From Trebouxia sp. TZW2008 (lineage: Eukaryota > Chlorophyta > Trebouxiophyceae > Trebouxiales > Trebouxiaceae): a stretch of DNA of 64,000 nt. A program made the translations under genes and the position numbers. This document shows, piece after piece, positions 1 to 64,000 of this stretch. Location of the stretch: positions 63,870-127,869 of the forward strand of contig BDIU01000242.1 in NCBI GenBank assembly GCA_002118135.1, given 5' to 3'. Numbering within the stretch: position 1 is the stretch's first letter; each line of letters starts with the position of its first letter. Below the pieces are notes generated by a model. That model was not told the origin of the DNA. It did not search any database and saw only the letters and a list, made by a program, of their open reading frames with translations.

Positions 1-133
1 GACCTACAAGGGTCAGCCTTGCAAGCTGCAGTGCTTGAGTGGTTGTACAGGAGTCAGTCCTGTGGCGTATGATATTTGGGGGAGCCATGTCACGAGTGGC
101 AGCGCATGAAAACGGTGGCCAGGACTGGCTGAC

Positions 134-3100
134 CTGTTGGATGGGACCAAGGTCAGGCAGCCCATCAAGGGTGATCGTGTCCAGGCTGCCTTGCTGAAAG
201 TTCTGCCCATCGTTCACCATCTGAAAGGGCCCTGCCTCGCCCATTCTGCCGATCAGGGAAATCACGCCATTGGCGGAAGTGCCAGCGCCAGACAAATCGC
301 TGGTCTGCAGTTCAATCTGGTAGCTGCAGTCCACCAGCGGGTAGAATGTGCGCTCAGTTTTGCCATCGCCTTGAGTTGCATCCAGCCAGGCCTGGCATTT
401 GAAGGTGACGGTCTGGTTGGTGATACTGTTGTGCACCACCACTTTGCTCAGGCGCCAGCCAGACTCAATGCCTGCGTACCCAGCAGTGGCTTTGTTGAAG
501 GAGCATTTGGACTGGTCAAAATGTTTGTCAGAATCAGACTGCATTGAAGAGCAGGTTGCCAAGCAACTCCGGCTTGGACATGAGCGTACGCTACAGCATG
601 TGCTGCAATTGATTCAGGCTATTTCTGAACCACACACAGACCACATGTACACATACATGGTGTTTGGACCATTCTGCATGATCAAGCTGCTCCTTGATGC
701 GTCAAGGCTGCGTGACACTGCATCACACCAGGTGCAATACGCATGAAAGGACAGCATCAAGCATCTATCCTTTGTTTGCCATCCAGAAGGAATTTGATCT
801 TTGCAGCGCACACAGTGGGGACCCATGCACATGGCAAACAGTGCAACAGAGTGATCAAAGAGTCGTTGCACACCGTCATCATTATGTCCAATCTGGATAA
901 AAAGCATGCGCCCCACATCGGCGCCCTGCACAGTGCAGGTCTGGGACATGCCCCTCACAAAAGCCCCTCCTGATGGGTTCAGCCCCTGCCGGCCAGTGTC
1001 ACCTTCGTTCCCATGCACCACAATGTGCGCACTGCAGTCTGTGCCAGCGCCTGGCAGGTCGCTGGTGTGGACTTGGACTGTGTAGTCAGCAATGTTGCAT
1101 GCGATCGGTGCATCTGGTCGGGTAAAGACAGCGGCAACTGGCGGCTGAGGGTCTGAGGAGCCTTGCATGGGCATGTTGGCAGATGATTCTGGCAAGGCGT
1201 CACTAATCTGCATGCAGTGTCAACAGCAGCTGTGAACGGCAACACTGTTTAGTGATTCTGCTGAGGCGCCCTTAGCCTGCATAAGTGTGCAACAGCAGCT
1301 GAGAACGGCAACGCTGTTTAGTGATTCTGCTGAGGCGCCACTAATCTGCAAGTGTGTGCAACAGCAGCTGAGGAAAAACAATCCTTACAATTTTTCTGCT
1401 AAGGCGCCATTAGGCTGCACATATTTGCAAGAGCAGCTGAGAAAGGCAATGCTTCATAGTGAATCTGCCAAGGCGTCACTAGTCTGCATGCAGTATCAAC
1501 AGTACCTGAGGAAAGGCAATGCCAAACGACAGGCAAATCATACTCAGCTGACATTGATGGCAAACAGACAGCAACACCTTAGAGCCAAGGTGAGTGAGGA
1601 GACAGGGCTGCACATGCATTGCCGTGGCGCACAGCAAATGCATCCCGTCAATTTGTCAGCAGTGGTGGGCTTGACAACTATAGTGTCACAGAAGGACAGT
1701 GCATCCGGCTATTTAGTGCTCATTGCAAAGAAAACGTTGCTGCTGCTGACACCCCTTCAGCAATCCAGAACAATATTGGACAACACAGGCAACACCCCGA
1801 AGTTGCAAAACAACAGGACGCACAGACAGTCAAGCAAACCAGATAAACGATCAGACCATCTTCAAAGCATCCGTGCTTGCTGACTCAATGAGAAGGACAG
1901 GAGCAGGTGATATGGTGGCTTTTATTTTTCAGACAGTCAGCTCATACTGTTGGAGTGCTTGCTGCCTGCGTTCAGGGCTCGCGGTCGGCAAACTTTGACA
2001 GCACAGACGCTGCAGCTTCAGCGACAGCAGCAGCCAGCCACAGATGCTGTAAAGCCTTGTAACAAATTGCTGCGGTCCTACCCATATGCATTGATTTTGG
2101 CATTAGGTAATGTCTCCGGACACTCTTTTGCCCAAGGTATAAGAGAGCAGGTGATATTGGGGATTGATCTATAGGGTTTTTCTGTGGCACATGCAATCAG
2201 CCTTTATGGCTACCGAAACCAATCAAACTATCATCAGTGCTCTCTTTAGTTATGCAGCAGTACTTCCAGCAAATTACCTTCAGGTTCACAGTGTGGACGC
2301 CATCGTCTCCCAGCCATGCTGAGCAGAAAAAGATGTATAGCAGGCCTGTGCCTTCATCGGTCACCTCCACTCTGTCAAGGTGCCACCTGTCACCTGGAAA
2401 GGAGGGCCTGTAACCCACAATGAGCTGGGTTAGGGGACCCAGGTGCTCAGCAGTGTGTACTGGAAATGCTTCTGCCTGCAATGGCATGACGCAGCTGTAA
2501 AACTTTCGTGGGTTGTCATGGTCAGTCAAATGCATCAGTGCTTTTGGCAGAACTCACTCACGGAAAGTTTTGCACTAAGGTGATCAGCAGTGTGCTTTGG
2601 AATGGCAGGTATCAAATTTCATTCTAGAGTTCTGAAGGCAAATGTATCCTGGATACAAAATCTCAAGATTCTGATCACGCTAAGATTCAGCGGTCAAAGC
2701 CAGGCAACTATCATCTGTGAAGAGTTTTGTCCAATCTACACAGGCTACATAGCACCAAAACCCAGACTTGACTGCTGATATGCTTGCACTGACAAGCACC
2801 TGCCCCTCTCAAGTGGGGCTGAAATGCTTGCAGTGACAGATACCTGGCCGCTTTCAGTCGAGCTTTACAGCAACGCTTTATAGGAACAATCATGTACTGC
2901 CTTGCACTAAAAAGTACCTGGCCTCTTTCAAAGGCAAGTGGGGCTGAGGGCAAATCCTGAGGGCCGCTGGCATGCGCCAGCCCCTGCAGGTCCACCCACA
3001 CCCCTCCGCCTGTGCCCGCACCCAGCACATTGCTTGTGCATACCACTACCTGATCAACATGACACAGGTCATGAGCACACAGTAAAGACCGCTATGCTAT

Positions 3101-6100
3101 ATCACATGCATGCAAAACAGGTCTCAGAGCTACATGGAACATGCCACAACCAGTTGCCACTACAAGCAAATGCTCTTGTCAGACAACTTGTGCGCTTGAC
3201 TCCTGCTGCATGCACATATAGTGCAACCAATCCCATTGGCTACGCTCTCTGCAGCACACCATCTCAAACTTCATCTGACACCTGCAAATCATCTTGCACC
3301 TTGTAATTAGCAATCTTACCATGTAATTACCAGTAATGCCACTGTCTGTAGCATCATGTTCTCCTGCAGCCTGATGAGGCGCTGCAGCCAGAGCCTTCCA
3401 TACTTCTTCCTCCTCAGGCTCAGGTGCAGTAACTGGTATTGGTTTTGGCGATTTGTGCCCCAATTGTAACTTGACCTTGATGCTGCTGCTTCTGTCCAGC
3501 CACTGAGGACATGGGAAGAAGTAAACCCTGCCAGAGGTTTTCTCTGTAACCTGAATGCTTTGCAGGTGCCATAGACCTTGTGTGCCCTGCAGCATACACA
3601 GCCTCATTGTTGTTGTCAGCTGTAGGAGTGAGTGAGCCATGGTGGGCGCCTCACTGCAGAGCAAGCAGCACTGGTGACTGCTAAAAAGCAGGGCTGATCA
3701 AAGAGTTTCAGTGCCCAAAGATAAGGGAAGAAGCTATTGCCGCACTTGAGCTTGAAACTGTTATCCAAACCATTGTGCCTGCAGCTGAGATGTTGCCTTG
3801 ATGTATTATAGCCGCACAAAACGTGCCAGACAAGCCATTGAAAAGATAGGGTTCATGGATTTGCTGTTTGAGGTCGTGCTTGCAAATGTAGCCCACAGAT
3901 GACAACAGGGCTAGGACCATTGAGTGTATGCATAGGCATTTCTGGCAGGGTGTCGCATGGCTCTCACAGGCTCTTCTATGGTGCGTGCAACTCAAAAAGA
4001 TGCAGCACGCACCGCTGAGGGTTCAAGCCAGAGCATCAACTGGTTCAACTCTCCAACATCCAAAGCACTGCAGTCAAAGGCAGACAGGCCACCGCTCTGT
4101 GCAATGCCAAACTGCAGAGGGGAGGTGACTCCATCCAAGCCATGCATTTGCATCCAGACTGGCATAGTTGCTTCAGCTGAATCTGCCGCTGATGCTGCAG
4201 TGTCAAACACTACCTACAGAGGCAGATATCCCTCAGCTCCTCAACAGCCACAGCACTGCAGTCAAGGGCAGACAGGCAACTGCTGTGTGCAATGCCAAAC
4301 TGCAGAGGGGCATACTTGCTTCAGCTGACATTCTTGCTTCAGCTGAATCCACTGCTCATGCTGCAGTGTCAAACACCACCTGCAAATGCAGCAACCCTTG
4401 ACATCAGCTGACAATGCGACAGCTGCTGCAATTTCAAATGCAGATGCAGCGATGCTTCAAACATCTGAGGCATGACTTCAACGCTCAGGAACTTGACACA
4501 TGTTCCATACATTCTCATGATGCAAAATCCAATGTATGCCGTCAAGCGCAAGTCCATTTGCCAGTTTTCAGGAGCACATGGGCATAAGGCCTGTTCTGGC
4601 ATGAATTTCACTCCCAGCTCATAAAGGAAGCAAGGGGGTCCTTCGTTCAGGGGCAAGCCTTCAGGACTGTTGTGTACAAGCACTGCACAGCTGATCTGCG
4701 TGTCGACTGCTGAGATTGTTGCGCACAAAGCAACTGCTTATGATTGATGCGACTTTGCACAGGGACACCTGGCAGCTAGTCAAGGACCTGCTCAACAGGA
4801 ATGTGTGCTTGTAGACCTAGTGATCAGTCATTGAAGGCTGCCAACTCTTGGCATGGCCTGCAGGGAAGAGCCAAAATGCTCACCAAGCAAATGCTGGCAG
4901 TTGATGACAGTCTCAAAAAACCCACCTGGTAGTCTGTCATGGGCAACTGCTGACACTTGGGATGACCTGCAGGGAACAGCTCAACGCTCGTATCTCCCTT
5001 CTGCCGTCCAAGCCATCTGTCACAAGGGAAGCTCCAAGTCCCGGAAGTGGTGAGATTGGTCACCTCCACCAGATGCACATGCCACGCTGTGCTGGGCATC
5101 TGTCACACCACATCAAGCAACATCACAACATGTTCGGCAGTCATCATTGGACTGCGCATCACTCAACCTTGTGCAAGCGGGACTGAAAGTCACTGTGAGA
5201 CAGCATCAGCTTGCCAATGAAATGTTCTGTACATCATACATCGCAGCCCTCCCTAAAAGTACACTGTAAAAGATGAAGTCACCAAGGCCCAGCTTTATGG
5301 CATCAGGTAGATAGAGTCTGCAAGCACATGCTTGTGGCCCCTGCCTGTCCTGTCAAGCTGTAGTCTGAACAGCTATGAGTCAGTGAGAATAAGTCAGACC
5401 AAAATCATTTGCTCACTGTCGCTAGTCATCATACTCAGAATCAGCATCAGTACGCTATGCCATCAACATTGAGCATACTTGCCACAAATGTAACCCTTGG
5501 TGTGAAGTCTGCGCAATCTTTCATGTCAACTTATAGTGGCCTTGCATTTACAGCCAAGACAAATGCTTTGAGACACAGATATCATGAAAGCATGGTCCCT
5601 TTTGCATCCTGCACGTGGTGACTTGGCATTCAGAAGGACAATTGTGCATACCGCATCCTGCAGACCCAAAGTCAACCTCTGCAGGGAGCCCACATCTTGC
5701 ATGTCGTCTGTTGTCCAGGTGTGCTGAGATCCACTGGTGAATGTAGTGTCATCTTGACGTAGCAGCATAATGGTCTGGCTGCTGATGTCCAAGCCATGCA
5801 GAATGGCAGAGGCTCTGACATGTGCTGTTGACTGCAGAATGTCTGATGTGTGCACCAAGATGCTGTATGTGGCCATGCTCCCTGCAGCAATTACTTGTCA
5901 AAACAACGGCCAGTTTTGAGAAAAAGCAGCTCGTGGTGAGTTTCCTGGCTGCTAGTGTCTAAGCTGCGCTGAATGGCAGAGCCTCTTACGTGTGCTGTGG
6001 ACTGAAGGATGTCTGATGCATGCCTTGTGTGCTGTACTCGGTTTTGGTCATTGCAGCTTTTGCCAACCTTGCAAAAAGGAAGTCACAAGGACGACCAACT

Positions 6101-9100
6101 TTGCCAAAAAAAAACCAAAAGCAGTAGTGCTTCCAGAGAGATTCGAACTCTCGATCTCTCGCTTACTAAGCGAGCGCCTTAGCCAACTTGGCCATGGAAG
6201 CGCTGCTTGCTGATCGGACAGGTGCCGATGAGAGAAGGGACAACAGAATTGGGCAAACTAGCTATTTCTGCAACATATCAACGGTGCAATGCTCTCTGAC
6301 TTCGTTCTCAGGCTTAAAGGAATAAATCACTGTGCAATCAAGAAATCAGCATTTGCTGAGCTGGCACGTGTTGTGCATGCAAATCTGCCTACATTGTCAT
6401 CTTGAGTTTTCACAACCATGCAAATCCATGGCAACCTCACAGACGCACCTGGCTTGAACACAACCTGGTTCCCGTTGCTTCTGCACAGCCAAGCCTGGTT
6501 AAAGAAGAGCCACTTGTGCCCTGTCTGGCATTGCACTATGCGCACCATCTCTGGCAACCAGTCAGGGTGCGCGCCTTTGCCATTGTGACTCAGCGTGATG
6601 TGAGTCAAGCCATCATACATTGGAGCCCTGACTGAGAATGTGTCGATGCTGCCTGGAGCAAAGGCAGTGGCTGCAGCCTGTAGAGCCAAGGGCTTTGATT
6701 CACCTGCATACCACAAGCTTTTCCTTTGAGTGCTCAGACTACTTAAGAAATTTGCTTGCTCGCTTGTCATGCATTATGCGAACAGTGACTGCATGTAACT
6801 ACGGTCTTGATGCAACTTCAAGCTTGAGAAAGAGGCTTATTAACAGTCAGCATTTGCGTAGGCACAGGATGTGAGATTCTCCCGGTACTCCTTCAGGGTA
6901 TAGGGGTAATACGGGGTCATTCTAAGAGGCAGTACTGCAGGGACCATGCATATGTCGGACATCTGACAACAGCTGACAGTGCACAATGATATGGATAAAT
7001 CAGCTCACAGGTGAAATGAAATCAAGGTACATACTCAGCAGCAATACTGACCTTGATCACCGCACATCACCAGGAGGACATCAGCGTCAGTGCCGGCAAC
7101 TGGCACATTTGCAGTGTGCACCTCAACACTGTAGTCTGTGAGGCCGTCAGTCACTGGAGCAGTCTCAGGCTTGTCATTCTGTGCCTGTACAGTCAGCAAG
7201 GATTGTGTTACCATCCTGTCATGAGTTGTTGGGTTTGCTGACGGTGCCGTGGTACACAACCTAGCAGCATGCTGAACAGCATTCACAGACAGATGCTGTG
7301 CTGTTGTCTTTTAGACTGAAGCAGTTGCTGATGACAGTGTTGAGCGTCATTACTTGTAGCAAGCAGTGGACATCAGGCACAGCAGAAATTGGCAACGTGA
7401 GCTGCAGAGAGACCAAACGGTCATGACATACGTAATGAAATACAGGTGTTGCAGGAACTTGGCTCAGTGCCATTGCTGGTATTTCAACTGATTGTCTCAA
7501 AACACAGCACAGCATTTCAGAGCCAGCAAGCTGCAGATGACACCCTGTTGTTACGGACAGTTCCGTGCCAACTGGGGCAACAACTTTGTTTGTGCAGGGA
7601 ACTCAACGCTTGCTATAATTGCGGTTTCTGACCTGTATGGTCTTGCCACAGCTTACATCAAGCACTCAATCAAGTACTGAAGTCTGTCACCTTGAGTGTG
7701 CGTTCAGTTTTGCCATCACCCTGAGCAGAGTCCAGCCAGCGGCTACAGGGGAAGTAGTAAAGCCTGCCACTAGGGAGGTGGGTGACCTCCACCAGGTCCA
7801 GGTGCCAGCCAGGCTTTGCACCCTTGTTGTCATGGCCTGCACAGAAAACGCAGCACATGTTATTGAGGCAGAGTTTCAAGGATGAAGAAACACAAACTGC
7901 TCAGATGGTTGAGACCAATTTCAGGAATGCAAGAAATTCTTCTTGTTTTAAAGTGCGCCCTTAGGCTAACGCATTTGTTTGCACCCATTATGCCCATTGC
8001 CAACAGTTACACAGCTCAAATTGTGCTCAGAATGTTTGGGCACACCTATAGCGTCCATAGCTCAGAGTGCCACAGCTGTGATTCAATGAACACAATGAAG
8101 TCATGGGTTTGTCCAAGCATACCTATTGTAATGGAGTGCAAGTCACCCAGCTCGGCTGCCTGCACCTCAAAGCTGTCGACTGCACCCCGCCCGAAAGCAG
8201 GGGGGTCTGCATTGGGGGACCCCAGCAGGTCACAGCGTGGGCTCACACCCTGCTCTCCACCTAAGATCACGTACACAGAGGCATCTGTGCCGGCACCCCT
8301 GATGTCACTGCTGTGCACAACCACCTGCAGTTTTAAATTTCAGATGTAAACGGTATTTGTGTAATGGAGTCCCTTGCAAACCGTGTTCTGATTTTGTGAT
8401 CAACAGACGTGACAGGCAAGCAAACACTGGTGGGCTGCCTATTTGAGTGCATGGTTGTGCTGTGTTGATGCTGTGCTGTGCTGCGCTGAGATGCCCGTTT
8501 AAGTACTTCACCCTGACTGGTATGACACTGACAGCTAGAAGTACAATGCAAAGACTTGTCGTCTGTCATGCAGCATGCTTGAGCTGCATGAAACTGCTTA
8601 CCATGACTTTCATCAAGACAGCAGCAATAAGCACTTTGTGCATGAAAGCTCCGATTAACTGCAGGCTGTGTTTGTTTGCAAGGCTTGTGGACTCAAACCT
8701 CAAGGCACAAACCAGTCAATGCTGTCAGTTGCAGTTGGCACTGATACAGATTTTCCTGCGCATGCTAAGCATGCTGAGGGCGTTCTCACCTGGTAGGTGA
8801 CTAGTCTCTGAGGGGTGCGGGGGTCTGCTTGCTGGGCCACCAGGGTTACGCATGAGCCCTGTTCCTTGCTCAACCACTGCTCACAGGGGAAGAACCACCT
8901 GCATAGCCAATGCAATATCTTCAAGTCACAATTGACAGCAGTCACACAGCATGCACAGCCATTATTTTGTTTGCTACTTCAGCAATGAGCTTTGGTCACA
9001 AAGAAGGACCACCCATATCATCAATGAGACATGTGGCACCTTCCGATCAGACTTGTCAGCAGTCCATAGGCAATGGACAGCCATCATGCCATCTGCAAAT

Positions 9101-12100
9101 GCTCTGAAGGGGGAGGTGAAGGGGGAGGTGAAGGGGGAGGGGCAAGTGGAAGGGGGAGAAGGGAGGGTCTTCAGAAAGTTTGCAAGGTCACAGCTGAGTT
9201 AGCAACACATCAGAAGGACGCCAAACAATCAACAAGTAACTGACCTCTCTTTAGTTGACTCATCATCCACAATGACTAGGCTCAGGTGCCAGTCTGTCTG
9301 AGCATGGGAGCCAGTGTGCCAGATCTGAAGCTCCTGTAGCTGTCCTAGATGCCTCAGCTGCAAGCTGAAGATGTCAACGTTCCCTCTGGCAAATGACTTT
9401 AGACTGCTGTTGGTTAGCTGTTGTGGTCCACTGACACCTCGATCTCCTGCATTGCAGCTGCAAATAGTTATGCCCTGTCAAGGTTACGTGATGATACAGT
9501 GGATTTTGTCATGGGCATGAGCACACCATGACCAACAGTATATTCTTGGTGACATCTAGAAAGTACTGTGTTGCCATGATAGGAGCAAAATGTCTAGACT
9601 GCTGATTACAGTCATGGGGGGTTGCTTATACTGAGACAGATTGTATGGCAGATGCAGTATTGCTAGCATCAATAGCTCATGAAGGGGTTGCGTGTTTGCC
9701 TCATCATATCATCATGCAAAGATTCGGTCTGCTGCTACAGCCGAGTCATGATGGTCTACATACAGGTGAGCAGACACAAAGCGCAAAGGTTGCAGGGTGT
9801 TGCGGCAAATATAGCTGCGCTCATCTGCAAACTCGTCTTCTTGCAACATTCTGGAAAGAAACGTTTGAAGGAAGCTGAATGCCCTTGTGCAATGCGCATA
9901 GCAGGGTCATGGAACCTAACTAGCCAGCAATGATTTTGAGGATGTGCTCGCCTGTAATGTCAATGTAAACGTCTGCGTCTGTGCCAGCATTTCTGACATC
10001 TGAGGTGATGACAGAGACCTTGTAGTGATGGAAGGGCAGGCGAGGATCCTTTCTGCTTGCTGGCAGAACAACTTGCCTGACATTATCCTTGCCGAGCCAC
10101 CTGTCCAGCAACATCATTGCTGGTCAGACTCTATGGCAAGTTCACATGCTCAAGATTCACCATCAGAGATTGAAGCAGTCTGAGATGCTGTTGGAGCACC
10201 GGCGGGGTTATGTTTGCTTGCTTGCAGGACAACCTCTCTGATATCATGTTTGCACAGCTACCTGTGCAGCAACATCATTGCTGGTCAGACTTGAAGGCAA
10301 GCACACATGCTCTGAATCCACCATGGAAGCTTTGAGGCAGTGTGAGATGCTATTGAAGCATACGCAAGGGTCCTCTTTGCACGCTTGCAGGGTGACCTCC
10401 TGACATTGTCCTTGCCCAGCCGCCTGTGCAACAACATCACTGCTGATCCAGCTTGCTGGCGTTTACACTTTGTTCCCCTGCTCCCTCAATCATGAGAGTC
10501 CTAAGCACTTTGACAGGCTATACTTTCTTCATCTGCAAGACGGTATAGTGCAGTATGCATTGCAAGATGGAACTTGAGCACTCATGTTACTCATGTAGGA
10601 GCCATTTGAAGTTTTAACAGCTAGGAAAAGGCCTGACAAGCTCCAGTGACAATGTCAAGTTACTGCATGCTGCAAGTAAGGCTGCCGCTGCACAAAATTT
10701 GCACAGCATATTGTCAGACACATTCATGCGCCACAGACAGCATGTGGAACTAGCCATGCGAGTGACGGCATGGAAAGCACGGCAAGCACTATTGATCTGC
10801 AAGGCATGGGCGGTACGCCCTATCTACCACATGCAGAGGTTCTTTTTTCACTTGCTGTTGGCAGCATCAACAGCATGTCCAGCCTGCAACAGATGGCAGA
10901 AACGCATACCTGCCACATGCAAAGAAGACCGTCTCCTGCAGGATTGGATCTTGCACTGCCACCAGGTCACACAGCCAAGGCCCTTGGCTGATGGCCAGAG
11001 TCAGCTGCTGTAAGGAACCCACATGAGGCACATGCAGCACAGTCTCATACACCTGCAGACAACAGCATAACTTTTGAGTCACTCAGCCTTGCAATTGACA
11101 CTTTGGTTATGACCAGCTTGAAGCAAAGGTGTGGCATGATGGCCAGAGTCAACTGCTGTAAGGAACCCAGATGAAGCACACGCAGAGTAGACTCACACAC
11201 CTGCAGCCACCAGGCTACAGATTGAAGGTTACTATGGCCGAGCAACCCAGGAGCTTTGTGTGAAAGGACTCTTAATCATCTAAGGTATGGTAGGGATAAC
11301 AGCCTGAGCATTTGCAAGCCTTGCTGCTGACGCCATCATGTTCTATCCCGCAATAGTGGGTGACAGGATGTAACATGGCAAACTGATATCAGCAACGTCA
11401 ACCAGTAAGAAGCTGTACCGTCAGGAAAGCAGACCATGGTGAAATGGAAAAGTGTGTAAGGGTACAGCTACCAATGCTTATTTTCATGCCATGCATGCCA
11501 GAATGACAGCCCACCTTGCTGCAAAGTGAAGAACTACACAAACAGAAAAGCCAGATAAGACTCATGTTGCTGGGCATCACACTTGAAAGTCTGTGCTTCC
11601 ACAAGCAGCAGCCACATCTTGCAATAACACACACACAGGTTCAAGTCTCACCTGCCCATGGCTAAACGCTTCATCATGGTTAGGCTTGAGCTGCTGCATG
11701 CCAGTGCTACCTTCCTCGCCCTTCAGATCTATACTCACTCTGCCAGGCACTCCTGCCCCTCTGCAATTGCTTGTGTGCAGCTGAACGAGGTAATCTGCCA
11801 TGACCAATGCAGGTGCCTGCTCTTCTTCTTTTTGCCTAGGCTCCTTGACCTCTTGTGCACCTGCAAGTGCAGACAAAACTCCTAAGCTCTATTCACTGAA
11901 ATTTCCTGGTGAGGGATGATTCCTGAAGGTGACGTGAGTGTGGGAGGAAATGTTGCCATTGAACCTCACAAAGCCAACACCTGGAAAGGTGTATGACTGC
12001 TGAGATTGAGGAGAAAGGGTCACATGCTGTTACATCTAAATGTCAATCTTTGCTACTGCAAGCTCACACGAAGACAGCCTGCATTACAAAGCTTGAGTGG

Positions 12101-15100
12101 CTGTATTGTCACGTAAACTAAACTAAACTAATCTAATGCTAATCTAATGCTAATCTAATGCTATGTATGCTTTGGGATGCCTTGCTGAAGAGAGTGCACA
12201 CTGAAAGAATAAGACAGCAGCAAGACTTGCAGCATGCAGCAAGGTAATTGCCTTTTGTAATGTTCGGAGCTTATGAGCATGTTGCATCTGGTAAAGCTTT
12301 GTGCTGAAACAGTGGTGAGACATCATTTCTGTTGTAGTCAAGGCAAAAGGTGATGGTGAAACAGTGAGATGTCATTGCAGTTGTAAACATGGCAGAAGGC
12401 ATGTGTTGCCAGGCATAGCCCTCACCTGGGTGTGCTGGGAGATCTCTGCTGATAGCACCATCATCTCTAGCAGAGGACAGCCAACAACTGCACTTGAAAA
12501 CGGCTTGAGTACCTGTTTCCTTCTCTGTGATAACCACCTGCATCATACCTGCTTGCTAAGCCTGAGGTCTACTAGGCTATGTAGGCTTCAGGACGAAAGC
12601 CCAATAGATGATGTTCAAAAGTGCTGTCAGCTGTACCACATGAATGTTAATGCATCACCTGCATTGCTTGTCAAAGGTTCTCAGTCAATGAGGCACCAAA
12701 CAACAAGACCGGTGGTTGAGCCAAGATGCAGTCTACAGAAAAAGTTGCTGCGAGGAAGCATGTATCTGTGCATTTCATCTCAGAGCCATTCGCTGTGAGC
12801 TTCTGCATATGCATGCCTCACACGCACCACTAGCACAAGACCAGAGCTTCCAAGGTTTTGACAAGATGATTGAGTGAGTACTGCGCATCAGCTGGTGCAT
12901 CTTGCCCAGATGCCAGTCAGGGTTATCGTTGTTGCTCATCACACACACACACACAAGAGATCAACAAAGGGCAACACACAAAAGACCAACAAAGGGCAAT
13001 GTCAAATCTTGAGGCAAGTTGCTGACGCACAAAGTGGCTAACCATGTAATACTGTACCTTTTCCAGATGCCAGTCAGGGTGAGTTCCTGCATTGTTGTGG
13101 CTCACACGCAGCATCTGCATTTGACCCACTCCTCTGCAGGCAAACTGGAAAACATCCACAGCCCCTCTTGCAAATGCTTCATCTCCCTGCAAGCAGGATG
13201 GTGATCCATAACCAATCTTTGGGATCAAACACACTTGGGCGATAAAGATACCCAAAAATATTGGCACTGGAACATAGGGATACTATCAGAGTATGTAGGG
13301 GCTTGATAGACATGTTGGGCATAGGGATGCATGCCAAGATTGGCTGTTTGCTGCAGGCATGCTGCAGGTTGCAGAAGATGCATTGCTCGGGACTGACACA
13401 TTTCCTGTGTTCATCAAATGCCAGGGACAGTGCAGGTGACAGCATTGTGCTGACACATTGTCTTTGGTATACCTGGGACTTTCGCTATGTACACCATGTG
13501 CAGGGAGAGACAATTTCCATCATGCACATGTCTGAAAGCATGCTGTGTCATTCCAAAGGTCGAGATCATGACACAGGGTGTGGCATCACCATGATGCAGA
13601 ACAGGGAGGATGCTTACAGCCAAATTTTGAGGTCCACTGTCGCCCAAATCCCCAAACAGCATTAAGCTGACGTCAGCATCAGTTCCAGCGCCTCTGATAT
13701 CACTGGTGAACACCTCAGCTGTGTAGTGCATGTCTTGGTCATTGGAAGCTTGCACTCCAGGGAACAAGTCCCTCTCAATCAGCCCATCATCTTGGTCTCT
13801 GGCCAGCCAGCGCCCGCAGCTGAAGTAGTACTTGATGCCTGCAACATCACATGGGCTGCAGGTGAACCACCGTCGCTGATATCACTGGCATACGCCTCAG
13901 CTGTGCAATACATGTCTTGGTCATGGAAAGCTTGCAGTTCACGGCGCAAGTCTTCCTCGATCAGACCATATTCCTGATCTCTGGCCAGCCACTGTCCAAA
14001 GCTAACGTAGTACTTGATGAGCCTGCAGTATCACATGGGCTGCATGTGAACCACTGCCACCAATGCCGTTGGTGTACACCTCAGCTGTAGTGCATGTCTT
14101 TGTTGAGGAGGCTTGCACTTGAGGGCACAAATCCTTCTCAACTTGGCCATCGTCTTGGTCTCTGGCCAGCCACCGCCCGCAGCTGAAGTAGCAATTGATG
14201 CTGGCAACATCACACGCACTGCATGTCAGAAGCTGAGGTCACTGGCCAGTCTACACCTCCGCTGAGTAGTGCTTGTCTTGATCATGCAAGGCTTGCACCC
14301 TAGGAAACAAGTCCCTTTCAATCAGCCCATCATCTTGATCTCTGGTTAAACAGCGCCCGCAGCTCAAGTAGTATTGGACGCCTGCAACATTGCATCCACA
14401 ATGTGGCAAGCAGACTGACTGTTGCTGATTATGGGTCATAGTTACTGTTGACCGTAATTGATTCAGATAGCGGCGTAAAGCAATGACAAGAAAGAGTGAT
14501 GTGTACATGGGGTCCAAATCGCTTGTCTGCTGATGTCATCGAAGCAGCCTGCAAGTTGCTTGCTCCTGCAAGTCATATTGTCTAAACAAATGAGTGTTGG
14601 TATAGCACCTGCACTTCAACCCACAGACTCTGGTTGCCAAGACCCATGAAGCAAACAGGACTTGTGTCAACAATGTTTGTTTACAGCACTATGCCTGGCT
14701 GAAGATCAGATCAGGCCGACGGCATGCGTTCTAATCAGCTGCTTGTTTCTTTGCACTCCATGTATGCCTTTGATGCAAAATCTACCTGACTACAGGCACC
14801 AAAAAGAAATTGTTCCTCACTGCTATGATTGCAAGGCAGTGAAGCTGGGAACACCTGACTCTTCATCAGTCAGCTCTGCACAGTCCAAATGCCACCCAGG
14901 GTTTGCGCCCCTATTGTTGTGCCCTACTGTCAATTTGGTAATTTGGCCTAGGGTTGGCAGCTCCATCCTGAAGGTGCCCTGACCCCCACGCAGGAAATCT
15001 TCAGGGCTTGAGGACAACTTCATGCGAGGGCTTTTGCCCTGCTTCCCATGTATGGTGACAAATATGTCAGCATCTGTGCCAGCCGATGGCTTGTCGCTGG

Positions 15101-18100
15101 TGCATAGCAGTAAGCTGTACCATTGCAGAGGCGTCTTATCCCTGCACAGCACAGACTTCAGGGTCAGCTGGTGTGCTGGTCTTCATGCACGGGTTCCCCC
15201 TTATTGCCAACGTAGTGTCAGGAACACATCAGCATCTGTGCCAGCTGATGGGTTGTCGCTGATATACAGCACTAACTTGTACCATTGCAGAGGCGTCTTG
15301 TCACTGCACAGCACCCACATCAGGGTCAGCTGTTGCAGTGGTGTTCATGCAAGAGCCTTTCTTTGTTGCCCATGTGTTGTTGCACATTTAGCAGAATCTG
15401 TACTGGCTGCTGGCTTTTCACTGGCGCACCGCAGCAGGCTATATCACTGTAGCAGCAGCTTGTCTCTGCGAAGCACGCAGATTGACATCAGCTGTTTATT
15501 TGAGGGCTTTTCCTTGATTGCTCCTGTGAGGTCACAAACACACTAGCATGTGTGCCAGCTGATGGCTTTGTGTTGGTGCAATGCAGCAGGCTATGACTCT
15601 ATAGAGTACTGTACACTGTAGAGGCACCTTTTCGCTGCGCGGCAACTAGACTTATGTCAGCTTTGCAAGTTGCTTTGAGTGCAAGGGTCTTTCACCTTGC
15701 TCAATTCAGCAGAATTGCATCAGATGATGAACTGCATCTGTGCCACCTGGTTGGTCCTTGCTCATACGTGACAGCAGTTGATACAGTGTTACCTGCTGAG
15801 GAAGAGATCCCGTTCAGCTAAGCCGTCCCCCTGCTGCAGGTCAAACCACTGCTCACAGCAGAATTGCCACTGCTGGCCTGAGGGCACATGCATGATGGTG
15901 AGGGCTTCTAGGTGCCAGCCTGGGGCCTGCCCTGATGAGTCATGCCCCACAGTCACATGAGTCAAGTCTCCCAGCTCTTGATCTTCCACAAAGAAGGTGT
16001 CTATGCTGGCCCTGTGCATACAAAAATGCTTTCCAAAAGAGATTCAAGGAATATTGCTCAGTGCACTTTGTGCTTGAGCTCTCATGCATATTTTGAGGTT
16101 GTGAACCCATCTCAGGACATACTGCGCTGCTATATAGTGTAATTCTGTAGGGTGGTCAGTGACTCATTCAAAGGAATTGCTAAGAGCATAAAGTGAGTGT
16201 ATGCATCAAAGCCAAGTCAGGTTATGTTTCTGGTTGAATGCTGAGCCTTCAGACGTGTCAGAACCCTCAGAAAAGGAGTGTTACTTCCTTCCAAAGCTGA
16301 GGTGCAGAATTGCACGAGCCACGACGTATCAGACACTGTCCTATGTTGCAAGAGCCATTCTTCATCCACACAGTGGTGCTTCAAGACAGGTACAGTTCAT
16401 ACCGGTCAAAGTTGTGAGGACCTCCACCCAGCTGGTGCTTGGCTCCTGAGCGTTGCTGCCCATGCATTGTCAAGTGCACATGGGCGCTTGTCCCTGCACC
16501 CCTGACATCGCTAGTTCTGAAGGTCAGCTGATATTGGACGCCAGAGGGGCGCTTGCCTCTGTAAACGTCTCTGCTGAGGGCTCTGCAGAGCAAGTCAAAC
16601 TCTGTCTTTCTGTATACAGACAAACCTAATGATGAAGTCAGAGACAACGATTTGCAATCTGGCAAGCATGTGAAGCGAAGCTGAGGGACAAGCAGATAAG
16701 CATGCTGTGATGTGAAGGTTGACAACGCTGGAGCATGACCATGCTGCGTCAAGTATGATGCATCCCTTCAACAGTCAGCGTATAATGTTGCAAGCAATGG
16801 TGCAAAGCAGGTCAGGTAGGTGACATGTAAGTTCACGATCAAAGGCTGGATGATCAGGCTAGGTCAATGATCAGTGGCTGCGGTTGCTGTTTGTGTTGGC
16901 GTATGCAAATCAGCATGCAGTATGACTGTGCATCTGAAAGTAGGCTGTAGGTATCATAGGCACGGGATGGCAATGCACGGCGATGCTGTCTTACCCATCA
17001 TCTTCATCCTTTGCCAGCCAACGGCCACAGTGAAAGTATGTCCACTGGTCTGTACCCTGCAAACCAAGTAAACACCAGTCACATGTTGGATGCAAGCGAG
17101 CTGCTGCACGGTCACATTTGCCTGCCTGTGTCATTTGAGGAGAAGATCAAACACTGCAAACCTTTGTGATAGAGGGTGTGACCTGTACAGAGGCGTGGCT
17201 GAGCTAATGACAGCGCAGCTTACAACATGAGCATGTCAGTAGGGTGACAACCACGCAACATGACTGTTGGTGGCAGCTCGTCGCATGAGCAATGCATGTC
17301 CTGCTGCAGACTTGACCCCATGTTGCCTGCATTATGACTACAATGTCCAGCACGGCAACTGAATTTGGCACTGTTTGGCTGTCGTACGGCAATGAAAGCA
17401 CACCTTGAATTGCAGAGCTGCAACCATCTTTTGCCATTCAGAATCTTTGCAACAAATTTTGTAAGCACACGATATGCTTTAGATGCACATGGTGTTTGCA
17501 AGCAATCTACAGTGCAAAGCCCTTGCAAAGACACTCCTATGCCTTTCAGCATGTACCAGAGAGCTGCCAAGTGCTGCACCAGGCTGCCATCTTGATGTCA
17601 AGGCAAGAAGGGGTACGACTTTGAAGGGCAAAGCACTACCTTCTGCCTTGCCCTTACTTCCTCCAGGAACCAGGCAGGCTGGCTGCCTTCATTGCCATGA
17701 GACACACGCACCATCACTAACTTTCCTAGCTGCTGACACCGGATCTGCAGCACACTTCATGAGCATGAGCAATGAGCTTCTCAAACGCCTCTGCTGCAGT
17801 CAAACGCAAGACTGGCATGCATCTAGGGAAGGTCAAGTGATGCCTGTTACTGGGGAGCTACATTTTGCGCCTGACTGTAGTGTGACTTGGCTGCAGGCCA
17901 TACAGTACTGTTTGGCTTGACTGCTCAAGACCAGCTTGTTTTGCTGGGTAAAAGAGGCTCTATGCACACTCAAGCTCAGCTGCAGATGAACATGACCTGT
18001 TGATGATGCTAGTGTCTGAAGCTGGATCTGCTAGGCACAATTGTATAGCTTCTGTGGCAGAAATTCTAGCTGCAATGATACTTGCTGACGCTGTAAGTTC

Positions 18101-21100
18101 TGTGGTGTTGAGCACAGCATTGAAGTAAGCCTGAGGCTGCAATTCTGTTGACTTTCTCTTCTGGCATAAACTCCTGTAATGAAGCTTTTCCAGCAACAAG
18201 ACAGCAGATACAAAGTTGCAAAATTGTAGCATTCTTTTGAGTGCTAAGTGTATGATGTGCCTGTGAAGGCACCACTTTGCAGGAGTGTTGAAGCTGAAGT
18301 CAGGCCGGTGAACTTTTGCCTGCCTTCAATCAATTAATCAATCGGTAAACTTTACAGTCTGGGGCGAGCCAGATTTGACTCATCAGACTTCCTGGCTTAA
18401 AAGCACAGGTGAATGTGTCTGGAAACGAAAGGCAGCTGTCCAGTGTTTGCCTCTTCCTTGTCAAAAGTCAGTAGCACCTGCCAAGATGATGCAATGTTGC
18501 AGACAGGCCTGGACAACACAATGATGGCAAAATTATGAGCATGCAATAGTAACTAGTCTACCTCAAAGGCATCGCGCTGACCAGCACCAAATGGGATAGG
18601 CTGGAATGGTCCCTGCTCGAGTTAACGATGGCATTTGTGTCACAGCAACTAGACGACCTGTTTCAGCGGACCGATCTTTCTTCATAAAAGAGTTTGCAGT
18701 AGCATTAACTTGCCTCAAACGCATCGCACTGACCAGGACCAAATGGGACCGGCTGGAATAGTCCATGCTCAAGACAATGATGGCATTTGTGTCACAGCAA
18801 GTTCACAACCTGTTTCAACAGACAGTTCTTTCTTTACAATCTTTACAAAGGACTTTGTAGTAGCATTACCTCAAAGGCATCACACTGACCAGCGCCAAAT
18901 GGGACAGGCTGGAATGGTCCCTGTTCAAGGCAGTGAGTTCCTGAGCTTGTGGCAGGCGTCATGCCTTCGCCACCCCATAGCTCCAAAGCCACCTGAGCGC
19001 TTGTGCCAGCTCCCTGGGAGCAGCAACAATCACAATAAGTGCATGGTGCATTCTTGGCCACACAGGCTGCATATACATGGATGCGCAGACTCAAGCCATT
19101 TGGCAAAGAAATACCAGATGTGGTTCGCATGCATGCACCAAGTGCCCAGGGCAAAAGCCAACACGAAAAGCTACAGCAGGCAATGCAAATACAATCTGAG
19201 GTGTGGTATGATACAATTCTGCAGTTGGTGCGGAACAACGTGCCGTGCGGCCCATTTGGTAGAAGTCTGCAGAGTACCCCAGTGGTTAGCCAGATCAGCC
19301 ATGGGTGTGTGATGAATGCTGCCATGGCATTACTTGTGAAACTGTGCATTGTGGGGCTGTGCCAATACCTTGCATGACCCCGTGTCCAGTTCCAGCTCGT
19401 AAGTCACATACTCCACTGACGGTCTGTGCCATGACTGTTCTTCTGCCAGCAGAAGTTGCTGCCTGATTGGGGGCGAGGCGCTTGGTTCTGGGCCTGGCAG
19501 GGCACTTGCAAAGGCCTGTTCTTGGAAGCCCTCAGAGATTTGGCTGGTCTGAGTGGCAAGGGGCATCATGACTGGGGCTGTGGCAAGCGCATGAGAATCT
19601 GGAGCGCCATGCATGCTTTGTGATCTGCAACAATGCGTTTGTTGTGATCACGGTATAAACCGCTCATCAGCATAGCAGCATCTGCTCACTCATGTTTTGG
19701 TGGCCAGATGGGCATGCCTGATATGTGCAATGAGTATGAGTGATCAGCTTCTGGATATGCAGGATTGTGATGCTGTGATGAATGGTGTGTGTTGACATGC
19801 AACACTGCAAAGTGCAGTCCTGCATGCCTATGTGCAACTGTGTTAGTCAGTCGCCTGCATGAAAGCTCATGCTTGATTCATAATTATAAAGAGGCCAAAA
19901 GCCTGCTGTTGCTGTGTTTGTAACATGTTATGCACCCAGATGGAGGTAGGGACGCTGCTGCAAGTCTGCAAGGTCCCTGTGCGTTCAGACTCACGCTCAA
20001 CATGCAACAGACCAAAAGGTCAAAAATCTGCACCTGCTGTGTTTGCAATACCCGGATGCTCAAACGACTGCAGTGACACACGTGTTGAAAAATCCGTAGT
20101 CTGCATGCAGTGCAGCTGCAATGTTCTGGAATTTTTTAATGCTCACACCATGACACTGGTAGAGCTAAGATCATGGAGCCAGTAAGCAACAAAGACACAG
20201 GCAAAGCTAGAACATGAACCAAAGGTCACAGTGGTCAAGCCAAACAGCAAATGGCAAAAATGGTCAAGCCAACAAGTGAGGTAGTGCGCAAACGTCAAAA
20301 GGCAGCAGTGGTCCGGAAGCGAAGGGCGAGAATGGTGATGCCAAAAGGCAAAATAATGAGCGAATCCGGCCGGGATCGAACCGACGACCTTTGGATCCGA
20401 AGTCCAACGCGCTATCCACTGCGCTACGGATCCGGGTAGTCAATTTGGCAAATGACATGCCGACTTGGCAATTTCGGTATGATAGAAATCCCAAATGTAA
20501 GTGGCAAATGACGGCCGCAGTGACATCATGATACTGTTGAATGGAAGGAACTGCTCTGTGCGGTCTGCCTGATTAGTTGATGATGTGCTTGTGGGCTACA
20601 CAGTATGCAAGATGAAGGGTCTTTCGCTGTGTGGTATGCATGCTATTTGCTGACCTGTTTATTGTGGCTGGTGGACTTGATGACATAGCCTGCTGCCTGG
20701 TCATGTCATCTAAGCTTTGTCGCAAGGCAGCATTCTCCTGAAGCAGGTGCTGCTGGCTGTGTATCCAGGAGGCTTCCAAATTTCTGGCCCTGATGCTGCG
20801 GCCAGTGAACTTGCTGCAGTGTACCCAGGTCTGTGTGATGCGCTCCACCCACAGCTGCATCAAAGTGACAACACAGCTTGAGTTACATTTGCTGGATGTC
20901 AGCATGCTCTTGGAAAGCTGTAATGCATGGTTTATGAAGCTGATCCATATGGTCATATGTTGTTGTCATCACAGAGACGTGTGTGACACAAATGCAGTCA
21001 GCAGCATGGACAAGAGCAATACACTCATGGGAAGTTGAAATCAAAAACAAGCTTTGCATCTGTCAAGCAGGCACAGAACTGCTCCCAATGCTGTAAGGCC

Positions 21101-21941
21101 TACCTGTGCTTCTGCTGCCGTGCTTGCTGCCATCAAATGCGTGTGCGTGCCACATTGGACGCTGAAAACGCATGCATGCCGCTTTGCTGTTAGCTCCGGC
21201 AGCGATGGTCTGTCCACCTGCCTGCAAAGACGAAGTCTGACATCACATATGGCATCAGAAACCGCAAGGTGTATAGCATGCCTCAAAACAAGCATGACAG
21301 GAGTCACAACTGTATTGAGCATACATCTGATGCCCTGGCCAGGCTGGTGTTTTGCATTGTTTCAATAGCTGCATGCACTGAAGCAAGCACAGCAAAGCAG
21401 GGCTCATGATCTGATGCACATACACCCATGCACCCATGATGTATGCAGTGATTTGTTGTCATGTTGTAATGCACCTGTCTTCAATCACAGTCACGCCAAT
21501 CTGAGGTCCATAGCCTCGCGGCAAGGCTCTGACTGGTATGCGATCCAAGGGTATATAGCGAACATCATCAACCTTGCCTGGCTCCTCAGCATAGCACAAG
21601 CGATCATCCAGCAGATAAAACTGCAAACATATGCCTGTCAGCCCTCAGAGTCAGCTGTAGCACTACATGTGTTGCAAGAACACTTGAGCAGACTCGCTCA
21701 CCCATCTCCTGCTCCAGGTCGGGTGCGGGCCGTTGCCGTGCTGTTTGAGCAACCAACCAGAGTGCCGAACCAGTTCTAGAAATTGAGCTTTCTGTACGAC
21801 CTGTCGCACTTCCTGCGTCGGCCATCGGTAACTGTATGGCGACAGCGGTGAGCCTGGTATGTTAGTCTCTGATGGCTTCTGCTGCACAGGAATACGCTTG
21901 CTAGGGCTGTTGCTGATGTGTTTGTGAGGTGTAGCTGGCAT
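134..21941 (-). CDS. PH domain + at least 13 PLAT domains, LOXHD1-like giant protein (C-terminus outside window)
   Basis: Thirty-one exons join without a stop or phase clash and give 1,976 codons: 21702-21941, 21475-21620, 21104-21221, 20655-20854, 19369-19624, 18870-19013, 17640-17744, 16995-17056, 16403-16582, 15793-16011, 14855-15141, 13618-13838, 13058-13186, 12426-12537, 11652-11860, 10910-11052, 9952-10100, 9245-9446, 8790-8898, 8123-8324, 7691-7836, 7052-7271, 6449-6703, 5652-5881, 4926-5099, 4013-4213, 3320-3586, 2918-3049, 2278-2475, 874-1207, 134-471. The donor at 133 shows that it continues left. The start ATG at 21941 precedes a PH domain. PLAT repeats follow, each with a T/S-D-x-x-GAGT entry strand, a W-H-L strand and a C-x-x-W-L exit strand. 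PLAT domains are beta-sandwiches that bind lipid or protein; LOXHD1 has 15 in animals. A membrane-tethered scaffold is inferred. Introns are about 73% of the span and full of exon-fragment repeats. Individual exon ends may be off by a few bases, but the single-gene reading is well supported. Confidence 0.85.
1193..1545. repeat. 69-bp minisatellite at the PLAT12 exon acceptor
   Basis: About five diverged copies of a 68-69 bp unit, recognisable by AGGCGYCACTARTCTGC followed by CAACAGCAGCTGAG. The first copy contains the real acceptor of exon 30 (boundary at 1207), so the unit is built from the intron end plus the exon start. The period is a multiple of three, which is why an antisense frame stays open through it. 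Confidence 0.85.
4216..4390 (-). pseudogene. Broken tandem copy of PLAT10 exon 26
   Basis: The minus strand repeats the exon 26 acceptor and start (CAG|GTGGTGTTTGACACTGCAGC) 166 bp upstream of the real one. The copy then hits an in-frame TGA and lacks the middle of the exon. The tail encodes LSALDCSAVAVEEL against LSAFDCSALDVGEL in the real exon. It is an exon duplicate that can no longer be spliced productively. Confidence 0.75.
4826..4900 (-). repeat. Partial copy of the 3' end of exon 25
   Basis: The stretch with GCATGGCCTGCAGGGAAGAGC repeats GGATGACCTGCAGGGAACAGC of exon 25, 106 bp away, with the surrounding bases also similar. It lies in the intron after exon 25. Confidence 0.6.
5935..6056 (-). 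repeat. Partial copy of the 5' part of exon 24
   Basis: This stretch resembles 5765-5890, which is the acceptor and entry strand of PLAT9, at an offset of about 168 bp. Shared blocks include AATGGCAGAG and GATGTCTGATG. It lies between the tRNA-Thr gene and exon 24. Confidence 0.65.
6128..6201 (-). tRNA. tRNA-Thr (AGT)
   Basis: A 74-nt cloverleaf on the minus strand. Acceptor GCTTCCA pairs with TGGAAGC. The D arm is GCC..GGC. The anticodon stem CTCGC/GCGAG holds loop TTAGTAA (anticodon AGT), and the T arm is GAGAG-TTCGAAT-CTCTC. There is no intron and no encoded CCA. A run of nine T on the minus strand about 15 nt downstream is a good Pol III terminator. The gene lies in the intron between exons 23 and 24 of the PH-PLAT gene, in the same orientation. 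Confidence 0.95.
9106..9168 (+). repeat. G-rich purine repeat (GAAGGGGGAGGT unit)
   Basis: Three near-perfect copies of a 12-bp unit are followed by more G-runs, almost pure purine on the plus strand. It has enough G-tracts for a quadruplex. In the PH-PLAT transcript it reads as a C/U-rich tract inside an intron. Confidence 0.8.
10120..10470 (-). repeat. Two further copies of the 5' end of exon 17
   Basis: The block around the exon 17 acceptor (10060-10135) recurs near 10220-10302 and 10385-10460, a period of about 165 bp. The blocks share CTGTGCARCAACATCA and TGACATTGTCCTTGC-type sequence. Only the first copy continues into a PLAT entry strand. Confidence 0.75.
11100..11213 (-). repeat. Second copy of PLAT5 exon 16 (5' half)
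   Basis: The minus strand encodes VCESTLRVLHLGSLQQLTLA directly after a good acceptor. Exon 16 has VYETVLHVPHVGSLQQLTLA 155 bp downstream. The second half differs and I see no donor in the matching place, so this is likely a decoy or decayed exon. Confidence 0.7.
12113..12165 (+). repeat. Short tandem repeats (AAACT and TAATCTAATGC units)
   Basis: A few 5-bp units are followed by three exact 11-bp units, in the intron between exons 14 and 15. An ordinary microsatellite-type repeat. Confidence 0.85.
12897..12940 (-). repeat. Partial copy of the 3' end of exon 13
   Basis: CAGATGCCAGTCAGGG and the bases after it repeat the DWHLEK-coding end and donor of exon 13 (13058-13110) at a distance of 155 bp. 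Confidence 0.55.
13841..14400 (-). repeat. Three extra copies of exon 12
   Basis: Exon 12 (13618-13838) encodes CGRWLARDQDDGLIERDL, and similar frames recur upstream with a period near 180 bp. Copy 2 gives FGQWLARDQEYGLIEEDL and copy 4 gives CGRCLTRDQDDGLIERDL. Copy 3 gives CGRWLARDQDDG but has small indels after it. Copy 4 has a good acceptor and could splice to exon 11 in phase, but it reaches a stop just after its GAG|GTGTAG end. The exon nearest the next PLAT is taken as functional because it alone continues into TSDIRGAGTD. Confidence 0.8.
15175..15640 (-). repeat. Three extra copies of the 5' half of exon 11
   Basis: The acceptor, DKTPLQWY and the following PSAGTDAD stretch of exon 11 recur about every 162-165 bp. 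Copy 2 keeps DKTPLQWYKLVLYISDNPSA but frameshifts after it. Copies 3 and 4 are weaker. The array produces a long but meaningless antisense frame. Confidence 0.8.
18558..18790 (-). repeat. Two extra copies of the 3' end of exon 6
   Basis: The PFGAGQ-DAFE-coding end of exon 6 with its donor recurs 152 and 306 bp downstream in the intron. The donors are GAG|GTAATG (exon 6), GAG|GCAAGT (copy 2, a GC type) and GAG|GTAGAC (copy 3), so the array offers three competing 5' splice sites. Confidence 0.75.
20361..20433 (-). tRNA. tRNA-Arg (TCG)
   Basis: A 73-nt cloverleaf on the minus strand. Acceptor GGATCCG pairs with CGGATTC (one G-T). The D arm is GCGC..GCGC. The anticodon stem TTGGA/TCCAA holds loop CTTCGGA (anticodon TCG), and the T arm is GTCGG-TTCGATC-CCGGC with a perfect B box. 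There is no intron and no encoded CCA, and short T4 runs follow downstream. It lies in the roughly 1-kb intron between exons 4 and 5 of the PH-PLAT gene, in the same orientation. Confidence 0.95.
20655..21941 (-). other. PH domain region of the PH-PLAT protein (exons 1-4)
   Basis: Exon 1 ends in G-W-L-L-K-Q plus R-R-W. Exon 2 opens F-Y-L-L-D-D-R-L-C-Y. Exon 3 carries C-V-F-S-V followed by A-A-E-A-Q, and exon 4 opens L-W-V-E-R-I. In order these are the first strands, the middle strands and the C-terminal helix with the invariant Trp of a pleckstrin-homology fold, at about residues 60-180. Exon 4 then runs into a short coiled coil (LLQENAALRQSLDD) and a Ser/Pro-rich linker that splices into exon 5. 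PH domains bind phosphoinositides or proteins; which applies here is not visible. The first 55 residues are basic and Ser/Pro-rich, with no signal peptide. Confidence 0.8.
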
Positions 21942-22609
21942 GCTCCTTTCTGCTTTGCAACGACATGCAAGATCTTCAGCACGACAGCAGCTGTACTGTT
22001 TATCTCATGAAAGCACGGCACGGGAGCCTGCACCTGCGGCGATGTGAGGTTTCGGCAACAACAAGCAAGGTCTTTGTTCAGTTCTGAGACTTTAACTGAG
22101 ACTCATGCTGTGAGTCATATCACGCCACGAGGTGCAGGGAGCTCTGACAGTGTTGAATTCACCCTGTCAATTGACTGACACCGGGGCTCGAAAGCATCAG
22201 ACGTTGTGACTTTGTTGCATGAAGCAGACACGGCTATGCTGCAATTGTGACAGGCAAGTGAAATTTTGAGGTTCCTGGGCCCAGGCATGGTGTTGACGTT
22301 TTAGAGGCATTTGCCTGCAGCAATTGCAATGGGAACGCAGGCTGCTTTGAAAGGTCAAGATTGTGTCAAAAGCAAGTCTGTCTTTGAGATTGCTTTTTCA
22401 GCGTCAGAGCTAAGCCTGCAAGCTTGAAAAGCTATTTTTTGTGTGCCATATGCAGGAATCATCATGCAGTCTGTGTTTGCAGCATCAAGCCTTGCTCACG
22501 GCTGTAACAGCCATGCAATGCTTATGCGAGAGCATCAGCGCGTGCTTCCTGCAGCACAAACTCATTAGCATGGCAGCAGCCAAATGAAATTGCCCTGCGT
22601 GTCCACAAA
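21942..22609. promoter_or_regulatory. Divergent intergenic region between PH-PLAT and the FAM210-like gene
   Basis: A 668-bp gap between two start codons pointing apart, so it should hold both promoters. I see no coding exon, no tRNA and no clear TATA box. Confidence 0.5.
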
Positions 22610-23597
22610 ATGCCTTGGACTGGGGCTGGTCAACACTACTCACTGGGTTCAGCACACTACGTTCTCGGTTGCGACAGTCTGCCCTTGTTCGCTTCGTCAG
22701 AGCAGTTTGTGAACAGTTGCCCGTTCAAGTGCTGTGGTCCGGCTGCTGAGCGATGTCACAGCAACTTCGGTGATCTTGCATGCACCATGTTCAAGGCGGA
22801 CGGCAGAGTGCGAGAACTCTTCCGTAAGTACGGGAAGACTGCCTTGGCTACTCATCTGGCAGTATATGCAGTAAGCTTTTCAGGTGAGCGCAATTTGGAT
22901 CTTGTGTACGCCTGGCTCCTGTGTCTTGTTAGCAAGCAGCTCACCCTGCTTGATGTTGCAGGGCTGTACGTTGCCATCGAGAACCACTTTGACCCACACA
23001 GCCTCCTGATCAAGTACGGACTGCTCTCAGGTACAGCTTTGCATGCACTTGTGTCGCTCATGTGCCCCAAATAGCAAGCCACAATACCTGAGACCCTTCA
23101 CGTGGCATCCTGCAGATAAAGAAGTTGAGGATGACAAGGATGTGAGTCAGCGCGGCTGGTTCACAAATCTGTTGTCAGGGCCCAGTTCATCAATTGCGCT
23201 GGCATTTCTGTGCAACAAGGCACTCTTGCCAGTGCGCGCCCCACTTACCATTGGACTAACCCCCATGGTAGCTAGGTATGCACCTCGTGTTTTACATTAT
23301 GCAGCTCTGCTTGTAGGCATTTGCTTCCTGAATGCCTGCCAACTTGGCCTCAACAACCTTGAAATGTAGTTGATGAACCACACTTGCTTGCGTGTCAAAC
23401 AGCCATTTTGCATGTTGCTGGTCCCTTGATGCAAGTCTGCTGTCCCCAGGGCGCTGCAACAGAGAGTTGTCACAGCAGCTAGCGCTGCTGCCTCCAAGCA
23501 TTCATCCACGCCATACTCAACCACGACAGCCACCAGCCAAGCCAGAAGCGCACAGCTGAAAGACAAGGCTGCTGCCGAGTCCAAAGGGTCGCAATAA
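22610..23597 (+). CDS. DUF1279 (FAM210-like) organelle membrane protein
   Basis: Four exons (22610-22883, 22962-23030, 23116-23275, 23450-23597) give 216 aa. The core ELFRKYGKTALATHLAVYAV, GLYVAIENHFDP and KYGLLS, then FLCNKALLPVRAPLTIGLTP, is the DUF1279 signature, with hydrophobic stretches at each end. FAM210 proteins sit in the inner mitochondrial membrane in animals, and plant forms are predicted in organelles. The first 60 residues carry no motif and may be a targeting sequence, so the exact start is uncertain. The tail after the domain (ALQQRVVTAASAAASK onward) is Ala/Ser/Lys-rich. Every junction has a GT..AG border and restores phase. The last exon rests on phase and acceptor only. 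Confidence 0.85.
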
Positions 23598-24879
23598 CAC
23601 ATGCAGCCCCTTCTGCTGTGCACAAATTGGATGCAAAGGGCAGAGCAGCTCTCAAAAGCCAGCAAAATGACACACAAAATCTGCCACCCTCTGTCCCAAC
23701 CACATCATACCCAAATAATCATGCCATGTGGGGTGCATAGCCTTTGTGCTGTCAACCTGTCAGGGAAGCAAGCATCCTGCCCTATCAGCACAAGTCAGGC
23801 TCCACAGTCAGCACCCATGACAGCGCTCAGGGTGCTGCTAAGAAGACGTTTCGGCACTCACATGTGCACTTTGCAACCATGCACTGCAACTTAAGCTTGC
23901 AAAACTTAGGCTTTCGAAACACAATTTTACAGGCAAGGAATGAACAATGGCAACATGTGCAACAGAACCGCATGGAAGAGTGTCATGGTTGATTGCAGAT
24001 GTGCTATACCCTGAGGCATGCAATTGCCTAGTTTGGACTTGCCCTGGTCGAGATTTGCAAGTCTATACCTGATGATGTCTGCTTATGCATCCTGTCATCA
24101 CATATATGGTATGTATACTACTACGCAGTCTGTTGTCATGTACTACATGACATACGATATGCATATGATCGCATCTGTAGTGACCCCAGCATGGCAGGAC
24201 ACGACTGTTCTGGACACTGACAGGCTGGACTATACTTACACCTGACACGTAGACATACACGTTTCTGCAGGCAGCATGACATGGAAAGCAACTAGCGCAA
24301 TGCACTCTGCCACTGCAGTACAGCTGTTCTAGGAGGCGATCTACCAAAATCCTCAGTGACAGCACGCATAAAATGTCTTATATATACACCTGTCTATTGT
24401 ACAGCGCAAGCTTCATCATGACATCTACATGTTGTGTTCTACTGTACACAAGCTATAGGTATGGGGTTCTCATCTGCATCTAGCCTGTCCTTGCACCCAT
24501 TGCACATACATAACAACTTTGTCTGAGGACTTGTCAACGCTATGCCAATTCTTCAGCTTCTTTCATGTAATCGGCAATGTCATCTTTTGGGCTGCATGCC
24601 AACATACTAGATGAGAGCATGCGCAATATATAGATTGTGTAGAAGGTGTGCATCTGCAGGAGACATGCCTTGCTCCACCGCTGTACTGCTAGACACGTTC
24701 ATGAAGCAGTCATGAAATTACCATTCTAAAGTGAAGCTGCGATCACACGGCAAGCTTGCGCATTGACGGCAACTGCTGCACATCGCCAGTTGCAATCAGG
24801 TGCAGCTCACCTTCCCCAGACACCCTTGCTGCCGTGCCCACCCTTTTTGGGTGAAGCCTGCAATTTGTTACCTGCGAAA
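23598..24879. other. Convergent intergenic region
   Basis: Two genes end toward each other here. It should hold both 3' UTRs. I found no frame with family similarity, no tRNA and no clear repeat. Confidence 0.5.
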
Positions 24880-25349
24880 TCAGAATTCAATGAGCAGGTC
24901 ACGCTCGACATACACGCAAGACAGCAAGCGGAAGTGTAATAGACCTGATCGACGCTCCAGCTTGTCAAGGCCTTGCTTGAGCCTTTCGTTCTTCTCGTGC
25001 TGGAGCTGCTTGAGTCTGACATCATCTGGCCGAGGGGACATTCTGAAGTTTGAGCTGTCGCAATGCTGTGCAAGGCCGTCGCTGGGGTGTGTAGCAGCAA
25101 TCTCCGACATCAGTCCAACGATGTCGGAACAATGCAATGCATTGGGAATCTGGCTCGAGGCAAGGCAAACTTTATGTTGCCGCCTGGGCCAAGCATAGGA
25201 TGCCCTTCATGCTGAACGCGGGTGTATAGTGCAGCACATACCATTGGGGCGTGCACAACGTGCGTACACAGCGCAGGACCCTGCATTGAGCAGTATGCAT
25301 GCAAAGCTTCTTCCTTTGTGTTGATCTGCATGTTGTGTTTTGAGAGCAT
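24880..25349 (-). CDS. Small coiled-coil protein, function unknown
   Basis: Two exons, 25242-25349 and 24880-25149, joined phase 0 through a strong ATG|GTATGT donor and a CCAG acceptor, give 125 aa. The first exon has an acidic/basic start (MLSKHNMQINTKEEALHAYC). The second reads SDIVGLMSEIAATHPSDG, then a charged heptad-like helix (VRLKQLQHEKNERLKQGLDK) and ends RDLLIEF. I do not recognise the family. It has no membrane segment or signal peptide. The start is the first ATG after an in-frame stop. Confidence 0.55.
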
Positions 25350-25480
25350 CGGGCGAAGTTCACTTTGAACCTGCGATTCAGCAGTGCTCGAGCGCGCGGG
25401 TTCTATCTTGACGAACGGTGCAAAGGCTGCAATCAAGGCGTCAGGCAGTGCTGCGAGCGAGGTCGCAAGTGGTTGTCAAG
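25350..25480. promoter_or_regulatory. Short divergent promoter region
   Basis: Only 131 bp separate the start of the small coiled-coil gene (minus) and the proposed start of the nucleoporin gene (plus), so the two probably share a bidirectional promoter. Confidence 0.4.
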
Positions 25481-28400
25481 TATGCCGAAAAGGAAAAAAG
25501 TTGCGGACGCGACTCATGACACGGTGCTGGACGCTTGTGAAGCGCATGCTGCGCATCATCTGCTAAATTTGCTGCAAGCTCAACGCAGTGCAGCTGCAGG
25601 ACGAGGCCAACGAGGAACAGTCACGTATCAAACACACTGTGATGTTGAACTCCAGTTTCTTCAGGTCAAGCTTTTTCAGCTCAGCATGTCCATCAAATGA
25701 TGTCAGCATGACTGCACATATGCAGAGAAAGCAGAATGCGCATGGTGCTTGCATTTCAGTCTGTAGTTTTCTTGCAGAAAGTATTTGAGGAATAACAAGT
25801 CAAATGTTTGACCATGTGAGGCACATGATGCATGACAATCTCAATCCTGACACATGCACGCTTGGATGCAGATGGATACAGGATCAGCATGCCAACCATT
25901 GCACAGAGTTCTGGCGGAATGGCTTGGAGGACTACCTAAGATATGGCAAGGAAATTCAAGCGAAATATCCTGTAGCCAGTGACACACAAAGCACTGTCCC
26001 ATTGACAGCAGGTCAGCTAGACATAGCTACCAAAAGACCAGCAGCCTTTTTGCACGCAACTCGCTCACACTTCTGTAGAGGTTGTCACAACATTGTGTGC
26101 AGTCTTCTGGTATACTGGACGCCAAGGCATTCTGCACCACATGAGGCACACCTGCCCCTGTATGACATGTCTGAAGCAAATATGCTGTTTGCTGCATCAT
26201 GCAGGTGTGGGTAATACAAGACAGGAAACAACATTGAAAGCACAAAAACCCAATGCTACTCTGCCATTCAGCCAGACAGCCTCTGCTTCAGCTGCTTCAG
26301 GGCCAGCCGCCAATCACACAGCAACCAACTCGCTCTTTGCATCTGACAACAATCCTGCATCATATCTGGCTAATGCTAGCTGGGGCGCCGTGGCTTCTAA
26401 TGCTGCTATATCAGTTTCACAGCCAGGCCAGAGCATCAGTCTGGCACCAGCAGCATCGTCGCAGCAGCATTTTGGCGGCAACAAACATCAGCCAAGCAAG
26501 AGCTTCAGCAAACCTGATGTTGGCAACACAAAGCCAACCACTGCCTCCGAGCCAGCAGGCACAAGTGCATCAAGTAGCGCCTTGTTCCCTCCTTTCAGCT
26601 CGCCTGCAATCAGTGCACCAGCCACTTCTGCGCCTGCAATGCCACCCTTCAGCTTCGGGAGCTCTCAGCCAGCTTTCAGTTTTGGCAGCTCTACACCATC
26701 CGCTGCCTTAGGCATGCCACCAGCAGCAAGCTCCAGTCAAACTGCATCTGCAGGGCTTGGCCAGCCCTTTCCTACAGCCGCCTCAAGTGGCCCAAGTGCC
26801 AGTCAACCAGCTGGCAGCACCAGCCTGTTGAGCCCTGCCTTAGGCTTGCCACAAGCCTCTTTTAGTGGTGCAGAGTTTGGCAGCCCCTTGCAAACATTTG
26901 AGACACAATCTGCAGCGAAGCCTTCAGGCAGTGCGTCCCTGCTTGGCAGCTCCCTGAGACCACCAGATACACAGCCAGCAGCCAAGCCTGCAGGAACTGC
27001 TGCTGCTGCTGCTGCTGCTGCTGGCACAGGGACGTCAGGAGCACCGTCATCTGCTGCCCCTGCTACAGCTAATGCTGCATCCACGGCCGCCAGTCCTCGA
27101 TCTCTGTTCTCTTTTGGCTCTAGCCAACCTGCCTTTGGCTCCAGTAACTTTGCCTTCGGGGCAAGCCAAGCTGCATCTGGGTCAAGCGCTCCTGCCTCTA
27201 GCTCCAGTCAGCCTTTTGCCTTTGGCTCCAGTCAGCCTTCTGCCTTTGGCTCCAGTCAGCCTGCCTTTGGTTCCAGTCAGCCCGCCTTTAGTTCCAGTCA
27301 GCCTTTTGCCTTTGGGGGAAGCTCACCTGCCTCAGGGTCCAGCTCTCCTACCTTTGGTTCCAGCTTGCCTGCCTTTGGCTCCCCTCTTGCAGCGGCAAGT
27401 GCTAGTCAGCCAGGAACATCAGGCGCCCTGGCCCCTTGCTCCTTTGGAGCAAGCCAGCCAGCCTCGTCAGCTGCCAGTCAGCCAAGTATGTTTGGCTCAG
27501 GGTCAGCTTCAGGTGAGTCTTGACTGCCTATCCATGTGTTTTGACAGACTTGCTTCAAGCCGTTGGCTTGAACCCTTGGCTTTGGGCCTAGGGTGCCTGT
27601 ATTTATCGAGAATATAGATGCAAACGTTCCGCATGCTGTGCAAAGGTCGAGTTCAGTTTGCCTGCTGCCGCTGTGCTGGCATGGCACATGCATGGCATGG
27701 CATGGGTCGATGAGATGCATTGATTGCACATGAGACTTCCTTGCAGCTGAGCTGGGTTCAGCAACTCAGTGTGTCAACGCATCTGACCAGTTTCTGCCAA
27801 ATCTCATTAGTTGGCATGCATGCCAGACAACACTGGGCACTGCAAATTCTTTTGCGACACACCCAATAGGTGTGTTGAGTGCATCAAAGACATTGGGATG
27901 CAGGTGCCTTGCCCACATTTTCCTGGGGTGCTCCTCCCAGCTCTTCAGCTGCTGTTAGTGGCTCAGCGTCAGCTTCAGGCCTCTTTAGCTTCAGTCTACC
28001 ACCAGGTCAGACCGCTGTCAATCACACTTACGCACTGAACTTGTGCAGCATCGTGCTCCATTGTCACCAGCACACAATGTGTCATGACTTGGACATCTGT
28101 TTGGCATATTTTGCAGTGGACCCCTGAATTTACCTGCTTGCATGCATTGTGTCTGCTTGTTACATGTGAGCTTTCATGCAGCACTCTTCATGTTCACGTT
28201 TCACATAAGTTTCTACGTCCTTGCCTTGCATGCTACCCCTGTCACATCTTGAACAGGTTGAGGATTTGCTGTGCTGTCATTGCCGTTACGCGCAGCTGGT
28301 CCTGTCAATGCTGTTGAAGTCACTTGTTGGCAACCTGGAATGTGCATATGCAGGGCAGAATGGGGCTGGCCCTTCGTTTGGTGCCCCTGCTGCACAGGCA

Positions 28401-29729
28401 AATGGTGCTGCAGATGGAGAGGAACAGGCTGAGCCTGAAGAAGCAGTAAGTACTTCTATAACTTTCAGGAATGTTTGCACGCTTGCACACGTCTTGCATG
28501 GCCAACATACATTTTTAGTTGGACAGCTGCTGGCGGAGACTCGTCGATATAGCATCAATGTCAAAAGTGTTTCTGCATCAGCAGTCAGCAGTATATCACC
28601 AACTTGCATGGATGTACAGCATGCCAAAGACTTTGCTTCAAATGCAGCCACGTCTTTGCAGCAGTCATAAAACCAAGATTCAAGCAGTGCTGACTTGCCT
28701 GCAGGTGGTGTATGAGAAAACAGAAGGCGTGTTGGAAAGTCAGGAAGTCAAATGGGCTTATCTCAAACAAGTAAGTGCACACTGCAGACGCAACTTCACA
28801 GTCAACCCACCTGTTTAGTGAACTTTGCTTACTTCTTGATATTGGCACCATTTTGCAGCTATTGCTTGCAGCGTATAGCACAAAGGCATATGCTCCTGTC
28901 AGACATAGCCTGCAAGATGAGTTGTTGAAGCAGAGACTAGTCCCACAGCACTTGTGAGACATCAATTGTCATGCACATCAACGCCCTGTTGCTGCAATAC
29001 CACTCCTTAGACACCATTTGTCTACACAAAGCAGTTGTCTGTATGCACCAGTGCCCTTTTGCTGCAGGGCAAATGGGGCAAGTTTCGGCAGGGCAAAGTA
29101 CTGGTCTGTCAGCCCTCTGGCACGTCCAAGCCTTATCTGCAGTTTCAGACAAGCGGCTATGTGGTTGGAACAGCTCACGCCCAGACCAAGCTTACCCAGG
29201 TGATGCATCTTTAAGCCAATCATATGCATACTGCAGCACCTTCCAGTCCGTACGGCTGCATTGCTGAGCCAGCTGCATGGTTGCACATGCAAGATGAAGT
29301 GGTTCTGCTGGAATGCATATGAGTCCAGAGGATCCTACAGCATGCGTTGATGGCTTAGCAGTATCATGCAGTTGCAGCCAGCGGCATCGGATCTCTACGT
29401 CATTATGCATTGCGTGGGGTGCATGAGCCTGACAGCAGATCATTTGTTAACACAACAAGTGTAAGGATTGATGCATGCCATCTGCAATGGTGTGCAACAA
29501 ATGGGCATACTTCGCCTGCGGCTTGCTGATGCATTTGCACCTTGTGCTGCAGCATAGTGCAGATGCCAAGCGGGTTCTGGGGACACTAGCTATGAGCATG
29601 CGGCAAGTGGACAAGGAGTCTGGTGCAGAGTCTTTCGATGAGCCTGAGTCACAGATGACAATGATTGTGTGCAAGTCGTCAGACGCAGCCAAGAAAATAG
29701 TTGACAAGATGCCTGACCCTCAGAAGTGA
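25481..29729 (+). CDS. Nup50/Nup2-like FG nucleoporin with RanBP1-like C-terminus
   Basis: Exons supported by phase: 25872-25971, 26225-27512, 27904-28005, 28354-28445, 28705-28770, 29068-29199, 29553-29729 (stop). The exon at 25872 encodes WIQDQHANHCTEFWRNG then LEDYLRYGKEIQAKYP, resembling the N-terminal helix of plant Nup50. The large exon is Ser/Ala/Pro-rich with many FGSS and SQPAFG repeats, the usual transport-receptor docking region. The last exons (KWGKFRQGKVLV and VCKSSDAAKKIVDKM) fit the start and end of a Ran-binding fold, though its middle is poorly matched. The first exon is uncertain: ATG at 25481 begins MPKRKK, a basic nuclear-type start, but I could not find a donor in the right phase for it. 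Role inferred: nuclear pore basket, import complex recycling. Confidence 0.72.
26630..27510 (+). repeat. FG-repeat and poly-Ala coding region
   Basis: Tandem SFGSSQPAF-like codon repeats with a period near 27-30 bp, densest at 27110-27330, plus a GCT run at 27000-27023 coding eight or nine Ala. This is low-complexity sequence of a disordered FG domain. Confidence 0.85.
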
Positions 29730-30074
29730 AATGCCCAGCTGCTTTTGTTAAAGTCTGAGTATGGAGTGCATGCATGACAAGCACATTCATTATTGGACAT
29801 GCTGAGCGTTCTATTCTTTAGTTGTGCGTTATAGAAAACTAGTGTGCCTCACAAGTCACGTGCTAGGCCAGCCTCCCGATCAGGTGTGTTACCAAACGAA
29901 CACCGCCTTGCAGTTGGAGAGCCAAGCATGGTGTGTCTGGCGGACTGAACTAAACTGAGTGCCTGGTGGGCTGGCAAGAGAGTTCTTGATGTGTGAACAA
30001 GATTGCAAAGCAGTCTAATAGTCAGTCACTATAATGTAATAGCTTATGTTGCTGATCTGACGCCCCGCAGCTCT
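29730..30074. other. Convergent intergenic region, 345 bp
   Basis: It lies between the stop of the nucleoporin gene and the stop of the dehydrogenase gene. No coding frame or RNA gene seen. Confidence 0.5.
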
Positions 30075-32832
30075 TCATTTCTTCTGAATGACTTTAGCCT
30101 TGCTGGTAGGCCCAGACTGGTAGGTTGCATACATGACAATCTCTGCAATCTGTACATGTGCTGGCCTGCAGAACACAGATTGGCATCAATTCCTTGAATT
30201 GCTCAAAGTGCACTGCAAGGCTCAGTCTCCGGGTGCTGCATATGCCTCAGCTTAGGTGTGAGTGGTGTCACAGATACTCTCACGTCCAAGTGACCTTTGA
30301 GTCTCAAAAGCTTTTGGCAGCTTGATCTGACTGTAGTTTGATGCAGTCAAAGACGCAGCCAAGCAGCCACAGTAACCTTTCTTGACATGGACATAGACTT
30401 GGTGCAGTGTGCAGCAGACACAGCATCGCCAAGAGCAACACATGTTGCCACTACCGATGAAACAGCACTAAAGACGGTGACTTGTGAACACAGCATCTTG
30501 TGCGGCATGTGCATGGGCCCGGGCATGATGTGTGTCTCAGATGCTCTCATGCCCAAAGTGACCACTGCATCTCATACCTTGTTGCTGCATACAGCACATT
30601 GTCTGCCACATCAGCTGCATTCAAGGGGATGATGCCATCATACACAGCCGCAGCTTTGCCCTCATCCCCAGAATACCTCACTTTGCTGAATTCAGTCTGT
30701 ACTGCTCCAGGACTGATGGCTGTGACTCTAATATCAGTCCCCACCAGGTCATGCCTTGCTGAATTGGTGAAGGCATCTATGAAATGCTTTGTGCCTGAGT
30801 AGATGGAGCCACCTGCACAAACAAAATCAGAACTTTTGGTATCATGGTCAAATGTTTTGTGATCGACCATTTACAATCACAAAGCCTTACTTCTTGTGCT
30901 GGAAGTGAACTTGCTGATTAGGGTGGTCATGCAGCCCAGGTCATTGACTACATCTTGGCAGGATGTAGTATGGATGACATTGGTCAAGCACAATCAGCAA
31001 AACCAGGCAAGCATCATCCTTTCTGCATGACTCACGTACTAGCGTTGAAGGGACGAGTGCCTTCACGCCCCAAAGGGTTCAAGAAATGTCCTGTACTCAA
31101 TTGGGCTCGTGACAGAAACATGCCACCACACTTACTTGCTCTGAACAAGGTCCTGCTGTCTCATCACAACAAGATAATTGACAGGCTTGAGATGGGCTGT
31201 GACATTGTCAAGCGCATTTCCTTGTTGTAGTTTACACTCGACGCTTAGAGTGTGCTTAAGGTCTTAGAAAGTTGGTTTTACTAACTTGCAAAGGGGTACT
31301 ATATTAGGCCCACCATTGAGGGTTCAGAAGCGTGGTGGTAGGGTTTAGGGCTGTAGGGAAGAGTACGCTACAATTAAAGAAGGGCTGTGCAGCGTACCTG
31401 GGTAGGCATGATGCGCTGCAACTGAGGAGATGTTGATGATGTGCCCCCTGTTGCGCTTGACCATGCCAGCAGCAAACAGCTTTGTCAATATGGCCACAGC
31501 TGTGACATTGGTGTCTACCATTTGCCTCAATTGCTGCAAACATGCAAAATTACTTGAGCCTGCATGCTGGACCTAAGCTCTGGTGCGAATGTGGTCCACG
31601 CGCATCAGTTGACTGATGCCACTCTGTCAAGACTAGCTCATGGCATGCACACATGCTGAGAACTTGATGGCATATCAAGTACAACTCACAAGACCTGGTA
31701 TGATTGAAGGCATACTACCACTGCTTATTTGAATACAAAAGTGAGCCCTGGCATCTGTCTCAATGTGCCAATGATGCAATGCTACAGCAGCTGCTCGTAC
31801 TGGTGTCAAGACAAATAGAGGCATCTTAACATCTGCAGTAGGCATGCTGACTCACCTCGATACTGTTTTCTTGCACTGGTGCAGTTCCCAATGCTAGGCC
31901 TGCATTGTTGAGCAAAATGTCTACCTGCAGCAGAGTCCTCAGCATTACGTGCAATGTATGACTGCGAGGGCAGAGCATCCATTGTAGCGTTCCAAGCACA
32001 CAGCAACATCGAGAAGAAGACAAGAACATGCACAGTTTGCTGGCTGATCTGGCAACAGACTGTTATCACATGACTCGACATGGATGCACAGCATTGAATA
32101 TGTCTGCTTGGCTCATGACAGTAAAGTTACCTCCTGAAAGTCGTCTGGAAGTTGTGAGGGCAGCTGTTGGGTCTTGTCATGTTCTTGCACATCTAGAGTG
32201 ACGGTATGAATGGGCACCTGTCAACCATGACAGATGGTCATGCCATCAACAGACAAAAGCAGATGGCTCTTGTAAGTCGAGCTTCTGAGGCTAAGATTCG
32301 TGCGATCACCTTGTAGGCTTCCTCCAATTGCTTGGACAAGGCATTGAGACGTTCTGTCCTACGAGCTGATAAAATGAGTTTGCAGCCAGCCTCTGCAAAC
32401 CTCCACGCGCAGGCTTCGCCAATACCCGAGCTGGCCCCTGCAGACCGACATTCTGTATGCGAAGGTTGCTTCGAGCGGGTGCAGTTTGACCTGCATGCTT
32501 TGGACCAATGCTCCATACGTGCTGGGTAGGTGCAGAGACCTCTTGGGGTCACATGTTACGGTTGCGAGTGAGCATGCAGGCTGAAGTGCGGCATCCACCG
32601 CAATGCAGTTCGACATATGCAGCGCCACGCAGTAAGCGACACTTCATCATGCCATCTCACCTGTGATGAGTACTGTCTGGCCTTTGAGGTCGAGAACGGG
32701 ATATAGCTTGCTCATGCTTGCTCGTTGAACTGCCTGCGTGTTACGGCAACTCGCGAATGCGGATGCGCTTGATCCGGTGAACGTGACGGAGCACTTCAAG
32801 GAAAAGAATCTCGCTCTTGACAGCAAGTTCAT
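30075..32832 (-). CDS. NADP-type short-chain dehydrogenase/reductase (SDR), possible transit peptide
   Basis: Seven exons: 32661-32832 (or from 32715), 32310-32437, 32131-32217, 31856-31924, 31398-31533, 30578-30812, 30075-30165. All junctions keep phase. Motifs in order: TGASSGIG cofactor loop, LSARR (Arg residues favour NADP), LDVQEHD, NNAG, NISS with the catalytic Ser, YSGTK with catalytic Tyr and Lys, then ISPGAVQTEF. The C-terminus HVQIAEIVMYAT is typical of the YdfG/serine 3-dehydrogenase branch of classical SDRs. The substrate is not predictable. Two in-frame starts exist: ATG 32715 gives 266 aa, and ATG 32832 adds 39 residues rich in Arg and Ser (MNLLSRARFFSLK...), which looks like an organelle presequence. 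Confidence 0.9.
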
Positions 32833-33025
32833 GCACGATCAGCGGCGAACGAACGCGCAAAGAGCGACCAGACAGAGCAAGCAAACCATGACTAAGCATG
32901 TGCATGCACGTGGTGAAAGTGTTCTTGGTTCTGGCGCTCGTCTGGCGCTTGCTTGCCCGGACGGGAGCTTGAGATGCCCACGAAGATGTTGTACTCAGCA
33001 CCAGCACCCATATGAAGCAGAAGGC
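32833..33025. promoter_or_regulatory. Divergent promoter region, 193 bp
   Basis: It separates the dehydrogenase (minus) from the type I membrane protein (plus). No motif recognised. Confidence 0.4.
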
Positions 33026-35138
33026 ATGTTCCAGCAGTCTCTGCTGATCTTCATCTTGATCACTCTCTGTAAATTTTCTTCGGTCACAGCCAATTTTCAG
33101 GACGGCGAGTTTGTGCCGACAGCCAGGCGAGCTCAATTTCACGGGGTGCGCTCTTCGCTCACCCTTATGTCGATCGACATGCAAAGCGGTGCCACTTAAG
33201 CATGCTGTTGCCTGCAGGTGCGCACCGTCTGGCACGACTTGCTGGGGCGTCACTGCCCACGCTTTGGTCAAGACAGGGTGGTATGTCAATAAATTTGCCT
33301 GCTCTAGTGCTCTGCGTCAACACAGCAAGCATGCTGCGTGTCATGGCAGGTAGCTGTTCCCTTGCCACATCCACACGGTCAACATCAAGGGGATGATTAC
33401 AAGATTTCCCTGTCATTTGACCGTAAGTCAACTGATTGTCTGCTTGGCACTGTGTGTCACTTGCACCACTTGAGTAGCAAATCAAAGCATGCCAGGAGCA
33501 ACTCTGCTGTGGTATGCTCAAAGCAAGTCTGGTGTGTTGCTCAGATGACCGCTTACTAACCCATTGGTTGAGAGTGATTGGCAAGCATGCTCCCTCAGCG
33601 CCAATGATTGACATTGAGCTGACTCAGAGAGCAGATATACTGATTTCAGCAAAAGCCAAGGCAAGATACTCACTATCTGCTCATCTCTGCATACACCTCA
33701 CTCTGAGCGTGTTCAGAACTGAATTGCCGTCACTGTGCATGCAATACAAATGCATTCGAACTCAGAGAGTTGATGTGCTGATGTCAGCAAAAGCCAAGGC
33801 AAGCTGTCAGTCATCTGCTTCATCACACATTTCAGCACAGCTTGTAGAGATCTCAGCAGCAATTAGCTTCAGATGCTTTCAGCTCGCTTGCTGAGAATAT
33901 GCATCCTTTGCAACCTGCATCACCACACATTACAGATCATCTGCTTCGTCGCTGAATACTGCTCACTGTCATCATGTCTTGGACTCGTTTGCCATCACTG
34001 TGCTGGTGCACATGCAGTAGCCTATGTCAAATGCAAATGTAGCCAAAGCCAGACCTGTGTCTTCTGATCAGCGATCTGCAGCAAGCATGATGATGTTGTG
34101 CCACAGACATGCGTTCAAGCCATGATGGTCAACGTGTCTTCCTTGCACCTGGGGTTGCTGCTGTTGGCATTGTGTCAGAATCTCAGCAGTCTTGCAGCGC
34201 ATGCACAGCACAGCTGACTGAAGCCATGCCAAAGATCCATGGGTCATAATGAGGCGTAAGATCACAAAGCCCGACATAGTCACAGTGTGGACATAGTATG
34301 TGCACAGACATGACTAAAGCGTCGCTGCAGGTGATACCTGTGCCCAATTTCTACCTACGCCAGCATGAGTTGCTGCTTGCTGAGTTTCAGAACAGCACAC
34401 ATTGGCCCAAGCACCTGCTAGTGAGGTATCGCTGGGCGCACAACAGTGCACTCAACGTCAATGCAGCGATGTATGTTTTGTTTGCTCTAGGTAAGCTAAA
34501 CCTCTTTCTGCCAAAGCCATCTGCGCTTTGCATGCGCACAGAAAGCAGAAATGACAAGAAAAAACACAGCAACACCAAAGCTTTGCATGCAGCCCCTACT
34601 GTGTTTGCCTCCTATGCCTTTGCAACAACATATGCGCCATGGTGTTTGGCGCACAAGCATTACACCCCATTGGGCACAGGCGCAGCTGAATCAGACAAAT
34701 TCATATGGATTCACTCCTCATGTCAGCGTATGCGCTGCTGAGACTGTTCTACAAATGCTTTCAGTCTGTGGATATGAGTCGATTGCAGCATATGCTGAAA
34801 GCTCTGACGCTGCTCCCGTGGCCATGGTATGCGTGCAAGTTCCCTACCTTGCAGACTTGTTCCACTCTCAAAATGATGAGGAGCTTGAAAAATCAGTTTA
34901 AGAAGAGCTGTGTGAAGATGGGCTTGCTGTGCTGCAGTGTGACTTGAGACTTGTCTTAATCAGCAGAATGTGGACAGGATCTGACGCAAGCTTGTGTGCT
35001 GTCCATGCAGGCATCTTCTCCTCAGCTGTCTTGGCTGTGAATGTCATTGTCAGCTACCAACAGAAGCTTTCAGACTTCATGGCAGATCTGTCCAGTGAAG
35101 GCTTGCAAGGAGGGCCTCCTGTTGCCAAGGTTGAGTGA
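33026..35138 (+). CDS. Type I single-pass membrane protein, plant/algal type, unknown function
   Basis: Six exons: 33026-33145, 33218-33277, 33350-33422, 33599-33660, 34331-34490, 35011-35138, giving 200 aa. Residues 1-22 are a clear signal peptide (MFQQSLLIFILITL...). The lumenal part has EFVPTARRAQFHG, WHDLLGRHCPRFG and HWPKHLLVRYRW. A single transmembrane helix of about 23 residues follows, formed across the last junction (VLFALG joined to IFSSAVLAVNVIV), then a short cytosolic tail ending VAKVE. The pattern recalls a conserved plant protein of unknown role, but I cannot name it. Exon 4 ends AAG|GCAAGA, a GC donor, the only way to keep phase. TGTAA at 35189 is a likely poly(A) signal. An extra frame at 34826-34885 is not needed. 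Confidence 0.78.
33755..34060 (+). repeat. Diverged copies of exon 4 of the membrane-protein gene
   Basis: The exon 4 end (ACTCAGAGAG...TCAGCAAAAGCCAAG|GCAAG) is repeated at 33760-33806 with its GC donor intact, 137 bp downstream. A weaker copy lies near 33990-34060. All are inside the intron between exons 4 and 5. Confidence 0.7.
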
Positions 35139-36068
35139 AAAGAAGCAAAGGGGAAAATGTATTTTACTAACTATATGCTGTCAGGCATTGTAACAGGAGC
35201 CCTGAGCTCAGTGAGCAGACTCTGAGAAAGATCAGTGAGTTATGTTGCAGCAAATGTGTGCGGACACGGCTTGCACTGCATGTGCTGCTGCAGTGCTGCG
35301 TAGTATAAAAAGCATGCATCGAGAATTGAATCTTCAGATCAGCATTCTATGCATTGCGCAGGCTCGCAACTTGATTTTTATGCAACAAAGACTCGTGGAC
35401 CAATTTGTGCATTCTCTCTTGCAATCAGGTGGTGCCACAGGCCTGCGAAAGTATTTAGCTTGCATGTATTGGAATGCAGCGGATGCACAGTGTGTGCTTC
35501 AGCATGATCATAGCCGTGCAAACTCGACACGTGCCGGCAAATGCCTAGGGCACAAGGCCTTGCATGGCGGTTGGAGGTCTTAAGCAGCAAAGATATCGGA
35601 ACGCAGATTTTATGCATAATTATTGGTCAGGGAGTGAATGCAGTACTTTACCTGGCCGCTCCAATCCAGACCTAATCCCAAATTGGATAGGCTGACTCAT
35701 CGATCATTGCTAAAAGCCAATCAGACCGCAAAAACTGGCCCTTGGGATGGCGTCACTTTAGCTTCCACAGTCCATGTGAGTCACATGGGCAGGTCAGTTA
35801 TGTAACAGGGCTCTTCTGTATCTTGCGAAAGGCGTAAAATCCTGTCGGCGACAAAGGTCACAACCACCCCACAGGCAGCCGCAACAGTCAGCAGCTTCGC
35901 ATAAGACTCGACTGCAAGCGCGACAGTCGTCTGCAAGCTCAGCTGTCTTGTCTGCTGATCAGATAGGGCCTGTGTATCAGCGGCACTTGCAGGCGTCCGC
36001 TGTCAGCGCAGCCTGTGAAAGTGCGTCGTCAACTCAATCAATAGTTTGTGGAGTGGTGGTTGCGCACT
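35139..36068. other. Intergenic region upstream of the amino-acid transporter
   Basis: A 930-bp gap. It holds the 3' UTR of the membrane-protein gene, with TGTAA at 35189-35193, and presumably the promoter of the transporter. No coding exon seen. Confidence 0.5.
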
Positions 36069-39000
36069 ATGGACGCACCAGAGCATGCACCTCCCACCAA
36101 GTCGGAATATGACTCCGGTGCAAAGGTTCCAGAGGCCCCTCGCGGTGCCGGATATGGAGACGTAATGGAGTTCAACAACAAATTGGACGTCGAGTACAAC
36201 CTTCCAATCACATCGAGCAGAAATGCCAAGTGGTAGGCTACATCTTCGTACTGCTCTCTGCCGTCTCTTTTCATACGTGGGCATGTGCGGTTGACGTAAA
36301 GCGCAGAGCTTTTTTGTTCACCCAGCACGGCGTGCATTAGCTTAGACACCGCGCAAGTGAATCTTTGCAGCCCTGGCTACTGCAGAGGAGCCTTGCCTGC
36401 CGCGCCTTTGTTCGCACCTTGCTGGCAGTCACAGAGTGGTGTACATGCTGCAGGTGGTACTCCGCTTTTCACAACGTCACGGCCATTGTCGGAGCAGGAG
36501 TGCTGGGTCTGCCCTCAGCCATGTCATATCTGGGTTGGGCAGGTGGCATTGTGGTGCTGGTGCTGTCATGGGTCATCTCCCTGTACACACTGTGGCAGCT
36601 GGTCAAGATGCACGAGATGGACGGGCGCAGGTTCAACAGATATCACGAGCTTGGCCAGTATGCATTTGGTGAGTGTTCCAGACTCTGTGATTTCCTGTGA
36701 ATGCTTGCCTCAATACTGGGTTCATGCTGCACTGCTCATTCAGAAGCCACCTAGCATGTAAGCTACCCTTAGCTCAAAGCCGGCACAAGAAGCAGAACGC
36801 TCATCCTTTCCACACGAGCTTCCTTTGATTAGGGAACGTCCAGCCTTCATGCTGCCTTTGCAGTAACCAGCCTTTTGCAGCATTCACAACAGCTGGTTGA
36901 GTACTGACCACATATATGCTGCATACTCCTTTCCGAACTCAGCTGGGCTTTCCGTACTCAGCTGGGCAACTCGAGCATGCCTATCATGTGTGTGCTGACT
37001 GGATGCAAGAATTGAATGCCCGTAAGTGTGTGGAATTTTCCTGTGTACAGCTAGCAACCATTTGTCCAGTGGATGAAATAGATGAATGACCACATATGCA
37101 GGTCCTAAGCTTGGGAAATGGATCATTCTGCCACCTCAGCTGATTGTCATGATTGGTTTGGGCATCACCTACACTGTAACTGGAGGCAGCTCTCTACACA
37201 ACTTCTACGGCATTGTCTGCCACAAGAATGGCATGGGAGAGTGTCACTCAGCTGGGCTGTCTGTCTGGATTGTTGTCTTCTCAGCTATCCATTTGTTCCT
37301 CATTCAGGTGGGCACGAAAACTGATTTGACAGCCAATTCTGTTACTTGATGGTTAAATTGCATGTGCTGCATTCGTTCTGTTATTTGGCCACACGCCAGC
37401 TTTTCTTGGCTCATGCAGCAGCAGAGCCTGCATTGTCAACTCAAGTGCCTGCTCTGGTGTTGTTTACATCAAGATGCTGCTGTGCTACATTTTTTGAAGT
37501 ACTATTGCCAAACACGCAAATCCACAAGGCTGATGTTGTGACATTTGTGTGTCAAGGACACTGCTCTTATGCACAAGACATTCACAGTTGCAGTCGTCAA
37601 GACACTGATGTCCTGTGTTTGTAATGCTGCAGGCACCTAACTTCAACTCACTGTCTGGTGTGTCTTTGGCAGCAGCCTTTATGTCTCTGTCCTACTCTAC
37701 CATCGCCTTCGCTGGCTCCCTCAATGTTGGCAAGCAGGCTGGTGAGCTCTTCTTCCTTGTCCTGCCAGAGAGCACATTCCCAGTCATGCATTCCTTTGTC
37801 ACTCAACAGCACATGCACCTCTGCTTTTGTGCTGCAACATTGTTTCCTGATGCAGCATCCTGCGTTTACCATTATGTTGAGGCTTGAAGCAGCACTGCAG
37901 CGCTTGTTTGTAACATGCAGTGGTACAGACTACAGCTGTGCACCAGACACTTCTGCTGTCGTTGACAAGTGTTGATCTGAAGTGCATGTGCAGACTGTCA
38001 GCTGTTGCAGACTGAGATGTTGACATCGGGAGCATGTGGCTAGCATTGCTCCCGTACCACCACATAAGTGACTCATGAGGTGATGCACTGCAGATGCTGT
38101 ATACAACCTGGATGGTTTCAGCAAAGCGCAAGGCGTGTTTGGTGTCTTCAATGCGCTTGGAACGGTGGCTTTTGCGTATGGTGGTCACAATGTCATCTTG
38201 GAAATTCAGGTGTGTGCCTGCTGATCTTGCCTTTGCTGTGCGTTTGCGAGCCTTACCTTTTTGCATAGATGGTTAGATCCCTCTCAAGACGTTCAGTGAA
38301 GAGACCCCAGGCAGCAAGCCCGAGCCTGGATTGTGCTTCGGACCGTCTGGCTGCATGGCTGTTTCGCACACTGTAGAACATGTCTGTGCCCTCTGTCGAT
38401 GGCGTGAGCCATGCGACTATTTGGTGTCTTTGTGACATTCCAGCGCGCCGGCAGTTTGCCTCACAAGCCAGTCTGGTGCTGAACAATGCCTGTAGCAAAT
38501 CGCAGGCTCTTTTTGCTAGGCTCCAGTCTGTAGTTCCTGAATACTGTCTGTCTGGTTGCAGGCCACTTTGCCTTCAAAGCCAAACCAAAACACCTCAGTG
38601 CCCATGATGCGCGGAGTGTGGGTGGCCTATGCTGTGGTCAGCTGGTGCTACTTCTGCGTCTCAATTGCTGGGTACTGGGCCTTTGGCAACAGCGTCATGA
38701 GCAACGTCATCTTCAGCATTGGGCACCCCAAGTGGATGGTCGCCATGGCTGACTTGTTTGTCACTGTCCACGTCATTGGAAGTTACCAGGTAGGCATGTC
38801 AGCGCACATCTAAAGTACTCTGGCATCAAATGATCAATCACACACACTCTGGCATCAACTGAAATGTATGCCAGAGTATGTTCTGCTGGAGGACTTGTCT
38901 TTACCTCAGCTGTTGGCGACAGACGCATTTGCATTGCTGTAAACTGCCACTGTCTTGTCATGTACAACAATTGCGGTGTAACTTTAAGAGTGCTTTCATG

Positions 39001-40212
39001 CTTGCTATAGACATGATGCAGTCTCATCCCCAAGTGACTTTTCGAGTCTCATGCACATGATGCTGCATCAGCACAATGCTTCACATGCTGCATATACTTG
39101 CATCTGTATGTTGGGCGTGGTTTCATGCGGATCACGTGAGAGATGATAACAATGCTTTACACCTGACAAAGAGCAGATGCTTGTGCTGCGCATGACCAGC
39201 AACAACTTGCTTTGCAACTACTGCATCAGCTTGCATCAGTGGCAGATAAGCCACACTATTGTTGGATCAGTAGTGGTTCTGCAGATCCATACTAGCATTG
39301 AGACATGCTTGCAACTCTTATCATTGCCACCAGCTGTATGTTTCTTACCGAATTTGATTGAACTGCAGGTTTACACTATGCCAGTTCTGGACATGATTGA
39401 GTGCTCTTTGGTGAAGCACCGGATTCCCAACGGCTTGCCTACTCGGCTTGTCTACCGGAGCCTTTATGTCTGCTTCACTGGATTCCTGGCCTGCACTATC
39501 CCCTTCTTTGGAGGTAAGCTTCCAAAACAATTGTTACTCTTCAAGTCAGTCACTTTAGCACAATGGGAATGCTACTTGCAAGCTAGAAGTCCATCTGGTT
39601 GGAAATCTGGTTGGTCAGCTGTTGTGCGCACGGTGTAGCAGTGCTGTTCAGCTGCTGCTGCTCTTGGCCTCACTTGTTCAATACTCAGTGGAGCAACATG
39701 TCCAGGCGTGCAGAAGCAAGCTCAAGCGGATGCTTCCACAAACAGGTTTGGCCCAGCACAAAGTTTTTGAGCACCTAGTTTGTGTGTTACAAGCTGTCCT
39801 GCCCCAGCCCTGTTGAGACCTACATGCATGGTGTGATGCATTTGCATCAAGCATACCGACTTTGAGCCATTCTTTGCTCGTCGGCAATATGGCAAACCTT
39901 GAGGCTTTGCTGTGCTCCAGATCTGAAGAGTCTCAGTTTACTTGATCTTCCTCCCTTGATCCTGCCCCTTAACTTCAGTGTCAATGTGTTGCAGACCTGA
40001 TGGGTTTCATTGGTGCCCTGGGAACTGGCCCCACCACCTTCTGGCTGCCTTCAGTCATCTGGCTGACCCTGAAGAAGCCTGGTGTTGGCAGCTGGCATTT
40101 CTGGGCTTCATGGGTGTGCATTGTTCTGGGTGTCATTGTCACCATTGTTGGAAGCATTGGAGGACTACGCGGTATCATTTCTGACGCAAACACGTACAAG
40201 GTGTATCAGTAG
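36069..40212 (+). CDS. Amino-acid transporter, AAAP family (LHT/AAP-like)
   Basis: Eight exons: 36069-36232, 36454-36668, 37102-37307, 37633-37741, 38094-38209, 38562-38789, 39369-39513, 39995-40212, giving 466 aa, a normal length for the family. Signature blocks: [20 protein letters not shown] (first membrane helix), [68 protein letters not shown] and a final [11 protein letters not shown]. About ten hydrophobic segments are visible. These proteins are proton-coupled importers of neutral, acidic or basic amino acids at the plasma membrane. The best match from memory is the lysine/histidine transporter branch; substrate range is inferred. All junctions keep phase. Confidence 0.93.
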
Positions 40213-41543
40213 GCTGTCACAGTTCACTAGGAGCAGGCGGTTGTCATTTTGCAGACTTGTTGTTACGCCCTTTGCTTGGGGTGTTTGAGAGTCTACGTCA
40301 GAAAGCATTGAACTATGACACAGTTGGGTGATGCTGTATCAAGACTGGATAGAAAGAACCTACAGCAAAGGGCGTGCTCAGCAGGCTAGCTATGTATGCA
40401 AACGTGGATGCAAACATTTTGTTTTTCAGATTTTGTCTGATGTGGGTCACCAACGTGTACTGGCACCTTGCTCAGGCAATTTGAGACGGTTTTCTGATAC
40501 TGAGACTGTTGCCTTTTGCAATCAGACTCTTGATCAATTCAAGTCAGCCTTTGAACAACAGGTGTTGACCTGTTGTCATACACTTCATACTGTGCTTTTT
40601 TGGTCTTAGTGATGTGCGTCTTTATGCTTTCGCAGCTGCTGTGTTCTTGGCTGTCCCAGTACATTGCAACCATGTAAACGCAACTTTCAGTACAGATTTC
40701 GCCATCAGCTTGGCCGCAAAAGCTCTGGAAGCATGCGTGACAGGTGCTCCACATCTGGGCTCATGTGAACATGCAATGCGTCTTCAAAAGAGCTACCAGT
40801 TATCATGGTCTGTATAGCACTGCCAAGGCCAAGCTGGCAATGTGCAGCAGCACTTTGATTGGCTATGCGATTCAAGCTCAATATGCACTGTGTTTGCACA
40901 GAGTTGTCGACGGCACTCCTGAGATACCATTGAGGTATACAATCTACAATGGCGCGGCTTCATCACTGGATATGCATGCACAAATGCAACACCTGGCAGT
41001 CAAGTGCTGTGCACATGCACCCTTTTGCTGAAGGCGGCACAGCCGCTTGTGGTCACTGTTCTATGCTTCTCACCGTCAATGCTAATGCTGTGCATTGCAT
41101 TTGAGTTACATGCTACAGAGAAAGATGCGTAGTACTGGTAATTCAAAATTCCCTTGTAAATTTCCTTGTAAAGATGAGTCATTACCTGCTCATCTTTACA
41201 AGGAGTCATTACCTGTACCACTGTGCGGTGCATGCAGGTGTGCATATTGCTTTTCCTGAATCATATGATGCGCTGCAATCAGTCAAAATTGTATGGTGCG
41301 CTGCAATCAGTTAACAACTGTAACTGTAGACAGTCACAAACGGCGGAAATTTCGCTGATGAAAGAGATCAGTGTGAATGATCTGCAAGCCACTGAAGCGC
41401 CTGTGAGCACAATGACCTGGTGAACAGGCAGATGTACTGGTGCAGACAGACAAAATGGACATACAGACACACAATCACTCAAGAAAGCTCAAAATACAGC
41501 ATGACAGCCAAGATCTTGCAAATCAGGTGCAGACTGGCCGAAA
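40213..41543. other. Convergent intergenic region with a hairpin
   Basis: It lies between the transporter stop and the proposed end of the coiled-coil gene. No coding frame with family similarity. It contains the perfect inverted repeat at 41164-41203. Confidence 0.5.
41164..41203. terminator. Perfect 15-bp hairpin carrying TGTAA motifs on both strands
   Basis: CCTTGTAAAGATGAG (41164-41178) pairs with CTCATCTTTACAAGG (41189-41203) around a 10-nt loop. TGTAA, the green-algal poly(A) motif, falls on the plus strand (with another copy just upstream) and on the minus strand. Its position between two converging genes suggests a shared 3' end element. This role is inferred. Confidence 0.45.
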
Positions 41544-44500
41544 TCAAGCTTGAAACACTTGATACTGCTGCATGTACATAGCTGGGCCTCCTGTTCTTAC
41601 CCAATATCTGTAATCTATCAACGAATGAAACAAGCTGACCGTGGGAAGAGGTGCTGACTTGAGACAGATGGAATGGCGCTGACTTACCTTGACAACAAAA
41701 CTTGGGGTGTACGTCCACGAAGGGAAGCTGATGGTCGAGGGGGCAGGAGAGGAGATATTTGAGGCCGCACGAGAGCGGGATTTTGGCAGCTGAGGGCGGC
41801 TGTCTCCTGGTAGGCTGTCATCATCATCATCAACCCCTGCTGCCATCTGCACAGCAGGCAGCACTCATTAGAGCCCAGATCAAATGTCCACACAGTACAT
41901 GTTCTGCAGCTGAATGATTGCTGGCAGCTGGGGCCGACTGTCTGCAATCAAGCTGCCATCACTGTTTGTTGGTATCTGCACAGCAGGCAGCACTCATGAG
42001 CACAGCAAAACAAGCTGTTGTGGTTTGCAACTAGATGATTACTTGGGCACAAGCTGGGCATTGCTAACACCAAATCGCTGTCTCCAGTCAAGCTGTCATC
42101 TTTGGCACAACTGTTGGTTGGTATCTGCACACCAGGAGATTCCTATCCACAATCCTGGACAAAAGGCAGAAGGGGTGTTCAGTAAAATAACTTGCTGCAC
42201 ATGACCAACATGCGCTGTTGGCAGCAGCATTTGTACACAGACCAAGCAAAAGCGGCAGCAAAAACACATGATGCATATGTGCTGTTATTGTCGTTGCTGG
42301 CTTAAACATTGAGCAATAGGCAGTAGCAAAGTCAAAGAGCAGTGAAGCGCAGCAAGAGCACCTGATCCACATGTGCCAGTACTTTCAGTGCTGGGCCCAA
42401 CATCAAGCAGAAGTCAGCAGCAGAATGATACAAAAACAGCTTGGCGAAGCATCACCTCCATTTGGTCTCTAAGTTGCTGTACTTTGCATGTCAGTCGGGC
42501 ATTGATCTGCTTGAGAGATGCAACTTCCACCTTCAGGCCCTTGCTCACCTACATACGCATTCAGTGATATCACTGCTGATCAGCATGAACTTGCTTAATG
42601 GTATGTCAGCTGCAGTGCGACCATCTCCTGCTCTGCGCCCTTCCAAGCATGCAAGTGCCTTCACTGATGTCATTGCAGACTGTATACTTGTGTGAGGTAA
42701 CTTTTTGTTGCATAAGCTTTGATGCCACTAATGGCAGGCAAACTGCTAGTTCTTGCAAGCTTGCCCATGCAACTCTCAGCTAATCATATTGAAGCCATCT
42801 TGTGAGCTGCACCTTCAGCACTCGCACACTCTCACAATGACATCAGCATCTCAGGGACTTGCCAAACGCACTGTAATGAACAATTGCAGAAAGTGCTGCA
42901 AGTATGGGCCTGTCAGTTCGCGGGGCAAGACAATGATGGGGCTGTAAGTGCATGGGTCAAGAGGGGTGAGGGTGTGAATGGGCACCTGGAGGGCTGCAGT
43001 CAGCTGAGTCACATCAAAGCTGAGCTTCTTGTTATCCTCTGCCGCAGATGCTGCTTGCCTCAACACCTCCTCTTGAGCCTGTGCCATGCAGCATCATCCT
43101 GAATAGCATCATCATCGTCATGAACAAAATGAGCATCATGAATTTCGACATCATTTGTGAGCTTTGATGACTCTGATTGATGTGCACAGATGCAATAAAG
43201 TGCCTGCCAGCAGTTCTGTCCAGACTCAGTGATGCCTCACCTCGCTCCATGCATGCAAGCAGTAATTTCACCTCAGAGCATTCATGCTGAGCTCGCATGT
43301 TGCTGCCTGCTGATGGAGCGTAATGATGACCATGCAGGTCCTTCTACAAGGTGTGCAAATGAATAACTGGTAAGCCTCTATGTCATTGCCTGCTACTACA
43401 GAGGCATAAACTGTGCAACCATTGCCTTGCTACCTGCTATTGTCACATGATGATGCACATACGTCTCCTTCTGCCATATTTGTCAATGCATGATTGAATC
43501 CTGTCACCTGCAACATGACAGGCATGTTCACCAAGCACTCGACCAGGTCTTACCTGAAGCAGTAAGCCAGTGGCGTCTTTCTGATGGCGCAGCTGGGCTT
43601 GCAGACTCTGCACTTCCTTGGCACGTGACTCTGCCCTGGCAGCAGCAGCTTCTGCTTTGTTCGCAGCAGCCTCAGCCCTTTCAGCTGCAGCAGTCTGCCC
43701 CACCAACTCAACAAGCCTTCCCTTGACATGATCCTGGACAGAAGCATCTGTTTCAATCACACTGGCATGCATGCATGCAGTTGGTCGGGCTGTTTTGACT
43801 TTTTTGCATTGTTTCGTGTTTGACAGCACACCACCAGCAGATTGATTGCCAACCAATCTAGCAAGCCTTCCCTTGGTGTCTCCTGGAGAGAAGCATTCAT
43901 CCCAATCTGCATGCAGTCGATTGAGCTGCTTGTTTACTGCACGTGCTGACATGCATCAGCACAGCATCAGTCAAACGGTTGGCAGCCACTTCAGCAAGCC
44001 TTCCTTTGATGTGATCTTGGAGACAAGCATCAGACCAAATCATACTGGCATGCATGCAGTAGGTCAAGCTGTTTGAGTGTTGCATTGTTTGGTACCTGTC
44101 AGCACACATGGTTGCCAGTCACTGGAGCAAAAGTCTTTTGAAATGGTGCTGGACAGAAGCGTTCATCCCACTCACACTGGCCTGCATGCAGTTGGTGAAG
44201 CGGTTTAGGTTTTGCATGGGCTGGATGCCTGATTGATATGACGATGCCATTGGCAGAATGGTTGCTGAAGACTGATAATAAACAGGTTGCTTTAAGGGTT
44301 GTGCGGCTGGAACATTGAGAAGACAAGAGTATGCAGCAGCGTGACAGTAAAAAGCAACAGCTTTGGTGCTAGATGACTCATGCATACACGCAGCATCATC
44401 ATGCGCAGCCTGTGTCAAGAGCAACCATGATGTGTTGCACAAATTCTGCCCTGAATTAATGCAAGCTGCAGGTGAGTGCAACCAAGAACAGCAAGGCAAA

Positions 44501-45499
44501 GTCAAAGCTGTTGATGAGGACTGCATACCTGACAATCATCAGTCATGTTGACTTTCTCACTCCCTGCCTGCTTGGCCGTGAATGTTTGATCTTCTGACCT
44601 AGACATCTCTGATTGCAGGTGCTTCTCTGACATGCCCTTGAGGCCTTTGCAGACCTCAATCTCCTCTTCTAGAGCCTGTCTGGAGGCCTTGAGCTCCTGC
44701 ACAGCATTGCAAAAGCATTCAGAGAGCTGTGACAAACGCAACATGCTTGCTTGACTCTGAGCGAGTGTCCATATTGAGCAAAGTGCGGGCAGACAAACCT
44801 GTTCTTGTGAGGACAGCATGTATCCAGGCTCAGGCAGCTGGGTGTAGCAGTGTGTGTCTTCATACAAACACACCTTTCTGCGCGCCATTTCTGCTGTCTT
44901 TTCTGACTCCTGCGCTTCAACATGATGACTGTAACAGGGAGCCGCTGTGCATAAATTTGTCAAAAGCTTCAGCCAAAGCAGTGAAGTAAGATAACCCTTG
45001 CCTTGCATTGAGCCTCAAACTTGTGCAGCATCTCTTTCAGGTGCGTGCAAGCGGCTGCGTTGCTTTCTAGCACAACGCAAAAGGCTGCCTCTGCTTGGAG
45101 TTGTGCGTCAGGTGTTGCCACGGCACCCTGCAGGACCAGCAGCAGAGAGTGGAAGGTCTACAACCTGATGCAAAGGGTTGCATCAACCAGTGCAATCACA
45201 TCAAGTGGAGAAAAGACTGCTCAGCACCCTGAGCAGCAGAACAGCAACACAACAGAACGTTACAAACACACCACAGCTGGTTCAGGATTAGCTGCAACAA
45301 CAGTGTGACTCGCTCAGATGCAGCTGCAGCATCGATGATTGTTCCTGCAGGTCTAGTTGTGGCTCGCACAGCGCATGTCCTCATACAATTTTCAAGCTGC
45401 AGGTCAAAAGCATACGTGGTGACCAAGATCTGCACGCAAAACCTGTGTTTCGAGGTCCGCAGCGGGGTGTGACAAGCGCTGTGGGAGCTCCATCTGCAT
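41544..45499 (-). CDS. Coiled-coil protein, function unknown
   Basis: Ten exons: 45443-45499, 45310-45396, 45002-45127, 44874-44909, 44529-44696, 43554-43733, 43272-43343, 42986-43078, 42456-42548, 41688-41846. A possible short last exon at 41544-41567 (QYQVFQA, stop) gives about 364 aa. Every exon length is a multiple of three and every intron is phase 0. Long heptad-like stretches (LKASRQALEEEIEVCKGLKG, AERAEAAANKAEAAAARAES, KGLKVEVASLKQINARLTCK) predict extended coiled coils. The C-terminus is Asp-rich, then Ser/Pro/Arg-rich (GVDDDDDSLPGDSRPQLPKS). No motor, membrane or catalytic motif is visible. The third exon uses a GC donor (AAG|GCAAGG), exon 4 is a 36-nt microexon, and the first intron would be only 46 nt, the weakest part of the model. 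Confidence 0.6.
41925..42145 (-). repeat. Copies of the coiled-coil gene exon with the Asp-rich start
   Basis: The acceptor and start of exon 41688-41846 recur near 41940-41995 and 42075-42140, a period of about 125-140 bp, sharing CTGTCTSC-RTCAAGCTG and TGGTATCTGCACA blocks. Confidence 0.6.
43860..44205 (-). repeat. Three copies of the start of exon 43554-43733
   Basis: The exon begins DHVKGRLVELVGQ after a CCAG acceptor. Upstream copies read DTKGRLARLVGNQ (near 43870) and DHIKGRLAEVAANR (near 44000), and a decayed one lies near 44130. Period is about 130-140 bp. Confidence 0.72.
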
Positions 45500-45795
45500 A
45501 ACTTAGCTGGTCGGTTTACAAGTAGCGCTGATGGAGCGAGCGTTCAGCTTGTAGCCAGCTACAGTCCTAGTTGCGTTGATTTCCTCTTCCGTGAGACTTC
45601 TAGCGACCTGTGTTGATCACGCCAGGACGTCTTAGCCGCGACCTTCAAGACGTCATAAGCACGCCATATCACAACTGCGATATGCACTGCAGCGACGACC
45701 TGCCATCGCTGATTGCATCGCAACTGTCTATTGTTCACAGGTTGTTGACTGGCTCGAGAGTGGGTCGACAATATTCAAAATTTGCGGGGTGCTCT

Positions 45796-46267
45796 CAGTG
45801 GGGGCGATGTCCCGTGTAATTACGGTCGACTTCATGTTAATTTACAAGTTGGGGACGGACCACCTGCGTTCTCGCAACATCTTGAAAACACTGCAGCCCG
45901 GTCGATCACAAGCGCGACACCTCGATTTTGCTGTTGTGCGTGATCGACAGCATTTGAGACACTTGCAGGCGTCATACGTGCTGGCCTTGAGCTGGGCAAG
46001 GCTCGTGATCTTACAGTGTAAAACGCTTCGGAACGCGTATAACTTCTGGGCTGCAGCATCGCTTTTGCTGAAAACTCGTTTCAAGCTTGCTTGATTGCCT
46101 TCGATGCCTCAGAACAAGCGAAAAGCTTCGAGTTGCAGCAGCCTGCGCGCAATCCCGCTGTCAACAGCTGTAAACAGGTGGTACATCCACTTTTGCTGGA
46201 AATCGTGTTTGGGATCAGATTTGGGATCGAAGTTGGACAGTGATTACACGGGACATCGCCCCCACTG
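45796..46267. mobile_element. 472-bp non-autonomous DNA transposon (hAT-like MITE)
   Basis: Perfect 25-bp terminal inverted repeats: 45796-45820 starts CAGTGGGGGCGATGTCCCGT and 46243-46267 is its reverse complement. Both ends are flanked by the direct repeat GGGTGCTCT (45787-45795 and 46268-46276). CAG...CTG ends and an 8-9 bp target duplication fit hAT elements; a 9-bp duplication would also fit Mutator. The interior has no transposase frame. Intact ends and identical target repeats point to a fairly recent insertion. It lies about 300 bp upstream of the coiled-coil gene start. Confidence 0.82.
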
Positions 46268-46736
46268 GGGTGCTCTTCTTCATCCAGAGTTGTCACATGC
46301 TATGCTGTGCCGTAAGCGAAATATTGCACAGCAGCTGAATAAGCAAACAAGGGGCACGAAACTTTTTTGTGACACAGATCAGAGTCAGCACTTTGACATT
46401 ATGATACTGCATATGGCCACAGTACGGACCAACCCCATCACAGTCCTCCCAGAAGATATCACCTTGGAGCCCACCAGTGTTGTCACGAATGATGGGTACT
46501 CCTTGGTGTGCAACAGCTGGCAGCCTCAATGCACAGCGCCATCATTTCTCTTGACAAGATTACAAAATCACAAATCGCGATATCAGAAGAACAATGGCTC
46601 AAACTGTAACAGAAGCAAGAGCGAAGCATGCAGTTGCTCCATGAATGAGCAGATACTTCTGCTAAGCATCCATGCAAAAGTCAGTCACCATGGCCAATGA
46701 ACCTGAGGACTCACAAACTAGATCTGACAACCACTA

Positions 46737-49700
46737 CTAGGCATTTCTGCCACTGCCAATGTACTTGAATGTCTCCTTGACCCCAAGATGGTAGGTGCCA
46801 TTGTTGTACCCGCTGTTGTATGATCCTAGATCCTTGGTCCTATATGCGAGCACAATGGCAGCAATAAAGCATGCATATGAACCCACAAAGCAGATGTTGA
46901 CAATGACAAAGAAAAGGCTGCGGCCCAGGTTGTAGTAAATCTTGTTCTTCTCGACTTCATGACGGAATGGCAGGATGGTGTAGAAGATGAGTAGCCAAGG
47001 TGAGATGGCATGGTAGATGGCCCACACAATGGATATGCCCAGGGGCCCTACAAATTCTGCCCCAGCACCCACCATGAAGAAGCCGTACACAATGCTCACT
47101 GCATCACACAAGCTAGTGAGGGATGCCAGTTGACACAAACATCATGACATGCTGTGTGTGCACAGCCATGTTGATAATGCAAATTTGCATGCAGACGCTG
47201 GTTGACATTGTAGGCAAGGGCACTCAACCAGTAAGTGCAAGGCTTTGCAGAGTATGTGAAAGTGCTCAAGGGCCTGAAAGTGCACACCAGGGTGCTTGTC
47301 GTAGGAATCATGCTGTGCTGCTCACATTGACGTGACCAACTTGAGCAATGATCCACTGATGCATGCCTGGGATGTTGGCAATGCAAAGACTAGCTAAGGC
47401 AAACCTGTGACGGCTTAAAGTGCTGTACATTGTGGAGGTGGTGCATACCTGTGATGACAAAGGCAAAGAAGATCATGGGGTACAGGTCACCACGGGCCTC
47501 ACACAGCTTGGTATAGCAGTTGGCAGCCTTCTTGCCCCCAGCACCTGGTGTCCATCTGCATGTGTCAAACAAGTTGGCAAGATGCCGCTGTCTCTAGATC
47601 GTCCTATGCTTGAATTCATACCCAAAGCAAACCCAGCTCGGTTGCTGCGCCACGCTTTACGGTATAACGCCGCCTCAAGGCATCATCACAGGTTACAGCT
47701 GGCAATGATACACAACTGAACGACTCAGAGTGCACAGCGGGGGGGTTGGGGAAGGGGGGGAGGGGGTTTGGGTCTTACCCCAGCTGGAAGCAGCCACACT
47801 TGCTGATGGACCCCCTGACGGCAGCCTTCCAGTACATCCACCAGAAATTCTTGGTGCTCACCTCAGCGTTCCAGTGAGACCTGCAAATGCCAACCAATAA
47901 TCACGAATCAAGCAAGACTGATATGGCTCATCAAGAGGTCAGAGCACATATGACACGGCAACAGACTTGTGGCATTGTGAGCAAATGCTCTCTCAAGCAA
48001 AGGCAACATGCTTGAGCGCATGAATGTATGAAATCTTGGAGGTAGTAGTCGCAGCCTGGCCTGACATAGCACTTGGTGATATGAGCCACTATGATGTAAG
48101 CATCATCCAGCATTACTAATCTAGATAGTACCTGGAGATGTGAAGGTAGTTGCGACCTGGCCTGACATAGCACTTGATGACATGAGACATGACAATATAG
48201 TCAGTCAATCATGCAGCTGATGACAACGGACGTCAGCACAGCAGTGAGTCCTCCAGCATTGATGCGAAAAGTATATTGTGCAGATTACCTGAAGTCATGC
48301 AGGTAGTTGCGGCCTGGCCTGACATAGCACTTGATGACGTAGGACATGACAGTGTAGGCAATCATCCAGCTGATGACAGTGGATGTCAGCACAGCAGGGA
48401 ATCTGCCTGCCCAGATGTAGATGATGGGGATGGCCATAAAGGTTGGGGTCCCCAGGGCGCTAACAATGTAGATATAGCAAGGGGAGAGGTACAGGATTCT
48501 GAAGAAGAGGTTGAGGCCCTTGGCGAAGAGAGGGCTCTTCATGCTGAACAGCATCTGGTAAGGCCCCTGCAGCCAGATCATTCATGCCCTCATTCATTGA
48601 CTCATTCAATCATTTGCTCAGCCAAGTATTCATTCCCTCATGCGTTCATTTGATGTCTGCAGCAACGATGCCATTTGGCAGTCATGAAACAGCATGTCAA
48701 AACACTTTTGACGTATGATAGTAACAAGGGGTGCGTTGGCGAACCATGGCACTTTTCATCTCTGCTGTACCAAACATTGCAAAAGCTGCAATTCTTGTGC
48801 TGGTTACAAACACTGTAGAATGTTTTATACAGAAACAGTACCTTGCATCAGCGGGACTGCTGCCCAAAAACCCCTCGCCGCTTTTCAGAAACTCTAAGCC
48901 TCACCAGCTCATCCTCCATAAACAGCAAGATGTGCAAAGCCAGTAAACAAAGTGTGCAAAACCAGTGACCAAGATGTGTCGAACCAGTGACATGGTTTGG
49001 GTCAAATTGGTCGCTTGCACCAGCAAAAGCGCTGCCTGACAGTACCCTGCACCTTGTCAGGGGCTGAGTCACTCACACAGGAACAAGCAAAACTGATGAA
49101 ATGGATTGTGTTGAAGTACTACCATGCACCAGCGGGAGCGCTGGCTGAAAGCACCCCAGATCTTGTCAGGGGCTGAGCCCTTCACACATGAAAAAGCAAA
49201 ACTGATGAAATGGATTGTGTTCAATTAGTACCTTGCACCAGCGGGAGCGCTGGCCGAAAGCACCCCGGACCTTGTCAGGGGCTGACCCCCTCACCAGCTC
49301 ATCCTCCACATACACCTCCCTCCACCCTGTACGCCTCATCTCCATCCCCAAGGCATAGTCCTCAGTCAATGTGTGGTCAGGGAAGTACCCTGCAGCATTT
49401 CATGCTTTCAGCATGTGCATGATTTGGAACAGCGTGGCGGCTTGATATGTCTTGGAAAGATAGTGTCTGTGCTGGCTCAGTGAAACAGAGCTGCATGACA
49501 AGATGATACCAATTGTTTGAGTATACATCCTGCTCTGACTGAATGAGTGCACATGTGCAAAGGTATGTGCTTGTGCTGAACCGCATATGTCCCCATCTGC
49601 TCACTTGTGCATGTAGGGCGCACTTGGTCCAAGATCACTATTTGGTGTCGACATACCAGTGGGCAATTCCCAAAACATTTTTAGCAGATCCTTGATGAAG

Positions 49701-52700
49701 CACAATGCATGCAATGGTGCATGCACCTGCTTGAGCAGTAGCTGCCAGAGAACAAGTGCAATGAATGCAACTGTGCATATCTGCTTGAGCAAGGGAGCAG
49801 AGCGCAGCAGCGACAATGCTATGCTATGCAGGCTTTTGCCATGACGCCTCACAATACAAAGTCCTCTTTTGTTTTGATCCAGCATCAGTGCAGCAAAGTT
49901 TACCTGCTGTAGCAAAGGGAGCAGAGCGCAGCAGAAAGTTGGTGCCAGCACAACTGATGAAGCCCATGACATTGTAGGCAGGCTGCAGGTAATGCCAGAA
50001 CCCAATGTTCTCATGGTTCAGCACGTCATCTGACCAGTGAACTCCCCTGAACACCTGCAGCAACAGTGGCATGTTAACCTTTTAGACTGGTTTCAAATGA
50101 CTGCCAACAAGGAAGCTTAGGCAACTGTCAGGCGTGATGATTAGTGATGGCAAGCCAGGAAGCTGGAAAGCTGACTACAAAGCCAATGCAGCAACACAAA
50201 ACAGCATTGAATGAGAATTGTGCAGGTTCATGCATCATCAACGCCCGAGAAATGGCGCTTCAGCCAAAAGGGTTGATTGACTGCCTTGACACTAACCAAG
50301 ACTGAAAACACCGAACTTTAGCAAATGAGGATAATACTCGTGGGCATGGCGCAACATCCCTAGCAGGTTTGACAGTCATTTTAGGCAAGGAATCAGAGAG
50401 ATGCAGCTTGTGAATTGGCAGAAGAATGCGACAGGCAGAAAGCAAAATTGAGGAAGAAGAAACAGCAAAACAGGAAATACATATGCTATTTGGCACTATC
50501 ACTGTACACTCTGTTAGGAAGCAGCCTGGCAGTCTGAGGAAGAAGTCTGTCTCACCTGCGGCAGCTGCACAAGGGCAACATCATCACCAGCATCCATCTG
50601 AGCAGAGTAGCAGTGAAGAAGAAGAAGCAAAATATGAAGAACAAAATGCTCAAGCAGAACATAACAAGAGCATACTGACCTGTGGTGACTGCATAAGGGC
50701 AACATCATCTCCAGCATCCACTCAGGGCAGGGCAGCAGTAGGTGAGGACAGCGCACAACAGAACAAGAACAATAGTGCAGCTTGTCGATAGACTGAAGAG
50801 CCAGACAACAAGAAGAACAGACAAACCCGCCTCTCACCTGTGGTGACTGCACAAGGGCAACATCGTCTCCGGCATCCATCCATGGCAGAGTAGCAGTGAA
50901 GAAGTGGCTGTGCGCAGCTTGGTCAGCATCAAACACCGCTACCACTTCAGATTCCGGCGGAATGGCATTCCCATAGATCTGCTTCAGGCAGTTGTTCAGG
51001 TTTGCAGATTTAGGGTTTGTCTCTCCCTTGCCCTTGACTCTAGTCACTCTGATCACGGGTATGCCGTGCACTTGGTACAGTGCGTCGATCATCTGCTGGC
51101 GAAGAGCAACAGTCATGAAAGTCTGGCCATTGTAGCGCTCCTTGTAATCTTTGGGTGAGTCATCACACAGGTAGATGTGCACTGCAGTCACATGACACAG
51201 AGGTTTCACTCTGCATTCGAGTCTTGACAAGTGAGCGACTCAAGAACACAAGTGACACAGAGCATCCCAAGTTTACCTAATTTTGGCACTATTGAGACAG
51301 CACATTAAGTCTTGCTGCATTGATACAGAACTTACAAAATTGCAGCATGGAATTGGCACCTCCAATTTACTTTGAGGTCAGATTACACTTTGAGCATGAG
51401 ACCATAATTATGCCTCTTACGTGCATGTTCAGCAGTGATCACTCAGAAAACTTGTCTCAAGTTGTAACTAGCATTTTCGAAGGTTGGTTATCAGACGTCC
51501 CTACAAAGACGCTCAGAACAAGCCTGCCTGACGAGACAGGACTTGGGTCACACACACCTAGCACATGTGCTGGACTGTGCAATTGTTGCTATCAGCTAGC
51601 AGTTCAAAACCCCTCACCTGCATTGGTCTGACCCTTGGCCATGGCTGCCTTAGCAGCTTCAATGGCACACTCCACAGTCTCTTCAAGGGTTTCAATGTCC
51701 TCCTTGTAGCAAGGGATCATCACCCTGACGCTGAAGGGCTTGCGCACTAGGGGAGGCTCCCACTTACGCACCCTGAAGATGAGGTGGGAGGCGTATATGC
51801 ACACTGTTGACACTCCCAGCACCTGTTCAGGCACAGCATATATGGTTGAATAAGAAGTGAAAAAGACGAATCGAGCATCTCGTGAAACACTAATTACACA
51901 CGTGAACAGGCCAGCATGACAGCTCGTGCTGCAGCTTAGTGTTTGAACAACGCAAATGTGGGTTGTGTCCAAGAAACATTGTCTGTTGTTCTTGTTGACA
52001 AGTCTCATCAACAGCGGAAGCAGTTGCACAATTGACTGAGGGAGAAAATGAAGGCATGCATAGCTGAGCATTTCAGACTTGATGCTTGAATAGATGATTG
52101 GGGGTTGCATGCTTGTACCAAACAGTTATTGATCAACAGAAGGGTTGGTGGGGTGATGGAGGATTGACTGATTGCATGCACAAACAGAGTGGTATACAGT
52201 ATCACCTCCATGACCAGCACCCACACACCATATGCAGTGGCTTTGCCCAGGTGCAGCGACTTGGTGGCCCGCACCACAATGTAGATGATGGTGATCACAA
52301 ACCAGGCCGTAATGATGAAGGCCATGATCCAGTTGATGTTCTGCAAGTGCTGACCTGCACACATACCGCTTCTCAGCCCAAGAGGGAGACGCTCCTACTT
52401 TGCAATGTGCCTAAAAAGCTACGCATGCAGATGTGGCTTCATTTACACACCCAGCGCAAACTAGCCAAACATGTGTCAGCCATAAAGGAGTCATTACTAG
52501 GCAAGTCTTGCCCGACATGGGGTGTCATTGCACTTGTTGAGAACGGCTACCGTTACTACCCAGGGCTCTTTCCTCTTATCTGTGTCGGGGGGCCTGGATG
52601 GCTGTCAAATGTGGATACCACTACAGCTGACTGTGTATGATTTGCCAGAGTGGGGTGCCATTACAGCTGCAGTTGAGAGAAATCATGCACAGGGGATGTC

Positions 52701-55256
52701 ACTACAGCCAATACCTGATCTGGATGTGATAACAGCATGCCAAAACAGCATGCCATTGCAGGTACAGCTCAAAAGGGCCACCGTACCTGCCCAGGGCACT
52801 TTCCTCTTGCCTGGCCCCATAGTGTCCAGGGGGTTGGAGGGGGGTGGCTCCACAGCCTCCCACTGCTGAGGCCCCTCCACACCCGCCCCAGGGCTGCCCA
52901 CATAGTGAGTGGCGTTCCTGTCTGCCACGCCTGCTTGTGCTGGGAAAGCCTCCTTGGCTGACGCATGGTATGGCCCCACGATCTGCAGAGAAGTTGGCAT
53001 CAGTCAGTGTATACATTCTTGCTAGTGAGACGCCCAAAGGGACCCAAGGACTGAGCAAATAGTGAATGGCGTTCCTGTCTGCAACACCTGCCTGTGCTGG
53101 GAAGGCCTCCTTGGCTGATGCATGATATGGCTTTGCAATCTGCATACAAAACCTAGCATCAGTCACCATACAAACACCTGCTGAGGTTTGGCTGACGCAT
53201 GATTTAGCCTGCACAATCTGCATTGCAACAGTATCATTGATTCATGTACATGCTTGTTACATCACATGCATCAATCCTTCCTTTGAATCCTTTCCTAAGC
53301 ACAAGCAGACACAAGAAGAAAGTGAAGAGATGGACTCATGATGTGTCCAAGCACAGCTTCAACAGTCTGCTGCATATCAAATCGACAGGTAGCAACCAAA
53401 TCAAAAGCAATTGCAGGGAAGCTCCCAATACATTTCAGTGTTAGTCACTTACTGGTCCCACTGTCTGCTGCCTGACAAGGGGCCCTGTGGCGATTACTTC
53501 AGCTCCTTGACCCAAAGGCCCTTTACCCATGCCCTGCTCCATCTGGTCAGCTTCATTGCTGCCATACACTGAGCCATCAGCGTTGTACTTGGTGTCTGCG
53601 CCCGCACCACCCATCGAGCTTGCATGTGCTACCAGCACTGCAGCGGCTGCTGCTGAAGCAGGATGAGGCTGCAGTGACAAAGCACGAGTCAGCAGGTGGT
53701 GTGTGCTACTGGCACTGCAGCAAGTGCTGCAGAAATCCATTGGGTCAGCTTCATTGCTACCATATACAGTGCCGTTGGCGTTGTGTTTGGTGTCTGCACT
53801 TGCCCCGCCCATGGAGCTTGCGTGTGCTACCAGCACTGCAGCGGCTGCTGTTGAAGCTGGATGGGGCTGCAGTGACAAAGTATGAGTCAGCAGATGGTGT
53901 GTGCTACTGGCACTGCAGCAAGCGCCGCAAAAAGTCATCGGTCAGCTTGCTGCCGTACGCCATGCCATCAGCATTGTACTTGGTGTCTGCACCTGCGCCA
54001 CCCATGGAGCTTGCGTGGGCTCCCAGCGCAGCAGCAGCTGCAGAAGCTGGATGAAGCTCCAAAGACACAGCATGAGTCAGCGATTGCCATGTACCTTGAA
54101 TGCTGTGGTGGCTGCTTTGAAAGCTTGGTGAGGCTGCAGTGACAGAGTATTGGTGAGTAGCTGGCTTGTGCTTTAAGCACCTCGTTACTACTGCAGACAC
54201 TGGGAACTTTTGCAATCACTAAGCATGAGTCAGCAGTTTTGTTATGTGATGCATGTGCATCATCAGCCCAGCTTGGCTGCGGTGACGATGTGGCAGGCTG
54301 CGTTGAAAGATTTCAGCAGCTGGGCAACCTGTTGAGCAGCACACTGAGACATGTCACTAGACCTTCAAAGCTCAGGAAAATTTGTTCCAGTCTCATGCAT
54401 GTGGTTTGTGGTTCAGTTGCTGGTGCACAACTGGTGTCTATCAAGTGAGAGAAAAGGTGCAGCTGCACATGCATGAGCTAACACAACGCTGAGCTGGCAG
54501 TCTGCATGTGGAGTCACACAGCGCACGCTCAGGCCACTTGCTTCAGCGTTACAAGTCAAGGCAATGCATTGCTGACAAGACATGGCATTACTACGTTGTT
54601 GCCATGGTCATTGACTCTGGTTACACAAATTGAATGCATGCCTTTTTGTGTCGGCAAGCTGCAAGCTAGAGCCTCACCATGGTGTGGGGGTCATGCTCGG
54701 CGTAGTTCTGATGCTGCAGGTCATAAAGCACCGCAGGATACTGAACATGACTATGGGGCAGTTGCGCTCCTTGCCCCAAAGGGCCCTGCTCAGCGCCCTG
54801 GGGGCCGTAGCCCTGCTGTGGAGGGGAGCTCCCGTACTGGACAGGGGGATAAGCAGGGTTCTGCCCTTGACCATAAGCGGGGTTAGGCATGCTATAGGCA
54901 GGGTTCTGTGCAGCCATGCCCTGAGGGTATGCGCCTAGCTGTATGGCGGAATCAGTCTTGCCAGGGATGTACTCTTGCTGTGCAGGGTATGCAGCCTGTG
55001 GACCTTGCGACTGATCCACAGGATCAGACGTTGCATAGCCTGTCTGTGGAGGGTAATTCAAATTCCTGTCAGGCTCCTGTGCAGGTACAGGTGCATAAGG
55101 ATATTGGTTCGCCTGATTTGAATACTGCGGGACAGGAGATTGACTGCTGTTGTTGCCAGTCATGGATGGCTGTCTGCTAGTTGCCCTGCTGCTGCCACGA
55201 CTTGCAGGGTTGCGAGCCTGTCCTGTTGTATTGGGATCTGGCCTTGATCCCGACAT
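46737..55256 (-). CDS. GT2 cellulose-synthase-like processive glycosyltransferase
   Basis: Twelve exons: 54678-55256, 53453-53668, 52787-52982, 52206-52354, 51618-51822, 50838-51181, 49904-50054, 49232-49389, 48289-48566, 47779-47880, 47449-47555, 46737-47098, giving 948 aa with all phases kept. Residues 1-190 are disordered and rich in Pro, Gln, Tyr and Gly. Membrane helices follow in exon 4 (WIMAFIITAWFVITIIYIVV). The catalytic domain has the full D,D,D,QxxRW set: DDSPKD about 455-460, FDADQ about 532-536, TED about 622-624 and QRSRW about 660-664. Several C-terminal helices (exons 9, 11, 12) would form the export channel. Family members polymerise beta-glucans or related wall polysaccharides from UDP-sugars at the plasma membrane; the product is not predictable. 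TGTAA at 46560 (minus) may be the poly(A) signal. Exons 2, 3, 6, 8 and 9 have tandem copies in neighbouring introns. Confidence 0.9.
47738..47772 (+). repeat. G-run cluster beside a GT2 splice donor
   Basis: Several runs of 3-8 G on the plus strand. In the GT2 transcript it is a C-rich tract starting about 6 nt after the donor of exon 47779-47880. Quadruplex-capable on the non-transcribed side; no gene. Confidence 0.7.
48020..48225 (-). repeat. Two copies of the 3' end of GT2 exon 48289-48566
   Basis: The CYVRPGRNYLHDF-coding end recurs at 48030-48110 (CYVRPGCDYYLQDF) and 48135-48220 (CYVRPGRNYLHI), about 105-150 bp apart, in the next intron. Confidence 0.75.
48838..49185 (-). repeat. Three copies of the 3' end of GT2 exon 49232-49389 (QRSRW)
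   Basis: The block coding DKVRGAFGQRSRW and its donor recurs near 49122-49180, 49003-49075 and 48838-48925 with a period near 110 bp in the nearer copies. The Arg/Trp codons are altered in the copies, so the real exon is the one that keeps QRSRW and the TED motif. Confidence 0.75.
50540..50790 (-). repeat. Two copies of the 3' end of GT2 exon 50838-51181
   Basis: The LPWMDAGDDVALVQSPQ-coding end recurs near 50555-50610 and 50680-50745. Both copies keep MDAGDDVAL in frame but end at weaker donors. Period is about 125-155 bp. Confidence 0.75.
53040..53225 (-). repeat. Copies of the start of GT2 exon 52787-52982
   Basis: The PYHASAKEAFPAQAGVADRN-coding start recurs at 53050-53145 nearly unchanged, 162 bp upstream. 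A shorter remnant lies near 53190-53225. The first copy diverges after the shared start. Confidence 0.75.
53669..54060 (-). repeat. Two further copies of GT2 exon 2, one in frame
   Basis: Exon 2 (53453-53668) starts PHPASAAAAAVLVAHASSMG. An upstream copy starts at 53866, exactly 198 bp away, and reads straight through into exon 2 with no stop. A third copy starts at 54056 (190 bp further) and is out of step. Use of the 53866 acceptor would add 66 residues to the protein. Confidence 0.75.
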
Positions 55257-56020
55257 CCTGCCAGGGAGCTCTCAGCGCAACCCTACACAGGTTTGCACAG
55301 AATCTTTCCAACCGCTGGCTGATAGTCGCAGACATCTTGTAACAGCCAGCACAGCTGAGAGTGCTACAGCCTTCTGTGTTAGGATCAGAAGAAAGAAGTT
55401 GACTTGACTGCAACTGTGCTGTTGTCAGAACAAGCTGCATCATTTCCGTTCGAATAAGTTTTCGTCACGAGCTTCAAGCACATAGATCTTGCAAAGAAGA
55501 ACGGCATGCGGTTGACGACAGGTGAAAGTTTGCCAGGATTGAAGATATTCTTTGACCCAATCAGCTACCGCTGCTTACCTGGCCACTCACTTCAAAATTC
55601 CTTTAACAACTTTGCAGTCGAGTGCGCATACCAGCGCGTGACATCGCGATCGGTGGACAATTTGCGGCTGCAATCTGTAGCAGCTGTTGACTGGAAGGAA
55701 CAGCAGGGAGAAGCAGCTGTCCAAAAGAACTCTGGCCAAAACCACGTGAAGTGATTTTTGCAAAATTGAGCGGATTGCACGCATGACCGGCAAATCTCTG
55801 CGTCCTGTCGCTTCGGACATGGTTGCGTGGTAGATCATACCATTGCAACATCTCGCGCTCGCGTCCTTGCAGCTGCGCCAAAATGTCGCTGCGGCTAAAA
55901 TCTCGCACCTGCATGCCGAGTATCTTTCGGCCAGGTGTCTATGACAGACGCGGTTGAAATCTGAGCAGCCCCTACAGTAGATGTTGTAGTCGCAAAACTC
56001 GCTTCGCTGGTCAACTACGA
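55257..56020. promoter_or_regulatory. Divergent intergenic region
   Basis: A 764-bp gap between the GT2 gene (minus) and the Gln-rich gene (plus). Long minus-strand frames here show no family similarity and no sensible codon pattern. Confidence 0.45.
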
Positions 56021-56922
56021 ATGCTGGGCAGGCGCAAGTATCCAGATCCTTTCCACAGCACACACTTTCGCAAGCTGCCATATGTACAGCGTGCAGAGCC
56101 GAATAGCTTTTGCGGCAGAGGCCTAGCTTCAGCAACACTCAGCAATGCAGCGCTACCAGGCGCAAGAGGAGAACGGGGCATCTTGCCACCACAGACACAA
56201 AGAGTGCTGGCAGAAATTGCCCCTCTTATAGCTGGTTGACTTAGCAGCAAGAAGGCATGCTTATTGATGCTAAATGGCATGCAAGACAGCTGTATCAACT
56301 GCAGGTGCAGACCCTACATACAAGACACTATGGATGGATCAAGCTCAACTGATAAAGCAGCTGCAACAAGCAGAAGATCTGATGACAGCTCAGTCAGATT
56401 TCATTGACGGTACATGTCAGGCTGCTTCTACTGCAATCTGTGTCAGTCTGCACAAGTACACGGCACATTTATTGGCAGCAATTATACGGTCAACTACATT
56501 GTGTGGTGTGGACTTTTCCAGGCCTTATCTGCCTCACAAACTTGGTCGGCAACAGTGCAACTGCACATGGTGAAGTGCCAGTGTACAAAAGGTGCATGGT
56601 CATTGCAGGTCTAACAAGGCAGCGCAGATGCCATCATCAGTCAGCACCAGGTCAGGAGACCCTGTTCGAGCGCTCATGCAACAGCTCTGCAGCCATGCAA
56701 CAGCAGCAAACAGACGTCAACAGCAGACTACATGCAGCTGTGACACAGCATGTGCAGCAAACAGATGACAAACATCCCTACTCAACAGCCACAGAGGACA
56801 GCCTTGCAGCAATGCAGAGACAGCAGATTTTAGATGTTGTGAAAGGCATCACTCAGTATTTACAGCAAGACCTCGTTTCTATGCAGCAGACTTGCAAAGC
56901 ATTAGTCAGTCAGCAAAAATGA
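56021..56922 (+). CDS. Gln-rich helical protein, function unknown
   Basis: Three exons, 56021-56234, 56305-56409 and 56609-56922, all phase 1 joins, give 210 aa. The N-terminus is basic (MLGRRKYPDPFHSTHFRKLP), followed by a helical stretch (WMDQAQLIKQLQQAEDLMTA) and a Gln-rich C-terminus (MQQQQTDVNSRL, QYLQQDLVSMQQ). No membrane segment. I do not recognise a family. TGTAA at 56950, 28 nt after the stop, fits a poly(A) signal and supports the 3' end. Confidence 0.6.
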
Positions 56923-57621
56923 TATGTAGCCGTTCATTTGTGGCAATATTGTAAAGTATTGCAGTGCCATGGAGCACAATGGAGCTGTATGTTACCACAA
57001 GACTGAAACAAGCCATCATACTGTACACCGTGAGTGATCTGTTGAATCTGTCCGACAGTCGAGTATGGCTGGTGACCTGACATAGCTGGACCTGATCAGG
57101 ACGTGTATGCAAGCCACGCACTTTGCTATGTTACGTCATGGCCACATTCAATTTGTTACACAGACATTTACACAAAAAACGGCTGCTGATTCAGGCTTAC
57201 ATTGCGATCAATAACAACATATGCAGAAATTGCAGCTTCTCCATGCACTAGTTTTGCTGCTATTCACAAGCTAAATATACTAGCTATGTGCCATGAGATG
57301 CAGTTGAGTTGCACTTAAAAGTGCTGATGATTCCCAATTGCAATGTCAGCCGCCAAACATAAGATTGCCACTGTTACTCCATGTGCAACTTCTACACCTG
57401 CCAGAGGAAAACAAGCTTCAAGGCCTAACCCCTAGGACTCGACTTGGCATTGTGCAAGTCCTGTCACACTGTGTCAAGTATGCAACAGGACTTGCGCAAT
57501 TACACTGGGAGGATGCCGCTGCTACTGTCAGATGTGCCCATAGACGCAACCTTTGCAACAACAGCAACAAGAACAACCTAGTCTGCATCTTGCAACATAC
57601 CTTCACCCAACACAACTATGC
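56923..57621. other. Convergent intergenic region
   Basis: It holds two 3' ends: TGTAA at 56950-56954 for the Gln-rich gene and TGTAA on the minus strand at 57500-57504 for the LRR gene. Nothing else recognised. Confidence 0.5.
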
Positions 57622-60600
57622 CTACTCTGGCTGTTCAGAGCTGCAGCTACACAACATTCTTTTCCAGGCTGAAGCCCATCCTTTGTGCTGACCAGGGACC
57701 TGGTCATATTTAGCCCATTGTCTGATGTCCACTTTGCCAGATGTTTCTCTTGACTCTTGATACAGCTTGATACGGTGGCAGCCAGCCATACGTACATATG
57801 AAAGGCACGGAAGGTGAGCTAGGTGAGCAACCCCCCTGCATGTCAGCAGGAGAATCTGCATTTATGTGTTCAACAAGCCAACAAAAGCCTGCTCACCATA
57901 AGCAAGGCCAGCGTTCATTCCAACGCAGCTGTGTTCTCAGGTGTGACCTCACAGCGCACTCCGCTTAAAAAAGAGGTCACCAAGGAGAATCAATGACATT
58001 TGCATGCGCCGCATATACAGCAGGCAGCCTGTTGGCCAACACAGAAAGCCTTTGGTCGAGATGTAAAAAGGCAGCAATCAAGGGGAAGCAGACATCACTT
58101 GCAAGCAGCAGCACATGGCAGGCAGCTAAAAAGCAATGAAATTATATCCATGGTCAGAATGCATCAGAGAGCAGCCACAAAGCGGGGGGGTGTACCTGTC
58201 TGTCAGCTTTTCACAGAATCCAATGTCCAGATGGACTAGAGCACTGAGAGCTGCCAAATGCATTAGCCCTTTGTCTGATATTGCCTTGCAGTAGTGCAGG
58301 CTGAGCCACCTATACACAGCACAAGCCCAGCCTGAATCTTGCATTATCGTGATGTCATTCAGCATTGGAGGACCATGGCAATTCAGCCACTCCATACTGA
58401 AATGACGGGGCAACAGCATTGCACAGCTTGACATGATGCCATTGCAGGTTGCAGCTGCATCAAAACGGTGGAGCGGTGCATCCTGTAATGGCACCAGTCA
58501 AGAGTCAAGAGCGACTTGGGTCAATTACTGCATGAAAGCGCCAAAGCTCTTGCATGCCAACGCCTGCTTGGCAACATACAGTACCCAGGCATGTATTCTT
58601 CCTGTGATGCTCAACCTTAGTACAGCTCAGGTGCCACAAATATGTTTGTTTGCCAGAGGCTGCCAACGCTGGTGCGTAATCTCTTGAAACAATTAAATCA
58701 GTGGGTTGACAAGCTTTGTTATTACTGTTTCACAGTTGTACAAGACAGCAATACAGCTTGTTGGTTCACGAAGCTGAAACAGTTGTGCCATTGACGTTAC
58801 AGCAACAGAGCATCAACAAGCGAAAGAGCAGCATTGCCTTACGTGAGAGCAGTCAGTTGACCAACAGCCTTCAAAGCTTGATCATTCACATTGGTGCAGC
58901 ACTTGAAACTGAGGCGCACTAAGCTTTGCAACCCAACCAGCTCCCGCAAGCCTTTGCTGGAGACCTAATCACAGCAGATGCCAGCCAGTCAAATGTCAAA
59001 CAGTCGATAGTCAATATGTGACACTTGTTTTGCTGTCTGATTGCAGCTGTGCATGTTGTACTTCTGCACTCACAATTACAGAAAAAACACTGCAAAATGC
59101 TGCTGCTGCCTCTTCACAAAAACTAAGGTCACGAGTAGTTGACATCATGGAAAAGGGTGCAAACATGCAGATATGATACATAGCTGATGCTGTCATGCTG
59201 AACGAGACACTGTGGTTGCTACAGTGCACGGCCTACCTAGATTTGACCTTTCTGTGTGTGCTGTGCGCTGCCATCTGACATCACACAGCATAGCACAAGC
59301 AGACAGCACAGTCACTGAGTGATTGTGTTGGAGCTGAGCTTTTATTTTAGCAGCACATGCTCAAGGAAGGTTGCAGGCCCAGCATTCATCCACACAAGAT
59401 TGGAAACCTGCTCATGATTGGTACCTTCCATGAGTAAATTTGACATCTTGTGTGGAGCATGTGGTCCCTTGACCTTTTGCATGGTCTGTTGATTTGTTAG
59501 ATTTCACGTATCCTAGGCTCTCAGCTTAAACGTGACACAAGGCTATTGAAATTGATGTGCCCTCACCAGGGACTCAGCCAAGTCCAGCTGTGTGAGGCGC
59601 CACATGTGACCAATGCTATGCATGACTGCCACCTCCTGGCTGCCACTGATAGGCCATTTGGCCAAGTTGAGAGCTTCCACACCTATAAATGCATGACAGT
59701 GGCTGTGACAGTACCCTCATGCACAGCAGGCCATGTTGACACTTTGCACAATTCTGCCACCTCCTGGCTGCCGCTGAGAGGCCACTCAGCCAAGTCAAGA
59801 GCTTCCTCACCTGTAAAGGCATTACAGTGGCAGTGACAATAGTATCATGCACAGGAAGTCATGTTGAGAATTTGCACACATGTGCATGACTGCCACCTCC
59901 TGGCCATCTTTGATAGGCCACTTGGCCAAGTCGAGAGCTTCCACACCTGTAAATGCATGACAATGGCTGTGACAGTAGCCTCAAGCACAGGAAGTCATCT
60001 TGAGAATCTGCACACCTGCTCAAGACAGCCACCTCCTGGCCACCACTTTTTCGCTGCTTGTTTAAGTCGAGCACTTCCACACCTGTCAAAGCATTCACAG
60101 CGCAGAATTGAGCTGCCTGTTGAGACATAGCAACACACAGCTGTCAAATGGTTTATTTGCCATGAGCCATGTGAGCACTGTGCGTGCAGCAGTTCATTAT
60201 TTGCCTTGTGCTGACAAGAAGTTCTGACACAATCTTGCTCTGCATGTGCGCAGGCCTTTCAATTGGCACTGCATAGCACAGGCACCAAATGACCACGCCT
60301 CACGTACAATGTTTGCCTCAAGCAGATCTGTGGGCCTCACGTCGGAGCCTCGGAATGCAAATATTGCATAACAAATGCGACTTCTTTCATGACACGCAGC
60401 GCAGTTCCCGTATCTATTTTCAAAGTCTGATTATGCATCATAGTCCTGCAAGTCATGCACATAGGTGAAAACAGAACTTACCAGTCAGAGCCTTGAGCGC
60501 GGTCAGAGATTGCAAGCTGCCCAAGGACATAGGCCCCTTCATGTTCAGCTCCAGCAGGCCATGCATGCTGCCGATGGCACTCACAGCTGCAGGCATGAAC

Positions 60601-63600
60601 CCTGTGCAGCTTGCACAACTGATGCCATGCAGCTGCTGCAACCCTGCATACGCCACATCCTGTCATTAGCATAGCTGTCAGGGGTAAGGAGACGAGTCAT
60701 GGTTTGCCTGACAAGCATGCCAGTGCCACTGCGCGGCACATGCAATCAGCTTTGTTGGCTGGTCAAAGCAAGGGAAGTTCTGCTTTTGTTATCAGACTGA
60801 CAAAAGAGGAGGTACATAAGTCACATGACTGCTGCCGCATCAATCATGCAAGTCTGGCATTTGCCTCGTTTGACAAAATGGGACACCACAGCATGAGCTT
60901 TCTGCGTTTTTGCATCTGTACACGCAGCTACTGCAGCTGACCATGCTCAATGGAGCACAAGGGAACTCCATACCTTGTAAGCTGCTGAGGAAGCAGCCTG
61001 TAACGCCAGGGCTCATGCTGTTCATGACCAATGTCTGCAGAGAGCTGAGCTGAGTCAGCTCAGCCAGTCCCTCATCTGTGACCTCCCTGCAGGACCACAA
61101 TGATGCCCGTACACTTGCCCTGTCAATGCAGCTCAAGTGTCTGCAATTTGCATACAGGACATGCGTTTCCATACATGGGTGAACATCACACAACGCTGAC
61201 ATGATGGGGAAAACAAGCTGGCCTAGGGCTACCAGAATTGGGCCAAACAGACCCCGCACCCAAGCTCAAATGTGTCGTCACCAAAGTTGCAGGTGTCGTT
61301 CAACAGTGTTGCCGTTGTGTGAATGATGCACAAGGAGGTGGCAACAAAACATCAAGCGCATGGACACGCTTCTGCACATTATGCTTACAGGTCACAACAT
61401 TAAATGCTCGATGATGCAGATGTAAAAACAGCAGCTGCCATTGTACAGTACAGTACAGAACAGTCAAAGCAAGCTTGCATTGTGCGTGCATTAATATCAG
61501 GGTCATACCTGCAGCTGGATATGTCAAGCATTGTCAACTCTGATGCTGCTGCAGTCAGATGCCTGATGCCAGAGTCTGATACTTGATGACAGCCCATGAT
61601 GCTGAGTTGCTTCAAGCACAACAGCTTGCAAACATGGTCTTTCAGCGCTGTGTCTGTGACAGCAGTCCTGCAAGCAAGTGTCCAGCTTATGGTTTGTATC
61701 TTCAACATGCAGCATGGGCTCGGCTGACTGCATAGGATTGAGCAGGCACTGAATACAGGCTGAAAAATCCTCCCTTCAACAGGGTATGCGCTGTTTATAT
61801 GTGACTTTTTGTGCAGCAGACCTTGCAGGTAATTGCAACATCTGGCTGATATGCATGGAGTGTATGCCCTGGTTTGACGCTTAGTGTATTTTCCGAATGC
61901 AAACTTTGATTCTGTCTATGCATCAGTATTACTACATAGGGAAAGCACCCTACCTGCAAAGCAGGTTGCGGTCAGCAGCTCTACCTGTTGAAATTGAGAG
62001 CAGTCAGATGCAGAGGCAGTTGCAACAGGCTCATGCCCCGCTCTGTCAGCTTGTAGCACTCAGCAATGTCCAAGCGCTGCAGATGTGTAAGACTGCCCAA
62101 CAGCACAGACAATTCCTCGTCCTGTAAGCTCTGTGAATTCGCCAGCCTCAAGTCTGTGAGCTGAGACAGCCTGGTCACAGCTGCTGCCAAGGGCTGGTCT
62201 GTAGTGTCCCAGCTGCACAAGGTGGCAGACAAGCAGCGCAGTCCTGCAGATGCAGTCCATGCGACCGTGTTAAAATACACCATTTGTAACATCTACCAAC
62301 AGCAAATGCAACCCACAATGTTCTGCTAATGCATGAACTGTCTCATATATTTCTTCTGCAGGTGCACTCAACTGACAGTAGTCCACACGCAGCTCTGCGG
62401 GGAATTTACAAGGCTGATTGCAGTCATCTCTACGGGCATCATGTTTCTGCATCTGCAGCAAGTCCTCATACGGCTATGATACTGTGCATGACAGATGCCT
62501 TGCGCGGGCTTGCAAAGAGTTGGCAAGTTCCCTCAGTGCTTTGCAAAAATGCGGTGATCCTTCTGGATGTGTCCTGATCAGTTCAAGTGATGTGAGTACA
62601 CTATGGCGCAAAGTAGCCACATGGCTGCAGCACGAGATGCAGGGCAGATCACCTGTCATGGTCCCAACACACTCCAGAGATCCTGTAGACAGCCTCATTT
62701 TAGCCACTGTCAAGCTGCTCAAGTGTGGTAGAGAGGCAACAGCAGCAAAGCCAGTCCGGTTGACATGTGTGCAGCAGCTCATGTCCAAGTCCTCCAAAGT
62801 GGTGAGGCCAGCAAGAGCTGAGATGCCGGTATCTGTTACTCGCCAGCATTGACTGATGTTGAGGCAGGTCAGCCATGCCAGGGCAGGCTCTGTTTCTGCT
62901 TCTTGCACAGATGATGGCCTGTGGACAAATCAGAGAAGTGTTTCATCTATTGGGACTGATCATGGCAGCACTTGTTCACAGTGAAAGCTTGAGTCAGACG
63001 CACCTGGCGTGCTTCGACTGTGCATGTAGCGTTAATGATTGGCAGTGAGTCACCGCTGTGTACAAAGTAACGCGATATGCCAGACATGAGGACATGGGTC
63101 ATCAAAGTACAATGTGAATTGTTGGCACCCGTGCATCAGACATTAATCTTAGCATCTCATACTATGACTCTTTGGAGAGGCAAGAGTGGTGACGCATAGG
63201 TGCTTTGTCCTTAGCAGCAGCAGTCACCTGTGTGCCAGAATCATTGTCCCTGGCTGTGGAGCACCAATTGTCTCTTCAGCCAGTCGCATCTGCGCCTGTG
63301 ACTTGGGATGAGGCAGCCGCTTTGCATGACGCCCTGATCTTGACCGAGCACGCCGTCTGCCAGAGCGCTGCGATGGGTGTGACAACGTGCTAAAGGATGC
63401 AGCTGAGTGAAAGGACTGAGGGCGGGGTGAGTCGCTGGGGGGGTCTGAAGGAGTGAAAGGGGACTGGCTGCTGGAGGGATCTTCAGGCAGGGGACTGGGG
63501 GGGAGGGAGGGGTTGACAAGGACAGTGCTTTCTGCTCGTATGCTGGTGGGTGCTCTGGGTGGTGGCCATAAGCGGCTGGCTGCTGCTTTGTTCATGCTGC

Positions 63601-63986
63601 CAAGAGGACTGTCAAGGCTTGGTTTGCTGCTGTGAAGAGATGCAGCAGCTCGTTGTGGCAATGCGAGCGCTTTCCTGAGAGGTGTGAGCTGCTTTGCTAA
63701 GCTGTTTGGTGTGCTAGATGCAGCATCTGACATGCTGTCATCCATGTCAAAACTGTCAGCTCTGCTGAGCGTGCCAGTCACAGATGGACATTCGCTTCTG
63801 CTGCAGATGCTGCCTCCATGCAGCTTACGCAAGGCTTGCGCCAGCAGATCATCTTCATGTGGCACGTGCTGAGCTGCTGCCAAGTCCTGCAGCTGCTTGT
63901 CTGTGACGTCATCTAGAGCATGCAGGTCTAGCCTGTTGATGGCTTTGAAGCTTGCTGCAAGCTCTTTCGGCCTGAATGCCTGGGGC
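57622..63986 (-). CDS. Leucine-rich repeat protein, AMN1/F-box-LRR type (N-terminus outside window)
   Basis: Nine exons: 63228-63986, 62653-62918, 61985-62243, 61509-61667, 60974-61086, 60482-60643, 60016-60082 (or 59880-59946), 58196-58309, 57622-57835 (stop). They give 703 visible residues. The acceptor at 63986 shows that earlier exons lie to the right. The first exon has an LRR (INRLDLHALDDVTDKQLQDL), then a 170-residue Ser/Pro/Arg-rich disordered insert, then repeats of the Cys-containing type (LTCLNISQCWRVTDTGISAL, LKQLSIMGCHQVSDSGIRHL, WLSLHYCKAISDKGLMHLAA). Such LRRs occur in F-box substrate receptors and AMN1; no F-box is visible here, but it could be in the missing part. A protein-recognition role is inferred. 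Confidence 0.83.
59615..60082 (-). repeat. Four tandem copies of an LRR exon
   Basis: Copies at 60016-60082, 59880-59946, 59743-59810 and 59615-59682, period about 136 bp, each behind an AG acceptor. They encode VEVLDLNKQRKSGGQEVAVL, VEALDLAKWPIKDGQEVAVM, EEALDLAEWPLSGSQEVAEL and VEALNLAKWPISGSQEVAVM. The first two are 67 nt with GTGTGC donors and equal phases. The third is 68 nt, and the fourth lacks a donor. Confidence 0.85.
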
Positions 63987-64000
63987 CTGCAAGCAAACGA

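Follow-up and report, generated by a model that had tools for sequence, protein, structure and literature searches.

The locus described here raises the question of whether a single green-algal gene can join a PH domain to a long tandem array of PLAT units, how such a gene would relate to animal LOXHD1 and what its product could do. A preliminary description of the window (the whole 64,000-nucleotide stretch of DNA that was analysed, positions 63870-127869 of a contig within the 68.5-Mb genome of Trebouxia sp. TZW2008) proposed one gene of 31 exons and 1,976 codons between 21941 and 134, with a PH head followed by at least 13 PLAT domains.

The present analysis identified a PH-polyPLAT gene of 38 exons on the minus strand that encodes 2,430 aa and overruns the left edge of the window by 4.1 kb. 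This model was built on genomic DNA by a splice-aware profile search, its exon joints were checked by hand and one of them was corrected against the relative P0001. The exons do join from 21941 to 134 without a phase break, as initially described, but this portion comprises 32 exons and 1,948 codons rather than 31 and 1,976, and position 134 proved not to be the end of the gene:

ATG 21941 to stop at window coordinate -4107, minus strand: whole gene (splice-aware model)
134..21941, minus strand: part of the gene inside the window, exons 1-32 of 38 (splice-aware model)

Introns are bounded by GT-AG in 35 of 37 cases and by GC-AG in the two others, and their median length is 446 nt. A start at 21941 fits, since an in-frame stop lies upstream of this ATG and a FAM210-like ORF (22508-23074; Pfam 27.1 bits for a cut-off of 26) lies beyond it on the opposite strand. 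As a chance control, the search was repeated on altered versions of the sequence: compared with 3,245 bits for the real strand, the opposite strand yielded 24, the reversed sequence 0, and three shuffled sequences 0, 0 and 0.8. This control is partly circular, because both the profile and the splice scores had been trained on the real strand; an independent test of the domain array is provided by the curated Pfam scores. Within the array, the least certain splice choices concern exon 26 (its GC donor) and exon 27 (its start), and the first half of PLAT10 depends on both. No Pfam profile matches the tail (252 aa) above its cut-off; the tail is basic and probably disordered, and its exons 37-38 were modelled from the open frame and splice signals alone. 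Neither a signal peptide nor a membrane span was recognised by eye in the protein. The exon 2/3 border, at first placed at 21495 / 21217, was moved to agree with P0001, a protein of Trebouxia sp. C0005. The Pfam scores given below for PLAT 1, 3, 5, 9, 10 and 14 and the main search for relatives come from the older 2,422-aa model, and the N-terminal search for relatives used the corrected one (first 2,178 aa).

All 14 PLAT units score above the PF01477 cut-off of 23 bits (range 34.3-77.7), which bears out the initial count of at least 13. The window contains twelve complete units and the first part of the 13th, which the left edge interrupts; PLAT14 and the tail lie beyond this edge:

16564..19401, minus strand: PLAT 1 (Pfam 50.2 bits)
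15804..16533, minus strand: PLAT 2 (Pfam 54.8 bits)
13765..15119, minus strand: PLAT 3 (Pfam 60.9 bits)
12439..13725, minus strand: PLAT 4 (Pfam 66.9 bits)
10064..11792, minus strand: PLAT 5 (Pfam 44.6 bits)
8838..10024, minus strand: PLAT 6 (Pfam 77.7 bits)
7694..8795, minus strand: PLAT 7 (Pfam 74.7 bits)
6453..7133, minus strand: PLAT 8 (Pfam 44.7 bits)
4977..5867, minus strand: PLAT 9, divergent (Pfam 38.3 bits)
3467..4596, minus strand: PLAT 10, divergent (Pfam 34.3 bits, profile 49-113 of 117; N-terminal half unmatched)
2287..3325, minus strand: PLAT 11 (Pfam 41.6 bits)
344..1084, minus strand: PLAT 12 (Pfam 63.7 bits)
134..322, minus strand: PLAT 13, first part (Pfam 63.6 bits for the whole unit; remainder beyond the left edge)
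beyond the window's left edge, minus strand: PLAT 14 (Pfam 43.1 bits)

The best PDB match of PLAT4 is polycystin-1 (E 2e-15), and lipoxygenase chains were also matched. A separate single PLAT exon (66 bits) was found at C254:68408-68728; it is the only PLAT match listed in the genome outside the window's gene, a count that is a lower bound.

The PH head is also present, exons 1-4 containing a match to PF00169 of 46.7 bits (E 5e-12, cut-off 25.1, profile 1-102 of 105), so that its absence from these exons, which would have undone the proposed architecture, is excluded:

21941-21702, 21620-21475, 21221-21104, 20854-20655, minus strand: exons 1-4, which contain the PH domain (model)
20831..21770, minus strand: PH domain, aa 58-176 (PF00169)
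20684..20776, minus strand: coiled-coil-like stretch after the PH domain, aa 195-225 (12-protein family alignment, judged by eye)

This domain is the only Pfam match in the N-terminal 239 aa, and its best PDB matches, which cover its first half, are the PH domains of cytohesin-2 and -3 (E 2e-6). The stretch that follows it is similar in the relatives (alignment of 12 family proteins). Classical phosphoinositide-binding PH domains of the cytohesin type carry the basic motif K-Xn-(K/R)-X-R; the Arg and Lys positions of the cytohesin-3 domain compared here are R284 and K282. Within the 12-protein alignment, the first-strand Lys is kept in all seven rows that reach its position. The Arg aligned with R284 is kept in seven of eight rows, Volvox being the one without it (P0004 was left out of this count, its sequence being cut at that point). 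The residue aligned with K282 is basic in six of eight rows and Ser in the two others, the window gene and C0005. The window gene therefore has the first K and the final R of the motif, with Ser as its middle residue. Because of this Ser and of the missing Arg in Volvox, phosphoinositide binding by this PH domain is uncertain.

This architecture is not unique to the gene: the same domain order was found in chlorophyte proteins of Chlorella, Micractinium, Volvox, Bryopsis and Trebouxia sp. C0005, which are deposited in databases either unnamed or under the name LOXHD1. A search with the full protein retrieved 743 proteins at E 1e-5 among 7,984 candidates scored and, among the best 120 of these 743, PF00169 and PLAT occur together in at least three: P0001, P0005 (Volvox reticuliferus) and P0029 (Bryopsis sp. 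KO-2023). A search with the N-terminal 240 aa retrieved five proteins, all with PH and PLAT domains: P0001, P0121 (Micractinium tetrahymenae), P0122 (Chlorella sorokiniana), P0123 and P0124. This second search missed Volvox and Bryopsis, which indicates its limited reach, and the number of PH + PLAT proteins is a lower bound. Four volvocine predictions (P0003, P0004, P0007 and P0009) start late, with the later portion of the PH region still present.

The closest protein among the matches listed is P0001, of Trebouxia sp. C0005 (chlorophyte, Trebouxiales; 1,343 aa), which is 64% identical to the product of the window gene over PH + PLAT1-8. It has in common with it the PH domain, the stretch after it and the first PLAT, but lacks the last PLAT and ends after PLAT8. 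The proteins of Chlorella, Micractinium, Volvox and Bryopsis have in common with it the PH head, the following stretch and both the first and the last PLAT, but differ in PLAT number: in a 17-protein set, there are 14 units in the window gene, 15 in Bryopsis, 17 in Volvox and in C. incerta, seven in Chlorella and in Micractinium, and eight in P0001. In a tree of the units, the first PLATs of the window gene, Volvox, Bryopsis and Chlorella form one clade (support 0.99), and the last PLATs of these four form another (1.0). Since these two units group across four algae, this is, as judged from sequence comparison, a core-chlorophyte family that has been conserved, its members having both ends (PH + PLAT1, last PLAT) in common and varying in the number of middle units; the window gene has both the PH head and the orthologous first and last PLATs.

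The order of the units was compared by a co-linearity test, in which aligned PLAT units (those below 30 bits being dropped) were matched in order and the match was compared with that obtained when the order of one array was shuffled. It was applied to 148 units from 10 proteins and to 238 units from 17 proteins. Algal arrays were co-linear in all four pairs of the smaller set (z 3.8-6.9) and reached z of at least 2 in 21 of the 28 pairs of the larger one (range 0.3-10.2). Six of the seven low pairs involve P0124 (0.3-1.6 in six of its seven pairs) and the other is P0001-Micractinium (1.7). No published description of a PH + poly-PLAT protein was found in open-licence PubMed Central papers. The relatives are known as deposited proteins, a described function for them was not found, and the combination of PH, coiled coil and poly-PLAT is a conserved core-chlorophyte architecture that is undescribed in the papers searched.

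We consider it probable that the locus holds one gene for a cytohesin-like PH domain, a coiled coil, 14 PLAT/LH2 units and a tail, that it belongs to this conserved family and that its product would be a phosphoinositide-docked elongated scaffold, with the ciliary base as its likeliest site where cilia are present. PH and PLAT domains are general membrane modules, and a membrane-docked elongated scaffold is therefore the natural reading. Beyond the gene structure, domains, conservation and low co-linearity with LOXHD1 obtained from the analysis, we infer lipid binding, a rod shape and a site: (i) the PH domain would dock the protein to a phosphoinositide-bearing membrane, (ii) the coiled coil would pair chains, (iii) the PLAT array would form a long rod binding lipids and partner proteins, and (iv) this rod would link the membrane to the cytoskeleton. 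If one site had to be named for species with cilia, it would be the base of the cilium.

The ciliary base is suggested by two observations. Firstly, in the parts of the sources that were available, two lipoxygenase-homology proteins, POC2 and MOT51, belong to the Chlamydomonas transition zone: both are components of it (PMC6970386), POC2 localizes to it (PMC6215392), and POC2 is Cre10.g436000, termed "polycystin-related" (PMC5430608); neither protein was found in the available part of PMC6070942. Secondly, among the matches listed, the poly-PLAT proteins of chlorophycean algae fall into two types, one with a PH head and one with a WD40 head, and Edaphochlamys debaryana has both (P0003 and P0014). 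The WD40-headed proteins P0006, P0014, P0025 and P0069 resemble the window gene by their tandem PLATs (20 in P0006), but carry a WD40 head instead of PH, with HELP in P0006, P0014 and P0069, and P0006 matches EML1. A HELP/WD40 head of this EML-polyPLAT type is absent from the window gene, whose N-terminal 239 aa match PH only. The array of P0006 has no clear order relative to the others (z of at least 2 in two of eight comparisons with algae and one of seven with animals). POC2 and MOT51 might correspond to the two poly-PLAT types, a tempting pairing; none of the best 120 of the 743 relatives bears the name of C. reinhardtii. Cilia are likely in Trebouxia sp. TZW2008 itself, since its genome has dynein MT-domain matches on 11 contigs. 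Genome searches with PF07162 (B9) and PF03451 (HELP) gave zero matches, and zero in the controls too, and are therefore uninformative, as is the TGTAA motif.

A scaffold of the plasma membrane or of endomembranes, with no special ciliary link, is a serious possibility. The general membrane nature of both modules is in its favour, as is the presence of the family in Chlorella and Micractinium, which to our knowledge are not known to swim; this presence makes a purely ciliary role doubtful. The two proteins of the Chlamydomonas transition-zone proteome (as far as the available parts of the sources go) and the two chlorophycean poly-PLAT types argue against it. A bolder scheme, which we regard as improbable, would have green algae evolve, independently of animals, two giant poly-PLAT linkers, one directed to the membrane by its PH head and the other to microtubules by its EML-type head. 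Together they would tie the ciliary membrane to the axoneme at the transition zone in a Y-link-like manner, and this alga would keep only the membrane-headed one. Should POC2 or MOT51 belong to the family, the function of tandem PLAT arrays at the ciliary base could be studied in a genetically tractable alga, which would be relevant to LOXHD1, the human deafness protein, as well.

The likeness to LOXHD1 put forward in the preliminary description holds for the form of the protein but not clearly for a unit-by-unit line-up. LOXHD1 is long, consists mostly of PLAT units in tandem (15 repeats) and is needed for hair-cell mechanotransduction, according to the available part of PMC8051682; taking at least 10 tandem units as characteristic of LOXHD1, the window gene, with 14, has an array of this kind. 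The arrays of five animals, EUK8 and EUK22 are co-linear among themselves in all 21 pairs (z 4.8-11). In contrast, the alga-animal pairs have a mean z of 0.56 (n = 56, non-independent), with values of at least 2 in nine of 56 and a maximum of 3.2. All 17 units of Lingula and Trichoplax match in order, whereas Volvox and Lingula show no order. For the window gene, z is 3.1 against sea urchin, 2.2 against Trichoplax (two of seven at 2 or more) and -0.8 to 1.6 against the five others. Because co-linearity is so low between algae and animals compared with that among animals, an independent algal array appears likelier than orthology with LOXHD1.

It is accordingly unlikely, in our opinion, that the gene is the green-algal orthologue of LOXHD1, derived from one ancestral array, with PH gained in algae or lost in animals; PH is absent from the Pfam domains of the animal proteins among the matches listed. 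Several observations nevertheless point that way: (i) unit numbers are similar (14-17 in the window gene, Bryopsis, Volvox and C. incerta versus 16-17 in the five animals, for units of at least 30 bits), (ii) algal and animal proteins have long mutual matches, (iii) one clade (0.99) mixes penultimate algal PLATs with animal PLAT13, (iv) the few alga-animal values of 2 or more include the 3.1 and 2.2 of the window gene, which overlap the lower alga-alga values, and (v) Volvox reaches z 2.5 with EUK22 (p 0.002). A shared ancestor blurred by time is possible. The name LOXHD1 borne by such algal proteins in databases therefore implies an orthology that the arrays do not clearly back, and long PLAT arrays may have more than one origin.

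Independent algal array or not, the reading of the locus as one gene depends on its exon joints. Introns fall mostly inside PLAT units, and most joints are thereby locked. The inter-domain joints are 4|5, 10|11, 14|15, 21|22, 23|24 and 30|31, with 25|26 as a seventh if PLAT10 is taken without its unmatched first half; both 36|37 and 37|38 come after the last PLAT. P0001 spans 4|5, 10|11, 14|15 and 21|22 and stops at 23|24, and in the relatives a single predicted protein runs from PH into the PLAT units across 4|5. Support for 23|24, 25|26 and 30|31 is indirect, coming from single proteins of relatives that have both PH and the last PLATs and from the last-PLAT clade (1.0); the tail joints 36|37 and 37|38 are supported by none of the relatives compared. 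Judging from their source names, the PH + PLAT relatives are products of gene prediction. The weakest points of the single-gene model are thus joint 23|24 and tail exons 37-38.

Two genes, PH + PLAT1-8 (exons 1-23) and PLAT9-14 + tail (exons 24-38), could be imagined instead, separated at this inter-domain joint, the intron of which contains a tRNA-Thr gene, as P0001 terminates within a few residues of it and exon 24 has an ATG just ahead of PLAT9, with an in-frame stop eight codons upstream. Such a split is nonetheless highly doubtful, given that Volvox, Bryopsis, Chlorella and Micractinium have PH and the last PLATs within one predicted protein, that PLAT14 groups with the last PLAT of the first three, that the 23|24 splice sites match in phase (donor score 4.0, acceptor score 2.5, from a matrix trained on this gene), that the last residues of P0001 resemble intron read-through, and that a search with the C-terminal half, scoring the best 7,996 word-sharing candidates, gave one match (P0125, 26% identical) and no separate Trebouxia protein of 470-1,496 aa.

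The gene also carries other sequences in its introns. Two tRNA genes lie in sense orientation at inter-domain joints, and partial copies of exons lie in introns near the exons concerned:

6127-6201, minus strand: tRNA-Thr (AGT), in intron 23
20360-20433, minus strand: tRNA-Arg (TCG), in intron 4
4233-4299, 5945-6018, 10364-10421, 11132-11200, 13867-14381, 15229-15592, 18562-18780, -990 to -1144: exon copies, in neighbouring introns

Exons of the gene have 18 off-exon matches, 14 in introns (from nine exons) and four exon-to-exon. After a 34-nt match of exon 25 was dropped, 13 partial copies of eight exons were analysed. They are mostly tandem repeats of about 140-190 bp; ten of the 13 are free of both stops and single-base gaps, and one has a stop. 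Omega is 0.31, 0.39 and 0.48 between exon and copy, and 0.34, 0.47 and 0.61 between copies, at kappa 1, 2 and 4, respectively (kappa being near 3.4). Alternative exons were considered for these copies, but the omega values fit decaying copies of a constrained exon and give no ground for assigning them a function. In addition, a 69-bp tandem array (4.9 copies, 1184-1519) lies in the intron before exon 31 and reaches the start of this exon. Outside the gene, further tandem arrays with periods of 109, 198 and 136 bp occur at 49016-49294, 53538-54081 and 59619-60094, respectively, and tandem copying may be a frequent local event in this genome. Finally, an open frame at 27113-27382 on the plus strand encodes degenerate FG-type repeats (FGSSQPA), as in a nucleoporin-like protein.
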